64,000 nucleotides of DNA from Spirochaetota bacterium. Lineage in GTDB: Bacteria; Spirochaetota; UBA4802; JAFGJZ01. Each line of letters opens with the position of its first letter. Position 1 is the stretch's first letter. The notes under the pieces were generated by a model. That model made no database searches, was not told the DNA's origin, and saw only the letters and a program-made list of their open reading frames with translations. Location: the NCBI GenBank assembly GCA_027858855.1, contig JAQIBV010000009.1, positions 62,001 to 126,000 on the forward strand. Reading direction: 5' to 3'. Shown piece after piece: positions 1 to 64,000 of the stretch. Made by a program: the position numbers and the translations under genes.

Positions 1-489
1 CACATGCCCCGGGACAAAAGCCTTTGCAACCAGCTTAGCGATCAGTTTAGATGTATGACTGCTTATCTCTGAAGGTTTCAGAAGAACGGTGTTCCCCGCT
101 GCTATCGCACCCACAAGCGGTGATAAAGCCAGTTGAAACGGATAGTTCCAGGGGGCCATTATCAGTACTGTTCCATATGGTTCCTTAATAATAGACGAAG
201 AGGCCGGAAACTGGTGAAGCGGAGTGGAGACCTTGCGAGGTTTGCCCCATTTTTTCAGGTTTGCCTCAACATTGCGAATCTCATCAAGAATAAAGCCGAT
301 TTCAGTAGTATATGTCTCGGAAGAGGGTTTGTGAAAATCCCGAGAAAGAGATCGAATTATTGCACTCTCGTTTTCCTTAATAACTTTCTTAAGTGACTTA
401 AGAGCATTTAACCGGAACTGCAAAGAGATAGTTTCACCCGATTCATAAAAAGTTCTCAGTTTTTCCAGAGCAGTATCAATATTTTTCAT
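1..489 (-). CDS. Aldehyde dehydrogenase, N-terminal part (runs off window)
   Basis: The first 163 residues of an NAD(P)-dependent aldehyde dehydrogenase are encoded on the minus strand; the rest lies beyond base 1. The translation contains the Rossmann-region signature MAPWNYPFQLALSPLVGAIA followed by AAGNTVLLKPSE, typical of the ALDH3 (fatty/aromatic aldehyde) group, which also has this short N-terminus. The start ATG at 489-487 is preceded by an AAAAGGAGAAGG ribosome site. The catalytic Cys and Glu are outside the window, so activity cannot be judged. The family oxidises aldehydes to acids; the substrate here is unknown. Confidence 0.9.
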   Translation of the reverse strand, partial: MKNIDTALEKLRTFYESGETISLQFRLNALKSLKKVIKENESAIIRSLSRDFHKPSSETYTTEIGFILDEIRNVEANLKKWGKPRKVSTPLHQFPASSSIIKEPYGTVLIMAPWNYPFQLALSPLVGAIAAGNTVLLKPSEISSHTSKLIAKLVAKAFVPGHV

Positions 490-652
490 GTCTGCCTTCT
501 CCTTTTATTTAAACCTGCTACTTAAAAACCCTATTTAGTAATAGAGCTTTTAAGATGTTGCATGAGTAAAACATAGGCTTTAGAAAAAAGCCCACGATAT
601 AGTAAAATGACCATCTTCAAGCTATTTATCAAGAATAATTTTTCAAATAGTG

Positions 653-2008
653 TCAATCAGCCAGATGATTAACCCATTTTTTTGAAAGAAACCTTGGGAA
701 AGCTATAGCTATCTTTATAACCTCTTCAGTATTCATAATTACATAAACCAGAAGTGGATTCACATTAAAGTAAAAGGCGGCAAGAACTCCCCCACACACA
801 CCTACAAGATACATGACCCCAGGGTCGATAATAAGGATAAAACGGGTATCCCCTCCACTCTTAAGAATACCGTTAACCATAGTACTTATCTGCGATTTAA
901 GAATATATATAATTGAAAAAATCTTGATGTAACGAAGAGCCAGTTCACGTGTAGAGTCGGGAATATTATAGACCGAAACAATAATTGGTGCGAGAAAATA
1001 GATAATCGTACCTACAAACAGTGAAAAAATAAACACAAGAACAAGTGAACGTTTTCCATACAGATAGGCTCTTTCTGATTCATTTTCTCCTAAGGTATTT
1101 CCAATTACAATTGATGTTCCAGTCGAGAAACCATCAATAAATGAAAACGCAAGACCCGACACAACGGACAAAATAGTAAAAGCCGCAATAGCCTCTGTTG
1201 ATATACGGGCAAAAATCATATTGTACATAATCATTCCCAGCCCCCAGGCCACAGTGGTGATAATTGAAAAAATCATCACTTTGAATACGCGACGTATAAA
1301 AGTCAGACTGATATCAAACAGTTCACGCAGGGGTGCTGCAATATGAAGATCACGTGCATAGACAAGGATTACAAAAAGACATGTTCCTGTTGCATTGGAA
1401 ATAAGCGTTGCAAGGGCGGCACCGCGTACACCCATTTCTGGAAAACCATGGTTTCCGAAAATAAGCAGATAGTTAAGCCCTGTATTTAAAATAACTGCGA
1501 ATAACGAAGTCAATGTCGGCAAAAAAGGATGGCCTGTGCAGCGACATGCGAAAGAGAATGAGAAACCGATAGCCATGAAAATATAGGTTGCACCAACAAT
1601 TGAAAAATAGTCACTACCAATAGCGATTACAGCAGTATCTGTTGTAAAAATGCGCATTATATATGACGGGAAAAAAACTACAGAAAGGGAGACAAGGCCG
1701 CAAACCGTTACACCCGTGATGAGAGAGACTCCTAAAAGACGGTGAATATTGGTCAGATCTTTTTTGCCCCAGTACTGTGCATGAAAAATGGCCGCTCCCG
1801 AATTCAGACCGAAAAGAAAAACTATCAACAAAAACATAATCTGAAAAGCAAGGCCAACTGCGGCAATAGAGACAGAACCCAATTGACCAATCATAAAGTT
1901 ATCAACAAGCCCCAGAAGTGATATGAGAAAAATCTCTATTGCAACTGGAAAGCCGGTGATAAATAGTTTTTTAAGAAACAATCGATCTTCAAATAATCCG
2001 TAAAACAT
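653..2008 (-). CDS. MATE family efflux transporter
   Basis: A 451-residue polytopic inner-membrane protein with about twelve hydrophobic segments in two similar halves, the MATE (NorM/DinF-like) layout and length. The N-terminal segment with LGLVDNFMIGQLGSVSIAAV and the later GVRGAALATLISNATG are typical family motifs. Such proteins export cationic drugs or metabolites by H+ or Na+ antiport; the substrate cannot be read from sequence. An in-frame GTG lies two codons earlier, but GAGGTG just before the ATG at 2008 is a good ribosome site and favours the ATG. It stands alone and is divergent from the pseudouridine synthase gene. Confidence 0.92.
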   Translation of the reverse strand: MFYGLFEDRLFLKKLFITGFPVAIEIFLISLLGLVDNFMIGQLGSVSIAAVGLAFQIMFLLIVFLFGLNSGAAIFHAQYWGKKDLTNIHRLLGVSLITGVTVCGLVSLSVVFFPSYIMRIFTTDTAVIAIGSDYFSIVGATYIFMAIGFSFSFACRCTGHPFLPTLTSLFAVILNTGLNYLLIFGNHGFPEMGVRGAALATLISNATGTCLFVILVYARDLHIAAPLRELFDISLTFIRRVFKVMIFSIITTVAWGLGMIMYNMIFARISTEAIAAFTILSVVSGLAFSFIDGFSTGTSIVIGNTLGENESERAYLYGKRSLVLVFIFSLFVGTIIYFLAPIIVSVYNIPDSTRELALRYIKIFSIIYILKSQISTMVNGILKSGGDTRFILIIDPGVMYLVGVCGGVLAAFYFNVNPLLVYVIMNTEEVIKIAIAFPRFLSKKWVNHLAD

Positions 2009-2153
2009 GGGCACCTCACACAGATGAAAATTGAAACATAAGGATTATTAGCATCCCGTTTTTGTCAATTGCAAAGATTACAAATACGTTATTTTTTCTA
2101 TCCTCTTCATAACTACTTTACATTTATCTGTAACAGTAGGTCATGGTATTTGT

Positions 2154-2885
2154 ATGAATATAGATGAAATCATAATTTATGAAGATAATCACCTGATTGT
2201 CTTGAACAAACCTGCGGGAAGCCTGTCTCAGGGAGACTCATCTGACCGTATCGCGCTTAACGAAGAGGTAAAAGAGTTTATTAAAAGGCGTGATTCAAAA
2301 CCAGGCAACGTTTTTATAGGTATTGTTCACCGTCTTGACCTGTATGTTTCTGGCGTCCTGATTTATGCCAAGACTTCGAAGGGTGCTGCACGTTTAAGCG
2401 ATCAGATTCGAAAACGTAAAGTTAGCAAATTTTACATCTGCATGACCGAACGAAGCGAGGTGACTGTTGCAGACGAGACCTGGCATAACCATACTCATAT
2501 GTATACACGGAAAGGCAACAAAACCTATGTAACCGGACCGAGAGATAAGAGTGCACAACAAGGTGAACTTCTATTCACGACACTTATTACAACAGAAAAA
2601 CATGCATTGCATCTGGTTAAACTTATAACGGGTCGCAAACACCAGATACGTGCAACCTTCTGCGAACTAGGAATACCAATACTGGGTGATCGCCTCTATG
2701 GTTCAAGACACAGTTACCCACAAATGATCCTGTTGCACTCTCTGATGGCAAAATGCCTTCATCCAACGATTAAAGACGAGAGAGTCTTTACGGCTACAAT
2801 TCCCGCTGAATTTATCTCATTACTAGGTGATGTGCGAAAAGACACCCACTCCCTGATATCAAATTGTATTGACAATTGCCCGTAA
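2154..2885 (+). CDS. RluA-family pseudouridine synthase
   Basis: A 243-residue protein of the RluA/RluD pseudouridine synthase family, which isomerises uridines in rRNA or tRNA. The catalytic Asp is D62 in the HRLD motif; NKPAG near residue 18 and GRKHQIRATFCELGIPILGD in the second half are the other family motifs. There is no N-terminal S4 domain, so it is a short, stand-alone catalytic type. The usual HRLDxxTSG reads HRLDLYVSG here, a mild deviation. The target base cannot be assigned. The ribosome site before the ATG is weak. Confidence 0.9.
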   Translation: MNIDEIIIYEDNHLIVLNKPAGSLSQGDSSDRIALNEEVKEFIKRRDSKPGNVFIGIVHRLDLYVSGVLIYAKTSKGAARLSDQIRKRKVSKFYICMTERSEVTVADETWHNHTHMYTRKGNKTYVTGPRDKSAQQGELLFTTLITTEKHALHLVKLITGRKHQIRATFCELGIPILGDRLYGSRHSYPQMILLHSLMAKCLHPTIKDERVFTATIPAEFISLLGDVRKDTHSLISNCIDNCP

Positions 2886-2976
2886 TTAGCTATATTTAAG
2901 GATGTTCAGGTTGAGACATTTTTTAATTTCAATTTGAAAATGTAGCAAAATAAAGATCATCACAAAAGGAGACTAT

Positions 2977-3321
2977 ATGAAAAACTTTCAAAAAGCAAAA
3001 GAAAAATTTTATTCAGTAACGCGTAAATTTGCAACAACAACAGGGGATTATGCTCATCTGACACGGTTAACAATGGAGATAAAAGGTTTTGAAACAAAAA
3101 TTAACACCTTTTACACGAAAACAGGAGAGTATGTGTTTGAAAGTATAGAAGCCGGCTCATTGAGTGAAGATAAAACATTAAAAGATTATTGCGAAAAGAT
3201 TCGTACGTTTAAAAAAGAGATTGATACGCGAAAAGAAGAGATTAAAGATATTCGCGCACACGAAAACGAAAACGAAGCTTTTGATACAGAAAACAAACAT
3301 GATACTGACGAAGGAAAATAG
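2977..3321 (+). CDS. Small charged coiled-coil protein, unknown function
   Basis: A 114-residue soluble protein with no signal peptide, rich in Lys, Glu and Thr and probably a helical coiled coil through most of its length (residues about 5-95), ending in an acidic tail. It has a strong ribosome site (AAAGGAG seven bases before the ATG). Its TAG stop is directly followed by the ATG of the RNase R gene, with no gap, so the two are almost certainly co-transcribed and translationally coupled. I do not recognise a family. A role as a small partner of RNase R is possible but rests only on position. Confidence 0.75.
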   Translation: MKNFQKAKEKFYSVTRKFATTTGDYAHLTRLTMEIKGFETKINTFYTKTGEYVFESIEAGSLSEDKTLKDYCEKIRTFKKEIDTRKEEIKDIRAHENENEAFDTENKHDTDEGK

Positions 3322-5553
3322 ATGCCCCTATCTTCAAAAAAAATAATCGAAGTTATCAACTCGGTTTCAGAACCACTGTTTAACCAGGCCACTATCAGAA
3401 GTTTACTGGTTGAACAGTCAGCTAAGACCAAAAAAGGTAAAACAAAAACTCTTACACAGAAAGAACAGAACCGAATTAATGATCTGTTCTTTCTTCTTAC
3501 TGCAATAGGTTATCTTGAAACCAGAGGCTCCCGTTTCGAATTATCAAAAAACTTTGATAACACAGGGAAGATCCGAATTACCGGAAGCGGAAAAGGATCA
3601 TTGAAAATTAGTGATTTCACAATTCAGTTCCGTAAAGAAGACATAATGAATGCGCATAACGGAGACACTGTTGCATTTGCTTTAAATGAATACAGATCTG
3701 ATTCCTTTTTTGGAAAAGTTACTTCAATTAAAAAGCGACATAAAGAGATCTATTATGCTAAAGTTTCTAAAAAGACAAGCGGTATGATATACTACCACCT
3801 GATAGATCTTCCTGGTCAATTTTTTGCAGTATCTGCACGACATGAAAATGAACCAAAACCTGAGGCACTTGTCGTTGTAGAACTTACTGGAAAGCAACTT
3901 GGAGGACACCCTGAATGCACGCTATTAAGGGTTGACCTCGGAGACAATGAAGAACTTGATTTTGAACGTGTTGTCAATAAATTTAACCTGCCGCCATCTT
4001 ACGGCAAAACTGACAGCTCATTGTTTGCTCACATGTTCAAAGCTGAAAGACATGGTCGCACCGACTTCAGCTCTCTTGTCACGGTAACCATTGACGGTGA
4101 GCATGCGAAAGATTTTGACGATGCGGTCTCTTTTGAAAGCACAGAAAACGGCTATCGTCTCTATGTTCATATTGCAGATGTTTCAGCATATGTTCACAAA
4201 GGTGATGAGCTCGACCGAACGGCCCTGGAACGCGGTAATTCATATTATCTTGGAAACAGAGTTATTCCGATGCTTCCTGAGGTTCTCTCGAACAAACTGT
4301 GTTCGCTTCGTGAAGGAGAAGAACGCCTTACAGTTACAGCAATTATTGAATATAATCATGAACTTAATATTTTGCATACTGAATTTCACCGTTCTGTAAT
4401 TGTCGTCACACGCCGTTTGACCTACACCAATGCCGAGACCTTAATCAATGATGAGGAAGAACAAGCTGATGATGTTTCAAAACTCGTAACTGATCTGAAC
4501 AGGTTTGCACAAAAACTGCGAAAAATCAGGATTGCAGCCGGACGGATAGATCTGGATCTTACAGATTTTGAATTATTATATGATGATGAAAATCGTTTCA
4601 CAACAATTGGTATTGCAAAACGACTACGAACACATGAGCTGGTTGAGGAGTGCATGCTTGCAGCGAATGAGGCCGTTGCCCGACTGCTACGTAAAAAGGA
4701 TATTCCGGCTTTGTACCGAGTTCATGAAGAGATCTCTGATGAAAACTGGTTCAAACTGAAGAACTTTCTTGCTATAATGGGTATACCTGTTAAACGTAAT
4801 CGTAAAACAGCAGTTCTGCTTCAGCAAATAATAGATAACTATCGAAGCAGTGACTTCTCATACCTCGTGAATCTTGTAATTCTTAAATCCATGATGCAGG
4901 CTTTTTACGGAACCTCTCCGATGGGCCATTTCGGGCTCGGCTTCAAGGACTATACACACTTCACCTCGCCTATCAGGCGCTACTCTGATCTTATTATACA
5001 CCGAATAATCAAGGCTCATATTTCCGGTAGTGATAATGCCTACACAAAAGAAGAGCTTGTTCCCATAGGTGAGAAATGTTCTGAGATGGAACGGGTTGCC
5101 CAGAAAGCAGAGAGAGATTTGTATAAGATCAAATCGTGTCGTTTAATGGAAAACAGTATTGGTGAAGAGTTTACCGCTATGATATCAGGAATGTCAAAAT
5201 TCGGACTCTATGCAGTTTTGAAAGAGAAGCCAGTTGAAGGAATGATACCGTTCATGTTGATGAACGATGACTATTACGTTGTAAACGAAGAGACATTTAC
5301 TGTGCGTGGACGTAGCAAAGGAAGAATTATCACCCTGGGTGACAGTATAAAAGTTACTGTCGTCAAAGCCGACCACCTCTCTGGACAAATAGACCTGGTC
5401 CCGGTTGACCTGAAGCCTGGTAAAAAAAGTAGCCCAAAAGATGATGAGAAAAATTCAACGCGCAAGAAAGGTAAAGAACACGCCTTTTCGATTTTTAAGG
5501 GAAAAGAAGACAAAAAGAGAGGGCATCGAAAAGGTCGGAAGAAAAAGCGTTAA
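3322..5553 (+). CDS. rnr: Ribonuclease R (RNase II/RNB family)
   Basis: A 743-residue 3'-5' exoribonuclease that degrades structured RNA. It has an N-terminal winged-helix region (residues about 1-75), cold-shock domains, the RNB catalytic domain with the metal-binding cluster DGEHAKDFDDA at 258-268 (D258, D264, D266, D267), a C-terminal S1 domain (about 614-695) and a long Lys/Arg-rich tail. This is the RNase R rather than RNase II arrangement. The tail is typical of RNase R enzymes that unwind structured substrates. The gene directly follows a small coiled-coil protein gene (TAG then ATG). Confidence 0.96.
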   Translation: MPLSSKKIIEVINSVSEPLFNQATIRSLLVEQSAKTKKGKTKTLTQKEQNRINDLFFLLTAIGYLETRGSRFELSKNFDNTGKIRITGSGKGSLKISDFTIQFRKEDIMNAHNGDTVAFALNEYRSDSFFGKVTSIKKRHKEIYYAKVSKKTSGMIYYHLIDLPGQFFAVSARHENEPKPEALVVVELTGKQLGGHPECTLLRVDLGDNEELDFERVVNKFNLPPSYGKTDSSLFAHMFKAERHGRTDFSSLVTVTIDGEHAKDFDDAVSFESTENGYRLYVHIADVSAYVHKGDELDRTALERGNSYYLGNRVIPMLPEVLSNKLCSLREGEERLTVTAIIEYNHELNILHTEFHRSVIVVTRRLTYTNAETLINDEEEQADDVSKLVTDLNRFAQKLRKIRIAAGRIDLDLTDFELLYDDENRFTTIGIAKRLRTHELVEECMLAANEAVARLLRKKDIPALYRVHEEISDENWFKLKNFLAIMGIPVKRNRKTAVLLQQIIDNYRSSDFSYLVNLVILKSMMQAFYGTSPMGHFGLGFKDYTHFTSPIRRYSDLIIHRIIKAHISGSDNAYTKEELVPIGEKCSEMERVAQKAERDLYKIKSCRLMENSIGEEFTAMISGMSKFGLYAVLKEKPVEGMIPFMLMNDDYYVVNEETFTVRGRSKGRIITLGDSIKVTVVKADHLSGQIDLVPVDLKPGKKSSPKDDEKNSTRKKGKEHAFSIFKGKEDKKRGHRKGRKKKR

Positions 5554-5604
5554 CTGAGTACAAATCTAACTACATAAAAAACCACATAAATCCGAGAGGA
5601 CAAC

Positions 5605-6078
5605 ATGAAATACTCATTAAAGGAAATTATTGATATGGCTGTTGCAATTGAAGACAATGGAGTCTATTTTTACACTCAATGTGCTGAAAAATTTGAGGAA
5701 CTAGAAGATTCATCAAAAAAGGAATTTTTCAGAATGCTTGCTGATGAAGAGAGTGAACATAAGAAAATATTTTCTTCACTGCTTTCAGAGTTACCTCAAA
5801 CCGAAGGGGATTTTACTGAAGAGTACTACCTGTACCTTAATGCAATCACGAAACAACAGGTTTTTAAAGACATCAACTCGATTGACAGCTACATGAAATC
5901 GATACAAAGTATTGGAGATATTTTTATAACGGCCATACACACCGAACAGGATTCAATCATGTGGTACCGGGAACTTCTGGACATGTATAAGAACGACAAG
6001 ACCCGATCAATTCTTAATACATTAATTGCTGAAGAAAAGAAGCATATCGTAAAATTATATAGTATAATGAATCCCTGA
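5605..6078 (+). CDS. Rubrerythrin-like ferritin-family diiron protein
   Basis: A 157-residue four-helix-bundle protein. The candidate diiron ligands are all visible: E16 (AIEDNG), E49-x-x-H52 (EESEH), E114 (HTEQDS) and E144-x-x-H147 (EEKKH). This is the rubrerythrin erythrin-domain pattern without the rubredoxin FeS4 domain. Proteins of this kind reduce hydrogen peroxide or handle iron in anaerobes; the electron donor is not evident. It sits between rnr and the aldo/keto reductase gene, with an AGAGGA ribosome site, and may share their transcript. Confidence 0.85.
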   Translation: MKYSLKEIIDMAVAIEDNGVYFYTQCAEKFEELEDSSKKEFFRMLADEESEHKKIFSSLLSELPQTEGDFTEEYYLYLNAITKQQVFKDINSIDSYMKSIQSIGDIFITAIHTEQDSIMWYRELLDMYKNDKTRSILNTLIAEEKKHIVKLYSIMNP

Positions 6079-6141
6079 TAAAACAAAAAACCAAATTGCA
6101 ATAAAGGCCGATGGCCTGCAGTTTTACAATGGAAGTCTGAT

Positions 6142-7026
6142 ATGATTGAAAAAATGAAATTTGGAAAAACAGGCCATGAAAGTACACGCCTTATTTTCGG
6201 AGCTGCAGCTCTATGGTCTTCATCTGTTGATGATGGCAAGCCCGTGCTCAAAATGCTTCTTGATGCTGGCATCAACCATATTGATACCAGCGTAAGTTAC
6301 GGAAATTCGGAAATGGTTATTGGTGACTGGATGGGCAAGCACCGGAACGACTTCTTTCTTGCTACCAAGATTGATGCCAGAACCAGTATAGATGCAAAAA
6401 ATGAGATGGAACTGAGTTTAAAGCGACTTCAATGTAAGACGATCGACCTTCTACAGATGCATGAAATTGTAGTTGAAGACGAAGTTGATACCTTTTTTAA
6501 TGATTCTGGAGCATACCCAATTTTGCAGGAGGCAAAAAAAAGCGGCAAAGCGCGTTTCACCGGTATCACATCTCACGGATTTAATGCCCCTGAACTGCTG
6601 TTACGATGTATTAAAGAAGGTGATTTTGATGCCGTTCTTTTACCGTATAACTATCTGTTCAGCAGGAACCAAGATTATTACTCAAAATTCACAGTTTTAA
6701 GAAACGAGTGCAGAACCAGAAATATTGCACTTCAGACAATGAAATCGATTGCTCGGGGACCATGGAATTCAGCAACAAGGAACCGTACAACCTGGTATCA
6801 ACCTCTTGAAGATCCGCATGACATCAAGCATTCTGTTCATTGGCTTTTATCACATCCTGAACTATTTGCTTGTAGTGCCGGCGACCTTGATCTTCTACCG
6901 GATATTATTAAAGCAGCATCACTACCGGTAAGACGACCAGATGATGACGTTATGCAGACTATGGTAAGCCGTCTGCGCATGAGTCTTCCGCTACAGCACC
7001 AGTGGCCACGTTTGTCTCAGGAATAA
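6142..7026 (+). CDS. Aldo/keto reductase family oxidoreductase
   Basis: A 294-residue TIM-barrel NAD(P)H-dependent oxidoreductase. All four catalytic residues of the aldo/keto reductase family are present: D48 and Y53 (HIDTSVSYGNSE), K76 (LATKID) and H107 (LQMHE). Loop lengths fit the bacterial ‘predicted aldo/keto reductase’ group with unknown natural substrates. No C-terminal ferredoxin domain is present. GGAAG eight bases upstream supports the ATG at 6142. A strong bidirectional terminator follows the gene. Confidence 0.9.
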   Translation: MIEKMKFGKTGHESTRLIFGAAALWSSSVDDGKPVLKMLLDAGINHIDTSVSYGNSEMVIGDWMGKHRNDFFLATKIDARTSIDAKNEMELSLKRLQCKTIDLLQMHEIVVEDEVDTFFNDSGAYPILQEAKKSGKARFTGITSHGFNAPELLLRCIKEGDFDAVLLPYNYLFSRNQDYYSKFTVLRNECRTRNIALQTMKSIARGPWNSATRNRTTWYQPLEDPHDIKHSVHWLLSHPELFACSAGDLDLLPDIIKAASLPVRRPDDDVMQTMVSRLRMSLPLQHQWPRLSQE

Positions 7027-7074
7027 TACAGAGTGAAATTTTAACAATTTAACTTAAAGCTGCATTTCTATAAG

Positions 7075-7119
7075 AAAAGCCCGTAATGCAAAAATAGTAA
7101 AAATGCATTACGGGCTTTT
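7075..7119. terminator. Bidirectional intrinsic terminator
   Basis: A perfect 16-bp inverted repeat (7075-7090 and 7104-7119) contains GCCCGTAATGCA and its complement around a 13-base loop. The outer ends are A-rich on the left and T-rich on the right, so each strand ends its stem in a U-run. It lies between the convergent aldo/keto reductase (+) and slipin (-) genes and should end both transcripts. Confidence 0.92.
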
Positions 7120-7152
7120 TATTCAACTTATAAACTATACCGCATAACAACG

Positions 7153-7935
7153 CTATTCTTTTTTATCTGATCCCGACAGAAACTTGTTAACAAAAGGCAT
7201 TATCATATCAAGAGGTATGGGGAAAACCGTTGTCGAATTGTTTTCTGTTGCAATCTGCTGAAGGGTCTGAAGATAACGCAATTGCACCGAAATTGGATGT
7301 TTTTCCATCTGTTCTGCAGCCTGAACCATTTTTTCAGCCGCCTGCTGCTCACCTTCCGCAGCAATAATCTTTGCACGTCTTTCACGCTCAGCTTCAGCCT
7401 GCTTAGCCATTGCCCGCTGCATCTCTTGTGGTAGATCGACATGTTTTATTTCTACCGCCGAAACCTTGATGCCCCACGGGCCTGTCTGCCGGTCAAGAAC
7501 AGTCTGAAGATCTGTATTTATCTTTTCCTGATCAGAAAGAAGTTCATCAAGCTCGACACTGCCAAGAATTGAACGAAGGGTTGTCTGAGCTAATTGAGAA
7601 GTATTGTAAATATAGTCCTCAACTTCTATAACAGCCTTAATCGAATCAAGAACCCTGAAATAGACAACAGCATTAACTTTGATAGAAACATTGTCTTTCG
7701 TGATTACATCCTGAGCCGGAACATCCATGGCAACAGTTCTTAATGACACCTTAAACATCTTATCGACAAAGGGAATTAATAGAAAAAGTCCCGGTCCTTT
7801 CGGCTGCTTTAACACTCGCCCTAAACGGAAGACAACTGCTCGTTCATACTCTTTGATGACTTTAACCGAAGCGGTTAAAATAGCAAGAATCAGAACTGAA
7901 AAAAACATAATTGTTGTAAGATTCTCAAAACCCAT
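7153..7935 (-). CDS. Slipin / stomatin-like SPFH membrane protein
   Basis: A 260-residue protein with one N-terminal membrane segment (about residues 8-25) and an SPFH/band-7 domain ([22 protein letters not shown], typical of slipins), then a helical segment rich in Ala and Glu. Slipins form oligomeric cages in the inner membrane and organise membrane domains or regulate proteases. It lies 14 bp downstream of a long-form NfeD gene; this pair is a widely conserved operon, and NfeD-type proteases cleave the slipin C-terminus in studied archaeal examples. GAGGAG precedes the ATG. Confidence 0.94.
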
Positions 7936-7949
7936 AATAATTTTCTCCT

Positions 7950-9269
7950 CTATTTATTTTTATCTTCTGTGACTATTAGACTCATTCCATCCACACCTGT
8001 AACTCTGACCTTTGAACCTTTGGAAATACTACTGTCAGAGTGAACATCCCACAGTTCACCATGTATATATATTTTACCGCCGTTTTCAAAATCTATCACA
8101 GAAGCTGCACTACCGGACTGGCCGATAAAACTCTCTACTCCGACTTGAACTGTTGAGCGATGAGCAGAAACTACAGCTCGCAAAACAACTACCAGCAGAA
8201 ATATAATGAAGAGTCCGGTGAAACCGATGGTAACCCACGAGACCGAAAACCCCTGAATTGGATTGTCAAAAAGAAGCAGAGCACCGCTTATGAAAGCCAT
8301 AAGACCTCCTATAGTCAATAGACCGTAACTGGTTATAAAAACTTCGAGTGTAAATAGCACAACAGAAGCCGTAATAAGAAGTACACCGACTGCCGAAACG
8401 GGTACAATTCGAACTACCATTAGAAAGAGAAAGAGTGAAACGACTCCGATTGCTCCAGGGAAAATAAGACCAGGGTCTTTAATTTCGATGAAAAGACCAC
8501 CCACTGCAATAATCAGTAAAATCATAATCAGCTGAGGGTCAGCAAAAAAATTGAGAAACTTGTCTCCCCTGTTCATGATATACTCTTTTACGACAATACC
8601 TGTTGTTTTAAAGGTAAACGGATCTCCCTGGAAACTAATCTCTTTACCATCAATCTGTGACAGAAGATCTGCTTCATCATCTGCTATGTAATCGACAATA
8701 CCTGCTTTCTGTGCCTCGATATAGGTACTTGAAGACGCGTTGATTATTGCATCCTCTACCCACTCCTGATTCCGCCCTTTCTGTTGAGCAAGACTTCTGC
8801 CATAGGCTACCATATCATTAAGTATCTTCATGCCCATGACATCCTTTTCATCCGATGAATTATCATCCTTTGCAAACGGAACACCAGGTGAATAGGGATG
8901 CATAGCGCCTATTTCACTTCCTGGAGACATTGCATTAATATCTGCTGCAAGCATTATGAAAGCTCCGGCAGAAGCAGCTTGTGCACCTTTTGGTGAAGTA
9001 AATACAACAACAGGTATGGAAGAGCTCAGGATGGACTTAATTATATCACGCATGGAATTGACAAGGCCGCCTGGAGTATCGATAACGAGTAAGACAAACT
9101 GATTACCCTCCTCAGACGCATCAGTGATAGACTTTGAAATATGTTCGGCAACAACAGGATTAACGGAGCCAGAAAGATCGATACGAGCATATGAGGACTG
9201 AGCAGAAAAAAGATTGTTTGAACCTAAAAATAATATAAAAGTAAGCAAAAAATAGAAAACTGATTTCAT
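7950..9269 (-). CDS. Long-form NfeD membrane serine protease (ClpP-like)
   Basis: A 439-residue membrane protein: signal peptide, ClpP-like periplasmic serine protease domain with the likely nucleophile S100 in AASAGAF, four to five membrane segments (about residues 230-375) and a C-terminal soluble OB-fold NfeD domain. The family uses a Ser-Lys dyad. An upstream in-frame ATG exists at 9287, but GGGGGA three bases before the ATG at 9269 supports the shorter start, which also gives a clean signal peptide ([16 protein letters not shown]). It is the first gene of the nfeD-slipin operon. Confidence 0.93.
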
Positions 9270-9521
9270 TATTCCCCCGAAAATCAAGATCAGACAACAT
9301 ACCTGTCAATGTCACTTCTATAAACAAGATCAATATAATTAAAGAGTGCTTCAGTTGTATTAAAGTCAGAATTTAGAGAAGTAAACAGTAAAAGCGCTTA
9401 ATTATGAAAATTTCCTCAGTTTATCCGAGGCTTTCATATAGAAAATAGCTGCCCTAATTGGGAAAGTCAAACATATAAATGGTTTAGGTCATATTCTTTC
9501 ACCTTAAATACCTGAATCTAA

Positions 9522-9556
9522 GTTGTTTCCCCCCGCCTGCGGCGGGGGGAAACAAC
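9522..9556. repeat. Perfect GC-rich hairpin flanking the tandem repeat block (left)
   Basis: A perfect 16-bp inverted repeat (9522-9537 and 9541-9556) with a 3-base loop. The stem core is CCCCGCC pairing with GGCGGGG. It has no U-run on the plus strand. It resembles the right-hand hairpin at 9861-9911 in core sequence and loop size. Confidence 0.85.
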
Positions 9557-9580
9557 AATCTCAGAATTTTAATAAAGTAT

Positions 9581-9842
9581 TATCCCCGCTTGAAGCCAGA
9601 AATCATCAACTTCAGAAATTTCATGAACCATTATCCCCGCTTGAAGCCGGAAATCATCAACTCCAGAAATTTTATGAAGCATTGTCCCCGCTTAAAGCCG
9701 AGTAAATCATCAACTGCAGAAATTTCATGAAGCATTTTCCTCGCTGAAAATCGGAGAAAATTATCAATTTCTGAAATTTCATAAAAATATTTTCCTCGCT
9801 GGAAGCCGAGTAAATCACCAACTTCAGAAGTTCCATGAAGCA
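9581..9842. repeat. Five degenerate 51-55 bp tandem repeats
   Basis: Units begin near 9581, 9632, 9683, 9736 and 9791 (spacing 51, 51, 53 and 55 bp); a partial unit tail precedes the first. Each unit starts with a CCCCGCTTGAAGCC-like block (a small hairpin), then AAATCATCAAC and a CTTCAGAAATTTCATGAAG-like block that is itself near-palindromic. Copies diverge from left to right. Because two units are exact multiples of three, short reading frames run through on both strands, but none has gene-like features, so I treat this as noncoding. There are no unique spacers, so it is not a CRISPR. Confidence 0.85.
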
Positions 9843-9860
9843 CTATAATTAGCCCTAAAT

Positions 9861-9911
9861 TTCAATTTGTTCTTATTCCCCGCCGAAGGCGGGGAATAAG
9901 AACAAATTGAA
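9861..9911. repeat. Perfect 24-bp-stem hairpin flanking the tandem repeat block (right)
   Basis: Arms 9861-9884 and 9888-9911 are perfect reverse complements around a GAA loop, with the core CCCCGCC/GGCGGGG and AT-rich outer ends. It lies about 100 bp before hisS. It could act as a terminator or as an RNA stability element; AT-rich ends on both sides would allow a weak bidirectional terminator, but the U-tract is interrupted. Confidence 0.88.
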
Positions 9912-10011
9912 AAATCAAATGAATAGATTTATTTTGACAAAACAGGGGGAGATATTACACTGTAATTAATTATATTCAGCCCTATTATGGCTCAAAACCA
10001 AGGATAATCAG

Positions 10012-11280
10012 ATGAATTTTACCAAACCACCGGGAGTGGAAGATATTTTTCCAGATAGAATCGATTTATGGAACTTTATTATTAAAACAGCAAAAGAAGT
10101 CTTTACCCAATACAACTTCAAAGAGGTAGTTTTGCCTGTTATGGAATTTACAGAGGTGTTTGCACGCGGTATTGGCGATGAGACAGATATTGTTTCAAAA
10201 GAGATGTTTACCTTCGAAGATCGCGGAGGTCGTAGCCTAACATTAAGACCGGAGGGTACAGCATCTTTGGTTCGTGCCTTTTGCGAAAATGGTAACTATA
10301 ACCGACTATCAAGTTCCAAATTTTTCTATTGCGGCCCTATGTTTCGTGCCGAGAAACCTCAGCGTGGTCGCCTGCGTCAGTTCAACCAATTCGGTGTGGA
10401 ATTTTTTGGGGACGATTCACCATTTAATGATTTTGAAATAATCTCTGCCATGGATACAGTTACCAAACGATTGGGTATCACTGATTATAAATTACTAATC
10501 AATTCTATCGGGCTGGATACTGAACGATCAGCATATATAGATGAACTAAAAAAATATTATGCAGCTCACCAGGACGATCTTTGCGACAACTGTAAACGTC
10601 GATTTGAAACAAACCCTCTAAGATTGCTCGATTGCAAGGAGGCGCAATGCGGTAAACTTAAAGAAGATGTTCCGCGAATTACCTCGTTTTTAGGTGAAGA
10701 GAGTCGTTCTCACTACTCTGAACTTAAGGCACTTCTGGAATCTGCAGGAATTGATTACACAGAAGACCATCTACTGGTTCGAGGGCTTGACTATTACAGT
10801 AAAACTACATTTGAATTTACCACTACAGAACTTGGTGGACAGAATACCTTCGCTGCGGGCGGTCGATACAATAACCTGGTGGAACTTTTCAGTGGCAAAC
10901 CAAAACCTGCAGTTGGTTTTGCCGCAGGAATAGAACGGCTCTACCTTATGCTTGAAGACAAATACCGCCCTGAATCATCGCTTGATATTTTTATTATACA
11001 CACAGGTTCAGAGGCACAGAAAAAGGCTCTTTTAACAGCCTATGAACTTCGTAAAAACGGTATCTCTGTCGATTATGACCCAACTGGAGGAAGTTTTAAG
11101 GCGCAGATGAAGAAATTGAATCGTGAACGCTGCCATTTTATGCTAATACTTTCAGAGGATGAGATATTAGGTAATTACGCTACATTAAGAAACGCTGAAA
11201 CACGAGAAGAAGTTAAAATTCAGTTTGACACCATGATAGAGAGTATCAAGGATATTCTTCAATTAAACAATAAGAAATAA
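10012..11280 (+). CDS. hisS: Histidyl-tRNA synthetase
   Basis: A 422-residue class II aminoacyl-tRNA synthetase that charges tRNA-His. The histidine-binding motifs are present: LVRGLDYYSKTTFEF near 254-268 and AAGGRYNNLVELF with GFAAGIERL after it. Motif 2 reads FRAEKPQRGRLRQFNQF and motif 3 contains the GIER arginine. The C-terminal anticodon-binding domain follows. An AAGGATAA ribosome site lies just before the ATG. The unknown 637-residue protein gene follows 38 bp downstream and is probably co-transcribed. Confidence 0.97.
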   Translation: MNFTKPPGVEDIFPDRIDLWNFIIKTAKEVFTQYNFKEVVLPVMEFTEVFARGIGDETDIVSKEMFTFEDRGGRSLTLRPEGTASLVRAFCENGNYNRLSSSKFFYCGPMFRAEKPQRGRLRQFNQFGVEFFGDDSPFNDFEIISAMDTVTKRLGITDYKLLINSIGLDTERSAYIDELKKYYAAHQDDLCDNCKRRFETNPLRLLDCKEAQCGKLKEDVPRITSFLGEESRSHYSELKALLESAGIDYTEDHLLVRGLDYYSKTTFEFTTTELGGQNTFAAGGRYNNLVELFSGKPKPAVGFAAGIERLYLMLEDKYRPESSLDIFIIHTGSEAQKKALLTAYELRKNGISVDYDPTGGSFKAQMKKLNRERCHFMLILSEDEILGNYATLRNAETREEVKIQFDTMIESIKDILQLNNKK

Positions 11281-11318
11281 AGTAATATCAGACGTTAACG
11301 GACAATATAAGGATAATT

Positions 11319-13232
11319 ATGAAGACATCTCTTTCTAAAATAATGGAATCTTATCCTTTTTTAGATGAATCGGTAGCCAAAGAAGCCTACATTTTTGATG
11401 TACTTAATGAAATTGTCTCTGTTCAAAAGGGTGTCGAGAAGGGTCAATCAAAATACTTTGCAACAAAAGAGCATATGTATAAGTCACGTTCTATCAGAGT
11501 ACCCTTTACCCCATTAAGAGATAAAAACATTCTTTTCCTTCTTGAACTGCTAACTTCACGCTATCCGGAATACATAAGCACTATTATTCATTTCGAAGTA
11601 TCGGTTGATGAAAAAACCAAAAAATTGCATGTTAAAGAGATAGAGGAGTTCTGCTATTCACTTGCTGGCGAAGAGATTGAGCGCCTTAAGAAATTGCGAG
11701 ATGCAGAATCACGCGCTTCGATATCTGAACTGGTAGCCAAATTTAGAGTATTTAACCTATCACGTCTTATGAATGAGGTATGCAGTAAGAAAGATTTTAA
11801 CCGTGTTCTGCAACAATTAACAAATAATGATATATTTACCTACAAGAGTGTCGAAGTTAAGAACAACAAGTTTTCTCCGATTATGGAGCTCTGTTTTCAC
11901 AAAAAAAATTATGCTGCAGTAAAAGGTTCGCTGAATTTGCAGGTCTTCAAAAATATCATGGCCAATTATCAGGATATGATAAACCCACGTTTACGAAATT
12001 ATGGGATTATGAATGCAGAATTTTCCGATTATAAGGAAAACAAAATTGATTACATTTTGCACATAATGCTTGAAGACTTAAAATCAACCCTAACACCCAA
12101 AGATGGAGTAGCAGTTTCTAACTTTAAATCTCTTCGGGACTGTATTATCAGAGTCGAAAATGCTCTGGATCCAGTTAAGGTGTATAACAATGAAATCCTG
12201 GTACATATACGAAAAAACAGAATCTGTACTGCATCTGATATTGCAGCTTCCATTCTCGCAATTGATGAATCGATTGTTCGTTCTTGGGCTACAGAAGAAC
12301 AGCTAAAAAAAGAGAAAATTCAGACATTTAAGGATGCATCCGGTGCTGTCTTTTATACTTACTGCCCTGTAATTGTTCAGGAGTTCAAAAACTATTATAA
12401 CCTGATTCGTTACGACCAGGAGAAATTTGAACAACTATCGCCTACCCTTCAAAGAACAATCTCTACGAAACTTCAGGGGATATCTGAAATTGCATCACGT
12501 ATATCAGCACAGGGTGACGCAGTTTCTATTTTGAAAATACCAAAAGATGAAATTGAAACATTTTTAGAGTTGATTGAAGAGTATCAATCATGGCTAAAAC
12601 AAAAAGAACTGCGTAAAGAGTTCTCGACAGTTGAGTTAAGAGGAAGCACCAGAAACAGCTCGGTTTTTGGGGCACTTATCAATGCCATTAAATCAATTTT
12701 TGGTATTTTTTCAAGAGACGACAGTGGGAGCGAAGAAAAGAGTGGAGAATATGCTTCGACATCATCAGGCACTGTTTCAAGACCGAAACAACTTACACGT
12801 GAAGCAAAAACTGTATATGCCCAGACTCAATCAAGAAAGGGGCCAATACTCGCATTATCCGAGTTTATTGAATTAAGCAAAGAAAACGACAAGCTGATAG
12901 ACCAGATCATCAATGACATGCGCAATAATAACCTTAAGATTATTATGCCAGTATACAATGCCCGGAAGGTTTTATACCCAAAACGAAGTTCAAAACTTCT
13001 TATTCCTGACATAGAGTATTTACTAATAGATCCGTCGGCAATAAAAACTTCGGAGTCCATAACCAAATACGTAGATTCACTTGTTGGCTATAAGCTGAAA
13101 GACGATATTATCTCGGGTTCAATTCTTATCCATATTGAGAAGTATCTTCGAAACATTCATCGACAACAGAGAGCAAAGCTGCGAACCAAAAGAGCCCAGC
13201 ATCAGCATCTTAAAAACAAAAGCCATAAATAA
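11319..13232 (+). CDS. Large soluble protein of unknown function
   Basis: A 637-residue protein with no signal peptide and no clear membrane segment. It is mostly alpha-helical, with a charged middle, a Ser-rich low-complexity stretch around residues 470-500 (near RDDSGSEEKSGEYAS) and a very basic C-terminus (KLRTKRAQHQ). I do not recognise a domain. It follows hisS by 38 bp with its own AAGGATAATT ribosome site, so the two are probably one operon. The basic tail would suit RNA or membrane contact, but that is only inference. Confidence 0.8.
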   Translation: MKTSLSKIMESYPFLDESVAKEAYIFDVLNEIVSVQKGVEKGQSKYFATKEHMYKSRSIRVPFTPLRDKNILFLLELLTSRYPEYISTIIHFEVSVDEKTKKLHVKEIEEFCYSLAGEEIERLKKLRDAESRASISELVAKFRVFNLSRLMNEVCSKKDFNRVLQQLTNNDIFTYKSVEVKNNKFSPIMELCFHKKNYAAVKGSLNLQVFKNIMANYQDMINPRLRNYGIMNAEFSDYKENKIDYILHIMLEDLKSTLTPKDGVAVSNFKSLRDCIIRVENALDPVKVYNNEILVHIRKNRICTASDIAASILAIDESIVRSWATEEQLKKEKIQTFKDASGAVFYTYCPVIVQEFKNYYNLIRYDQEKFEQLSPTLQRTISTKLQGISEIASRISAQGDAVSILKIPKDEIETFLELIEEYQSWLKQKELRKEFSTVELRGSTRNSSVFGALINAIKSIFGIFSRDDSGSEEKSGEYASTSSGTVSRPKQLTREAKTVYAQTQSRKGPILALSEFIELSKENDKLIDQIINDMRNNNLKIIMPVYNARKVLYPKRSSKLLIPDIEYLLIDPSAIKTSESITKYVDSLVGYKLKDDIISGSILIHIEKYLRNIHRQQRAKLRTKRAQHQHLKNKSHK

Positions 13233-13237
13233 AAAAA

Positions 13238-13264
13238 GGGGACTATATTAGAAAACCAGTCCCC
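13238..13264. terminator. Intrinsic terminator between convergent genes
   Basis: A GGGGACT/AGTCCCC stem (13238-13244 and 13258-13264) with a 13-base loop. Read on the minus strand the stem is followed by TTTTTTT, a good terminator for the FmdB-like gene. On the plus strand the tail CCTCTCTTG is weak, so termination of the 637-residue protein gene may be partial. Confidence 0.8.
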
Positions 13265-13297
13265 CTCTCTTGATAACTTCTTAACCAAAGAATTTTA

Positions 13298-13561
13298 TCA
13301 GGCCTTTGGACACTCTCCACCGGCTGCACACGAACATGGTGTAGTAGCATCACTTTTTTTAGCTGGTTCGTTATCCTTACCAGATTTATAATCATTCACA
13401 TAAAACCCTGAGCCCTTAAAAATGATACCTGCTCCTGCTCCAATCAATCTTTTGACCTCGCCTCCGCACTTTTCACATTCGGATACCGGCTCTGCACTCA
13501 TTGAATGAAATGTTTCAAAGGTGTAACCGCACTCAAGACATTTGTAGTCATATGTTGGCAT
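13298..13561 (-). CDS. FmdB-family zinc-ribbon protein
   Basis: An 87-residue protein whose first 55 residues are the FmdB/CxxC_CxxC_SSSS zinc ribbon: PTYDYKCLECGYTFE, then CEKCGGEVKRLIG. The four Cys form the likely Zn site. The tail is low-complexity and ends with a further Cys cluster (CSCAAGGECP). The family is annotated as putative regulatory proteins after FmdB of methylotrophs, but its molecular role is poorly defined. Confidence 0.88.
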   Translation of the reverse strand: MPTYDYKCLECGYTFETFHSMSAEPVSECEKCGGEVKRLIGAGAGIIFKGSGFYVNDYKSGKDNEPAKKSDATTPCSCAAGGECPKA

Positions 13562-13695
13562 TCAAGAACCTCTTAACGTCTATATTTTAAAGATCAGACA
13601 GATCATAGAAAAGCAAACCGGTATTATGTCAAGAATTTATGATAAACCCAGATTTATTATTTTCTTTGCAGAAATTATCAATCTGAGACTTCACT

Positions 13696-13714
13696 TCTCC
13701 GCCAGAGGCGGAGA
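13696..13714. repeat. Short GC-rich hairpin of the same design as the 9.5-9.9 kb palindromes
   Basis: TCTCCGCC and GGCGGAGA (13696-13703 and 13707-13714) pair around an AGA loop, just downstream of the TolC-like gene on the minus strand. It has the same CCGCC-NNN-GGCGG plan as the hairpins at 9522-9556 and 9861-9911. There is no U-run after it on the minus strand. Confidence 0.6.
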
Positions 13715-13726
13715 GAGTAAAAATAC

Positions 13727-15274
13727 CTATCTTGTATTCATAAGATACGAATTGATATCTATTCCATACTTCTCAAAAATAGAATTTGTAGCTATGTCGA
13801 GCTGAACGAGTGCAATATTATATCCTATTAAGGCCTGTAACTCGTTCTGCTGACTATCAATGTAAGCATCAAGACCATTCTTTACAGTTTCTGCTGTAAA
13901 TCGACCTCTGCGCAAATTAGCCTGCATTTTATTATAATAGACTCCAAACTGAATTCGAACATATTTTGTTTTCTGATACACAGCAAAGCTTGTCTTTACG
14001 TTATCCACCTTGCTTTTAATATCATCCTTAATTTCACGTTCACTCTTTTGAATACCCAGTTCTGCCTGACGCATTTTAAATTCAGCATCTCTAATACTGA
14101 TTTTTTGACTGGGATTTGACAAGGGATAGGTAAGACGGGCACGAACATCATAGGCGTTGCCCTCTAATGATAAAGCATCACCCGTAGCTTCACCAAAACC
14201 TTCACGAGATCCATATGATCGCAGAGTGCCGGAAACAGCAAGCTCTGGTAGTGCTTCGTTTTCATATAAACCGACTTCAAGTCGGGCACTTTTTAACTGT
14301 AGTTGCGCTGTTTTATAATCAGAACGACGGGCAAGTGCAGTATTTATTAGAGCACTTTCATCAAGATCTGGTAGCGCTTTTATCAACTGAACCGTTTCAC
14401 CAATTTCGACTTCATCATCTAGATTGAGAAGAGTTCGTATTTTCCGACGACTGGCTTCAAGATTATAGCGGGTATTGTCCAGAGCAATCTGTGCACCAGA
14501 GACCAAAGCATTATAGTAATTCTGTTCAAAACTTTCAGACAGACCTAAACGAACATTTTCATTAACGATTGCACGAACTTTGCGGGTCTCGGTCAGTTTT
14601 TTGCGGGCATTAGAGTAGGACTCCTTTGCTAAAGCAAGTTGCCAAATATCAATAATCAGACCCGCTGAAACAGCAGAAATCTGATATTTTAGCATTTCAC
14701 GCTGCATATCTGCACCGTTTCTCATAATTGCAAGCTGTTTGCGATCATTTACACCAAAACCGTTTTTGAGTAACTGCTGTTCTACAGATACAAACAGAGC
14801 TGGAGTATGGGTTGCCCCTCCACCCGGCATTAACTCGACAGGGCCGGCTCCGAAATCTACAACAACAGGGTCTTTTGACAGGTCGGTATACTCGTTGGCC
14901 ACCCCACCGGTTACAGTTGTACCGCTTGAAAATGCCTTAACAAGAGCAACCTGTGTATCCCAAACCTTTTTCTCGCTACCAGTCGAGGCCTCAATGTTAG
15001 AAGGATATGTTGTTACACCATACCCCGTTTCTGCGTTTATATATGCCGCATATTTTTGTTGAAACTTCTCATAGTTGGAATCCGCCATTGATGCGTCATA
15101 CCGCTGAGATTGCAGATCAAAGTTCCTCTCAAGAAGTATCTGGAGCATCTCAGCCATACCAACTTTCTTACCATCGATGGTGAAATAACTTTCAGAACTC
15201 ACCCCTTTCGTGGCAGCTATTGAAACAGCAGAAAAACAGAATATTAGTGTAAGTATAGTAAATAATTTTTTCAT
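13727..15274 (-). CDS. TolC-like outer-membrane channel protein
   Basis: A 515-residue outer-membrane efflux protein (OEP family). It has a signal peptide of about 20 residues (MKKLFTILTLIFCFSAVSIA) and two repeats of long coiled-coil helices with short beta segments, as in TolC. The family spans the outer membrane and periplasm as a trimer and works with an inner-membrane pump or secretion system. No adaptor or pump gene is adjacent; the gene follows the caspase-barrel gene on the same strand after a 139-bp gap. AGGAG precedes the ATG. Confidence 0.9.
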   Translation of the reverse strand: MKKLFTILTLIFCFSAVSIAATKGVSSESYFTIDGKKVGMAEMLQILLERNFDLQSQRYDASMADSNYEKFQQKYAAYINAETGYGVTTYPSNIEASTGSEKKVWDTQVALVKAFSSGTTVTGGVANEYTDLSKDPVVVDFGAGPVELMPGGGATHTPALFVSVEQQLLKNGFGVNDRKQLAIMRNGADMQREMLKYQISAVSAGLIIDIWQLALAKESYSNARKKLTETRKVRAIVNENVRLGLSESFEQNYYNALVSGAQIALDNTRYNLEASRRKIRTLLNLDDEVEIGETVQLIKALPDLDESALINTALARRSDYKTAQLQLKSARLEVGLYENEALPELAVSGTLRSYGSREGFGEATGDALSLEGNAYDVRARLTYPLSNPSQKISIRDAEFKMRQAELGIQKSEREIKDDIKSKVDNVKTSFAVYQKTKYVRIQFGVYYNKMQANLRRGRFTAETVKNGLDAYIDSQQNELQALIGYNIALVQLDIATNSIFEKYGIDINSYLMNTR

Positions 15275-15413
15275 TCATGAACTCCTATATAGAAATCAAG
15301 ATAATCTCAAAAGATAATAAAGGCTTCAAAAGATTAGTTGCGATGTTTATTTTAATGAGGATATAGTCAATAAATATTTTAATAGACAGTTAACTTGTAA
15401 ATCAACACATATC

Positions 15414-17081
15414 TTAAAACCAGCCGAACTGAACAAAGAGATTGATCGAGAGATTATTAAACTCATCCGGTCTGAGATAGGCAACATCAATATCAGAAAA
15501 ATAGTTATATCCGACACCTGCCCCAACACGAAGAAAACGGGTAACATTTACATTTACATTAAAGAAGGGATGTAGAGCAAAGAAACCCGAAGAGTTACTA
15601 TAATCCTCGGTATCATCATCCATGTTTTTAGTCAAGGTGCACGAACCACCGCCCCCGATTAATCCGACTGAATAGGTCACTATATCTTTTGGATTAAAAT
15701 AATACTGGAAATAAAATCCACCATAGCCCAAAGCCAGATACTGATCTTCCTGTTCATTATAATTATCTGTATAATCACCTAGTTTCAGTGGATTAACAAG
15801 CCCGAATCCTCCACCGCCAAGTACAAATTTGTTATTAATTATTACTCCACCGGCTCCACCTACAAAGCTGGCATTCGAATCAGAAAAGGGAAGCATGTAA
15901 TACATCGGTCCTAGCATACCGGATATACGGAATGTACCTTTTTCTAATAGATAATCACCAGTATCTCCGTCATCGCCGAAAAGTTTCTCCATTTTTCCAA
16001 GTATTTTATCCGAAAACACCTCTTCCGCTTTTCCCCGCCAACGGGTTTTCTCCTTAACACCTCCTGAAAAGTCAGAAGATTGAAGGTTATATGATGCACC
16101 ATCTTTGATAGAAATTGATGCTTCTGATACACTGTTATTATAATGATTATTAACTACGGTATACTTACCCGCAGAAACTGCGATTGAAAATTCTTCTCCA
16201 TACGATTTATTGAATTCGGCTACAATATTATTTGAGTCATCGCGAACAAAAAGCCGTCCCTCAAGCTCCTTACTTATAACCAATTTGGAGGAAGAACTAT
16301 TTATATCTGTTAAAACCACATCTCCTGTACCAATCATCTCAATATGATAATTCGGATGTTGCGGTCCACCTGTAGTCTTTTGTGTTCTGGCAAGAGTAGA
16401 ATTATAGGCAAACTGATATACCTCATTCAGTGTGATTTTGCGATCCTGACTCACATCAGCAGCCCCCCTCATTCCTGTTAATACATAATGCGTAAAAAAG
16501 GAACCACGAATTGAATCTGACTCCTGAGATGCTTCGTCAGCAGAACTCGATGTCATGAATGCATTACCCTTCATATCGTATGAATTATCGACAAAAAAAG
16601 CGGGCTTCATTGTTCCACCCTTGGTTCGTGTAAAAGCACCGGATGAGCAGGAATCGAGTATAACTATTCGGACATCAACATCAAATGATTTTATATTTTT
16701 TTTGAGTTCTGTATACAGCACCTTATCATTCCCTAACAAAATTCCGGTCTGATCGGAGTGTCCCGAATAATAGAAAAAAACCTCAGTCTTCCGATATCGG
16801 TTTTTTTCTCTGTTAATTTTTTGAACAAGCCGTCCAAGCGAGGAATAATAATTACGTGGGTCAGGATTATAAAGTACAAAAACATCCTCATCATTTATTC
16901 CACCAATGGATGTCATAACGGAACGGAATGATGCAGCATCAGAAACCGCATACTTCAAAAGCACACGGTCATTGCCTCCATTATTCGCACCTATTATAAA
17001 GGCATACCTCTTGGTTGTAGAGGCAAACATTTGTGATTGAATAGAAAATAATAGCAAAACAAAGAAAAAAATTCTCTTCAT
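15414..17081 (-). CDS. Secreted caspase-like protease with C-terminal outer-membrane beta-barrel
   Basis: A 555-residue protein. Residues 1-20 are a signal peptide. Residues about 24-260 are a peptidase C14 (caspase/metacaspase) domain with the catalytic dyad visible: H108 in YYSGHSD and C145 in ILDSCSSGAF. A middle region (about 265-345) has beta-sandwich-like sequence. From about 385 to the end there are alternating amphipathic strands with Gly and aromatics, ending in FVQFGWF, the form of an outer-membrane beta-barrel with a C-terminal Phe. The protease part would therefore be tethered at the outer membrane. It lies 3 bp after the anti-sigma-like gene in the sigma factor operon. The substrate is unknown. 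Confidence 0.88.
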   Translation of the reverse strand: MKRIFFFVLLLFSIQSQMFASTTKRYAFIIGANNGGNDRVLLKYAVSDAASFRSVMTSIGGINDEDVFVLYNPDPRNYYSSLGRLVQKINREKNRYRKTEVFFYYSGHSDQTGILLGNDKVLYTELKKNIKSFDVDVRIVILDSCSSGAFTRTKGGTMKPAFFVDNSYDMKGNAFMTSSSADEASQESDSIRGSFFTHYVLTGMRGAADVSQDRKITLNEVYQFAYNSTLARTQKTTGGPQHPNYHIEMIGTGDVVLTDINSSSSKLVISKELEGRLFVRDDSNNIVAEFNKSYGEEFSIAVSAGKYTVVNNHYNNSVSEASISIKDGASYNLQSSDFSGGVKEKTRWRGKAEEVFSDKILGKMEKLFGDDGDTGDYLLEKGTFRISGMLGPMYYMLPFSDSNASFVGGAGGVIINNKFVLGGGGFGLVNPLKLGDYTDNYNEQEDQYLALGYGGFYFQYYFNPKDIVTYSVGLIGGGGSCTLTKNMDDDTEDYSNSSGFFALHPFFNVNVNVTRFLRVGAGVGYNYFSDIDVAYLRPDEFNNLSINLFVQFGWF

Positions 17082-17084
17082 TTT

Positions 17085-17897
17085 TTACTCCTTGTAAAGG
17101 ATGAAGGACTTGAACTGAATATTGAAGTCATCGACATATGGTTCACTTTCAGGATTATTACCAGAAGTTTCCTGAAGTCTATTTTCAATGGATTTAATCT
17201 GAAACGGCTTTTTCGAAATAAACAAATAGAACTTTTCAAAATAGGGAGCATCATCCAGTACGTATGAATTGTCAAGCGTGACTCGTTTACCCTTTTCAAT
17301 TGAACGTGATACATTACTATCAATTGGAAAATGGCGGGTTATTGTTCCGTTTCCATCAATCGAAAGAATAGCCCCAAAAGTACTGGTGTCATTCTGATAT
17401 GCTATCTGCAAATGGTCGCCCGGCTTAACGACAGATCTGTTAGTGAGCACGATGACTCCAGTCTCACTCTTTTTATAGATATTTAGAGACGCACTTCCTT
17501 TGATACGTGTTACTTCACTATTTTCACCCAAATTTTGTAAGGTCTGTCGCGAATCACGTGGCATAAACATGAAAAGAGCCATGACTATGGCAAGTGCGGA
17601 ACTAAAAGACAGAACGGTTTTGAAATTAAAAAACTGTGAAAAAAGAGATAAATGTCGCTTTGATATTAATGCCTTTTTAACATTTGAATCTTCTGCAGCT
17701 TTTTCTATCTGCTTTACCCGTAAGGCAACAGGATTTGCTGAAAAGAAATCATGATTTGATTCTTCAATTTTTAAAAGTCGAAGACGAGTTTGAACATCAG
17801 ATTCAATAATATTTTTCAGATTATTATATGTTTCCTCAGGAAGTTCATGTAAAAGATACTGTTCCAGTGTTAAGTCGGTAATAAAATCGTTATCCAT
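17085..17897 (-). CDS. Anti-sigma-factor-like single-pass membrane protein
   Basis: A 270-residue protein. The cytoplasmic N-terminal part (residues 1-90) has an anti-sigma-like helical region (LEQYLLHELPEETYNNLKNI), then one membrane segment (about 93-113) and a periplasmic domain resembling the DUF4384-type domain found beside bacterial caspases (KPGDHLQIAY, DGNGTITRHFP). The ATG at 17897 has an AAGGAGGAG site and overlaps the end of the sigma gene by 8 bp, a sign of translational coupling. A longer reading frame from 17924 lacks such a site. Inferred role: holds the sigma factor inactive until an envelope signal arrives. I see no Cys/His zinc motif. Confidence 0.75.
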   Translation of the reverse strand: MDNDFITDLTLEQYLLHELPEETYNNLKNIIESDVQTRLRLLKIEESNHDFFSANPVALRVKQIEKAAEDSNVKKALISKRHLSLFSQFFNFKTVLSFSSALAIVMALFMFMPRDSRQTLQNLGENSEVTRIKGSASLNIYKKSETGVIVLTNRSVVKPGDHLQIAYQNDTSTFGAILSIDGNGTITRHFPIDSNVSRSIEKGKRVTLDNSYVLDDAPYFEKFYLFISKKPFQIKSIENRLQETSGNNPESEPYVDDFNIQFKSFILYKE

Positions 17898-18408
17898 GAT
17901 ACTCCTCCTTGAAGGTCGCGGCAATCTGTTTAACCTTTGATAACCGCTTTCTTATACCTGAAACAGATAATCCGGTAACTTCTGATATCTGTTTCAGCTT
18001 CATTTTATCTATATAAAACATGACCGCTATTTCCCTCGTTCCCTCTTTTTCGTCCTCAAAAATAGTATCAAGGTATTCATCGGCAATAACTTTTGACTCG
18101 CCTTCATTATAACAGGCTATTGTATGTAAAACATCCTCTACTTCGGTCGGGCTAACGCGTTTTTCCGACTTGATAATATTCAGGCAGATATTTGTTGCGA
18201 TGGTATAAAGAAGGCTGGATGGATACTTATGCTTAAGGCTCCCTTTATACCGTAACACCTTAACAAAGACATCCTGCATCGCATCCGACGCCCTGTCCTC
18301 GTCTTTTAGAATCGACAAACAGCGGCGAAACACCATCGGCCCGTATTTTATATAATATTCCTCGACATTAATATCCATTTGCAAACCCGATTTTCCTAAT
18401 TGGCGCAT
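17890..18408 (-). CDS. ECF-type RNA polymerase sigma factor
   Basis: A sigma-70-family extracytoplasmic-function sigma factor of about 172 residues. Region 2 covers YYIKYGPMVFRRCLSILKDE and DAMQDVFVKVL; region 4 contains a helix-turn-helix at KLKQISEVTGLSVSGIRKRL near the C-terminus. The ATG at 18408 has a weak AGGG site; a GTG at 18414 and an ATG at 18378 (MDINVEEYY, the usual family start) are alternatives. It heads the operon sigma - anti-sigma - caspase-barrel, so it probably controls that protease and itself. Confidence 0.88.
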   Translation of the reverse strand: MRQLGKSGLQMDINVEEYYIKYGPMVFRRCLSILKDEDRASDAMQDVFVKVLRYKGSLKHKYPSSLLYTIATNICLNIIKSEKRVSPTEVEDVLHTIACYNEGESKVIADEYLDTIFEDEKEGTREIAVMFYIDKMKLKQISEVTGLSVSGIRKRLSKVKQIAATFKEEYHG

Positions 18409-18911
18409 AAGCACCCTGATTTTAAAACCATCCGTTATTTATCAACAAAACGGAGGTTCCCAAAAAGGTCTGCGGTCAGGTTCTGGATGTCAATTCCTTT
18501 TGTATTTTTAGCTACTTATCACTTCCGAAAATCACCAATGAAGCTGCACCGGTTGATAACTTCTTGAATACATGCTTAGATTCAAATATTAAGTTTAATT
18601 ATCCAAAACATGGTTATTTCATAATTCCCAGTTATTAGTATAACAACATAGCAGCCAGTAGTGATACAATTTTGGTATGACTGATTTTAAAAAAAGCGGA
18701 ATTAATAATAAGGAACTTCGAAAAATTACCATGTTCCAGAAGGAACCTCGTTTAAGTGCCTATTCTAAAGGGATTTTTCGCAAGCTCCTTGTTGACAAGT
18801 TAATTATTAGAGATACCCAATATTTGATTGAATGGAATTTGTAAAACTGGAAAGACCTCAAAATCAGGGTTTTAAGGCACCCTGTAATTTTCGATAAATT
18901 ATAATAATCTG
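18409..18911. other. Non-genic region upstream of the sigma factor
   Basis: About 500 bp with no convincing gene. On the minus strand, GGAACC lies at 18460-18455, some 48 bases before the sigma start; GGAAC is the usual ECF -35 core, so it may be an autoregulated promoter. An inverted repeat TCCGTT/AACGGA spans 18431-18454. A 55-codon frame (18677-18844, plus) beginning MTDFKKSGINNK has no ribosome site or recognisable family and may be a remnant. Confidence 0.4.
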
Positions 18912-19859
18912 TTAAAGCAGATACTCAGTAATTATATATAAAAGGGGAAAGAAAAGAATCAGAAACTGTAGAGTATTTATTACAAACAACGAAGCGGCAT
19001 ATTCTGAGTCAAGTTTGAACAGATTCGCAGTTACAACGGAGTAGACTGCAACGGGCATCATGGACTCGACAATGATAATTCTGGCATAATGTGCAGGTAA
19101 CTGGAAAACTGAAACAAATAATAGACCAAACAAGGGACATATTACAAATTTGATTCCTGTTAAAAAAAACGCAGAACGTGAAAAGATATTAAGAGATCGT
19201 ATATTGTAACTTAAACCAAGCATGGAAAAAGATAATATTACAATAGGGAAAATGATAAAATCCAGATTAAGGCTTATTGAGGGACGCTCTATTCCGGCTG
19301 CGTTAAGAGTAAGAGCGGCAATTAATGCATAAAGCGGTAAATTTTTTGCACTAATAAGCCTGCGAAGAAGAGAACTGATGGAAACTTTTTCAGCATTACC
19401 ACTACCTTTGAATGAGGCATAGGTAAAAATAAAGCCATAGGCAAAAAATGCAAAATAGATAATGTATATCAGGGTCAGAGCCAGCCCCTCCTCGCCGAAG
19501 AGAACATAACAGATAAAGGCACCCATTGTGTAGCCCTGATTAGATAATGACGAAGCTATTGTAAAGGTTTCACGGCGAAGGCCTGTTTCACGTATGAAGC
19601 GAGAAAGAATAAGTCCAAGACCGAAAGTTGCCAGAGCTGTGCTAATACCTGCGGCAGGAAGCCATAACAGACTAGCCTTGAAGGTTATATTCCATCCGGT
19701 CCAGAACGCAAGGAAAGGTTCAAGAAGAAAGAGATTTATCCGTATAAAAATATGGATCAACTTTTCACGATTTGAAATCCTGTTTCGCAGAACATTGAAA
19801 AGTAAAAAGAAGGTAACAATAACCAACTGAAAAATAATAAACCGCAGGTAGTGATTCAC
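18912..19859 (-). CDS. AEC-family (auxin efflux carrier-like) permease
   Basis: A 315-residue inner-membrane protein with about ten hydrophobic segments. The sequence style (SSLSNQGYTMGAFICYVLFG in the first half; IIVESMMPVAVYSVVTANLF near the end) matches the AEC/BASS fold of carboxylate and auxin-like permeases. The start is GTG at 19859 with a strong AAGGAG site. It stands alone between two non-coding regions; the substrate is unknown. Confidence 0.85.
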   Translation of the reverse strand: MNHYLRFIIFQLVIVTFFLLFNVLRNRISNREKLIHIFIRINLFLLEPFLAFWTGWNITFKASLLWLPAAGISTALATFGLGLILSRFIRETGLRRETFTIASSLSNQGYTMGAFICYVLFGEEGLALTLIYIIYFAFFAYGFIFTYASFKGSGNAEKVSISSLLRRLISAKNLPLYALIAALTLNAAGIERPSISLNLDFIIFPIVILSFSMLGLSYNIRSLNIFSRSAFFLTGIKFVICPLFGLLFVSVFQLPAHYARIIIVESMMPVAVYSVVTANLFKLDSEYAASLFVINTLQFLILFFPLLYIITEYLL

Positions 19860-20120
19860 TAATTACTCCTTAACAAAAAAAATATATAACTTGGCGCTTT
19901 TAACAAACACCATTTTAAAATGCTTAATTCCCTCATCAGCCTTCACAAAAAGAAGTTGTTACAGTAAATTTTATTTATTCATAATCAGCGGGGATGTTAT
20001 ACTTTTAAACTTGACAACAATCTATATTTTTATCATTTTTCAGAAATGAACTTGCAAACAATTATCCTGAATAAAAGAACTATCTTTGGTGAAAATTCAA
20101 CAATCATTGATTACCCCAAA

Positions 20121-20945
20121 ATGAGATATGCCCTCATTTTTCTATTTTTATTATTTTCCCCGACGCTAAAGGCAGATATCCTTTTTTTTCAGGATAATAA
20201 TTTTGATACAAACCCACATGCGTCACTGCTGCAAGCCCCGGTTTCACACGTTTACTATACCCGACCCTTTGATAGTTCAGACAGATATCTCGAATATTCA
20301 ATAGGTGGTAAATTGCCTATAATCAGTTATCACTCAGACCAAATATCGGTACTTACCGGAGGTTACGGTCTGTTTTCTCCCCGCTTTGATCTCGACTCCG
20401 AATCCTTCAATCTCATTTGTGAAGATTACCTGGGAGGAGCTTTCATTGACATCCAATATAAAGATTTCATTATTTTGGCAAATTTATATCACATCAGCTC
20501 CCATTTTGGGGATGACAACCTATATTACAATAAATCAGAGTATGAAAACTGTGGCTATGAGGCCTTAAAAGGTTATCTGGACTACAAGTTGCATAAACTC
20601 TTTATTATTTCGGCAGGGTACGAACACAAACTATTGCGAAGGCCGGAAAATAAAATATTTTATTCAGATTCTGTTTTTTTGGGTTTTTTTATTGATTTCT
20701 TCACTGCAGGATACCCGCTGTTTCTTGAATGTGAAACAGAAATATTTTCCACCAGCAAATATCCTAATTTTGGTATCCGCACGGGGCTTTATCTTGGTTC
20801 GGCCCTGAATTCATTAAACGGCAAAACTGCCGGCAAAGGCAGACATGAACTATCTCTTCATTATTATAACGGATACTCTAAAAAAGGAAACCTTTACAAT
20901 AAGCGTGAACATTTGCTAATGCTCGGGCCTGTCTATAGATTCTAG
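20121..20945 (+). CDS. DUF1207-like outer-membrane protein
   Basis: A protein of about 274 residues starting at MRYALIFLFLLF, with a clear signal peptide (cleavage likely after KA). The mature part has alternating beta-strand sequence and the motif HISSHFGDD, which I associate with the DUF1207 family of outer-membrane proteins; it ends in PVYRF with a terminal Phe as in beta-barrels. A longer frame begins at 20046, but the 25 extra residues would hide the signal peptide. It faces the aryl-polyene cluster tail to tail, 15 bp away. Confidence 0.65.
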   Translation: MRYALIFLFLLFSPTLKADILFFQDNNFDTNPHASLLQAPVSHVYYTRPFDSSDRYLEYSIGGKLPIISYHSDQISVLTGGYGLFSPRFDLDSESFNLICEDYLGGAFIDIQYKDFIILANLYHISSHFGDDNLYYNKSEYENCGYEALKGYLDYKLHKLFIISAGYEHKLLRRPENKIFYSDSVFLGFFIDFFTAGYPLFLECETEIFSTSKYPNFGIRTGLYLGSALNSLNGKTAGKGRHELSLHYYNGYSKKGNLYNKREHLLMLGPVYRF

Positions 20946-20960
20946 TCAGCCCACTCCCTA

Positions 20961-21311
20961 TTAATGAATTTCAAGCTTTCCAGTTGCTACAATTTTACCA
21001 GAAACTTTTTCCAGAATTCTGAATGAAACCTCTGAATCAGTGAGCAGATTCAAAATGGCATGCAAAGGTACTTCAGGCTTAACAATTTTTTTAAAACGGG
21101 CAGATACCACGTTCACGACCGATTCTTTAGGCAAGCAAAAGGATTCAATAAAACAATTCTTTATAAAGAAAACAAATGCAATACCAGGCACTATTGGATT
21201 CCCGGGGAAATGTCCGTCAAACCAGTAGGAACCAACAGGAAACTGGAGATCCAGCTCTAATTGCTTTTCATTTTTTTTTACAATACTAAATAAGCAACCC
21301 GGATTAATCAT
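20961..21311 (-). CDS. Hotdog-fold dehydratase-like protein (ApeI-like)
   Basis: A 116-residue hotdog-fold protein with the FabA/FabZ-like motif GHFPGNPIVPG, containing the catalytic His. The acidic residue usually found on the following helix is not evident (IAFVFFIKNC), so it may act as a partner subunit or have altered chemistry. Its ATG overlaps the ACP stop as ATGA. Inferred role: removes water from 3-hydroxyacyl-ACP during polyene extension, probably with the other hotdog proteins of the cluster. Confidence 0.75.
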   Translation of the reverse strand: MINPGCLFSIVKKNEKQLELDLQFPVGSYWFDGHFPGNPIVPGIAFVFFIKNCFIESFCLPKESVVNVVSARFKKIVKPEVPLHAILNLLTDSEVSFRILEKVSGKIVATGKLEIH

Positions 21312-21556
21312 TTCTTTTCAATAGCCTTCTCAATACAAGTGACAACGTCACCGATGGTACGAATAGTGAAAAGTGCGGAATCATCAAGTTCTATGCCATG
21401 TTCAGATTCAAGCATACTGACCATATTAAGAGCATCAAGACTATCCAGGCCCAACTCATCAAAAAGAAGGGCTTCCGGCACTATTTTATTGCTTTCTACT
21501 TCGAATTCAGAAATAAAATATTTCTTAATTTCATCAAAAATGTTTTCCTGATTCAT
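21308..21556 (-). CDS. Acyl carrier protein (second)
   Basis: An 82-residue acyl carrier protein. The phosphopantetheine attachment Ser is S39 in LGLDSLDAL. It has the typical three-helix acidic profile. CAGGAG precedes the ATG. It overlaps the ApeI-like gene by 4 bp. Together with the ACP at 25322-25573 it gives the cluster two carriers, as in known aryl polyene clusters. Confidence 0.93.
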   Translation of the reverse strand: MNQENIFDEIKKYFISEFEVESNKIVPEALLFDELGLDSLDALNMVSMLESEHGIELDDSALFTIRTIGDVVTCIEKAIEKK

Positions 21557-21710
21557 TGTAACTCCTGGTCATTTCGATTATTTGAGCTTTTTAAAAGGAA
21601 TCGGCTATAACTTCAAGTAACATAGCCTGTTTATCTAAATCGTAATAATTATTAAAATTATTTTTAAAATATCGATTGGATATTTATATAGCATAAATCT
21701 CTGTATATAA

Positions 21711-23174
21711 CTATTTTTTGCAAGCTTTTATGGCAAGCAAAATTCCTTTAGTAAAACAAGTTTTATACAGATAATCCTCCACATAATCCACGCAAAACCC
21801 ATTACTCACCAAAGTGTCACGTACCTCTTTTTTGCACCTTGCATGCAACCAAACACTTTGTCTCATGGCATTTCCAATTTGAGCAAAAAACCGAAACAAA
21901 CTTTTGTGCGCAGTTGTTATTAAAATTGTCGATCCTGGTTTTAACCGCCGAGACAAATCTTCACATAGCAGATTAAAATCACTGATATATTCAATTGCTG
22001 AAAAAGAGACGGCTAAATCATAAAATTCGGCACTTTGAAACCCGAAAATATCAGAATGAACTATTTCTATATTAGATTGTTTATGCTTTACGGTTTTCTC
22101 TTCCAGAACATCCAGCATGTTTCTGGATACATCCACAGCGGTTACAGTCCTGTTCAATCGTGCTAAATCAAGCGTATATAAACCCGTACCGGCTCCAATT
22201 TCCAAAACATTGTTCTGTTTATCAGACACTAACGGCAAGATCTGAGAGACCAGATTGTACTCATATTTTCGAATACGTGAAATTGAGGTTTCAAACTGTT
22301 CAAGATCATACTTTTTTGCAAGATTATCGTAAAAATCAGATACAACGGTTGACGGAATAGCATTCGTAGCTGGAGCCGAAGGATGGTTCATGACTTCATG
22401 AAGTGATCTTATTGCATATCCTTTTTGTAAAATATTTTCAATTATTGTTTCGAGCTCACTTATCCACTTCTGAATATCCATTCCGGAAATGTAATTATCA
22501 TGCAATAGAACAATAGCGCCTGGCTTAATCTTTTTGCCGATTTTTTTTGCCAAATTATGCCTTATACGATTTCCAGCATCCTTTGCCCGGCATGAAAAAT
22601 TTACGCATAACAAATTGTATTCTGCAAGTAATGAAAACAGAAACGGGTTTGTTATCCCGACCGGAGGTCTGAAATAGCGAACATTCAAGGAAAATCTTTC
22701 CTTGAAATAATGCTGAAATTGTTCGATTTCATATCGTAGCTTTTGTTTGCTTTTCAGCATAATCAGCACATCATGTGACCAGGTGTGATTCCCTATTGAA
22801 TGCCCCTGTTCAATAATCTGAGACACTATGTATTCATTACGACGAGCAAGAGTCCCTGTAAGAAAAAAAGTCGCCCTGATATTATATTTCTTTAATATTT
22901 CCAAAACAACGGGAGTTAACTCCGGAGAGGGCCCGTCGTCAAAGGTCAGTACTATATCCCGACTGTTCTTAAACCGGCTGATCACAGGAACGTAGATTCT
23001 CCATGAAGGGAAAAAAGGGGCAATAACAACAATAAGGACAATACAGAGCAATGGAATAAAGGCACTAACGGAAAGTCCGACTATGAGCATCACAATCGAT
23101 AATTGCACCAACCCAAGCATAACAAAATAAACCGGACGAAGTACAGAAGTGGTAAATGAATGCCTGTTGCTCAT
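21711..23174 (-). CDS. Fusion: membrane-anchored polysaccharide deacetylase + SAM methyltransferase
   Basis: A 487-residue fusion. Two membrane segments lie at about 12-55. Residues 70-265 are a NodB/CE4 deacetylase domain with the metal and catalytic motifs TFDDGPSP (D79, D80), HTWSH (H130, H134) and FRPP (168-171). Residues about 280-487 are a class I SAM methyltransferase (motif I LEIGAGTG at 324-331). The gene starts 3 bp after the KS-CLF stop. Inferred role: deacetylation and methylation of a polyene-linked sugar or of the aryl head. The chain is continuous, with no frameshift visible. Confidence 0.85.
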   Translation of the reverse strand: MSNRHSFTTSVLRPVYFVMLGLVQLSIVMLIVGLSVSAFIPLLCIVLIVVIAPFFPSWRIYVPVISRFKNSRDIVLTFDDGPSPELTPVVLEILKKYNIRATFFLTGTLARRNEYIVSQIIEQGHSIGNHTWSHDVLIMLKSKQKLRYEIEQFQHYFKERFSLNVRYFRPPVGITNPFLFSLLAEYNLLCVNFSCRAKDAGNRIRHNLAKKIGKKIKPGAIVLLHDNYISGMDIQKWISELETIIENILQKGYAIRSLHEVMNHPSAPATNAIPSTVVSDFYDNLAKKYDLEQFETSISRIRKYEYNLVSQILPLVSDKQNNVLEIGAGTGLYTLDLARLNRTVTAVDVSRNMLDVLEEKTVKHKQSNIEIVHSDIFGFQSAEFYDLAVSFSAIEYISDFNLLCEDLSRRLKPGSTILITTAHKSLFRFFAQIGNAMRQSVWLHARCKKEVRDTLVSNGFCVDYVEDYLYKTCFTKGILLAIKACKK

Positions 23175-23177
23175 ATT

Positions 23178-25322
23178 TTATTCTTTACCGGATATTTCAT
23201 AGGCGTAGATCATGTCGCCGAATTCGACGATAAGAGCCGGTTCTGTTTTCCGGGATGAGTACTCAATTCCATTAACAACAATAGAGCCATTTAGAACCTG
23301 CTCACAGGCAAGAACTGCAATAATGGATGATGAACTGTCAAATCTTCCGGTAATACTGATACCATCAAGCAGATGACGATACCGGTTAAACTCGGAGATA
23401 AATCGTCTGTACTGGTCATCAGACGATTTATCCGTTATCAAACATTCAACTGTACTATACCACACAACACCATACATATCATGACGATCGTTAATTATAT
23501 CAATCAGTTCATCAACGGCACTGTGAGTATTTACAGAATAGAAAACAGGTTGTATACTCAGGCCCTGTTTGTTCGTACTCGCATTAACCAGCAAAAGTGC
23601 TCCCCCATCACAGCCATTTTGCACGCCATTAAAACGGGGATCAACGATTGGCAACAGTGTTTCATGGTACTGATCTGCCGCCCCCAGAAGTGCAGTTTCA
23701 TTATTCTCTGATAAAAGCGAAGCTGAAAAAAGAGCCTGATAAAAGGAGGTGCTGCCACCAGTTAAGGTGACGTTAGCAGATTTAGCCTTACACATTAACG
23801 CAAGTTGTGCTGCAGGCGCATTATGAACCGATCCTATAAAATCTATAGCCGATCCGAAAGTTTCATTACTGGCAAAAAGCCGAGTGTAAAAATCGAATGT
23901 TTCTGACATCGGCCCCCACGATGTCCCTAAATAGACAGAATTGATCGCGGATACAGATGAACCTGCCGTAATTGACGAAGCAACAGACAAAGTAATCAGG
24001 GGAAGGCGCTTTTGACGGCGTACGGCCCGCGGATCAAGACCAACAACATTACTGGCGATATCGACCAGTCCGGCACACGAACCGGATTTTGCTACTGCAT
24101 CAAGAGTAGCAGTCAGATTCCCCGCTCCGGTTAAACAGTTATAATCGACAACATTTAAAACTATTTTATCCAAATTAAAAGATCGTTTTGAATTATAATC
24201 AGTTGAAACCAGTAATGAGGCATTGTTTCCGCCAAAACCAAATGAATTTGACAAGACGGTTGAAATTTCCCTGTACGCTAAGCCGGTTACAGGAGAGAGA
24301 CCAATTTCAGGATCTTCATGTGTAAAACCTGCATTAGGAGGTATTAACCCTTCAGATAAGCATATTGTTGAAATATAGGCTTCAATTGCACCCGAAGCAG
24401 CTAAAGTATGTCCCGTCCCACCCTTTACTGATGAAAATAGCGGAATTTGCGAACTGAACAGAGAACGAACAGCCTTTAATTCTGCCTTGTCGTTTTCCAC
24501 CGTAGCCGTTCCATGTAAATTTATATAATCTATATCTGAATAATTAATTCCTGCGTCCCGTAAACTGTTTTTCATTGACCGAAGTGCTCCGTCACCTTCC
24601 GGGTCGGGCGACGCAGCATGATAGGCGTCACAGGACAGACCAACCCCTATCAGTTCACATACTGTGTTTAACGGCGGAGTATCGGCTGCCTCAACCATAA
24701 ACAAGGCAACGCCCTCCCCAAGAATCAGCCCGTCCCGATATGCGTCTAACGGGAAGGAACCTTTTTTTGATAACAACTGCAAAGCATTAAAGCCATGATA
24801 GGTTAAGCGACACAATGTATCGGCAGCCCCAACCAGAATTCTATCCGCCTCTGATTTTCGAATCATCTCAAGGGCAATTTTAAATACAAGTGAACCAGAT
24901 GAACAAGCAGTAGATACGGCAATATGTGGGCCTGTGCACCCAACATGGCGCCCTAAGTGTTCAGAAATGGAAAATATTGAATGATCCGGAGAAGAACCTC
25001 CACACTTATTTTTTATTATGCTTTCAGTACAGTCGATTCCCCCTGTTGTACTTCCAAATACAAGCGCATCAGGAGCTACCCCGATTTTTTCGAGTAATTT
25101 GTCAGCAGCATGAAGAGCCAGGCGGTGTGTTTTAGGGAGATCTGACCTGCTGGCAATATTTGGAATAATTACCGGTTTTACCAGGGGCGAATCAACAGGA
25201 AGAGGAAAATAGGTGCACTCAACGGAGTTCTCTCTAGCTTTTTGAAAATAGGCTGTTATTTCTTCATGCGTCTCCCCTATTGGAGTTATTGCAGAAACAG
25301 CAGTAATAAATGCACGTTTCAT
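23178..25322 (-). CDS. Fused ketosynthase + chain-length factor
   Basis: A 714-residue protein of two tandem KS-fold domains. Domain 1 (about 1-385) has a full active site: C140 (STACSSGS), H270 (NLHGTATV) and H305 (GGTGHTLAASGA). Domain 2 (about 390-714) is KS-like but degenerate, with TLTGGSTSF near residue 519 where the active-site Cys would be; this is the chain-length-factor pattern. In studied aryl polyene systems these two are separate proteins forming a heterodimer. TAATG overlap with the upstream ACP. Inferred role: extends the aryl starter with malonyl units and sets the polyene length. Confidence 0.9.
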   Translation of the reverse strand: MKRAFITAVSAITPIGETHEEITAYFQKARENSVECTYFPLPVDSPLVKPVIIPNIASRSDLPKTHRLALHAADKLLEKIGVAPDALVFGSTTGGIDCTESIIKNKCGGSSPDHSIFSISEHLGRHVGCTGPHIAVSTACSSGSLVFKIALEMIRKSEADRILVGAADTLCRLTYHGFNALQLLSKKGSFPLDAYRDGLILGEGVALFMVEAADTPPLNTVCELIGVGLSCDAYHAASPDPEGDGALRSMKNSLRDAGINYSDIDYINLHGTATVENDKAELKAVRSLFSSQIPLFSSVKGGTGHTLAASGAIEAYISTICLSEGLIPPNAGFTHEDPEIGLSPVTGLAYREISTVLSNSFGFGGNNASLLVSTDYNSKRSFNLDKIVLNVVDYNCLTGAGNLTATLDAVAKSGSCAGLVDIASNVVGLDPRAVRRQKRLPLITLSVASSITAGSSVSAINSVYLGTSWGPMSETFDFYTRLFASNETFGSAIDFIGSVHNAPAAQLALMCKAKSANVTLTGGSTSFYQALFSASLLSENNETALLGAADQYHETLLPIVDPRFNGVQNGCDGGALLLVNASTNKQGLSIQPVFYSVNTHSAVDELIDIINDRHDMYGVVWYSTVECLITDKSSDDQYRRFISEFNRYRHLLDGISITGRFDSSSSIIAVLACEQVLNGSIVVNGIEYSSRKTEPALIVEFGDMIYAYEISGKE

Positions 25323-25573
25323 TATTTTGAACGATTCTGAGCTACAAATTCGGTCAAAGAATTAATGGAAGAGAAAACCTCTTCTCCCTTTTCTTTTGTT
25401 TCTATTTTTACACCATAGTCCTGATCCAGCATTAATACTATTTCAAGAATATCTATCGAATCGATACCATAATCACCAGTAATGAATTGTTCATCATCTG
25501 CAATATTTTCGGCAGACACCTGAAGATTAAGAAGTTCTACAATTTTGGTTTTCAGTTCCTGTTTTAGTTCCAT
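25322..25573 (-). CDS. Acyl carrier protein (first)
   Basis: An 83-residue acyl carrier protein with attachment Ser S39 in YGIDSIDIL. An AAGGAT ribosome site lies before the ATG. Its stop and the start of the KS-CLF gene share one base (TAATG), so carrier and condensing enzyme are translationally coupled. It is the first gene of the minus operon reading to 20961. Confidence 0.93.
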   Translation of the reverse strand: MELKQELKTKIVELLNLQVSAENIADDEQFITGDYGIDSIDILEIVLMLDQDYGVKIETKEKGEEVFSSINSLTEFVAQNRSK

Positions 25574-25916
25574 TTTTTATCCTTTTTTTTCTGTTTTAAA
25601 CATGTTTATTGGGATTCTCTAATAATTAAGCTTTAATCAAGCAATTTGCATAAAATTCCCTTAAAATGGGCGGTTTAACAGGATCGCCCTGCTGAATATG
25701 TTATTTTTTTGAAGTTTCCTATTGAGCGCATCTTCAAGAAGTTTCCCATATTTTTTACATGTTCATAATTAAAGTTTAATTTTGGCAATATTTTTTTTCG
25801 ATTAATAATATGGTATCATTGCAATACTATAGTCAATCTTACTCATATTTGTTACTTGACAATCATAAGACAAAAAAATAGGTATTACAACAATTGAAAA
25901 ATATATATTTGCAGAA
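25574..25916. promoter_or_regulatory. Divergent promoter region between two cluster operons
   Basis: A 343-bp AT-rich non-coding stretch separating the ACP-KS operon (minus) from the hotdog-KR-export operon (plus), so it must hold promoters in both directions. It contains a 7-1-7 inverted repeat AATTAAAGTTTAATT (25767-25781), possibly an operator. A TTGACA (25856-25861) upstream of the plus operon lacks a well-spaced -10 box. No gene is visible here. Confidence 0.6.
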
Positions 25917-26363
25917 ATGAACATGATGAACATCAACATAGATACTTTAATACCTCACAGAAATAGAATGAAACTTGTTGGTTCTCTCATTGCCAGCGAC
26001 GAAAATTCAGGAAAGGTTACAACTATTGTAAAACCCACATGGCCTCTTGTTTACAACAACTATGTTGACTCAATTATATGTATCGAATTGATTGCCCAAA
26101 CCATAGCTGCTTCAATCGGAAGCCAGAATGCTGAAAAAGAGCAGGCTGGCAGTGGTTTCATTGTAGAAATAAAAAACGCAAAGTTTAACCAAACCAAAAT
26201 AAATACCGGAACCGCATTAATCATAGCAATTAATAAACTGTATGATCGCACATATTATGGCATTTTTGAAGGCCGGGTATGCTCCAATACAGTTATTGCC
26301 GAAGCTACTTTGCACGTAATTAAAGCGGATGTCAAGCTGGAGATACCAACCAATGAAAAGTGA
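25917..26363 (+). CDS. Hotdog-fold dehydratase-like protein (ApeP-like)
   Basis: A 148-residue hotdog-fold protein resembling the ApeP-type dehydratase component: LIPHRNRMKLV near the N-terminus supplies the His and CIELIAQTIA supplies the acidic residue. Three closely spaced ATGs (25917, 25923, 25926) make the exact start uncertain. It overlaps the KR gene by 11 bp. Inferred role: 3-hydroxyacyl-ACP dehydration in polyene synthesis. Confidence 0.75.
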   Translation: MNMMNINIDTLIPHRNRMKLVGSLIASDENSGKVTTIVKPTWPLVYNNYVDSIICIELIAQTIAASIGSQNAEKEQAGSGFIVEIKNAKFNQTKINTGTALIIAINKLYDRTYYGIFEGRVCSNTVIAEATLHVIKADVKLEIPTNEK

Positions 26364-27087
26364 TTCTTTACAGGTTGCACTGATTACCGGAGGTAGTCGC
26401 GGAATAGGACGGGCTGTTGCGATTGAATTAGGTAACGCAGGTTTTTACTGTGTAATCAATTATAAATCAAATAAACAGGCCGCTGAAGAAACCCTGAGCA
26501 CCATAACAGGTAACGGAGCTGATGGAGAAATATCTGCTTTTGATGTAACCGACAGGATCGCGACTAAGTCCGTTATTGCCGAATTGTTGGATAGGTTGGG
26601 CTACATTGATGTCCTGATTAATAATGCAGGAATCGTAGCCGACAGCCTCTTCATCATGATGAAAGATGAGCAATGGGACTCTGTTATCGATACCTCACTG
26701 AACGGATTTTATAATGTTACAAAGCCTGTTCTGAAAAACATGATAAAAAGAAAAAAGGGATCCATTGTAACCGTTTCTTCGGTATCTGCCCTTATCGGGA
26801 ACAGGGGACAAGCAAATTATTCTGCTGCCAAGGCTGCTCAAATTGCTGCAACACGCTCCTTAGCTACTGAATCAGCACGTTTTAACGTACGCATTAATGC
26901 TGTTGCCCCCGGACTGATAGATACGGAAATGATAGATTCCGCTCCTGTCGAATACATCAAACAGATGATTCCAATGAACAGAATCGGACGGCCGGAAGAA
27001 GTAGCACGGGTAATACTATTTCTTTGCTCCGATGATGCGTCATACATTACCGGACAGACAATAGGAATAAACGGAGGCATGATATAA
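26353..27087 (+). CDS. 3-oxoacyl-ACP reductase (FabG-like SDR)
   Basis: A 244-residue short-chain dehydrogenase: NADPH-binding TGGSRGIG (12-19), NNAG (90-93), catalytic S143, Y156 and K160 (YSAAK), and a C-terminal GINGGMI. It would reduce the 3-ketoacyl-ACP intermediates of the cluster. A longer frame starts at 26329, but only the ATG at 26353 has a fitting GGAG site, inside the preceding gene. Its stop overlaps the next start as TAATG. Confidence 0.93.
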   Translation: MKSDSLQVALITGGSRGIGRAVAIELGNAGFYCVINYKSNKQAAEETLSTITGNGADGEISAFDVTDRIATKSVIAELLDRLGYIDVLINNAGIVADSLFIMMKDEQWDSVIDTSLNGFYNVTKPVLKNMIKRKKGSIVTVSSVSALIGNRGQANYSAAKAAQIAATRSLATESARFNVRINAVAPGLIDTEMIDSAPVEYIKQMIPMNRIGRPEEVARVILFLCSDDASYITGQTIGINGGMI

Positions 27088-27713
27088 TGCGATACAAGCT
27101 GACCGTGCTGATAGTTTTTTTAATTTCGGCAAATCCTGTTTTATGCTGGTACAACACATTAGAAAATATTCAGTCTGAAATATCAAAAATAAAGACGATG
27201 AAGGCAACTTTTACACAAAAAAAGTATTTAATTGATATTCTTGACAAACCACTGGTCTCAAATGGCAACTTTGTATATAAACTTGATGATTCTGCCACAC
27301 ATCTCCGTTGGGAATATACACATCCAAAACAGATTCAAAGTGTTTTACTGATTTCCGGAGCGAATATTTCACACTATATTAAAACGAATGACGATTTTGT
27401 CAGGTCCTATGCTACCAACGTTGAGGTTATGCGCATTGTTGTTGAAGAGATCAGAACCTGGCTTTCCGGCCGTCTTAATACTGCCAACTTTACAGCATCA
27501 AAAGACAGAAAAAATGATTCACTGGTTATCCTCACCCCTGTGAACAAGGATCTGAAAAGTATGATCAGCTTTATCACTATTGATCTGAATACAAAACCAG
27601 GTATACTAAAATCAATCACAATTTATGAAAACGAAAAGTCCTATACAGTATTATCATTTTCTGATATTATTAAAGATGCCAAAATCGATAACACTCGGTT
27701 CACCACCCCGTAA
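27087..27713 (+). CDS. LolA-like outer-membrane lipid carrier
   Basis: A 208-residue secreted protein with a signal peptide (residues 1-20) and a LolA/LppC-type half-barrel: KTMKATFTQKKYL, then LRWEYTHPKQIQSVLLISG, the usual LolA middle. In aryl polyene clusters this carrier is thought to move the lipid-linked pigment across the periplasm. It is coupled by TAATG to both neighbours. Confidence 0.85.
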   Translation: MRYKLTVLIVFLISANPVLCWYNTLENIQSEISKIKTMKATFTQKKYLIDILDKPLVSNGNFVYKLDDSATHLRWEYTHPKQIQSVLLISGANISHYIKTNDDFVRSYATNVEVMRIVVEEIRTWLSGRLNTANFTASKDRKNDSLVILTPVNKDLKSMISFITIDLNTKPGILKSITIYENEKSYTVLSFSDIIKDAKIDNTRFTTP

Positions 27714-28375
27714 TGATAAAACATAGCGTATTGTTATTAGCATTATGCACTATTTTAACCTGCAGTCACACTCTGCCAAGTATAAAACAGAATGGGGTCA
27801 TTGCATCGCCTGCTGAATGGAGTTTTTTTTTTACTGATAAAAAAATAAAACTAATTCACAGTATTGAAGCATCGCTCCCCAATAATGAACAAATCAAGGT
27901 AATTGGCATCAGCATTATCTCACCTTTTGAAAAGGAAATTCATTCGGTGGTTCTTACTATCGAGGGCATTGTTTTGCTGGAGGTTATTTACAAAGACAAT
28001 ACTGTCACAACCATCAGAGCAGTTCCCCCTTTTGACTCAGAAGATAATTCTGTTTCACTTATTTCTGATGTGGCTCTCATTTTATTAAAACCATCCGTTG
28101 ATACAGTCACGCGGTTTAATATCAGTGACAAAGAGATATTATTCAGATGTATAACGGCAGACACCATTATTGATATTCATAAATATTTAGCCGATTATTC
28201 CGTACAAATGAATCACTATACTGATAAAAAATTACTTAAAAACACAATCACATATACAAACTTTAACGAAGACACCATTCCGCAAAACATAACCTTTATC
28301 AATCACGGATTATTTGGATATGTTTTATCGTTGGAACTTATGAATTACTCTTTTTTTGAGGATAATCAGAAATGA
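27713..28375 (+). CDS. DUF3261-like envelope lipoprotein of the pigment cluster
   Basis: A 220-residue protein with a signal peptide ending in a near-lipobox (ILTC), so possibly a lipoprotein. The position right after the LolA-like gene and the general sequence (PAEWSFFFTD, PPFDSEDNSVSLISDVALI) fit the DUF3261 outer-membrane lipoprotein seen in aryl polyene clusters, probably the receptor for the LolA-like carrier. The lipobox has Thr at -1, which is unusual, so lipidation is not certain. Confidence 0.65.
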   Translation: MIKHSVLLLALCTILTCSHTLPSIKQNGVIASPAEWSFFFTDKKIKLIHSIEASLPNNEQIKVIGISIISPFEKEIHSVVLTIEGIVLLEVIYKDNTVTTIRAVPPFDSEDNSVSLISDVALILLKPSVDTVTRFNISDKEILFRCITADTIIDIHKYLADYSVQMNHYTDKKLLKNTITYTNFNEDTIPQNITFINHGLFGYVLSLELMNYSFFEDNQK

Positions 28376-28794
28376 ATCAACCTGCTCCGGAACATCTTTT
28401 GCCCCATGGGGACTCTTTCAGATTTGTTGATACTGTTATAGGGTATTCAGTTTCGGAAGAGACAATTCACTGCTCAAAACAGTTTACAGGTGATGAAAGT
28501 TTTTTTTCTTCACATTTCCCGGGAAACCCGCTACTTCCGGGCGTAATTATCACTGAAGCACTGGCTCAGACATCAGGGCTAATATCCTTTTTTATTCACA
28601 GTGACAATGTACAAAGAAGCGGGTATCTTTTGCAGATTGAGAAGATGAAATTTTTAAAAAGCATCTCACCGCCGGCATTGCTGGAATACAAGGCAAAAAT
28701 GGTTGCATACACTATGGGAACATTAAAAACGGAGGTTCTGGCTTTCAGTAATAACGAGTTGGTTGCAAAGGGATCTTTAATACTTTCGATATGA
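28372..28794 (+). CDS. FabZ-like 3-hydroxyacyl-ACP dehydratase
   Basis: A 140-residue hotdog protein with the complete FabZ active site: SHFPGNPLLPG (His) and ITEALAQTSG (Glu). This is the most canonical dehydratase of the three in the cluster. It overlaps the DUF3261-like gene as ATGA and is the last gene of the plus operon, ending 4 bp before the convergent MMPL gene. Confidence 0.88.
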   Translation: MNQPAPEHLLPHGDSFRFVDTVIGYSVSEETIHCSKQFTGDESFFSSHFPGNPLLPGVIITEALAQTSGLISFFIHSDNVQRSGYLLQIEKMKFLKSISPPALLEYKAKMVAYTMGTLKTEVLAFSNNELVAKGSLILSI

Positions 28795-28798
28795 AACT

Positions 28799-31700
28799 TC
28801 AAAAATTGCCATGTGCAGAAAGGTGATCATTCTGAACAATAAACCAGGTTTCTTCACGTTTTTCATCTGTCTGCTCCATTATAACCGAAGTATAACCGGC
28901 CATGTTTAACAGTTCGGTAATTCGTGAAGATGAACGAAAATAAACACTCTTTCCCTTGTTAAAGAAACGAACTTTTTCCAAAATTCTTTCCCAAGCATAA
29001 TTTCGATCGCCGGGTATTGTTATCCGTATAAGAAGACGACCTTTGTATTCAAGCTTTTCTCTTATCCTGGCCGTTATGCTGGTAAACTCCTTATCGGTTA
29101 GATAGTGCCCCATATCTAACATTAAAGCCAGATCAGAACCATCGGGTAATTTATCTAAATCATCACACGCGTTACCTAAAAGTACGGTACCTTTAGAACC
29201 GAGAGCTGCATTCGCCACTTCTACCCTCGCCACGTCCGGTTCCAGACCTGTATATGTAACTGAAGGCATGATTTCCAGCATCCAAACGGCGGGGACTGCA
29301 AACCCTGCTCCAATATCAATAATAGAATGAGGCGATCCTGCATATTGAAGCAGCGAATCAAAAAGTGGATCAAGCTTCATCTTATAATGTGCAAAATATT
29401 TTGAAAAAGGACTGATGAGCGAATATCGGGCAACTACATTTCTGATATGATCACGTGAATTGGCAACAACAAGGCTACCAGAACGTTTTAATACAGATGC
29501 GGTATAACTTTGAAGCAAAAAAGGGCTAATAAGAATATTAGCGAGTAAAGAATAAAAAACGCCAAGAAATGAGACGATTCCAACACTGCGCAAAAGAGGA
29601 TGATAAGAAAACATTAATGCGCCAAAACCGGCCATTGTGGAAAAGGCGGCCATGAAAATAATTAAGCCAATTCGGATCGTTGAATCATCATATCCTTTTA
29701 AGGCAATCCGCTGTGACGCTTTTATCATATAGAGAGCATAGTCAACGCCAATTCCCAGGACTACTACGGAAAGCATGAGAACAGGTATGTCCAGAGGCCT
29801 GTTTAACAGACGAAGGGTTGAAAGGGTTGCGCAAAAGGAAAAAAACAGAGGCACCAAAACTATCATAACCAATCTTATATCTGCCAATAAAAAAGTTAAC
29901 AAAACCAAAACCGAAAGCAGAATAATAAGTAATAAACGTATAAATGATTCCGAAAGAAAATCGGTAAGACTATTTACATAATAGTGCGGGTCATACCAGG
30001 CAGCGGAAACAGCTTTCTGCTGAATTAAATCCGAGATAGCAGCTGGTGAATAGTGATCCCCCTTTTTATAAATTATTAGTCCCGAATACAGACCCTTTTC
30101 GTGATAAATATTAAATTGATTTAACAGGGCCTCTTTTTGAGACGACACGAAATGATCTTCTGACGTAATTTTTTTTAAAAAAGTAGCGTAAAACTGGAAA
30201 GGCATCCCTGTCTCTGTACATATCTGTTTCAGATTAATATTTAATGAATCCAGTTTTGCATCAGTCCAGTAATTTTTCCAGCTGGTATAATTTTGCAGTC
30301 TGATATCATTTCCCGGATACATCGTGGATGGCGAGACAAAAGAGGATAATTCATTTTGCTCAACTTTTAAAGAGAGCAGCCGGGTAAGACTATCACTTTG
30401 CTCTAGTAACTCCGGCAAGGTCTCTGCCTGTAAAAGGAATAGGGATGAATCGAGAAGATTACCCCATACCGACTGAATTTTTGACTCTGACTCAAGTGTA
30501 CGGGAAGACGAATAATTCATTGATTCCAGTGAAACATCGAATTTTGTCTGAATATAAAAAAGAGAAAGGAATAAAAGTATAATTCCAATAATACATTTGG
30601 CTCCTGTTTTTGAAAAGAAAACCGGTACAATCAAATGGTGCAATAATGGGGTTCTTTTAAGGGTTCCTGGTATTGAGTGGAAGACATCGGGGAAGACAAA
30701 ATGAATATAAATAAATGAACACAATAGACCGCTTGCCGTGAAAATACCTATTTGAGAAAGCAGTGTAAAACCAGTAAAATATAATAAAAGAAAACCGGCC
30801 ATGGTAGTAACAGTGCCGGAAAGACTTGAATACCATATTTTTCGTGAAGCAGCTTTTCCACAGGTTTTCCCTTTTTGATCTAAAAATATTGAATAAGCAA
30901 TACCATGATCTACTGTAATGGAAATAATCGCGGAACCGAAACCAATGGTTAACAAAGATATTGAGTCAAAAAACAGCGCAAACAAACAAAACCCGGAAAT
31001 TGTGCCAAGAAGAGCGGGAACAAGCGCGACCACTCCCCACAAGGGACGGGAAAAAGCCAAAAAAACAAGTATGATTATTACTATGGTTGCAATAGTTAAT
31101 GAACGGGCTACATCAGCACGAATAACCCGTTCATTCTCGTAAGCAGATTGAAATGCACCTGCATAATTGATACTGATCAATTGCGAATTTGAAGCAAATT
31201 CAGTCTCAAATTGTTGGTAAAGGGAAGAGAAACAGGAGACAAGCGCCTGTGCAGTTTCAGATTCGGTTGTATTTCCAACTGGTTCAAGAACAATCAAAAT
31301 ATTTTTTTTATCATTACTAACAAGAAATCCGTTACTGTAATGTGCTATATCGGTTGGGAGCTGCATCATAATCTTTTTGAAAATCAGTGAACGGAAATTT
31401 AAAGGATCTGCAATCATTACATTTGTCTGACCGGTTCCTGTTAGTGTCTGCAAACTGTTCAAATTATCCGATACGGATAAATACAGCTTTTCTGCAGACA
31501 ATAATGAGTCCAGTTTAGTTTTAAGCTCATCTTCGGTTAATAAATATGGTAAATTGGAAACAATGTACGAAATTAAGTCAGGATAATCTTCAATAACATT
31601 TTGCATTCCAACAGCAGAAAAGAGATCACTTTTCAGAAGTTGCTGTTGATAAAAAGCCGCAGCCTTAAAAAGCAGTTCATAATTATCCTCCCGTACGGAT

Positions 31701-31888
31701 ATATTGAGTGCAATTTTATCCTTTTGTGGCAAGGTAATAAAAATTGTCTGCGCATCGGAAAAAACGCGTGAAGAGGTGGGAAGAAGTTGTATAATATCAG
31801 TTGAAATGTTTAATTTCTCAAAAGCAAACCCGATACAAACGATATTAATTAAAACAATTAAAATAATGCGTTTATAATTTATAATCAC
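28799..31888 (-). CDS. Fusion: MMPL/RND exporter + SAM methyltransferase
   Basis: A 1029-residue protein. Residues 1-800 have the MMPL/RND design: one membrane segment, a periplasmic loop, five segments, then a repeat of this plan (twelve in all), including GFGSAIISITVDHGIAYSIF and VVLGIGVDYALYMIKAS. From about 840 to the end there is a cytoplasmic SAM methyltransferase with motif I IDIGAGFAVPAV (near 854). Stand-alone MMPL exporters are standard in aryl polyene clusters; the methyltransferase tail is the unusual part. The start is GTG at 31888 with TAGGTACTC before it. Confidence 0.88.
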   Translation of the reverse strand: MIINYKRIILIVLINIVCIGFAFEKLNISTDIIQLLPTSSRVFSDAQTIFITLPQKDKIALNISVREDNYELLFKAAAFYQQQLLKSDLFSAVGMQNVIEDYPDLISYIVSNLPYLLTEDELKTKLDSLLSAEKLYLSVSDNLNSLQTLTGTGQTNVMIADPLNFRSLIFKKIMMQLPTDIAHYSNGFLVSNDKKNILIVLEPVGNTTESETAQALVSCFSSLYQQFETEFASNSQLISINYAGAFQSAYENERVIRADVARSLTIATIVIIILVFLAFSRPLWGVVALVPALLGTISGFCLFALFFDSISLLTIGFGSAIISITVDHGIAYSIFLDQKGKTCGKAASRKIWYSSLSGTVTTMAGFLLLYFTGFTLLSQIGIFTASGLLCSFIYIHFVFPDVFHSIPGTLKRTPLLHHLIVPVFFSKTGAKCIIGIILLFLSLFYIQTKFDVSLESMNYSSSRTLESESKIQSVWGNLLDSSLFLLQAETLPELLEQSDSLTRLLSLKVEQNELSSFVSPSTMYPGNDIRLQNYTSWKNYWTDAKLDSLNINLKQICTETGMPFQFYATFLKKITSEDHFVSSQKEALLNQFNIYHEKGLYSGLIIYKKGDHYSPAAISDLIQQKAVSAAWYDPHYYVNSLTDFLSESFIRLLLIILLSVLVLLTFLLADIRLVMIVLVPLFFSFCATLSTLRLLNRPLDIPVLMLSVVVLGIGVDYALYMIKASQRIALKGYDDSTIRIGLIIFMAAFSTMAGFGALMFSYHPLLRSVGIVSFLGVFYSLLANILISPFLLQSYTASVLKRSGSLVVANSRDHIRNVVARYSLISPFSKYFAHYKMKLDPLFDSLLQYAGSPHSIIDIGAGFAVPAVWMLEIMPSVTYTGLEPDVARVEVANAALGSKGTVLLGNACDDLDKLPDGSDLALMLDMGHYLTDKEFTSITARIREKLEYKGRLLIRITIPGDRNYAWERILEKVRFFNKGKSVYFRSSSRITELLNMAGYTSVIMEQTDEKREETWFIVQNDHLSAHGNF

Positions 31889-32046
31889 ACGAGTACCTAT
31901 ATCAATTGAACAAAATTTACCAAAAGTTTTTTATATCAAATCAGCAATATCTGATTATTTGATCTATATGTGATTCAAAATCGCGTTGCTCCCGCTGCTG
32001 AAAGTGACGTGAACAATAATTGTGAACTTCTTAGCAAAATTTTGTT

Positions 32047-32781
32047 TTATTTAGAATCAGTTGAGTTGTTTTGATTTTTCATCCTGAATATTCTCTCAAT
32101 AATAAGCATAGAGAAAATCCTGGAATTACGCATAAAATCATGAAACGGTTTAAAATGAGATATTCTTTCATCAACGGGAGGATAAAACACTGAAATACCA
32201 GCTTCTATGAAGGTAAAACCGGACCGTTTTGCCCGTACCAAAACTTCGATTTCAAACTCGAATCGTCTGCTCACAACATGCAAATCCAATGTTTCACGAA
32301 CTGGATACATACGAAAACCACTTTGTGAATCCTGTATGCCCGGACCACCTGACAAACGAACCCAAAAGTTAGAAAACAGACGACCAAATGAACTCTTCCA
32401 TGTTACATTCGGTCCGCTTAAATCCAGGCGGTTACCAATAACAATACATTTTTTATCATTGCTAACCCGCGAAATCAAGAGATCAATCTCTTCAGGAAAA
32501 TGCTGGCCATCGGCATCTATAGTAACTGCCCAATCATAATCTTTGTTCAAATAGCTCAAACCTGTAATTATCGCGGCGCCTTTACCTCTATTTTGTTCAT
32601 GATGCAACAGAACTATATCATTTATCTTTTGAACATTTTCATAAGATCCATCCGTAGAGCAATCGTCTACGACAACAACGGTATAACCGTTTTTTTTAAC
32701 CCGTTGAACAACATCAGCTATGGCATTTATATGATTATACAGTGGGATAATTACGGCGACTCTGCTCTTTGCATTTTTCAT
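32047..32781 (-). CDS. Family 2 glycosyltransferase
   Basis: A 244-residue GT-A glycosyltransferase of the DPM1-like/GT2 group: VVVVDDCSTDGSYE near the N-terminus and the metal-binding TIDADGQHFPEE. It has no membrane segment. It overlaps the ketosynthase stop by 4 bp (ATGA). Inferred role: adds a sugar to the polyene or to its lipid anchor. Confidence 0.88.
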   Translation of the reverse strand: MKNAKSRVAVIIPLYNHINAIADVVQRVKKNGYTVVVVDDCSTDGSYENVQKINDIVLLHHEQNRGKGAAIITGLSYLNKDYDWAVTIDADGQHFPEEIDLLISRVSNDKKCIVIGNRLDLSGPNVTWKSSFGRLFSNFWVRLSGGPGIQDSQSGFRMYPVRETLDLHVVSRRFEFEIEVLVRAKRSGFTFIEAGISVFYPPVDERISHFKPFHDFMRNSRIFSMLIIERIFRMKNQNNSTDSK

Positions 32782-34022
32782 GATTCACACTTTTTAAATA
32801 TCAGGGATGTATTTATACCACCGAAGGCAAAATTGTTATTCATTACGATATCCAAAGATTTATTGGAAACAAAATCACGGACATACTGCAGCGGAGCACA
32901 CCGTTCATCTACTTTATATAAATTTTTTATTGGAGCAATAAAGTTTTCATTCATCTGCAGAATAGAAATTATTGACTCAATAGCGCCCGAAGCCCCCAAA
33001 GTGTGCCCCATGTAACCCTTATAGGCCGAGACTGGAACAGAATCTCCAAAGACCAATTCCGTCGCCTTCGATTCAGCGATATCTCCCGCATCCGTTGCCG
33101 TCGCGTGTGCATTAACATGGTCGATAGCACTTGCCGGATGACCAGCATCCTGTAACGCATTATTCATAGCAGCCGCCATTCCATTATAATCCGGATTTGT
33201 TATATGTGCACCATCACAGGTATTGCCAAAACCGATTACTTCGGCATATATTTTTGCCCCTCTGTTAACGGCATGTTCATACTCTTCGAGTATTAATGTT
33301 CCTGCACCTTCTCCGACAACCAGGCCATCCCGGCTCTCATCAAAAGGACGGGGTGTTAATTCAGGGGTACTGCTATACCTAGTTGATGTTGCTCTCATTA
33401 AATCAAATATCCCGGCATCCATAAAATGCATCTCCTCGGCGCCACCGCAAATCATAACTTTTGCCCGGCCATCCTGAATCTGCTGATAACCGAATCCGAT
33501 TCCCTGTGAACCGGAAGTGCAGGCTGTACACGAAGCAACAACGGGCCCCTTGCATTTAAAATACATGGCAAGATTTGCAGCACAGGTATGACTCATAAAA
33601 GTCAGGTACGCCGTTGGCTGATGCCCTCTCATTGATTTTTGATCAAGAATTTTGGACAAAAACAACTCAAGTTCATTTGAGCTGCCGGCAGTTGACCCAA
33701 AACTGATTCCACATTCACATGATGATATCAGGGAGTCGTCCAATCCCGAATCTTCAAGAGCAGTTGTCGTGGCAATTGCAGATAAAATTGCAACCCGCCC
33801 CATTGTGCGCCGGGACTGCCGTTCAACTTCTTTTTCATTAATTCCGGTACAAAGACCGGCAACCTTGGTTTTCAAACCATCCATTTGATCCCATTCAGGA
33901 ATGTGCACTATTCCACTTTTACCATTTATTAAAGAGTCGTGGATTTGTGCCATTGAATTACCAATGGGTGACAGGACACCAGTTCCGGTAACAACTACTC
34001 GTTTACATTCTCTGTTTTTCAT
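32778..34022 (-). CDS. Beta-ketoacyl-ACP synthase (FabF-like)
   Basis: A 414-residue stand-alone ketosynthase with C168 (SCTACTSGS), the HATATDAGD histidine and GHTLGASGAIES. It resembles the second, separate ketosynthase (ApeR-type) of aryl polyene clusters, which may start or support chain building. AGGTGAG precedes the ATG. It is followed by the glycosyltransferase with a 4-bp overlap. Confidence 0.92.
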   Translation of the reverse strand: MKNRECKRVVVTGTGVLSPIGNSMAQIHDSLINGKSGIVHIPEWDQMDGLKTKVAGLCTGINEKEVERQSRRTMGRVAILSAIATTTALEDSGLDDSLISSCECGISFGSTAGSSNELELFLSKILDQKSMRGHQPTAYLTFMSHTCAANLAMYFKCKGPVVASCTACTSGSQGIGFGYQQIQDGRAKVMICGGAEEMHFMDAGIFDLMRATSTRYSSTPELTPRPFDESRDGLVVGEGAGTLILEEYEHAVNRGAKIYAEVIGFGNTCDGAHITNPDYNGMAAAMNNALQDAGHPASAIDHVNAHATATDAGDIAESKATELVFGDSVPVSAYKGYMGHTLGASGAIESIISILQMNENFIAPIKNLYKVDERCAPLQYVRDFVSNKSLDIVMNNNFAFGGINTSLIFKKCES

Positions 34023-34110
34023 CCGCTTTGCTCACCTATAATCAAATATACCAAATACATGCCCTGTTCATTATCCTTCCGAAAAGGGGAAGATATTTTA
34101 TTTCCTTTTT

Positions 34111-34875
34111 TTATAACTGATCTGATTTACAAATCGTATCCCTGTATAAATTTTCACAAATACGCATAACTTTTTTCGCTTCTCCTTTTTTTGGAGCAGG
34201 AATAGGCGCAAGAAATTCGACTGTAATATTAACACATTTTGCCGGCGGATTTATTAATAACTGGCCTTTGGGAAATAAAGGTCTTTCATGCCTTATAAAC
34301 ACCGGCTGAATTTCAACCCCAAGGTTTTCCGCTATCAAAAAGGCGCCGAGTTTAAATTTATGCAATTCATTATGCAGAGATCGGGTACCTTCAGGAAAAA
34401 GAAGCAGGTTATGATTTTTTCGTACAACATTTTCACATTTTCTAAAAACTGACAAAGGGGATTCCCCTATTCCGGAAGAAACTATGTATCCGGAAAATTT
34501 AAAAAGAAAATAAAAGGGCCCTTTCCTGACTAATGCTCCATTGACTAAAACTGAAACCCGTTTAATCAATGAAATGATTATAACTCCATCAAAAAAACCC
34601 GGATGATTTGCAATCACTACTTTAGGGGATGTAAAATTGACATTACCCGTAACCGAACTTATTCTGAATAGTCGCACTAAACTCAGCATAAACAAAAAAA
34701 ACCTAAAGGCATAATGATTGACAACTTGCAGTATAAATTTATATTTTTTATCAAAACGATAAAGAATATAAACAATAGGAACAGTAATGATATTATAGAT
34801 TAACAGTACAATAGCAAAAATAAAAAATCCTATAGTAGCAATGGTGATTTTTATAATTTTTAATAAAACATACAT
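34111..34875 (-). CDS. PlsC-like 1-acylglycerol-3-phosphate acyltransferase
   Basis: A 254-residue membrane-bound acyltransferase: an N-terminal hydrophobic segment, then the HX4D motif in NHPGFFDG and the FPEGTRS motif. The ATG at 34875 overlaps the thioesterase stop (TAATG), a better start than the in-frame TTG at 34887. Inferred role: transfers the polyene acyl chain, or a fatty acid, to a glycerol-type lipid. Confidence 0.88.
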   Translation of the reverse strand: MYVLLKIIKITIATIGFFIFAIVLLIYNIITVPIVYILYRFDKKYKFILQVVNHYAFRFFLFMLSLVRLFRISSVTGNVNFTSPKVVIANHPGFFDGVIIISLIKRVSVLVNGALVRKGPFYFLFKFSGYIVSSGIGESPLSVFRKCENVVRKNHNLLLFPEGTRSLHNELHKFKLGAFLIAENLGVEIQPVFIRHERPLFPKGQLLINPPAKCVNITVEFLAPIPAPKKGEAKKVMRICENLYRDTICKSDQL

Positions 34876-35285
34876 TAGAATCCACAAGCCTCGCGTACCC
34901 GGGCAGGTATTTTAGGAAACATAACGAAATCAGGAAGGGAAACTGCCGCCTGTTCGGCCCGTGACTTAGCATATACTACATCTTTTGATTTGCTCATAAT
35001 TTCAAAGTCGACAATAATTTTTACCCTTGCATCAACAAGGGTGGCTTTACAAATAATTTCATCACGATGCCGCAATGGACGTAAATATTTTACCTGTGTT
35101 GTAATTATTGGAAAAACAAAATTATCCTCTTTGCTGACGGAATAGAGATCGAGGCCAAAAGAATCGAAAAGTGCAGTACGCGCCTTTTCAAAATATTTTA
35201 AATAATTACCATGCCAAACTATCTGCAAGGGATCGAGATCGTTAAACGGAATTTTAATAGTGACTTCTGCTACCCTATTGTTCAC
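34875..35285 (-). CDS. 4HBT-family acyl thioesterase
   Basis: A 136-residue hotdog thioesterase with the DPLQIVWHGNYLKYFEKAR block of 4-hydroxybenzoyl-CoA thioesterases, including the catalytic Asp. The start is GTG at 35285, with GGAG inside the end of the ammonia-lyase gene; a longer frame from 35435 has no support. Inferred role: releases the finished polyene chain or edits stalled intermediates on the ACPs. Confidence 0.85.
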   Translation of the reverse strand: MNNRVAEVTIKIPFNDLDPLQIVWHGNYLKYFEKARTALFDSFGLDLYSVSKEDNFVFPIITTQVKYLRPLRHRDEIICKATLVDARVKIIVDFEIMSKSKDVVYAKSRAEQAAVSLPDFVMFPKIPARVREACGF

Positions 35286-35286
35286 C

Positions 35287-36810
35287 TCACCACTCCTGTG
35301 AACGAATATGTGAAACAATTTTAACAATATCCTTATCCATTTCACGGTCATACACAATAACTTCTGACAAGCTTCGGATATTATCATGTATTTTTTTAAT
35401 ATTAGGTCGTCTTTCAATATTTCCGCGTATATCACACGCCTGGGAAGCGGCCATTAACAAAATAGCAACCACCCGCTCGGTCAGCTCACATATTCTCTTT
35501 GCGTCACGAGCTGCAATTGTTCCCATGCTTACCTTATCCTGGTTATGTGATTCAGTTGAACGCGAAAATGAAGCAGCCGGGAAAGTCAGTTTTAAAGCTT
35601 CAGCAGTCAGCGCTGATGCAGAAATAGACATTCCCTTAAAACCGTGATTATACATCATTTCTTCTTCATGAGGAACATTAACAAGATCCGACGGCAACCC
35701 TCTGTTTACATTGCGATCAACAAGAAGCATTACCTGACGATCGGCCATATCTGCAATTGAAGCTATTGCACTTTTGAAAGAATCCATAGCAAAAGCAATA
35801 TGACCACCATAGAAATTACCGCCCATTAGCAGTTCACCGGTCTCAGGATCAAGAATAGGGTTATCATTTGAGCTGTTGGCTTCCAGTTCTACCCATGGGA
35901 TAATCCATTCAAGTGCATCCGTTAAAACCCCGACTATGTGCGGAGCACAACGAACGGAATAGGGATCCTGCAGTGTTTCAAGTTGTTCATCTTCCATTGT
36001 TTTATGATCGTCACAGTCAAGGAGTGATACGATCTGTTCAGCAACATAGCGTTGTCCGGGAAAGGGTTTCGCATCCATTATTGCGCCATGATAATGGTGA
36101 GCATTACCCTTAAGTGCATGAATGGTCAAGGCTGTTGCCTGGATGGAAGCCCTGATTATTTTCTGTGCCCTGTCTATAGCACAAATTGCAATGCCTGTCA
36201 TTATGGAGGTGCCATTCATCATGGCGATCTGCTCTTTGGGCTTATAACTGTAGGGAGTTAACCCGGCAATTTTCATAGCATCAAGAGAGCTCATTCGCTC
36301 TCCCTGGTACAGCACATCACGTTCTCCCTTTAATGTGGCAGCTATATACGAAAGAGGAGTCAGATCGCCCGAAGCTCCGACAGAACCCTCGCATGGGATA
36401 AGCGGGATAATATTATTATTAATAAAAGCGGCCAACTGTTCTAGTAATTCAAGGGAAACCGCTGAATAACCCCTGGAAATACAAATGAGTCTACAAACCA
36501 TCGAAGCCCTGACATCAGGAATATCAAGAAAATCCCCCGTGCCACAACCGTGAAAACGAATCAGATTATCACCATTTTTAATAGCAACCTCTTTAACAAC
36601 ACGTTTGTGACAACATTTACCGTATCCGGTGGTAACACCGTAAACAGGTACATTTTGCTCAAGATTTTTATCAAGAAAAGCCTGCGATTTTTTCAGTTTT
36701 TCAAGGAATTGAGATTGCGTGCTGATTTGCACCTTTGTGAAATTGACGGAAATATCTAGTATATCTTTCAGGGATACATGGTCTTCACCAATAACAATCA
36801 TTTTTTTCAT
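35287..36810 (-). CDS. MIO-type aromatic amino-acid ammonia-lyase (HAL/TAL/PAL family)
   Basis: A 507-residue lyase with the MIO prosthetic group formed from A146-S147-G148 in SVGASGDLTPLSY. The substrate-selectivity position reads NLIRFHGCGTG (Phe-His), which resembles tyrosine/histidine-type more than plant PAL-type enzymes, but the substrate is not certain. In the cluster context tyrosine to 4-coumarate is the likely reaction, giving the aryl starter. AAGGAG precedes the ATG. It heads the minus operon 36810-28799. Escherichia coli aryl polyene clusters lack this enzyme; flexirubin clusters have one. Confidence 0.9.
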   Translation of the reverse strand: MKKMIVIGEDHVSLKDILDISVNFTKVQISTQSQFLEKLKKSQAFLDKNLEQNVPVYGVTTGYGKCCHKRVVKEVAIKNGDNLIRFHGCGTGDFLDIPDVRASMVCRLICISRGYSAVSLELLEQLAAFINNNIIPLIPCEGSVGASGDLTPLSYIAATLKGERDVLYQGERMSSLDAMKIAGLTPYSYKPKEQIAMMNGTSIMTGIAICAIDRAQKIIRASIQATALTIHALKGNAHHYHGAIMDAKPFPGQRYVAEQIVSLLDCDDHKTMEDEQLETLQDPYSVRCAPHIVGVLTDALEWIIPWVELEANSSNDNPILDPETGELLMGGNFYGGHIAFAMDSFKSAIASIADMADRQVMLLVDRNVNRGLPSDLVNVPHEEEMMYNHGFKGMSISASALTAEALKLTFPAASFSRSTESHNQDKVSMGTIAARDAKRICELTERVVAILLMAASQACDIRGNIERRPNIKKIHDNIRSLSEVIVYDREMDKDIVKIVSHIRSQEW

Positions 36811-37037
36811 ATCTTGTAATTTCTCCTTTTGTTAAAGGGATTTATTAATCCGTTTTAAGTAAAGAAATTTTTTAAAATTTTCATAATTCTAATATTATTA
36901 AATAAATGAGGAATAATGTTATAGAAAATTTTATCTATCGTGATAAATTCGCGAAGTTCCTATAATAAAAAATGCTTGCCTAAAAGCCGTTATCTTTGAT
37001 GTTCTGTTAAAACGATAAGAAGAATATGGAGACAATT
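36811..37037. promoter_or_regulatory. Divergent promoter region between ammonia-lyase and methyltransferase operons
   Basis: A 227-bp AT-rich region that must drive both operons. An inverted repeat TTTATC-N6-GATAAA lies at 36931-36948 and could be an operator. No convincing -35/-10 pair is clear by eye. No transcription factor gene lies inside the cluster. Confidence 0.55.
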
Positions 37038-38102
37038 ATGTCTATTACAAATAACCCAAATGGCTATAATGAAATATTTGAAGCTCAAAAAATTGCATTT
37101 GCGCCATTAATGTTTCAAACTGCCCTGGTTTTACGTGACACAGCCATTTTAACCGCTCTTTTTGAAAAAAGGAAAGAGGGATTAACAGTCGAAAACATAA
37201 AAAATATAACAGATGTACCTCTGTATGGAATAAAGGTTCTATTGGATTTTGCTGTATCGTTTAACCTGGTTACCTGTAAGGAAAAGCGCTATTATATCAC
37301 AAAAGTTGGTTACTTTATTTTAAAGGATTCCATGACACGCGTTAACATGGATTTTGTCCAGGATGTATGTTATCAGGGTTTCTTCTCACTTGATAAGGCA
37401 ATAATGGAAAAACGGCCAGCCGGACTGAACGTTTTTGGGGACTGGAGCACCATTTATGAAGCATTGTCACAGCTGCCGGAAAAAGTTCAGAAAAGCTGGT
37501 TTTCATTTGACCACTTTTATTCCAATGAAGCATTTCCAAAAGCGCTTCCCCTGGTTTTCCGGTACTCTCCAAGAAGGATTATGGATATTGGAGGAAATAC
37601 CGGAAAATGGTCATTGCAATGCATGGAATACTCTCCAAACGTCGAAGTGACCATAATTGATTTACCGGGACAACTGAATAAAGCCATTGCCAATATTCAG
37701 GAAAAAGGGTATAGCAACCGGATTTCCGGAAATCCCCTGAATATTCTTGATGAAGGCAGCACTCTGCCGGAGGGGTTTGACGTAATCTGGATGAGCCAGT
37801 TTCTTGACTGTTTTTCGGAGGAGCAGATTTTCAAAATAGTCCAAAAATGTGCAAAAGCAATGACTAATGAAACCCGAGTTTGTATACTTGAAACATTTTG
37901 TGATCTCCAGCCAAATAACGTTGCGACCTATTGTATTAATGCTACATCGCTCTATTTTACAGCTATGGCCAACGGTAACAGCCGAATGTATAATTCTACT
38001 GATTTCATTGATATCCTTGAGAAAGCAGGATTAACCGTTGAGGAAAAGCATCTTAATGTTGGTAATTATCATACCCTGCTGATTTGTCGTTTAAATGTAT
38101 AA
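37038..38102 (+). CDS. SAM-dependent O-methyltransferase
   Basis: A 354-residue methyltransferase of the plant-type/acetylserotonin O-methyltransferase group: an N-terminal winged-helix dimerisation domain (about 15-95) and a Rossmann domain with MDIGGNTGKWS. GGAG six bases before the ATG at 37038 supports this start over the ATG at 37026. Inferred role: methylates a phenolic oxygen of the aryl head group. Its stop overlaps the next start (TAATG). Confidence 0.88.
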   Translation: MSITNNPNGYNEIFEAQKIAFAPLMFQTALVLRDTAILTALFEKRKEGLTVENIKNITDVPLYGIKVLLDFAVSFNLVTCKEKRYYITKVGYFILKDSMTRVNMDFVQDVCYQGFFSLDKAIMEKRPAGLNVFGDWSTIYEALSQLPEKVQKSWFSFDHFYSNEAFPKALPLVFRYSPRRIMDIGGNTGKWSLQCMEYSPNVEVTIIDLPGQLNKAIANIQEKGYSNRISGNPLNILDEGSTLPEGFDVIWMSQFLDCFSEEQIFKIVQKCAKAMTNETRVCILETFCDLQPNNVATYCINATSLYFTAMANGNSRMYNSTDFIDILEKAGLTVEEKHLNVGNYHTLLICRLNV

Positions 38103-38488
38103 TGGTTAAGTTCATTTTTACCAGAATTTTCCGTCTGCAGTATGTGCAAAAAATTTTTTTATGCGATCATGACCTTTCTGCATTTAAAGAAAAACCATCA
38201 GCATCAATAATTCTTGGATTATTTCTTATTGTACTGAGCTATGTTATCTGTTGGCCGGTAATTGCATCAATAATTAGCCTTTCAATATATCTAAAAAGAC
38301 CGGTAATTTCTTTGGTCGCCCCGGTTATTTATGGCTTTTCTCATCTTGTTTTTATAACCGGTATGTATCTTGCAGGAAAACGTCACGGTCCGATTTTTGT
38401 AAATTGGCTGATTTATAAATTACTGTACAAACATTACATACTATATGAATCGGATAAATATTCTTCGCGAGGCGTAAATGAACAATAA
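38102..38488 (+). CDS. Small membrane protein of the pigment cluster, unknown
   Basis: A 128-residue protein with two to three hydrophobic segments (about residues 38-65 and 73-95) and charged ends. It starts at the ATG overlapping the methyltransferase stop (TAATG) and overlaps the ligase start by 11 bp, so it is firmly within the operon. I do not recognise a family. It may hold cytoplasmic enzymes of the cluster at the membrane; that is inference only. Confidence 0.75.
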   Translation: MVKFIFTRIFRLQYVQKIFLCDHDLSAFKEKPSASIILGLFLIVLSYVICWPVIASIISLSIYLKRPVISLVAPVIYGFSHLVFITGMYLAGKRHGPIFVNWLIYKLLYKHYILYESDKYSSRGVNEQ

Positions 38489-39815
38489 ACAGCCCCATTT
38501 CCCAGATCATCTAAAAAAAACAATCCTGGACTATGTATCATCCGATTCGATCGATAAGCAAGAGATCAGTTATATGGCATATTCGATCCTCGACAACTAT
38601 TCATCTGCTGATACACTCTGCATTTGTACATCCGAAAGGAGTTATATAACCGCAGCGGTTTTATCATCCTGCTTAAACGGACCAAAATTGCTGTTTCCTC
38701 ATGCTATATCAGATCATGCATTAAGCGAAATAGGTAAAGAAACTGACATATCGGCATACCTTGTCTCGCCAAAGGAAAACCTGATAACAGGAAATCGGAG
38801 CTTTACTCCCGACGAAAATGAAACAAGTCGAGAAGACATAACATTTGCGCCCTACAATTCCTTTTTTTTAAAACTCTACACAAGCGGAACCAGCGGAAAA
38901 CCGAAAGGAAATTCCAAAAGCTTTATGAACATTTTTTCAGAGGCTCTTTTTCATGCAAGAACGCACTCGCTTTCTGAGAAAAATACATTCATTTCCACTG
39001 TTCCGCCATATCATATCTACGGATTTTTATTTTCAATAGTTCTCCCGCTGATCTGCGGATGTGTACCCTCCGACAAAACTCCGGTATTCCCTGAAGAGAT
39101 AATAGGCGCACTGCAAAATAACAGCGACTCTGTTTTTATAAGTATACCTGTTCACTATCGAATGATTCAGGATAAGCAAATAGATACGACAAAAATTTCC
39201 GTTGCTTTTTCATCATCCGCACCGCTTCCCGATTCGGTATCAAATACGCTGTATAACAAATCAAAGTTAAAAATTCATGAGATTTTTGGTTCCACCGAAA
39301 CAGGAGGAATATCATATAAATGTGCTGCTGATAATTCAGATGAATGGAATCCGTTTAGAAACGTGCTGATAAAAGCAATTGATAAGGTTTTATATGTTAA
39401 ATCAGATTTTTTGCATGAAAGCCTTGAAAAAACGGAAGATGACTTTTATATAACAAATGACCTTATTGAAATGACCTCTCAAAACGGATTCAGATTTCTT
39501 GGACGTAATGACAATATAATAAAAAAAGCCGGAAAGCGTATAAACCTCTCTGAAATTGAATCTATTATAAAAACACATCCTTTGGTTCACGACTGCAAGG
39601 TCGCTCCCATACCTGCATATCAGGGAAAAGATTATCAAATTGGCTGTATAGTGTCAGGGGATCTTGGATTTGAGACATTACAATCTTTTTTACATCAAAA
39701 ACTGGAGCCGCACCAACAACCTCAAAAGCTACTGATACAAAAAAATATTCCCAAAAACAAAATGGGCAAAATATTAATAACTGATATTATAAAACTGCTT
39801 ACCAACCAGGTATAG
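38478..39815 (+). CDS. AMP-forming acyl ligase (ApeH-like)
   Basis: A 445-residue member of the adenylate-forming family: P-loop TSGTSGKPKG (135-144), IFGSTETGGI, and NKMGKI with the catalytic Lys near the C-terminus. The length is short for a CoA ligase, which fits ACP-loading ligases. Inferred role: activates the aryl acrylate and loads it on the carrier protein. It is in the same operon as the O-methyltransferase. Confidence 0.88.
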   Translation: MNNKQPHFPDHLKKTILDYVSSDSIDKQEISYMAYSILDNYSSADTLCICTSERSYITAAVLSSCLNGPKLLFPHAISDHALSEIGKETDISAYLVSPKENLITGNRSFTPDENETSREDITFAPYNSFFLKLYTSGTSGKPKGNSKSFMNIFSEALFHARTHSLSEKNTFISTVPPYHIYGFLFSIVLPLICGCVPSDKTPVFPEEIIGALQNNSDSVFISIPVHYRMIQDKQIDTTKISVAFSSSAPLPDSVSNTLYNKSKLKIHEIFGSTETGGISYKCAADNSDEWNPFRNVLIKAIDKVLYVKSDFLHESLEKTEDDFYITNDLIEMTSQNGFRFLGRNDNIIKKAGKRINLSEIESIIKTHPLVHDCKVAPIPAYQGKDYQIGCIVSGDLGFETLQSFLHQKLEPHQQPQKLLIQKNIPKNKMGKILITDIIKLLTNQV

Positions 39816-39825
39816 GAAGAATACA

Positions 39826-40707
39826 ATGTTTTGGAAATTACTTTACATTTTGGGAAATCTTATAGCTTTTTTACATTTATATTTCATTATTTATTTAATT
39901 GCTTTTTTTGTCGCGGTGGGTTATTTCATCTTTAATAAACAGGGCGTAAAAAATAGTGTAGCTTTTTTTAAAAAGGTATTTCCAGACAAAGGTGCATTGT
40001 TTTATTACAGATGTGCTTTTTTACAATTTCTAAAGTTCTCTTATCTTTTCTGTGAAAGATTTATTAACAGGGACTATTCCAAAACGACCTGGGAATCCGA
40101 TGGTTGGGAGTATCTTGAAAAAGCAATATCAGAAAAGACCGGTGGTATTCTTTTAATGTCACATATTGGCAACTGGGATGCTGCCAGCTATCTTTTTTAC
40201 AGAGAAAGTACAAATCTTATGCTTCTTATCGGAACAAGAAACAGCGAAGAGATGGAGAAATACTACAAAAAAAAGTTCAAAAACAGTAATATTAAAATTA
40301 TTACGACTGAGCCTGGGAATCAATCTCCTGCAAATATCATTGAACCTGTAAACTTTTTAAAAGAAGGTGGTTTTGTGGCTGTAACCGGAGATAGAATCTG
40401 GCACAGTTCACAACGATTCATTGAAGCTCAATTTATGAATGAAACAATTCATGTTCCTGAATTTCCATTTATGCTCTCTATGTTATCAAAAAAACCAGTC
40501 TATATTTTTTTTATTACAGGTAAAAAAAGAGATCACTATTATTTAAGGGGGGTTAAACCACTTATGCTTTCGTCTGATAAAAGGGAAAACCGGACTGAGG
40601 TATTGCATTCAGCGGTGCAGCTCTATTCTGAGGAACTTGAAAAATTTGCCAGGCACTATCCATTCAGCTGGTTTCATTTTGAAGATTTCTTCAAACGGAA
40701 TGAGTAA
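39826..40707 (+). CDS. LpxL-like lysophospholipid acyltransferase
   Basis: A 293-residue protein with an N-terminal membrane segment (residues 12-35) and the HX4D motif H113-D118 (SHIGNWD) of the LpxL/HtrB lauroyltransferase group, then GGFVAVTGDR. Such acyltransferases occur in aryl polyene clusters and probably build the lipid to which the pigment is attached. Its 3' end overlaps the convergent flavoprotein gene by 17 bp. Confidence 0.85.
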   Translation: MFWKLLYILGNLIAFLHLYFIIYLIAFFVAVGYFIFNKQGVKNSVAFFKKVFPDKGALFYYRCAFLQFLKFSYLFCERFINRDYSKTTWESDGWEYLEKAISEKTGGILLMSHIGNWDAASYLFYRESTNLMLLIGTRNSEEMEKYYKKKFKNSNIKIITTEPGNQSPANIIEPVNFLKEGGFVAVTGDRIWHSSQRFIEAQFMNETIHVPEFPFMLSMLSKKPVYIFFITGKKRDHYYLRGVKPLMLSSDKRENRTEVLHSAVQLYSEELEKFARHYPFSWFHFEDFFKRNE

Positions 40708-42193
40708 ATGTTCTGTTTTCAAGGGTGCATAACTTCTGAATGACTTCACGTGCCGACAATGCAGCAAAAGGCACTCCTCCGCCTGGTTTTACCCAATGAC
40801 CGCACATGTAAAAATTCTGTAAACCCGGCAACTCAGCGTTTAGCCCCTTACCATAGGATATTTTTGCAGCTTGAGGAGTACACAACCAACCTTCAAAAGA
40901 GCCATTTCGGTTATGAGTATAACGACTGATTGTCAAGGGGGTTGAAATGTCGGTAGTTTCAACGGATTCTGTTATTCCGGGATATAGCCGTTCTAATTCA
41001 CTTAAAACATATTTCTCTATATTTAGTTTTTCATTTTCATATTTATCGGTTCCCCTGCAAAAATTTTTCCAATATTCGAAATCAGAATAAAAACGAACCT
41101 GTATAACCGAGCGACCTTTTGGACAAAGACTGTCGTCATATGAAAAATGCCTTACAGCAAGATATTCCTGATTACTACCACCAATGAAAACCGGTTTAGT
41201 AAGAACATGATTTTCGTAATGAGGATAACCGGACATATCCATTTTGATGCCAAATGAAACTAAAATCAAAGAAGGGAAAAGTGGCATTGTATTATAAAAA
41301 TTGGTGATTTCGGTATTTACAAATTTACCTTCCAAGAGTTCAAAAATAGTCTTATACCCGTCTGCAGCAGAAATAACAAGATCTGAATAATGGGACTGGT
41401 CGTTATCCAGAATAACACCGGAAGCGCTCGAATCACTAACGATAATTTTTTTTACATACGAATTTTTTTTAATAGCTCCGTTCAAGGACAGGTATTTTTT
41501 TTCAAGACTTTTTGACAAGGAATCGGATCCTCCACGTAGCAGACCTGCATTCTTGTCATGAAAATATCCCAAAGTCATTACAATAGAGAGCATTGATAAA
41601 TTGGAAATGGAAAATATCCGCAAAAAGGCCTTTCTCAATTCCTCCGATTTGAAACGCATCAGATACTCTTCAAGAGTAAGTTTCATGTACCGGCGAAAAA
41701 TATAGGCATAGGGCTTGACATACGATATTTTATCCAGCGCTTTCTGTTTGTTAAAATGAAGAGAGTTCTGCTCAAGAGCAGGTTGAAAACGCGAAATAAA
41801 ACAGATATCTTCTATTAATTCGTGAATAAGATCTGAATCTTCAGGAGAAAAAAGTAACAGTGATTTCTTGAATTTTTGCATATCATTATTTACAACTAAT
41901 GATATTGCATTTTCATTATGAATGCGAATATACTCATCATTATCTATAACATCAAAGCGATCTGCAACTCCCAGCTCTGACCATAAATCATTAATAAGGT
42001 GTCCTTTTCGTGTGCCTACCAGCCAATGAAGACAACCGTCAAAAGAGTATCCCGCTCTTTTCCATGTTGTGCATAAACCTCCGGAAATAGAATGAGATTC
42101 AAATATTACGGAATCATATCCATTCATTTGCGCATAACATCCGGCAGCTAAACCAGAGATTCCACCACCGATAATAATAATTTTTTTTACCAA
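40691..42193 (-). CDS. Phytoene desaturase/isomerase-like FAD oxidoreductase
   Basis: A 500-residue flavoprotein of the CrtI/CRTISO/retinol-saturase group: N-terminal dinucleotide motif GGGISGLAAG (9-18), ESHSISGGLCTTWKRAGYSF and a C-terminal MCGHWVKPGGGVPFAALSA flavin motif. Family members desaturate, saturate or isomerise long polyenes. In this cluster it could adjust the polyene double bonds; the reaction is not known. The start is TTG at 42193 with GGGAG five bases upstream; no nearby ATG fits. Confidence 0.88.
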   Translation of the reverse strand: MVKKIIIIGGGISGLAAGCYAQMNGYDSVIFESHSISGGLCTTWKRAGYSFDGCLHWLVGTRKGHLINDLWSELGVADRFDVIDNDEYIRIHNENAISLVVNNDMQKFKKSLLLFSPEDSDLIHELIEDICFISRFQPALEQNSLHFNKQKALDKISYVKPYAYIFRRYMKLTLEEYLMRFKSEELRKAFLRIFSISNLSMLSIVMTLGYFHDKNAGLLRGGSDSLSKSLEKKYLSLNGAIKKNSYVKKIIVSDSSASGVILDNDQSHYSDLVISAADGYKTIFELLEGKFVNTEITNFYNTMPLFPSLILVSFGIKMDMSGYPHYENHVLTKPVFIGGSNQEYLAVRHFSYDDSLCPKGRSVIQVRFYSDFEYWKNFCRGTDKYENEKLNIEKYVLSELERLYPGITESVETTDISTPLTISRYTHNRNGSFEGWLCTPQAAKISYGKGLNAELPGLQNFYMCGHWVKPGGGVPFAALSAREVIQKLCTLENRTFTHSV

Positions 42194-42238
42194 TCAAACT
42201 CCCGAAACGACTAAATCCAATTATTTATTGCAATTGAC

Positions 42239-42643
42239 CTATTTTGACATCATTATCGGCCAACCAACCTTTAAATCCAAAGATCGAGAATACTGACCGA
42301 TTAATACTACCTGTTTGGTATCCTGTCCAAGAGTAAGTTTCGCGAAATAATATGGTATACCTTCTGAGATAAAAGCAAAATAGACTGTTTTTCCGTTTAT
42401 ACGGCCATGAGCTATATAATTACCAAATTTACCTTTTACAAAATTTCCATCCTGCTGCAAATAAGTATCACCCCAATCAGGGTTTTCCCATTTGCCAGCT
42501 ATATTCATACCAGTATTACCGGCATGTGATTTAAGCCAAGACTCATAATCAATTTTTTTATTCGTAACTCTAGGATTTCTAATTTGCGCATTTTCACATG
42601 AGAATAAGATAACAAAAATAACATAAAGTAATATTTTTTTCAT
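42239..42643 (-). CDS. Small lipoprotein, unknown function
   Basis: A 134-residue protein with a short signal peptide and lipobox ILFSC (Cys16). The mature part is small, with beta-rich sequence around GKWENPDWGDTYLQQDG and GKFGNYIAHGRINGK, resembling domains that test for a molecule class by a small beta-barrel, but I cannot name a family. AGGTTACT precedes the ATG. It lies 45 bp upstream of the flavoprotein gene on the same strand and may be co-transcribed with it. Confidence 0.75.
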   Translation of the reverse strand: MKKILLYVIFVILFSCENAQIRNPRVTNKKIDYESWLKSHAGNTGMNIAGKWENPDWGDTYLQQDGNFVKGKFGNYIAHGRINGKTVYFAFISEGIPYYFAKLTLGQDTKQVVLIGQYSRSLDLKVGWPIMMSK

Positions 42644-42998
42644 AGTAACCTATCAATTAAAGAGTTGATTGCGAAACATAAGTGAACGACAGAAAAATCA
42701 TCTTATTTTAAAAGCCTATACAGTCATAGACCCACATTTAAAGTAATTTTTTATATCCTGTGCGAGAAGTCAAGCATCCTTATAGAAAAGTATAAGTATT
42801 TGAGGTTACTTTAATCAACCTTTTTTAGAAATCGATAATGCTAAGTTCAAAAAAACCTGTGTTTATTGTATTTTTTCAACATAATAAACACAGGTTACAT
42901 TTTGCATTCGCACCCACTAAGACCGCTTTATACTCACTCGCGCGCTTAGCTTACGAGTGAGCACAGGGAACATCCATAATATTTTTAGATGTTCCCTC
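42644..42998. terminator. Non-genic stretch with three hairpins after the hydrogenase operon
   Basis: Three stems lie in a row downstream of hydA (minus strand). (1) 42965-42974/42988-42997, two bases past the hydA stop, no U-run. (2) 42933-42940/42954-42961, CTCACTCG/CGAGTGAG. (3) 42854-42867/42883-42896, a 14-bp stem followed on the minus strand by TTTTTT, a good intrinsic terminator for the operon. The rest of the 355 bp shows no gene. Confidence 0.75.
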
Positions 42999-44762
42999 TT
43001 ATTTGTTATACAATTTTCGAGGTGTATACGAAGTGTGCAACAATTTATGCGCCTTGTGACTACCCGGTTCTTCGAGAAAATCTTTGTAAATCTTGGTAAT
43101 CATCGGGTTTTGATGAGAACATCGTTTATCAGACTGCTCATCATCCTTATACATACCTGCAGACCGTTTCGCACGAATTTCGTCGGTTGCGCCATATGGC
43201 TGACCGCCACCTCCGACACATCCACCACGACAGGCCATAACCTCGACAAAATCGTATGGTGATTTCTCACCCTTGGCTAAAGCCACACGGATTTTATCCA
43301 GAACATACTCTACGTTAACCAAGCCATGAGCAACAGCAACATTAACAGGTGTTCCCTTAACGTCAATTGTAGCCTCTTTTACGCCATCAAGACCACGAAC
43401 AGGAACCAGATTAACATCAGGTAACTCCTCTTTGGTTATAAGAAAATATGCAGAACGAAGAGCTGCTTCCATTACACCGCCGGTAGCGCCGAAGATTGTA
43501 CCTGCACCGGTGTATTCAGCCAGAATTTCATCGGCTCCCTCATCTTCAAGATTCTCAAAATCAATACCGGTCTGTTTAATCATTCGAGCAAGCTCACGAG
43601 TTGTTAATACAACATCAACATCCTGATAACCACTCGAAAACATATCTTCATTACGGTTACACTCGAACTTCTTGGCTGTACATGGCATAATAGAGACCGA
43701 GTAAATCTTTGACGGATCTATATTCTGCTGCTCGGCATAATAGGTCTTAATCATCGCACCCATCATCTCTTGTGGAGATTTAGCGGTCGAGAAATGTTCT
43801 ATCATGTCGTGATCGTATTTTTCAAGATAATCGATCCATGCAGGACAGCATGAAGTAATTAGTGGTATCTGTTTATTTGTAGTAAAACGCTTAACAAATT
43901 CGGTACCCTCTTCAAGTATGGTAAGATCGGCCGAAAAGTTAGTATCAAATACAGCCTTGAATCCAAGACGTCGAAGTGCCGCGTACAATTTACCGGTTGA
44001 TATTTCACCTGGTTCATAACCAAAGGCCTCTCCGATTGCGACTCGTACTGCCGGTGCAATCTGAACAACCGGGTATACTTCGTTATCCGTAACACACTCA
44101 CAACATAGTTTTTCCCAGACCTCAGTTACCTGGTCTTTCTCGTAAATTGCTCCAACCGGACAATGTGCTGAACACTGACCACATTTTACACAGGGACTAT
44201 CTGCCAATTGAACATCAGCTGCAGGAGCAATACGTGTTTCAAAACCACGACCAAGAAATTCCAGAGCCCAGACATTCTGCATCTGCTGGCACACCTGAGC
44301 ACAACGGCCACACAGGATACACTTCTCGGGATCAAGCACAATAGACGGTGTTGAAGTATCACATGGCAGATCACGCAATTGCTGCTGATAAGGAACCTCG
44401 CGTATTCCAAAATCTGCAGCCAGTTTCTGAAGCTCACAATTACCGTTACGTGCGCATTTTAAACAGTCATTAGGATGACGAGATAAAATTAGCTCGAGTA
44501 CAGTTTTTCTGACCTTCACTATTTCAGAGTCATGTGTAATAACACTCATTCCATCCTGCACTTCCATCGCACAGGCACGAAACATCTTCGGGGAATTCTC
44601 AAGTTTTACTATACATAAGCCACATGCAGCCCATGGTTCTAGATCAGGATGATCACATAGTTTGGGAATTTTAATTTTTGCTGTTTCGGCCGCCTTAAGA
44701 ATCGTAAGACCCTTCTCAACTTCATAGGGCTTGCCGTTAAATTTTATAGTAACTGTTTCCAT
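42999..44762 (-). CDS. hydA: [FeFe] hydrogenase catalytic subunit
   Basis: A 587-residue [FeFe] hydrogenase large subunit of the trimeric NAD-linked (bifurcating-type) group. Clusters visible: [2Fe-2S] C36, C47, C50, C64; His-ligated [4Fe-4S] H96, C100, C103, C109; two ferredoxin-type clusters (CILCGRCAQVC from 148, CVKCGQCSAHC from 191). H-cluster ligands: C305/C306 (TSCCPAW), C361 (MPCTAKKFE), C511 and C515 (MACRGGCVGGGG). Oddity: CCEC at 220-223, just before the H-domain, is extra to the usual ligands. Last gene of the operon. Confidence 0.95.
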   Translation of the reverse strand: METVTIKFNGKPYEVEKGLTILKAAETAKIKIPKLCDHPDLEPWAACGLCIVKLENSPKMFRACAMEVQDGMSVITHDSEIVKVRKTVLELILSRHPNDCLKCARNGNCELQKLAADFGIREVPYQQQLRDLPCDTSTPSIVLDPEKCILCGRCAQVCQQMQNVWALEFLGRGFETRIAPAADVQLADSPCVKCGQCSAHCPVGAIYEKDQVTEVWEKLCCECVTDNEVYPVVQIAPAVRVAIGEAFGYEPGEISTGKLYAALRRLGFKAVFDTNFSADLTILEEGTEFVKRFTTNKQIPLITSCCPAWIDYLEKYDHDMIEHFSTAKSPQEMMGAMIKTYYAEQQNIDPSKIYSVSIMPCTAKKFECNRNEDMFSSGYQDVDVVLTTRELARMIKQTGIDFENLEDEGADEILAEYTGAGTIFGATGGVMEAALRSAYFLITKEELPDVNLVPVRGLDGVKEATIDVKGTPVNVAVAHGLVNVEYVLDKIRVALAKGEKSPYDFVEVMACRGGCVGGGGQPYGATDEIRAKRSAGMYKDDEQSDKRCSHQNPMITKIYKDFLEEPGSHKAHKLLHTSYTPRKLYNK

Positions 44763-44778
44763 TTATTCTTGCTCCTCC

Positions 44779-46581
44779 TTATCCGCGGGTTATCGCCTGG
44801 AATTTACATGCTTCATAGCACTCTCCACACTTAATACACGCGTTCTGATCAATTTCATGAGGCTGTTTACGTTCACCTGATATAGCATTTACCGGACACT
44901 TTCTTGCACATACCGTACAACCGACACATTTATCTTTTAGAATATTAAACTGTAAAAGATCCTTACATACACCGGCAGAACATTTTTTGTCAGTAATGTG
45001 CTCAAGATACTCATCTTTGAAATATCGAAGGGTCGACGCAACTGGATTCGGAGCTGTTTGCCCCAGACCGCAGAGAGATGCCCGCTGCATTGCGAGAGAG
45101 ATATCTTCCATTTTATTGATGTCGTCAAGCTCTCCATTACCCTGAGAAATTTTATCGAGTAATCCGTACAACTGTTTTCCACCGATACGGCAGGGAGCAC
45201 ACTTTCCACACGACTCATCAACTGTAAAATCAAGATAGAACTTTGCAATGTCGAGCATACAGTCATCTTCATCCATTACAATCAATCCACCAGAACCCAT
45301 AATCGAACCCAGTTTAGCGAGGTTCTCATAGTCGATCGGAGTGTCCAAGAATTCCTCGGTAATAACACCACCTGATGGTCCACCGGATTGAGCGGCCTTA
45401 AACTTACGTCCGTTCGGGATTCCGCCACCGATATCGTAGATAATCTCGCGAAGAGTAATACCCATCGGTACCTCAATCAGACCAGAGTTTTTGATTTTTC
45501 CGGTTAGAGCAAATACTTTGGTTCCTTTGGAAGTTTCTGTTCCGATTGATGCAAACCAGTCACCACCCTTAAGAATAATCATTGGTATATTAGCATAGGT
45601 CTCCACATTATTGATGACGGTAGGCTTTTTCCAAAGACCATGAGTTGCCGGAAATGGTGGCCGAGGGATAGGCATTCCTCGTTTTCCTTCAATTGAAGCA
45701 AGAAGAGCTGTCTCTTCACCACAGACAAATGCTCCAGCACCAAGTCTGATCTCGATATCAAAGCTGAAATCAGTTCCCAGAATATTATCACCTAAAAGCC
45801 CCATATCCTTAGCCTGCTGAATTGCAATCTTAAGACGGCTGATAGCAAGCGGATACTCGGCCCGTATATAGATAAAACCTTTTTGTGCTCCAACCGTATA
45901 ACCGGCAATAGTCATTGCTTCGAGTACTGAATGTGGATCTCCTTCGAGAGTTGAACGGTCCATATAGGCTCCCGGATCGCCCTCATCCGCATTACAGACA
46001 ACATACTTGGTTTCGGAATTAGTAGCGCCCTTGGTAAAGTTCCACTTCATCCAAGTTGGGAAACCAGCTCCACCGCGCCCTCGTATACCAGCCTTTTTTA
46101 ATTCATCAATCACTTGTTCAGGCTTCATATCGAAGAGAACCTTTTCAAGAGCTGCATAACCGTCTCGTGCTATGTACTCTTCAATGACTTCAGGATCGAT
46201 CATACCACAGTTACGAAGAACAATTCGATACTGTTTTTGATAAAAACTGATATCTTTCTCTTCAGCAATTACTGACTTACGATTCTTGTCATCACTAGCA
46301 CTGTAAATGAGACGCTCTACAGGACGTCCCTTAATAATATGCTCATCAACAAGCTCTTTTGCATCTTCCGGCTTAACCTGAACATAGAATGTGTTTTCTG
46401 GAAGAATCTTAACGATTGGTCCCTGTTCACAAAATCCAAAACAGCCAGTTTTAATAACCTGAACCTGTTCGGACAACTTATTTGCTTCAATTTCATTTTT
46501 TAAATTCTGATAAATCTTGTCGGCATGACTGGATTCACATCCGGTTCCGCCGCAAACAAGAATATAACTTCTGTATGCCAT
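44779..46581 (-). CDS. hydB: NAD-linked hydrogenase subunit (NuoF-like, FMN/FeS)
   Basis: A 600-residue NuoF-like subunit. The N-terminal thioredoxin-like [2Fe-2S] domain has C10, C15, C47, C51; the FMN/NADH domain has RGRGGAGFPTWMKW; a [4Fe-4S] site is CGKCAPCRIGG; and two ferredoxin motifs (CVGCTVCARKCP, CIKCGECYEACK) are at the C-terminus. This is the HydB layout of electron-bifurcating hydrogenases, which couple NADH and ferredoxin to H2. The gene sits 16 bp before hydA. Confidence 0.94.
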   Translation of the reverse strand: MAYRSYILVCGGTGCESSHADKIYQNLKNEIEANKLSEQVQVIKTGCFGFCEQGPIVKILPENTFYVQVKPEDAKELVDEHIIKGRPVERLIYSASDDKNRKSVIAEEKDISFYQKQYRIVLRNCGMIDPEVIEEYIARDGYAALEKVLFDMKPEQVIDELKKAGIRGRGGAGFPTWMKWNFTKGATNSETKYVVCNADEGDPGAYMDRSTLEGDPHSVLEAMTIAGYTVGAQKGFIYIRAEYPLAISRLKIAIQQAKDMGLLGDNILGTDFSFDIEIRLGAGAFVCGEETALLASIEGKRGMPIPRPPFPATHGLWKKPTVINNVETYANIPMIILKGGDWFASIGTETSKGTKVFALTGKIKNSGLIEVPMGITLREIIYDIGGGIPNGRKFKAAQSGGPSGGVITEEFLDTPIDYENLAKLGSIMGSGGLIVMDEDDCMLDIAKFYLDFTVDESCGKCAPCRIGGKQLYGLLDKISQGNGELDDINKMEDISLAMQRASLCGLGQTAPNPVASTLRYFKDEYLEHITDKKCSAGVCKDLLQFNILKDKCVGCTVCARKCPVNAISGERKQPHEIDQNACIKCGECYEACKFQAITRG

Positions 46582-46595
46582 TTGTATCCCCCGGA

Positions 46596-46991
46596 CTACT
46601 TATTTTCTATAATATCAACAGATGGTCTGTCAAATACGTGCTCAGAAACAAGCTGCTTTCTAACTAAATGATTTCCAACTATAAGCTTCGCAACATCGAC
46701 ACTGACATTGTTATAAATTGTGTCCGGCATGTCAGGAACCTTGACCTCAACGGTCGGTTCGTATGTGCAAAATCCCATACAGCCTGTCTGCTTAATTCTA
46801 ACATTTGTCAGGTTATGTTTGTCAATCTCTGCAATAAAAGCGTCGAGAGCATCTTTGGCTCCGGCCGCGATACCACAGGTACCCATTCCAACAATAACAT
46901 CAATTTCTTTATTATCAGTTTCACGCTTTTGAATTTCATGTTTCTTATTATCTCTGAGCTTTCTTAGCTCTTCAAGAGTTAGCTTTGCCAT
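46596..46991 (-). CDS. Thioredoxin-like [2Fe-2S] ferredoxin
   Basis: A 131-residue protein with a helical N-terminus (KLTLEELRKLRDNKKHE) and a thioredoxin-fold ferredoxin domain: C39 (GMGTCGIAAG) and C71, C75 (TGCMGFC). Only three of the usual four Cys ligands are obvious, which is common in this subgroup beside HydB. GGAGGA five bases before the ATG at 46991 favours it over the ATG four codons upstream. Inferred role: electron carrier within the hydrogenase complex. Confidence 0.88.
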   Translation of the reverse strand: MAKLTLEELRKLRDNKKHEIQKRETDNKEIDVIVGMGTCGIAAGAKDALDAFIAEIDKHNLTNVRIKQTGCMGFCTYEPTVEVKVPDMPDTIYNNVSVDVAKLIVGNHLVRKQLVSEHVFDRPSVDIIENK

Positions 46992-47007
46992 TTTTTCCTC
47001 CATATAA

Positions 47008-47547
47008 TCAGGATATATCCTCTTCTTGCGAAGAGAAGAAATCTTTTAATAATACTAATGATTGAGAATCTGTAAAATCTCCAAGGGCTTCGTGTAATTC
47101 AGAACGTGAAACCCGATATGATTTACCAATATTTTTTCTGTGAACCAGCAGATCATAATCTGAATCGAACAACATCAGAGAACGGAAAACACCGGGCAAG
47201 TCACCTACTGGCGGCATATCAATGTGCCCCTTAAAAAACGAAAAATAGAGCGATGTTCCTGTCCCTTTCTCGGACTTGATATCAAACGAACCACCAGTGG
47301 CCTCGACAGCCTGAATTATAAAGGGTATTCCAAGACCGACTGAACGGGCAGAATGCTTTTCTCCATTTGTAAAAAAAGGATCTTTAACACGGCCTAATGT
47401 TGTATTGTCCATTCCGCATCCGTCATCACCAATGCAAACTTCAAGCTGATCATCCGATTCAAGCAGATCAAGAGTAATAACTGAAGCCCCCGACTCTACC
47501 GAATTTTGAATTAGATCAAGAAGATAGTCACATACTGAATACTGCAC
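47008..47547 (-). CDS. Histidine-kinase-like ATPase (HATPase_c), unknown role
   Basis: A 179-residue GHKL ATPase domain protein without phosphoacceptor His or sensor domain: N-box with N15 (DLIQNSVESGA), G1 box DDGCGMD (41-47), G2 box RSVGLGIP (69-75) and GTGTSLYF. Such a gene often lies within NAD-dependent [FeFe] hydrogenase operons. It may be a kinase-type regulator or chaperone; the role is unknown. The start is GTG at 47547, 11 bp after hydC. Confidence 0.88.
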   Translation of the reverse strand: MQYSVCDYLLDLIQNSVESGASVITLDLLESDDQLEVCIGDDGCGMDNTTLGRVKDPFFTNGEKHSARSVGLGIPFIIQAVEATGGSFDIKSEKGTGTSLYFSFFKGHIDMPPVGDLPGVFRSLMLFDSDYDLLVHRKNIGKSYRVSRSELHEALGDFTDSQSLVLLKDFFSSQEEDIS

Positions 47548-47558
47548 ACTAATTACCC

Positions 47559-48044
47559 TTAATTGCCTTTATATTTTGCGATAACGCCAGGCAATTGATC
47601 AGATTTAATTTTTCCGAAAACTTCACCATCTACCGTCATCACCGGCGCAAGACCGCAACATCCAATACACCGAACAGCCTCAAGCGAGAATTCACCGTCA
47701 TCAGTTGTTCCGTTAACCGGCAGACCAAGCAGACGTTCAAGATCACGGATAAGGTCGGCCCCGCCTTTAAGATAGCATGCTGTTCCCATACATACCTGAA
47801 TAATATGTTTTCCCGGCTTGGTAAGTTTGAAAAAATGATAAAATGTGACCACGCCATAAATTTTTGCAAGTGGCACATCAAGAATCCGTGACAATTCGAG
47901 AGCAACCTCGCGGGGAATATATCCATACTCCTCCTGAACACGGTGAAGAATCATAATAAGATTGCCCGGTTTTTCTTTCCATTCACTGATAAACTGATTG
48001 AGTTCAGCGGAAAGCTCTATACCGGCAACTTCTTTCTCGAACAT
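47559..48044 (-). CDS. hydC: NAD-linked hydrogenase subunit (NuoE-like, [2Fe-2S])
   Basis: A 161-residue NuoE-like protein of the thioredoxin-like [2Fe-2S] family with ligands C85, C90, C126 and C130 (CMGTAC; CIGCC). It is the HydC subunit, the first gene of the operon. AGGAGGATTTT precedes the ATG. Confidence 0.94.
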   Translation of the reverse strand: MFEKEVAGIELSAELNQFISEWKEKPGNLIMILHRVQEEYGYIPREVALELSRILDVPLAKIYGVVTFYHFFKLTKPGKHIIQVCMGTACYLKGGADLIRDLERLLGLPVNGTTDDGEFSLEAVRCIGCCGLAPVMTVDGEVFGKIKSDQLPGVIAKYKGN

Positions 48045-48740
48045 AAAATCCTCCTAAGAATAAATTGTTAAATTGAAATTATTACTGATAGCCTAAGGTA
48101 ATTATTGATTATTTTCAGGGTGCTTTTTTAAAACATTAAGTTAAGAGAAGCTTTTTTGTAAAAACTCTCATTTTGCAGGTGTTTTATAAAAGCGCTTAAG
48201 TAAATAAACGTTTTTTACAAGCCCCTTCTAAAAGAATTGAAAAATGGCTCTTAAGCAATAACATAATGATTCTATTGATAATGAGTTTAAAACCATTTGT
48301 AATTAAAATATTCCCAATTCTGGGTAAAAAATCTCTGGTCAAGGTATTCAACGTGCCAATAATTTGGCAAGAAATAATTGTTGATTTGTGATTATTTTCA
48401 CAATAATTAACATTCGAGTAATCAAAAAAAGACGACTACATGAATCTGGGATAAACACAGCCTCTTCCACCGGCAAGACTGATAAAGAGAAGACTCTAAA
48501 TAGAATTCAGCATAAATTTACTGAATATTCACTGAAAACAAACAGAGATACAGAGTCGTTCAGAGCCATAAAACTATTGCCCAACAAAATAGTTAGTAGC
48601 GGCTTACAATGTTAGCGATAGCTTTACTTATAATAGTTGATTTTTAACTAATAAAATAGTAGCTGTGGTAAAATAGTAGCATTCAGGACAGATAGAGACC
48701 CATATTAAAAGAATATCAGAAATATTAAATAGAGAGAGCC
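48045..48740. other. Divergent regulatory region of the hydrogenase and DUF2339 operons
   Basis: About 700 bp with no convincing gene; a frame at 48388-48615 starts inside the operator-like palindrome and has no family match I know. It contains a TTGTGA-N6-TCACAA palindrome (48386-48403), a TAAAAGCGCTTAA element (48187-48199) and a direct repeat TAAAATAGTAGC (48652-48663, 48669-48680). Promoters for both sides must lie here. Confidence 0.6.
48386..48403. promoter_or_regulatory. Rex-like or CRP/FNR-like operator
   Basis: A perfect palindrome TTGTGA-N6-TCACAA. This half-site fits the Rex redox (NADH/NAD) repressor consensus and also CRP-type sites. Rex control would suit an NAD-linked hydrogenase. 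The site is about 340 bp from both hydC and the DUF2339 gene, so the regulated promoter is not clear. No rex gene is in the window. Confidence 0.55.
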
Positions 48741-51245
48741 ATGAATATACTTTTAAAACTAAAACAACAGAGATTAGACCATCAGAAATCACATGTTGCG
48801 TTAACTAAACTATTGGCCGAAATAGAGAGTCTTGACCTGATTCATGAAAACAACCAATTAAAAACAGAAAACGATAAACTTCGGGAGTCGATAAAAAAAT
48901 CACAGGCTGAAATTTCTCAGGTTCAGCAAAAAAATTACAAACTGAAAGAGGCCTTAACTGAACAGATTATCGATGAGCGATTATCAATAATAAAACTATC
49001 CCGAAAAAAAATGGGTACACTTTTTATAAATAGTGAAAATTCCAACCAGAACCGCCTGTCTGTTATTGAAAAACGATACAAAAAAGAGATTGAAAATTAT
49101 AAAAAAAGAGTGCCTGATAAATATATAAATGAAAATGAAATTATTAATAAGGAAATCACGGCTACTATTGGTAAAATTGAAGAGATAACAGCCGAGATAC
49201 GCCAAAAAGAGGCCGAAAAACTGGCTCAGATACGCAATGCCTCAGATCAGGAATATAACGAACTAATTGATTCCGGGCTTGACGATAAAACCATTGAAAA
49301 ACGTGTCAGACAGAACAGAATAGAAATGAAAATAGGCTTGAATTTTATCAACCGTGCTGGCATTATTCTTATACTTCTGGGAATAGGAGCAACCACTCAA
49401 TACAGCTATACTCACTTTTTTAATGACTATCTAAAAGGCTCGCTTTTCTTTGTTATAGGCCTTTTACTTTCTTTAGGAGGTGAATTAACATTCAGGAAAA
49501 GAATGCCTACATTTTCAGCAGGCTTAACAGGGGGCGGGATTGCTGCTCTGTACGGTGCACTCTTCTATTCACATTTTGTACTGTCCATAATTACTGTTGT
49601 TCCGGCAATCGGTTTGTCCGTAATTATTGCCTTCGCATCAATTCTATTAACAATCAGATATAATTCTCAAATAATCGCTATTATCACACTCGTTGGTGGC
49701 TTTTTACCATTTTTTTCTTACTCCTTCAATTTCGATTTGTCGGAGCCCTCTCTTCACACCGCAATGCTCTATCTGCTCCTATTAAATGGAATATTGATAG
49801 CACTCTCGTATATGAAATCGTGGCAGGCCATCACGGTCATTAGTTTTGTTATGAATATTCCCTGCGCACTCTATCTTGTTTCAAGTATGGCAAATTTTCA
49901 AATATCGGTTTTATATCTATTTTTAATTTTTGCTATATATCAAGCGGCTGTATTGCTTAAACCGCTGAGGCATAAGACTGATCCATCAATCTTTGATTTA
50001 ATCCTGTTGTTCTCGAACTCATCGATAATTTCTTTATCTGTATTTCTTCACTTTAATTTCAACGGATATACCGAATACGATGGATTGCTAGCTCTAATTT
50101 TTGCACTTCTTTTTATAATTCAGGGACTCTCCTTATATTTATTCTTTTCACAGATAAGTATAGCCACCATTATCATGTTTGGAGGCGCCCTTACCTTTTC
50201 AGCTCTGGCCATTCCGTTTCAGTTCGGAATGGAGTGGGCTCTGTTCGGATGGATAGTAGAAGCTCTATTTCTTGTTGTTGCCGGTAATAGATACCGTATT
50301 TCCCATGTGGAGAAGATGGGATGGATTATTACAGGGCTCTCTATTTTTATTTTTTATAGCTTTGATCTATTACCCTATATTAACGGAGAGACAGTAACGA
50401 ATTTCACTTTTAAATTCATTACTGTCTCAATTGCCTCGTTGTTACTATTAACCTATTATCGAACATACAGTAAACCTGAAGAGTTTCCAGAATATAGAAC
50501 TGTATTTACCGGGTTTACTTTTTTTACCCTATTTACGGTATGGGTAATGATTCTGACACTCATTCCTCTTCATATTAAAAATTATTTTTCACATCTTTTA
50601 CCTGAATCTCTTATTGACTTTTATGTTCTATTCTCACTTTCACTAGCACATCTTGCATATGGATTATTTATCACAAGTGTTCCTCTGTTTAGAGAAAGAA
50701 TATATTCCGTTTTCCCCTCTTTGTGTTGGATTTTCTCATGCTTAATTCTGTTAGCCTTGAATGTGTCAACGCCAGTTTTACCAGGTGCAAATACAACCGC
50801 TGCTCTTCATTCATTTACATTCGGACTTTTAATTATTTACAATATTCTGTTTATTTTACTTGTACGGTATCTGATACTCAAAATTCTTAAATCAAAACTT
50901 GGATCACTGGAAATATACCCTCCGGCAGTTGCGCTATGGATTCTTTCAGCAATTATATCAATTTTAATTGTTCAGTTTGATCTTTCATTTCACTCTTTGA
51001 CTCTTTCTATTATCGTACTATTATTTTCGCTTGGAGCCGTGACTTATGGATTTATCAGAAACTACCGTTTTATTCGAATAATGGGTTTAGGTCTGGTTAT
51101 TGTATCACTTGCTAAATTTTTTATTATTGATCTTTCAGGACTTGAAACCGGTTACAAAATTATAGCCTACTTCAGCTATGGCTTAATTTTAATTAGCATA
51201 TCTTTCATTTATCAGAAACTTAAACAGGCGGTAGAAAAGTCATGA
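48741..51245 (+). CDS. DUF2339 polytopic membrane protein
   Basis: An 834-residue protein: cytoplasmic coiled coil (residues about 1-190) and then some twenty hydrophobic segments to the end (from NFINRAGIILILLGIGATTQ). The layout and GGLTGGGIAALYGALFYSHF-like segment (here AGLTGGGIAALYGALFYSH) match DUF2339. The function is unknown. Its stop overlaps the DUF3999-like gene start (ATGA), a pairing known from other genomes. Confidence 0.88.
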   Translation: MNILLKLKQQRLDHQKSHVALTKLLAEIESLDLIHENNQLKTENDKLRESIKKSQAEISQVQQKNYKLKEALTEQIIDERLSIIKLSRKKMGTLFINSENSNQNRLSVIEKRYKKEIENYKKRVPDKYINENEIINKEITATIGKIEEITAEIRQKEAEKLAQIRNASDQEYNELIDSGLDDKTIEKRVRQNRIEMKIGLNFINRAGIILILLGIGATTQYSYTHFFNDYLKGSLFFVIGLLLSLGGELTFRKRMPTFSAGLTGGGIAALYGALFYSHFVLSIITVVPAIGLSVIIAFASILLTIRYNSQIIAIITLVGGFLPFFSYSFNFDLSEPSLHTAMLYLLLLNGILIALSYMKSWQAITVISFVMNIPCALYLVSSMANFQISVLYLFLIFAIYQAAVLLKPLRHKTDPSIFDLILLFSNSSIISLSVFLHFNFNGYTEYDGLLALIFALLFIIQGLSLYLFFSQISIATIIMFGGALTFSALAIPFQFGMEWALFGWIVEALFLVVAGNRYRISHVEKMGWIITGLSIFIFYSFDLLPYINGETVTNFTFKFITVSIASLLLLTYYRTYSKPEEFPEYRTVFTGFTFFTLFTVWVMILTLIPLHIKNYFSHLLPESLIDFYVLFSLSLAHLAYGLFITSVPLFRERIYSVFPSLCWIFSCLILLALNVSTPVLPGANTTAALHSFTFGLLIIYNILFILLVRYLILKILKSKLGSLEIYPPAVALWILSAIISILIVQFDLSFHSLTLSIIVLLFSLGAVTYGFIRNYRFIRIMGLGLVIVSLAKFFIIDLSGLETGYKIIAYFSYGLILISISFIYQKLKQAVEKS

Positions 51246-52456
51246 AAAAAATAGCCTTTGTTATAATCTTCATACCTTTTCTTATATCTGCTCAAAATGA
51301 AGAGAACAATTGTCTCTACTCGCAGGAATTAAGTGGGGCAAGTAGCGCAGGAAAATATACAGAAATTACTCTCACTGAGGAGCATTACCAATCAACAAAT
51401 AATGATTTATCGGACATACGAATAATTGACAGTGAAGGATCTTTTTGCCCATATATCATTAACAGCACCGAAAAAAATTCAACCCGAGAAACCTTTATTC
51501 ATGAAACAAAATTGATTGATAGTAATACTTTAAAAAAAGGAGAGGCCACAAACTTTTACTATGACTTTCAGATTATTTCGAATGAAAATTCAATTAAAGT
51601 AAATCGATTTCATCTTAATACAGATGGAGATGACTTTTCATTACAGGTTGAAATTTGGGGAAGAATGTCAAAATCGACATGGAGCTATATCACCAAAGAC
51701 TCAATATACTCTCTGGACAATATTCAAAAGAAAACAATTGAAACAGAGAGACATCATTCTTATGATTATTACCGCTTACTTTTTAATAAAAAGAATGCAC
51801 CTTTCTTATCTCTGGAATTACAGTGTGATTTTGACATAATCAAAACATCTATTAAACCGTTTCAACATTATGTAGATCTGGATTTTTCAATCAGAACAGA
51901 TAAGAAAAAATCCATAATTATGATAGCAAATCCCGACCGGTTAAAAATTGATTCTTTAACAATTGATTCAAATACTCCATATAAACGCTGGTATACTATT
52001 AATACGTCCCGTTCTCAGATTGGTCGGGGCTATATTTATTCACTATCATTCGAAGATGATATAATTGAAAATAAAAGCATTTCCTTAAACGATATAACCC
52101 GGGAGGAACAACTGAAGCTTGTGATTGACAATCAGGATGATGCACCTCTTTCAATCACAAAAATTACTGCCCGTTATCTGGTAGACAAAATCATCTTTAG
52201 GGCAAGCGGACACCCACCTTATAAATTGCTATACGGTAACAAAACAGCAAAACCCCCTGTATATGATATGAGACACTATAAGGAAACTATAAAAGAAGAA
52301 CAAATTTCAACGGCAACCTTGATGGAAAGAATCGAGAACAGCGGTTATGTAGAAAATATTCAAACCGGGAAAACACTTTTTTCGGTTATTATTGTTATAA
52401 CAGGTTTGGTATTTTCAGGGGGTATCATCCTACTTATGATACGAAGGCAAAATTAA
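51242..52456 (+). CDS. DUF3999-like secreted/membrane-anchored protein
   Basis: A 404-residue protein with a signal peptide (MKKIAFVIIFIPFLISA), a large beta-rich periplasmic part and one C-terminal membrane segment (about 375-398) with a short basic tail. The association with DUF2339 and this topology fit DUF3999. The pair may form an envelope complex of unknown purpose. Confidence 0.8.
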   Translation: MKKIAFVIIFIPFLISAQNEENNCLYSQELSGASSAGKYTEITLTEEHYQSTNNDLSDIRIIDSEGSFCPYIINSTEKNSTRETFIHETKLIDSNTLKKGEATNFYYDFQIISNENSIKVNRFHLNTDGDDFSLQVEIWGRMSKSTWSYITKDSIYSLDNIQKKTIETERHHSYDYYRLLFNKKNAPFLSLELQCDFDIIKTSIKPFQHYVDLDFSIRTDKKKSIIMIANPDRLKIDSLTIDSNTPYKRWYTINTSRSQIGRGYIYSLSFEDDIIENKSISLNDITREEQLKLVIDNQDDAPLSITKITARYLVDKIIFRASGHPPYKLLYGNKTAKPPVYDMRHYKETIKEEQISTATLMERIENSGYVENIQTGKTLFSVIIVITGLVFSGGIILLMIRRQN

Positions 52457-52495
52457 TCTTAGAACGTTTGTAAGAAACATATTCTCTCGAAACTA

Positions 52496-53428
52496 TTAAG
52501 TAAAACTATCTAAAAGCTCCAGTCGTGCACCATTTATAAATGCGGCTACATCGACCTCTTTTTTCCCTATCAATTGAAGCCGCAGAATCTCTATTGTCAT
52601 TTCTGTACATCCGATTAACAGACGACGCTTGCCTAAACGAAAAATTTCTCCTGGCTTAAGCGATGGCAAATCATCATCTTCTGGAATTCGAGTCTGCCAT
52701 ATTTTAAGCTCACTATTCCGAAACTGTGTCCAAGCACCAGGACGAGGATTCATTGCACGCACCTGATTATGAATTTCTTCAGCAGGCTTGTTCCAGTCGA
52801 TATGTGCCGTATCGCGTGAAATTTTTGTACAATATGTTGCCAGTGAGTCATCCTGTTTTACAGGATGACTTGTATTATTATTCAAGTCTTGCAGTACGGA
52901 GTCAATAAGTTCAATTCCTACCGGAATCAATCTATCATATAAATCTGTAGCATTCATTTCAGGTGTAATCGGAACCTCTTTTTGTGCAAGTATATCACCA
53001 GCATCAAGTTTTTCGGTTATTTTTTGTATTGTAACCGCTGTTGTGTCAAGACCATCTATCAAGGCCCACTCGACGGGTGCAGCACCTCTATACATCGGTA
53101 ATTTTGATGGATGCAGGTTTATTGTTCCATAGCGGGGCATATCAAATATAGACCGGGGAATAAGTTGACCATATGCAAAAACTATAAAGATATCGGCATT
53201 ATATTGTTGGAGAATAGATATCAGGTTATCATCCTTTAGATTAACCGGTTGTAATATGTCCAGATTGTTGCTTTCGGCACACAACTTGACAGGCGGCTTA
53301 CATATTTTTTTATTACGGCCAGCAGGCTTGTCACAGTTTGTAACAACAAACAAAACATTATGATTTGCACAGAGGTGCAACAGAAGATTCTGCGCTACAG
53401 ATGGTGTTCCAAAAAAACCGATATTCAT
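52496..53428 (-). CDS. fmt: Methionyl-tRNA formyltransferase
   Basis: A 310-residue formyltransferase that formylates initiator Met-tRNA. The catalytic residues N104, H106 and D142 are visible (INLHPSKLPMYRGAAP; LDAGDIL). The C-terminal tRNA-binding domain is present. GGGAG precedes the ATG. It follows def by 55 bp on the same strand, the standard pair for making and then removing the formyl group. Confidence 0.96.
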   Translation of the reverse strand: MNIGFFGTPSVAQNLLLHLCANHNVLFVVTNCDKPAGRNKKICKPPVKLCAESNNLDILQPVNLKDDNLISILQQYNADIFIVFAYGQLIPRSIFDMPRYGTINLHPSKLPMYRGAAPVEWALIDGLDTTAVTIQKITEKLDAGDILAQKEVPITPEMNATDLYDRLIPVGIELIDSVLQDLNNNTSHPVKQDDSLATYCTKISRDTAHIDWNKPAEEIHNQVRAMNPRPGAWTQFRNSELKIWQTRIPEDDDLPSLKPGEIFRLGKRRLLIGCTEMTIEILRLQLIGKKEVDVAAFINGARLELLDSFT

Positions 53429-53483
53429 ATTTACTCCCGATTAATATTAAAACAAATAATTTTCAAAGATAGCATGCTGGTTA

Positions 53484-54008
53484 TTAGAAAAGAGCCTGCT
53501 TATTCATTTTCTTGATCTTCTTTAACTCTTTTGTGTACTCTTTACGAATGTATTCTTCGAGGTGATCGACAAAAAGAATCCCGTTAAGATGATCAATTTC
53601 ATGTTGCAAAACACGCGCAAGAATATCGTCAGCCTTAATCTCAATCTGTTCACCCTTTAAATCATAGGCATTAACAACAACCTCTACAGGGCGCATTACA
53701 GTTTCAAAAATTCCAGGTATGGAAAGACAACCCTCATCATAGGGACCGTTATTCGCAGATGTCCATACGATGCGAGGGTTGAGAATAACAATTTTTTCTC
53801 TATCATAAGATGTAAGATCAATCGTAACAAGCTGCTTAGCAAGAGCTATCTGTGGTGCAGCTAGGCCTATACCACTATTTTTTTTCATAACCTTGAACAT
53901 ATGTTCTGAAAGTGAAACAAGTTCAGGAACAAATTCGGTTATCGGATCTGCTTTTATTCTGAGTGTCTCGTGCCCATAATAGACCAATGAATTTTGTCGG
54001 TTAGACAT
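53484..54008 (-). CDS. def: Peptide deformylase
   Basis: A 174-residue metalloenzyme that removes the N-formyl group from nascent proteins. All three motifs are visible: GIGLAAPQ (46-53), EGCLS with C94, and QHEIDH with H136, E137 and H140. GGAGG precedes the ATG. It is upstream of fmt. Confidence 0.96.
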   Translation of the reverse strand: MSNRQNSLVYYGHETLRIKADPITEFVPELVSLSEHMFKVMKKNSGIGLAAPQIALAKQLVTIDLTSYDREKIVILNPRIVWTSANNGPYDEGCLSIPGIFETVMRPVEVVVNAYDLKGEQIEIKADDILARVLQHEIDHLNGILFVDHLEEYIRKEYTKELKKIKKMNKQALF

Positions 54009-54137
54009 TTTGTTTCCTCCATGGTTATATGTCGGTGAGAAAGAGCATGCCCCCTCACGGAACCCTATAGGTTTTGTTCACTTCTTGTATCCACTGCATA
54101 TTTGTTAGCTGTTATTTTCAATTATTTTTCAATTAAC

Positions 54138-54191
54138 AGCCTCATCTCTGTATCAACCCGATAGTTATCGGGTTGATACAGAGATGAGGCT
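54138..54191. repeat. Perfect 26-bp inverted repeat between divergent genes
   Basis: Arms 54138-54163 and 54166-54191 are exact reverse complements separated by two bases; the inner part reads ATCAACCCGATA. It lies between def (minus) and the 54281 gene (plus), both of which start here, so it is not a downstream terminator. There is no U-run. It may be a regulator site, a structured RNA or a mobile palindrome. Confidence 0.85.
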
Positions 54192-54280
54192 TAATCACCT
54201 TAAAAACAACATTTTTTTCATCAATTTGCACCAATTTCAACGTTGTAGTTAGAGAAAACTATAAGAAAAGAGGGGCAAAT

Positions 54281-54772
54281 ATGAACGAAACAACAATAAC
54301 AATGGAGTATAACCGATACAAAAAGCTATTATTCTTCTGCGAGCAGGCAAATATCTCAAAAAGTAAATTTATCATACTATGTTTGAACAAATACATACCT
54401 AAATTGAAAAAAAACAGATACAGATTCTCTAATCGGCAATACCAAAAACGTGCCCCGAAGTGGGAAACCGTTCATTTATACCTACATCCGGTAAAAAAGG
54501 AAAAATATGAGAATATTGCATGCTTAAACAAATACACTTTATCGCTTTTAGTGGCTTTAGCATTGGATAATTATGCCGAAGCTATCATTGAAGAGCTTGC
54601 CAATAAAGAAATTAATGATGATAATGGCGTTTTTACTGAGTTTTTTTCTGTTTTTTATGGTTATACAGATGGAAAAATGATATTAAATTTCCTTTGGGAT
54701 AAATCCTTAGATGAAAATTCGATAACTATCTACCAAACTGTAACAAATAGAAACCTAATCCTCACTATTTAG
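54281..54772 (+). CDS. Small protein with two possible ribbon-helix-helix-like repeats
   Basis: A 163-residue protein with no signal peptide. Two segments have similar form: ITMEYNRYKKLLFFCEQANI with SKSKFIILCLNKYI, and VHLYLHPVKKEKYENIACLN with KYTLSLLVALALDNYA. Each is a short strand followed by helices, as in CopG/Arc-type DNA-binding folds. Short proteins of this style are frequent in spirochaete genomes as far as I recall, but I cannot name the family. GAGGGG precedes the ATG. It is 65 bp upstream of dnaE. Confidence 0.65.
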   Translation: MNETTITMEYNRYKKLLFFCEQANISKSKFIILCLNKYIPKLKKNRYRFSNRQYQKRAPKWETVHLYLHPVKKEKYENIACLNKYTLSLLVALALDNYAEAIIEELANKEINDDNGVFTEFFSVFYGYTDGKMILNFLWDKSLDENSITIYQTVTNRNLILTI

Positions 54773-54837
54773 CAAAAAAACATTGACTGAAACAGAAAAA
54801 AACCCAGGCTAACAACACCCCCCTCTCGGAGAAGACA

Positions 54838-57800
54838 ATGAGTTTTGTACATTTACACAACCACACAGACTATTCAGCTCTAGACGGAGCAATAACCATA
54901 AATAAATTGATCCAGCGCACTATCGACTACGGAATGACTGCTGTTGCTATTTCAGATCACGGAAATATGTGTGGTGCTATCGATTTCTACAGACAGGCAA
55001 CCAGCAAAGGAATAAAACCGATAATCGCACAGGAATTCTATATTGCTCCTGATTCTCGATTAAACCGAAAATACAGCAAAGGCGAATCTACGAACTACCA
55101 CCTAATGCTTTACGCCAAAAATAATATCGGATACCAAAATCTATTAAAATTATCATCAATCGGATATCTGGACGGATTTTATTATAAACCACGTATCGAC
55201 TTTGATGTATTACAGCAGCACTGTGAAGGCCTCATCTGTTCATCGGCATGTCTTGCAGGAGAAGTTGCACAGAAGATTCTGAATAAAGACTATGAAGCTG
55301 CCAGCGCTTCAGCACAGTTATACAAAGATCTCTTCGGTGAAGATCATTTCTATCTTGAACTGCAGGATCACGGTTTACCTGAGCAGAAAATTGTAAACGA
55401 AGGAATAATAAATATCGCCCGAGAGTTATCCATTCCGGTTATTGCAACGAATGACTGTCATTACACAGACAAAGACGACAGCTACGCACATGAGGTGCTT
55501 CTCTGCATACAGACTGGCAAAACAATGGAAGACGAAAACCGGATGCGTTTTGGTACAAATGAATTTTACTTTAAGAAGCCGGAAGAGATGGAACGTATCT
55601 TTTCTGACTACCCTGACGCCATTTTCAATACTCAAAAAATTGCCGAGATGTGTAACGTCGAGTTGACTTTGAATCAACCAGTACTGCCAACCTTCACCGT
55701 ACCCTCCGGTCACACCCTGGACACATATATGCGCGAGCTTGTTTATACTGGTGCAAATGAACGTTATGGAGACGTGCTTTCTGATAAGGTAAAAGAGCAA
55801 ATTGAATATGAACTCGAAGTAATTACAAGCATGGGGTTTTCCGGATATTTTCTTATTGTTTGGGACTTTATTAATCATGCTCGAAAAGAGGGCATACCCG
55901 TTGGTCCAGGACGCGGATCTGCAGCCGGATCAATTGTCTCTTATTGTATGGGTATTACTCAACTCAATCCTTTGGCATACACACTGCTTTTTGAACGATT
56001 TCTGAACCCAGATCGAAATGAAATGCCTGATATGGATATCGACTTCTGTGGCGAACGTCGTGAAGAGATTATTCAATATGTGCGCAATAAATATGGAGAT
56101 GACCATGTCTCACAGATTATGGCTTTTAACACATTAAAACCTAAGGCCGCTGTTAAAGATGTTGCACGGGCACTTGGAGTACCGTTCACTGAAGCAAATC
56201 GAATTACAAAATTCATAAATGAAAAAACTATTATGGATTCCGTAAAAGCATCATCAGAACTTAAAGAGTTCTACGAGTCGAGTGAAACATCCCGAAAAGT
56301 TATCGATACAGCGGTTAAGCTGGAAGGGCTCATTCGATCATTTGGAAAACACGCAGCCGGTGTCGTTATTTCTAAAGAAGAGATGACTCACTACGTTCCG
56401 CTCTACAAAGATTCAAAAGATGGTAGTATTTGTGCACAGTTCGAAAAAGGGGACTCAGAGGCTGCGGGTCTTGTTAAGATGGACTTTCTTGGTCTTAAAA
56501 ACCTGACAATTATTCACCATGCCTTACGTCTAATCAAGGAGCACCACGGAATAGAACTCGACATCGAAACTATTCCGCTCGATGTACCGGCCGTCTATAC
56601 GCTTCTGCAAAATGCAGATACAAACGGAATCTTTCAGCTTGAAAGCTCCGGAATGCAGAATCTTTTACGTAAACTTGGCCCGACTGTTTTTGATGACATT
56701 ATCGCCATCGGTGCTCTTTACCGTCCCGGACCTCTCAATTCAGGTATGGCCGATCAGTTTATTAAACGAAAACGGGATCCAAAACTGATCGAGTATCCGC
56801 ATGAATGTCTTGAACCGGTCTTACACGACACACTTGGAGTAATTATCTACCAGGAACAGGTAATGAAAATTTCTCAGGTAATGGGAGGATTTTCTCTAAG
56901 TGAAGCAGATAAGCTGCGCAAGGCCATGGGGAAAAAAGTTCTGGATATTGTCGAGAAGTTACGTGGCAAATTTCTTGAAGGTGCAAAAGAACAAAAAATT
57001 GATCCTCAAATTGCAGAAACAGTTTACGATGCAATGGCTAAATTTGCCGAATACGGATTCAATAAGTCACATGCAGCTGCCTACGGACTTGTTACATATC
57101 AAACGGCATACCTCAAGGCTCACTTTCGTGCTGAATATATGTGCGCACTTCTGACTGCATCAAAAGACAACCAGGAAGATATAACAAAATATATAGCCGA
57201 CTGTCGTGCAGCTGGCATTTCAATTCTTCCTCCTGACATAAATAAAAGTGAATATGGCTTTACCATTGAAGATAAAATGATAAGGTACGGATTCTGTGCA
57301 ATAAAGGGATTAGGAGAAAGAGCAATAGAAGAAATTCTTTTAACTCGTAAAAAAGAGGGAATGTTCTCATCAATACAGCAACTGATCGAAAATCTGGATC
57401 TTTCGGTTATTAATAAGGGCGTTCTTGAAGCACTGATAAAATCCTCTTCACTCACATCACTGCATTCAAACAGGGCACAGCTTTTTGCCGGTATGGACAT
57501 CCTTCTTGAAACGGCCCGTTTTCTGCAAAAAGATAAAAAAAGTGGACAAGGAAACCTGTTCGGTGGTACCGATGAGACCGATGAAACCGACAAGATGATC
57601 AACCTACCGAATATTCCAGACTGGCAGGACCATACCTTACTGACATTTGAAAAGGATGTACTTGGACTTTACATTACCGGACACCCACTTGCTCGTTATG
57701 AAAAAGAGCTTCGTGAATATTCATCATGTTCAATCATTAATATTGATGACGCACTTGAAAACGGCACAACTAACTATTCCATTGTAGGCATTCTTGAAAA

Positions 57801-58299
57801 TCAGCGCGCTCACACTACGAAAAAAGGTAAAGCTATGGCTTTTGCCATGCTCGAAGATATGGAAAGTTCTATAGAAGTACTGATCTTTCCCCGAACTTTC
57901 CAAAAATATGAGAACCTGGTATTCATAAAAGAGCCAGTAATGTTAACTGGAGAGATTCAGGTAGAAGAGGACGACACCTCAGAACGCAAGAGCAAAAAAA
58001 TGATAGTCAATGAAATTCATACTTTAGTAGAGGTTCGTAACCGGTCAATTTCGGCGTTACATCTGAATATTAATTCGGTAGGTTTTGATGAGACGCTCAT
58101 GGAAAAGATACGCGAGCTTGCCCAGCAAAACCATGGAGCCTGCCCCCTCTTCTTCAATATTGAACTGGAAAACGGCATACGTACAATAATACGCACACAC
58201 CACTGTTTCAGCATCGAACCGACCGAAGAGTTGATCCACTCCATCAAGGGGCTTTTAGGAAATGAATCGATTCACTACGCATTCAGGAACGTATGTTAA
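54838..58299 (+). CDS. dnaE: DNA polymerase III alpha subunit
   Basis: A 1153-residue replicative DNA polymerase of the DnaE type. The N-terminal PHP domain starts with FVHLHNHTDYSALDG; the catalytic Asp residues lie in PDMDIDF (D400, D402); the finger and (HhH)2 regions follow, and an OB-fold is present near the C-terminus (TNYSIVGILENQRAH). The length is usual. GGAG precedes the ATG. Its stop overlaps the convergent U32 gene by 4 bp. Confidence 0.97.
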   Translation: MSFVHLHNHTDYSALDGAITINKLIQRTIDYGMTAVAISDHGNMCGAIDFYRQATSKGIKPIIAQEFYIAPDSRLNRKYSKGESTNYHLMLYAKNNIGYQNLLKLSSIGYLDGFYYKPRIDFDVLQQHCEGLICSSACLAGEVAQKILNKDYEAASASAQLYKDLFGEDHFYLELQDHGLPEQKIVNEGIINIARELSIPVIATNDCHYTDKDDSYAHEVLLCIQTGKTMEDENRMRFGTNEFYFKKPEEMERIFSDYPDAIFNTQKIAEMCNVELTLNQPVLPTFTVPSGHTLDTYMRELVYTGANERYGDVLSDKVKEQIEYELEVITSMGFSGYFLIVWDFINHARKEGIPVGPGRGSAAGSIVSYCMGITQLNPLAYTLLFERFLNPDRNEMPDMDIDFCGERREEIIQYVRNKYGDDHVSQIMAFNTLKPKAAVKDVARALGVPFTEANRITKFINEKTIMDSVKASSELKEFYESSETSRKVIDTAVKLEGLIRSFGKHAAGVVISKEEMTHYVPLYKDSKDGSICAQFEKGDSEAAGLVKMDFLGLKNLTIIHHALRLIKEHHGIELDIETIPLDVPAVYTLLQNADTNGIFQLESSGMQNLLRKLGPTVFDDIIAIGALYRPGPLNSGMADQFIKRKRDPKLIEYPHECLEPVLHDTLGVIIYQEQVMKISQVMGGFSLSEADKLRKAMGKKVLDIVEKLRGKFLEGAKEQKIDPQIAETVYDAMAKFAEYGFNKSHAAAYGLVTYQTAYLKAHFRAEYMCALLTASKDNQEDITKYIADCRAAGISILPPDINKSEYGFTIEDKMIRYGFCAIKGLGERAIEEILLTRKKEGMFSSIQQLIENLDLSVINKGVLEALIKSSSLTSLHSNRAQLFAGMDILLETARFLQKDKKSGQGNLFGGTDETDETDKMINLPNIPDWQDHTLLTFEKDVLGLYITGHPLARYEKELREYSSCSIINIDDALENGTTNYSIVGILENQRAHTTKKGKAMAFAMLEDMESSIEVLIFPRTFQKYENLVFIKEPVMLTGEIQVEEDDTSERKSKKMIVNEIHTLVEVRNRSISALHLNINSVGFDETLMEKIRELAQQNHGACPLFFNIELENGIRTIIRTHHCFSIEPTEELIHSIKGLLGNESIHYAFRNVC

Positions 58300-60689
58300 G
58301 ACAATCCACGCCTGTAATTTCCGGAGGTAAACTTCAATGATGAAGAGAGTTGAGAAAGATTACCGGAACCGAAGAATGATTCCAGAACAGCTACCTTCTG
58401 TTCTGAAGTAAGCTCGAGGTATGGAATAGAACGAAGATCAAAACAAAACCCCAGAGGTTCTGTTTTAAAATCTTTCAGTGCCTCGGGGGCTGCGAAAAAA
58501 GCACTATTATAAATTTCCGTCGAGACATAGGGTCTTTTCACCAGATAAAAAGCATCGCCCTGCCGATTGCGCATCACCGTCGAACGATTGCACTCACCAA
58601 TACACGACTCATCTACCATCTCTTTTTTGCACTTCACACCGGTTTGTCGTAAACATTGTCTGCTTTGCATTAACAGAATCGGACCAAAAACAATCATCCA
58701 GAGAGGAAAGCAGGCTTGTTTTGCAAGGGCTGCAATCTGTTCCCGATTAAGCTCCGTTGAAGCAAAAGAGCCGGCGAAAGCCTTATCATTTCCAAACAGC
58801 TCACCAGCCAGACTATTGACACTGTTAAAGTGGGGGCCAGCAATCCAGTTTATATCCAAGGAGTTGATACAGGTAATTAAGGTACAGCCATTAAGCACTA
58901 CCAGTTGCTCTTTCGGTAGTGACTTTAATAGTGTAACGCAGTCTGCCATATCCTCTTCTTGAATAATTGGTTGAAACCAGGGGATTACCCCCTCCCGGTA
59001 TTCAAAAGTTCTTGGATCAGTCACTTCAAAAAAGATTTCGGATAAGTCATAGTTAGCACTATTAATAAGTTGTAAATCATCATAGTTATTAATCAGAACA
59101 GTCATCTTTTCATCACGAGGCCGAATCTTTTTTTCCGAATTATAGAGAGGAGTATCTGTTTTTAAAATTCTGGAAGCTCTATTTTGAAAATAAACAACTG
59201 CAAGACGACGCAGAAGATTAATCTGTGCCAATGGTATAAATAGTCCATTATCCAGATTAGACGTATCAAGTTCAGTAAGAACAAAACCGCTGCAAGAAAA
59301 TTTCGAGAGTTGAGTTAATATGGTCTCCTTGGTTAACGGAATATTTCGAGAACAAGCTAAAGTAATATCTGTTTCACAAACAAAACTATCCTCACCGGTA
59401 CTCCACCGTGCCTGCAGCGGAGCCCCCTCACTTCCCGAGACTTCAACGCTTAACTCTATGGGGCGATAATTGAGTGATTCAATCTGTGCTGTAAGCTCAT
59501 CAAGTAAATCTTCGCGCCCCGAACGAAACACAAGTTGGCCACGTTCAATTTTACCCTTAAGCTCATGTTCAATTGTAAATTGATATTTATCTTTAACGAA
59601 TAATTCACCAATAATCCCAGAGCAGATAAACAGATTGCGCTCTGTATAAAGTACAACCCGATCCCCGGTATTGATTGACGTACCCGTTTTATTCATTTTT
59701 AGAGTAAGACTCTTTCTGTCCGCATGATAGCTTACCACCTCAGCAAGCAATTCAAGTGAGTGGTCAGTCTGCCGGCTGGTAAACATTTCGGCAGAAACCC
59801 GATCTTTTAGATATCCGGCACTGAAACTACGGTTGAAAACGGTGTGAAGACGAGGATCATCATCAAACAGACGCTCTTTTTTAGAAATACGATCAAGCTG
59901 GTCACGCCATGCAGAAACAGTATTGTAAACATAACCATATCCTTTAATGCGACCTTCAATCTTGAGTGAGTCAACTCCGGCTGAGGCCAGCTCGCCAGCA
60001 TATGCAAAGGCACTGTTGTCTTTTAAACTGAGAGGGTAAGTCTCTGAACTGCTTTTGCCAACAATGTAGGGACGACGACAAGGCTGGAAACAGATTCCCC
60101 TATTTCCGGACTGACCTCCCATAAATGAACTCATATAGCACTGTCCCGAATAGGAGACACAATAGGCTCCGTGAACAAAAACCTCGGTTTCAACTCCAAG
60201 TTCATGGGCAAATTTTGTCAGTTTTTGAATATTATCAAGAGATAGCTCTCGCGAAAGGTTAACCCTGGATACTCCGCAACCGGCCAGATACTCTATTTGT
60301 CCGCTTGTAAGGGTTGTCATCTGGGTCGAAGCGTGGATTACAACTTCAGGGAAGCGGGTACGAATCAGATGTAGCAAACCATAGTCCTGAACAATCAGAG
60401 CCTTGACCCCGGCCATCAAAGCCTCTTCAACAAGCGTGCTTACCTCTGCGATCTCGTTTTCAACACAGAGAGTATTCACTGTTAAAAAGAGTGCTGTACC
60501 ATTCTGTGCAGTTAGCTGCGCGAGTTCCCGAAGTTCAGGGATGTTTATGTTAGTTGCACGGCGTCGCGCGTTAAAACGATCAACACCGCAATAGATCTCA
60601 TCCGCACCCGCGATAACGGCTGCCTTAACGGCTGTAAAGTCACCCCCCGGAGCCAGAAGAGCAGGAACAGACCTTTTTTTCTCATTCAC
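58296..60689 (-). CDS. U32 family peptidase-like protein with DUF3656-type C-terminus
   Basis: A 797-residue member of the U32 (collagenase-like/RlhA-type) family. The N-terminal TIM-barrel has ALLAPGGDFTAVKAA; the signature is EVFVHGAYCVSYSGQC with C177, C184, C200 and C204, likely an Fe-S or metal site. Family members modify 23S rRNA or tRNA by hydroxylation; others were described as collagenases. The C-terminal region (from about 390) fits DUF3656. The start is GTG at 60689, 2 bp after the preceding gene's stop. Confidence 0.88.
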   Translation of the reverse strand: MNEKKRSVPALLAPGGDFTAVKAAVIAGADEIYCGVDRFNARRRATNINIPELRELAQLTAQNGTALFLTVNTLCVENEIAEVSTLVEEALMAGVKALIVQDYGLLHLIRTRFPEVVIHASTQMTTLTSGQIEYLAGCGVSRVNLSRELSLDNIQKLTKFAHELGVETEVFVHGAYCVSYSGQCYMSSFMGGQSGNRGICFQPCRRPYIVGKSSSETYPLSLKDNSAFAYAGELASAGVDSLKIEGRIKGYGYVYNTVSAWRDQLDRISKKERLFDDDPRLHTVFNRSFSAGYLKDRVSAEMFTSRQTDHSLELLAEVVSYHADRKSLTLKMNKTGTSINTGDRVVLYTERNLFICSGIIGELFVKDKYQFTIEHELKGKIERGQLVFRSGREDLLDELTAQIESLNYRPIELSVEVSGSEGAPLQARWSTGEDSFVCETDITLACSRNIPLTKETILTQLSKFSCSGFVLTELDTSNLDNGLFIPLAQINLLRRLAVVYFQNRASRILKTDTPLYNSEKKIRPRDEKMTVLINNYDDLQLINSANYDLSEIFFEVTDPRTFEYREGVIPWFQPIIQEEDMADCVTLLKSLPKEQLVVLNGCTLITCINSLDINWIAGPHFNSVNSLAGELFGNDKAFAGSFASTELNREQIAALAKQACFPLWMIVFGPILLMQSRQCLRQTGVKCKKEMVDESCIGECNRSTVMRNRQGDAFYLVKRPYVSTEIYNSAFFAAPEALKDFKTEPLGFCFDLRSIPYLELTSEQKVAVLESFFGSGNLSQLSSSLKFTSGNYRRGLS

Positions 60690-60691
60690 AA

Positions 60692-61810
60692 TTACTGATA
60701 CATAATCACGAAGGGTTCAGGCTTTAAATTCAAAACCTGTTCGGGAGTCATTAGTGGTTTATCATAACCAGCGCCTTTGTACCCTGAATAATAGAAGAGT
60801 TTGAATCCTTTAAAAGGTATATTTTTTGCACGTGCATTAATCTGATACGCACTGCGCTTCGCTCCAGGAGATCCGAAACCATCTGCATTATGCACAAGTA
60901 CAACAGGATCATATGAAGCCTTAACTTCAGGAATATTCTGAATCATTACCGGTTTAAACTGATGTACCACCAGCATACGATGCCCCTTAATGCCGTTATC
61001 AAGCATGTAGTCCCGCATCATTTTTTGTGCATCATTTAGCTCATGGGCATAAACACGGCCAATCTCTTTCATAGGTTTAAGTGTACGCCACTCAGGGTCA
61101 ATAGCAAGATGAACATTCGGGTACTTCAGAAAAGGAAGTAACTTCTTCATGGCATACTCAACCGGATATTTTCCGATCTGATGATCCAAAAAAACAAGCA
61201 TTCCATGCTTTTGAGCAAATTGAACATATTTTTTAACCAGTTCATCATTCATGTGGCCGACTTCACCCTTAGGGTGACAAACTCCATAAATCAGATAAAA
61301 AGCTGTAACCACACCCTTAGATCCGTTAGCATTGTCATATTTTGCGGCAGTCTTAGTCAATCTATCAGCCAGAACATCAATAGGATAACGGCCAAGAATT
61401 CCCATCATCTTGGAGCGTGGATGTCCATAGTAGGCAACAATCGTATTCTGTGTAAAAAAATCAGCAGAAAGCAGTATTGGCTCTTCTGTACGCGGTAAAA
61501 TGCCCCGCTTAACCAGCTCCGGCGTAGTCTCTATCCGTAAATTTTTCTCATCAATAACATCCGGAGGTGTGATACTAGCTTCAAGTTGAACTGTAGAAAG
61601 TTCTGTCAGCTCGTTTACAGGTACATCTAGAAGTTCGCTGTTCGAGAAATCATCCGATTCAGCTTCCGTAACGGCTGAGGCCGGAGAAATTAGTCCTCCT
61701 TCTGGAAGCCCGTCAGAAGGAGATGTCGAAGCTGCGGAAAAAAGCACAACCAGCGCCGTACACAACAGTACAAATGTTATAAAAATGCTAATCTTAATCA
61801 TGTTTTTCAT
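60692..61810 (-). CDS. Secreted protein of unknown function (TIM-barrel-like)
   Basis: A 372-residue protein with an N-terminal signal or anchor (residues 5-27), a Ser/Glu-rich spacer (28-100) and a globular domain with YYGHPRSKMMGILGRYP, HGMLVFLDHQIGKYPVEYA and HLAIDPEWRTLKP, which reads like a glycoside-hydrolase-style alpha/beta barrel. I cannot name the family or prove catalytic residues. It is directly followed by the U32 gene (2 bp), so the two are probably one operon. Confidence 0.75.
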   Translation of the reverse strand: MKNMIKISIFITFVLLCTALVVLFSAASTSPSDGLPEGGLISPASAVTEAESDDFSNSELLDVPVNELTELSTVQLEASITPPDVIDEKNLRIETTPELVKRGILPRTEEPILLSADFFTQNTIVAYYGHPRSKMMGILGRYPIDVLADRLTKTAAKYDNANGSKGVVTAFYLIYGVCHPKGEVGHMNDELVKKYVQFAQKHGMLVFLDHQIGKYPVEYAMKKLLPFLKYPNVHLAIDPEWRTLKPMKEIGRVYAHELNDAQKMMRDYMLDNGIKGHRMLVVHQFKPVMIQNIPEVKASYDPVVLVHNADGFGSPGAKRSAYQINARAKNIPFKGFKLFYYSGYKGAGYDKPLMTPEQVLNLKPEPFVIMYQ

Positions 61811-61912
61811 TATTTTTCCAATTTAGTAATAGAAGATTATTTAAATTCAGTTTTTACCTGATAAAACTCTTTCAAGTAAAAAGTCTGCGCCATTATTGTA
61901 ACTATCGGTAAA

Positions 61913-63046
61913 CTAAAGGATATCCATAAACGGAAAGACACCAGCTCCGATAACACCGGCATCACGACCGAAGGATGAGTAGACAACCGGCACTTCACGA
62001 TCAACAAGAAAACGGGTATGCTCCGAAATCCAGCGCGATATTAGTGGTTGAAGTATCTTCTCATAACGAGCAATAAAACCTCCTACAATAATTACTCCCG
62101 GATCGAAGGCCATAAAAATATTATAGAGTCCAACTGCTATCTGTCGGGCATATTCATCAATAAGATCACTGACAACACTATCTTTACCATAAATGTCAAA
62201 AGCCTCATCGATACTTAAGGAAAGCGACTTATCTTTAAGAAGGCGCATAAATGCATGCTCAGAGGCGTACTGTTCCCAACAGCCCCTATTTCCGCAATGA
62301 CATTCGCGCCCATCCCGCTCTATCACCATATGACCGAACTCTCCAGCACAATTGGATGTACCATTGATTAAACGGTTATTTATAATCAGGGCTCCACCAA
62401 TACCCTCCGTTATTGAAACATAACAGAGAGTTCCTTTGCTGTCGCTCTCCTTGAATTCTGCAAAAGCGGCGCAGTTTGCCTCATTTTCAATATAAACGGG
62501 TAGAGGGTTGAAGCGCTCCATAACTGATGAAAAATCAATATTCTGAACCTCCATATTCGGAGCATTGACAAGTAGACGGTGATCACGATCCACAATTCCG
62601 GGAACACTGATACCAATTCCCGCAATCCTCTTTTCCAAACCGTTTTCATTTATGAATTTCTCAATTAATTCAATAGTCTGTTCAGGTATATGGTCAGGAT
62701 CTAATCTATCAACAGACAATTCATTAATAAGGTTATAGTCAAGATCAACCTGCACTATCCTGGCATGAAGTTCCTTAAACTCTACACCTATGGAATAACA
62801 GGCTCCCGGATTAAACTCAATTAGACGAGCCTTTCTTCCGCCGGTACTGCTGTCATGATTGTTGTCAGTAACAAAACCCTTTTTAATTAACCATGTTATA
62901 TTACTTGAAACAGTAGTAATACTCAAATCAAGATCACGGGCTATGTCAAGCTTAGTTACTATTCGTTTTTTTCGAATATAGTTGAATATTTTTCGCCGAT
63001 TACTCTGTTTAACGACCTTTTGGTATACTCCATCTATCTGAATCAT
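61913..63046 (-). CDS. ROK-family transcriptional regulator / sugar kinase-like
   Basis: A 377-residue ROK protein. An N-terminal winged helix-turn-helix (15-60: TKLDIARDLDLSITTVSSNI) is followed by the ROK domain with GIGISVPGIVD, the zinc-binding CHCGNRGCWEQYAS and an EFGHM motif. The HTH makes it a NagC/XylR-type sugar-responsive repressor rather than a kinase. AGGG lies before the ATG. It may control the downstream secreted protein gene (103 bp away). Confidence 0.9.
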   Translation of the reverse strand: MIQIDGVYQKVVKQSNRRKIFNYIRKKRIVTKLDIARDLDLSITTVSSNITWLIKKGFVTDNNHDSSTGGRKARLIEFNPGACYSIGVEFKELHARIVQVDLDYNLINELSVDRLDPDHIPEQTIELIEKFINENGLEKRIAGIGISVPGIVDRDHRLLVNAPNMEVQNIDFSSVMERFNPLPVYIENEANCAAFAEFKESDSKGTLCYVSITEGIGGALIINNRLINGTSNCAGEFGHMVIERDGRECHCGNRGCWEQYASEHAFMRLLKDKSLSLSIDEAFDIYGKDSVVSDLIDEYARQIAVGLYNIFMAFDPGVIIVGGFIARYEKILQPLISRWISEHTRFLVDREVPVVYSSFGRDAGVIGAGVFPFMDIL

Positions 63047-63555
63047 ATCTGCTACCCTTACGGTTAATTTCTAAAGTAAAATTACATCAATAGTCGTCAG
63101 TCCATGCTTTTGTTGCAAGCAAAAATAATTATTGAGACCACTTGCTCGTTCTCTCCTGATATAGAAAACAGGTAAATTATTATTTCGGTAAAGCTAAACA
63201 TATGGCACTTATGAAAGCCTTGTTAAGACGATATGAAATCGAATTTCATCATTTCTAATCTGAATTATTATAATCTGCCCTCTATAATCCATGAGTAACA
63301 AAAAACACAGAATTAGAAAAAAGGTTCAATTTTTTTTGCAACATTTTAGTTAGCACCGAGTTTTCAAATTATGCAAACAATAAACTAGAAAATGATAACC
63401 TTTTTAAACTGCTTTTCGTATATCTTGTTATAATCGCTTTAAAAATTATTGAACAAAAAAAGAGTAAATGCAACATGCTATTTATTAATGCATATTATTT
63501 TGTATTATGATTACAACTGATTGCAGATACCAAATATTTTAAAAGGAGTTTCATT
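63047..63555. other. AT-rich non-genic region between ROK gene and lipoprotein
   Basis: About 510 bp with no gene. It holds an inverted repeat ATGAAAT-CGA-ATTTCAT (63233-63249) and, near the ROK start, TTTTGTTGCAAGCAAAA (63108-63124), with 5-bp arms, either of which could be an operator. Promoters for both divergent genes must be here. Confidence 0.5.
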
Positions 63556-64000
63556 ATGAAAAAAAAAATCAAAACAGTCTTGACCCTTTTACTGGCTGCC
63601 ATGCTTATTGTTTCGTTTGCGTCATGTTCTGATAGCGACGATGATAGCGACGCGGAAAAAGAAGGAAAAGATCCCGTTGCCATTGACGCTGGTGATGACA
63701 CAGATGACGATACTGGTGATGACACAGAAACTGTTACTGTTGTAAGTGAAGGATTCGAAGGTAACCGCGACCTCCTTCTTACTGCATTTGACAGTTATGC
63801 TGATACAGCGCTTATCAGGCTAACGATCAGAAATGATTCTGGTGCAAGTCGTAGTGGCTGGGGTCTTGGAGGAATCGGCACATCAGATGGTGACGATGAC
63901 TGGGGCTCAGTAACAGTTTTTGATGAAGTAACTCCATCAGGCACTTTTGACGATGGTGATACCATAGAAATCGACACAACGACTACAGTTGATGATCTTG
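63556..64000 (+). CDS. Asp-rich lipoprotein, N-terminal part (runs off window)
   Basis: The first 148 residues of a secreted protein. The signal peptide ends in the lipobox SFASC (Cys24). A very acidic linker follows (about 26-62, Asp and Thr rich, partly a short repeat), then the start of a beta-rich domain (LIRLTIRNDSGASRSGWGLG). AAAGGAG precedes the ATG. This looks like a cell-surface lipoprotein that presents a binding domain on a flexible linker. The C-terminal function lies outside the window. Confidence 0.85.
   Translation, partial: MKKKIKTVLTLLLAAMLIVSFASCSDSDDDSDAEKEGKDPVAIDAGDDTDDDTGDDTETVTVVSEGFEGNRDLLLTAFDSYADTALIRLTIRNDSGASRSGWGLGGIGTSDGDDDWGSVTVFDEVTPSGTFDDGDTIEIDTTTTVDDL

Follow-up and report, generated by a model that had tools for sequence, protein, structure and literature searches.

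The role of most bacterial caspase homologs is open and is mostly framed in terms of cell death. Operons that combine a caspase gene with a sigma-70 gene were reported in a survey (Asplund-Samuelsson 2012, PMC3501461), the available part of which lists Myxococcus xanthus DK1622 (four operons), Anaeromyxobacter, Haliangium, Sorangium, Ralstonia and Fibrobacter; it was the only report found in a literature search for sigma-caspase operons. In that part, sigma factors only are reported, with no mention of an anti-sigma role, motif, promoter, barrel or mechanism, and no Spirochaetes are named for such an operon. The FecA-FecR-FecI and FoxA-FoxR-FoxI systems (PMC11637429) combine an outer-membrane barrel carrying a periplasmic domain with a single-pass anti-sigma factor and an ECF sigma factor, and RseA-DegS-RseP and RsiP/RsiV offer the precedent of a membrane anti-sigma factor cut first outside the cytoplasm, as we propose below, and then by a site-2 protease. 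MaOC1-type bacterial orthocaspases have a C14 fold, a His/Cys dyad and an acidic S1 pocket that predicts Lys or Arg at P1; MaOC1 acts on an antitoxin (PMC7935541). In ECF54 (PMC8999054), a caspase-related CHAT-domain protein occurs in an ECF sigma context, and proteolytic control has been proposed. The locus described here lies in the window, a 64,000-nucleotide stretch of contig JAQIBV010000009.1 from a Spirochaetota bacterium.

An operon of sigma, anti-sigma and caspase genes

The first-pass annotation had linked a caspase-like protease to a membrane anti-sigma-like protein and an ECF sigma factor. All three genes were found, consecutive on the minus strand in the order sigma, anti-sigma, caspase:

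17890-18378, minus strand: ECF sigma factor, 162 aa (Sigma70_r2, E 9e-8; TIGR02937, sigma70-ECF, E 6.5e-15)
17085-17897, minus strand: single-pass membrane anti-sigma factor, 270 aa (AF2 pLDDT 87; adjoins 188/209 caspase loci)
15414-17081, minus strand: secreted caspase homolog (peptidase C14) with a C-terminal outer-membrane barrel, 555 aa (PF00656, AF2 and Foldseek)

The sigma protein clears the TIGR02937 cut-off and has regions 2 and 4 only which, together with the neighbouring anti-sigma gene, places it among ECF factors; it is 86% identical to the protein of a same-genus relative and 26-58% identical to 32 others. Its gene runs from ATG 18378, where homologs start (MD[IV]), to a stop at 17890, and overlaps the anti-sigma gene by 8 nt; a longer version could begin at GTG 18414 or ATG 18408. 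The anti-sigma gene stops at 17085, and its residues are given in P0002 numbering, which begins at codon 3 of the ATG 17897 frame.

A profile scan found the triad adjacent in 40/40 Spirochaetota neighbourhoods, whereas a sigma or anti-sigma gene lay beside 0/30 other Spirochaetota caspases; the arrangement is therefore not due to chance, and the operon is retained in relatives, where its loss would have counted against the first-pass reading. Several phyla, including spirochaetes, myxobacteria and other bacteria, contributed 209 distinct caspase loci, of which 175 have the full triad, and homologs are kept in 153/195 Myxococcota genomes. The operons of the 2012 survey, as far as its available text describes them, fall in lineages that carry the triad here (Myxococcota, Fibrobacterota), and they are very probably the same system. 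A TolC-like gene had also been suggested as a member. It adjoins the operon in one same-genus genome and in 0/39 other neighbourhoods, and it was therefore dropped. The first-pass annotation was silent on the spread of the triad, as it was on the varying C-terminal module, the shared R-x-K-G, the conserved promoter and a decayed barrel gene.

Domains and predicted topology

The caspase homolog and the anti-sigma factor are divided as follows:

16332-17015, minus strand: caspase domain, residues 23-250 (H108, C145, D48 and D143 each in 187/188 homologs)
16083-16316, minus strand: beta-sandwich after the caspase domain, residues 256-333 (AF2; conserved G275, R280, E289 and K292)
15417-15926, minus strand: eight-stranded outer-membrane beta-barrel with a C-terminal Phe, residues 386-555 (AF2; Foldseek)
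17568-17624, minus strand: anti-sigma TM helix, residues 90-108 (AF2 helix; hydrophobic helix in 186/188 homologs)

The caspase gene is the sole PF00656 match in the genome (E 2e-11, 44.4 bits against a cut-off of 21.4); similarity to the EACC1-associated caspase family (NF047832) is distant only, at 58.6 bits against a cut-off of 140. In the AlphaFold2 model (46-row alignment, mean pLDDT 86), a signal helix (residues 2-17) is followed by the caspase fold, the beta-sandwich, a disordered linker and then barrel strands, and Foldseek matches the N-terminal part to metacaspase 7qp1 (E 6.6e-8). The predicted His108/Cys145 dyad is intact, with codons at 16758-16760 and 16647-16649 as had been claimed. 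In an alignment to 7qp0, Asp48 falls on the Asp of the C-x-N-D-A motif of metacaspases, and Asp143 sits two residues before the catalytic Cys, as in TbMCA2, whose catalytic Cys is Cys213. In metacaspase, Asp95 and Asp211 belong to the proposed S1 pocket (PMC4357240). Asp48 and Asp143 are the predicted S1-pocket acids here, and bacterial orthocaspases are described as cleaving after positively charged residues (PMC6426788). The protein may accordingly be active as a protease with a preference for a basic P1 residue. Unlike MaOC1, it is predicted to be secreted, also contains a beta-sandwich and an outer-membrane module, and is tied to an ECF pair.

The C-terminal barrel ending in Phe, which had been proposed from sequence, was borne out by structure prediction: the model contains exactly eight long strands (386-553), antiparallel and closed, as in OmpA-type barrels, and the protein ends in the aromatic sequence ...LFVQFGWF. 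A Pfam scan gave no match for this region, and Foldseek searches with the C-terminal part returned NspA, OmpA, Ail, OprF and OmpX (E 6e-6 to 1.5e-4). The barrel type is restricted to a clade; LA_2272-type surface repeats replace it in most relatives, and some members (the L195 group and others) have shorter C-termini with no recognised module. The outer-membrane part of Fec and Fox is a TonB-dependent receptor with a plug and an N-terminal signalling domain, which define cell-surface signalling systems; here it joins a caspase domain to a small barrel of the OmpA kind, and it may itself be the site-1 protease.

The anti-sigma model consists of an N-terminal cytoplasmic domain of four helices, the TM helix, a disordered linker and a periplasmic beta-sandwich, an arrangement typical of membrane anti-sigma factors and from which sigma binding is predicted. 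One homolog matched zf-HC2 (E 1.7e-5) in a scan of members. The beta-sandwich matched DUF4384 weakly (E 3e-4, 21.1 bits, under the Pfam cut-off of 27), as did 15/39 anti-sigma homologs at E <= 0.01. Foldseek returned only generic beta-sandwiches (RhoGDI, UNC119, carbohydrate-binding modules), and we therefore infer no ligand. The genome also encodes an RseP homolog (M50 site-2 protease; PF02163, E 2.8e-56); this is weak evidence for a role here, because a control search was positive in 14/14 genomes.

A motif in the anti-sigma linker and the caspase loop

Conservation among homologs drew attention to two short elements:

17496-17507, minus strand: R-I-K-G of the anti-sigma factor, residues 129-132, candidate cleavage site after K131
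16614-16631, minus strand: T-R-T-K-G-G of the caspase, residues 151-156, where the caspase might cut itself or be gated

K131 (186/188 homologs), G132 (185/188) and D179 are the best conserved columns of the anti-sigma factor, and R129 is about 83% conserved. The K-G lies a median of 19 residues beyond the TM helix, at the end of a disordered juxtamembrane linker (residues 114-130, pLDDT < 50). The caspase motif directly follows the catalytic Cys; its weighted conservation is 98% for K154, 99% for G155, and 91% for both R152 and G156, and residues 155-165 have pLDDT < 50. Judged from the alignments, the presence of R-x-K-G in both the anti-sigma linker and the caspase active-site loop is a new finding, and the caspase may cut the anti-sigma factor after its Lys.

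The match was spotted post hoc, and the K-G could be a structural element where the beta-sandwich begins. A motif that merely forms the first turn of that domain, matched by chance in the caspase loop, is a somewhat unlikely explanation, and one compatible with the other readings considered below. It draws support from the weak covariation of the two motifs: by plain MI, the pair ranks 4941 among 83280 column pairs, and 44 of 513 entropy-matched pairs score equally high; a Leu/Leu co-change is significant (Fisher, 1.5e-6) and rests on about two lineages. Other Spirochaetota caspases also carry basic residues in the same loop, differently arranged, although T-R-x-K-G-G was absent from those examined. 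The motif, however, lies outside the DUF4384 model, at the edge of the low-confidence linker, and does not accompany the domain elsewhere: among DUF4384 proteins outside triad operons, 3/36 had K-G near a comparable place and none had a matching context, and K-G was missing from one sigma/DUF4384 pair whose surroundings, to about 8 kb, held no caspase. As to self-cleavage, work on CgMCA-I argued that maturation sites need not contain basic residues (PMC9622860).

Promoter sites and a proposed signalling route

The sequence GTRACA-N16-GTGTT was found upstream of the sigma gene in 80/169 operons, against 0.07 in shuffles. Ten Spirochaetota genomes contain 29 sites against 1 in the control, and a further whole-genome count gave 14 against 0; most of the other sites in relatives lie ahead of genes for outer-membrane proteins, lipoproteins and TonB/ExbB-type proteins, and DUF2807/DUF4097 and ExbB genes lie downstream of the promoter in both phyla. 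As a pattern in the DNA, this promoter ahead of the sigma gene is also new, and the sigma factor of the window may use it. One candidate was found at the locus:

18637-18667, minus strand: weak candidate promoter GTATC-N17-TGTTATACT, one mismatch to the family promoter

Its spacing is one base shorter than that of the family promoter, and it is not significant alone. A relaxed pattern was not enriched in the window's own genome (38 against 63 in the control), and for this reason we claim no regulon for this organism.

We give an even chance to the proposal that the triad is a trans-envelope ECF signalling system in which the caspase cuts the anti-sigma factor at R-x-K-G, between Lys and Gly, to free sigma. 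The parts that sequence or models support (operon, domains, topology, dyad, acidic S1 pocket, shared motif, and promoter with sites in relatives) would fit together as follows. Sigma would be kept inactive by the membrane anti-sigma factor, with its beta-sandwich as a periplasmic sensor, and the caspase-type protease would reside in the periplasm, anchored by insertion of its OmpA-like barrel into the outer membrane. Envelope perturbation might activate the caspase, perhaps through cutting or freeing of its own T-R-x-K-G-G loop; the R-x-K-G next to the membrane would then be cut behind its Lys (site-1 cleavage), and anti-sigma breakdown would be completed by the RseP-type site-2 protease, a housekeeping enzyme, together with proteases of the cytoplasm. 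Once free, sigma would use GTRACA-N16-GTGTT promoters to transcribe the operon that encodes it, along with a small number of envelope genes. An outer-membrane caspase would have to reach a site near the inner membrane, which the 50-residue linker and beta-sandwich of the model make possible. Whereas DegS or signal peptidase makes the first cut in known systems, the site-1 protease here would be a caspase-type cysteine protease from the same operon, acting at a basic P1. We suggest more tentatively that in many phyla such a caspase, periplasmic and in many members held at the outer membrane, relays envelope state and turns transcription on by cutting an anti-sigma factor at the motif that its own activation loop also carries.

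The caspase gene would itself be induced from the shared promoter, which precedes other envelope genes too, so the caspase might instead be an output, made for envelope quality control or processing after another protease releases sigma under envelope stress. We consider this unlikely: it leaves unexplained the conserved K-G in an exposed anti-sigma linker and the same motif in the caspase, and an output gene would not need the near-obligate pairing with the anti-sigma gene (188/209). The caspase could also act mainly by binding, shielding or inhibiting the anti-sigma factor while other enzymes cleave it, much as the signalling domain of FoxA, in a system with the same three-part layout, guards FoxR from proteolysis (PMC11637429). 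This is improbable, since a pure binder has no need of the dyad and S1 acids kept in 187/188 members. Caspases act in death in eukaryotes, and among bacterial caspases there are others that belong to death or conflict systems, but a regulated-death or anti-phage device in which the activated caspase kills the cell is highly improbable here, given the predicted signal peptide and outer-membrane anchor, the envelope genes among sigma's other candidate targets, the retention of homologs in most Myxococcota genomes, and neighbourhoods in which, on reading, we recognised no toxin or defence gene and nothing else pointing to death or defence. The first-pass suggestion of an envelope-stress or death-related system gains indirect support in its envelope part from the promoter shared with envelope genes in relatives; no evidence was found for its death part.

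If cleavage by the caspase is correct, caspase-type proteases would act in envelope signal transduction across a large part of the bacterial tree, and ECF control would gain one more kind of site-1 protease. The predicted partner, the candidate cut site and regulon, and the promoter make a function of the family directly testable, for example in Myxococcus xanthus.

A trace of a further gene was found directly upstream of the sigma gene:

18444-18509, minus strand: vestige of a second barrel gene, stand-alone and now decayed (22 aa at E 7e-4 in tblastn; 28 nt at 89% in blastn)

The remnant has no open frame, and an intact counterpart occupies the same place in a same-genus relative.

The sigma/anti-sigma/caspase operon and its distribution

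The first-pass annotation had correctly placed three minus-strand genes and the catalytic dyad (His108 and Cys145) of the caspase homolog, which is alone in matching PF00656 in this genome:

15414-17081, minus strand, caspase homolog, 555 aa
17085-17897, minus strand, membrane anti-sigma factor, 8-nt overlap with the sigma gene
17890-18378, minus strand, ECF sigma factor

The coupling of these genes holds in relatives, the closest named one being the Spirochaetes metagenome assembly JAFGRW01 (G146), of the same genus according to kinship labels. A search of the phylum sample with the full-length caspase protein gave some match in 81 of 393 genomes, a count that takes in genomes matching the barrel alone; each of the 40 caspase neighbourhoods retrieved had a homologous anti-sigma and sigma immediately upstream of the caspase gene, in the same orientation. 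Beyond the phylum, named hits came from Aminicenantes, other Acidobacteria, Myxococcota, Fibrobacteria, Gemmatimonadetes, Goldiibacteriota, FCPU426, Bdellovibrionales, and one Gammaproteobacterium. At least one homolog was present in 153 of 195 Myxococcota genomes and in just 8 of 297 in the Aminicenantes phylum sample. After removal of duplicates, the anti-sigma was directly upstream at 188 of 209 caspase loci, and both partners were present at 175, with some loci cut off from their partners by contig ends. As a control, 30 other Spirochaetota caspases were inspected, and none had a sigma or anti-sigma partner beside it. The myxobacterial expansion is large, reaching ten caspase homologs per genome (G807, G832, G705, and other Myxococcota genomes).

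Architecture of the caspase homolog

In the caspase model (mean pLDDT, 86), a signal helix is followed by a caspase fold (residues 23-250) and a β-sandwich (256-333), which a disordered linker joins to eight long strands (386-553). Independently, Foldseek matched the N-terminal part to metacaspases and the C-terminal part to NspA, OmpA, Ail, OprF, and OmpX. The modelled strands and these matches give good support to the prediction, first made from the sequence, of an outer-membrane-tethered caspase.

The last third of the protein differs between members, so the constant core of the family is the signal peptide, caspase, and β-sandwich, with the outer-membrane module exchanged. Close relatives carry the 8-stranded barrel. 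Among 41 Spirochaetota members scanned, the LA_2272 surface repeat and the VC2662 family were each matched by 22, with CsgG/LpoB-type domains in two and kelch repeats in one; of 10 members tested from outside this set, 7 matched the VC2662 family, 6 of them also the LA_2272 repeat. Family names and terminal strands point to a putative outer-membrane location for the non-barrel modules. Stand-alone barrel copies adjoin the operon in several genomes; the window keeps only a 22-residue remnant (18444-18509, minus strand) of such a second barrel gene, broken here but intact at the corresponding position in the same-genus relative (L032, 6779-7411).

A motif common to caspase and anti-sigma

The anti-sigma model shows four cytoplasmic helices, one transmembrane helix (residues 90-108, numbered from codon 3), a segment with pLDDT below 50 (114-130), and a β-sandwich from residue 135. 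Lys131 (186/188 homologs) and Gly132 (185/188), a median of 19 residues beyond the transmembrane helix, are its most conserved columns, together with Asp179; Arg129 is conserved in about 83%. In DUF4384 domains outside such operons, any K-G near the equivalent place was found in 3 of 36, none of them in a matching context. Two single cases bear on the same position: a sigma/DUF4384 pair with no caspase within about 8 kb (L378) lacks the K-G, and another (L377), with a divergent caspase about 2.5 kb away, has it.

The caspase carries T-R-x-K-G-G in the loop immediately past the catalytic Cys (R152, 91%; K154, 98%; G155, 99%; G156, 91%), and the model shows disorder over residues 155-165. This loop differs in sequence in the other Spirochaetota caspases read. 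Asp48 and Asp143, the S1-pocket acids conserved in 187 of 188 homologs, are counterparts of metacaspase Asp95 and Asp211 (PMC4357240); Lys or Arg is therefore predicted at P1. Given this pocket and the common motif, we infer that the caspase would cut R-x-K|G in its own chain as well as in the anti-sigma. Since the motif match was noticed after the fact, it is a strong lead, not a proof; covariation of the two Arg positions was weak, ranking 4941 of 83280 column pairs, and the conspicuous Leu/Leu pairs come from about two lineages. Caspase relatives at L138, L149, L127, L120 (Fibrimonadales), and L129 (Aminicenantes) keep the R-x-K-G-G loop without a recognised upstream anti-sigma.

Promoter, candidate regulon, and proposed mechanism

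GTRAC-N16-18-GTGTT was found upstream of the sigma gene in 80 of 169 operons, whereas shuffles averaged 0.07; the spacer was 17 in 79 of the 80. A stricter pattern gave 29 sites in ten Spirochaetota genomes (reversed pattern, 1) and 14 in eight Myxococcota genomes (reversed pattern, 0). Outside the operons, genes that follow such sites encode a stand-alone barrel, a TonB plug-domain receptor, DUF4097/DUF2807 and ExbB-type proteins, lipoproteins, and predicted outer-membrane proteins. That ExbB-type and DUF2807-type targets recur in Spirochaetota and Myxococcota alike speaks for genuine sites. Non-envelope sites include two within open frames, one before a PadR-type regulator, and one before a TetR-type regulator. 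In the window's genus the search gave weak candidates only, and a relaxed pattern showed no enrichment in the window's genome. At two Myxococcota loci (L436 and L444) the promoter directly precedes anti-sigma-caspase pairs that have no sigma gene of their own; one sigma factor may thus serve several pairs per genome.

The triad has the layout of cell-surface signalling, namely an outer-membrane protein, a membrane anti-sigma, and an ECF sigma, but its outer-membrane protein bears a protease. Sequence or model supports the operon, its conservation, the topology, dyad, pocket, and motif, and the promoter in relatives. In the simplest mechanism, the caspase would act as site-1 protease of its own anti-sigma, and RseP-like cleavage would follow; an RseP homolog is present in the genome. 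The cleavage, its trigger, the order of events, the location in vivo, and use of the promoter by the sigma factor are all proposed here by inference. The main rival makes the caspase a product of the response, not its trigger. We found nothing pointing to cell death, which the first-pass annotation had offered as one possible role.

A 2012 survey places sigma-70 factors in four M. xanthus metacaspase operons and in others of Anaeromyxobacter, Haliangium, Sorangium, Ralstonia, and Fibrobacter; its passages on these operons give no anti-sigma, motif, promoter, or mechanism (PMC3501461). Full-text searches of the literature outside subscription journals found no later work on such operons. We class the triad as a variant of ECF/anti-sigma signalling.

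Other genes were noted in the window. A DUF1207 protein (20046-20945, plus strand) is divergent from, and upstream of, the permease gene that precedes the triad operon. An aryl-polyene/fatty-acid type set (20961-25322, minus strand, perhaps to 42193) includes a dehydratase-like protein, an acyl carrier protein, a 714-aa protein that contains two ketoacyl-synthase regions, and a 487-aa fusion (21711-23174, minus strand) of a polysaccharide deacetylase (residues 70-185) and a SAM methyltransferase (318-425); beyond these come an MMPL transporter (28799-31888) and a flavin amine oxidoreductase (40691-42193). At 42999-46581 (minus strand) an iron-only hydrogenase large subunit adjoins a NuoF-like protein, and these genes probably encode an NADH-linked [FeFe] hydrogenase.
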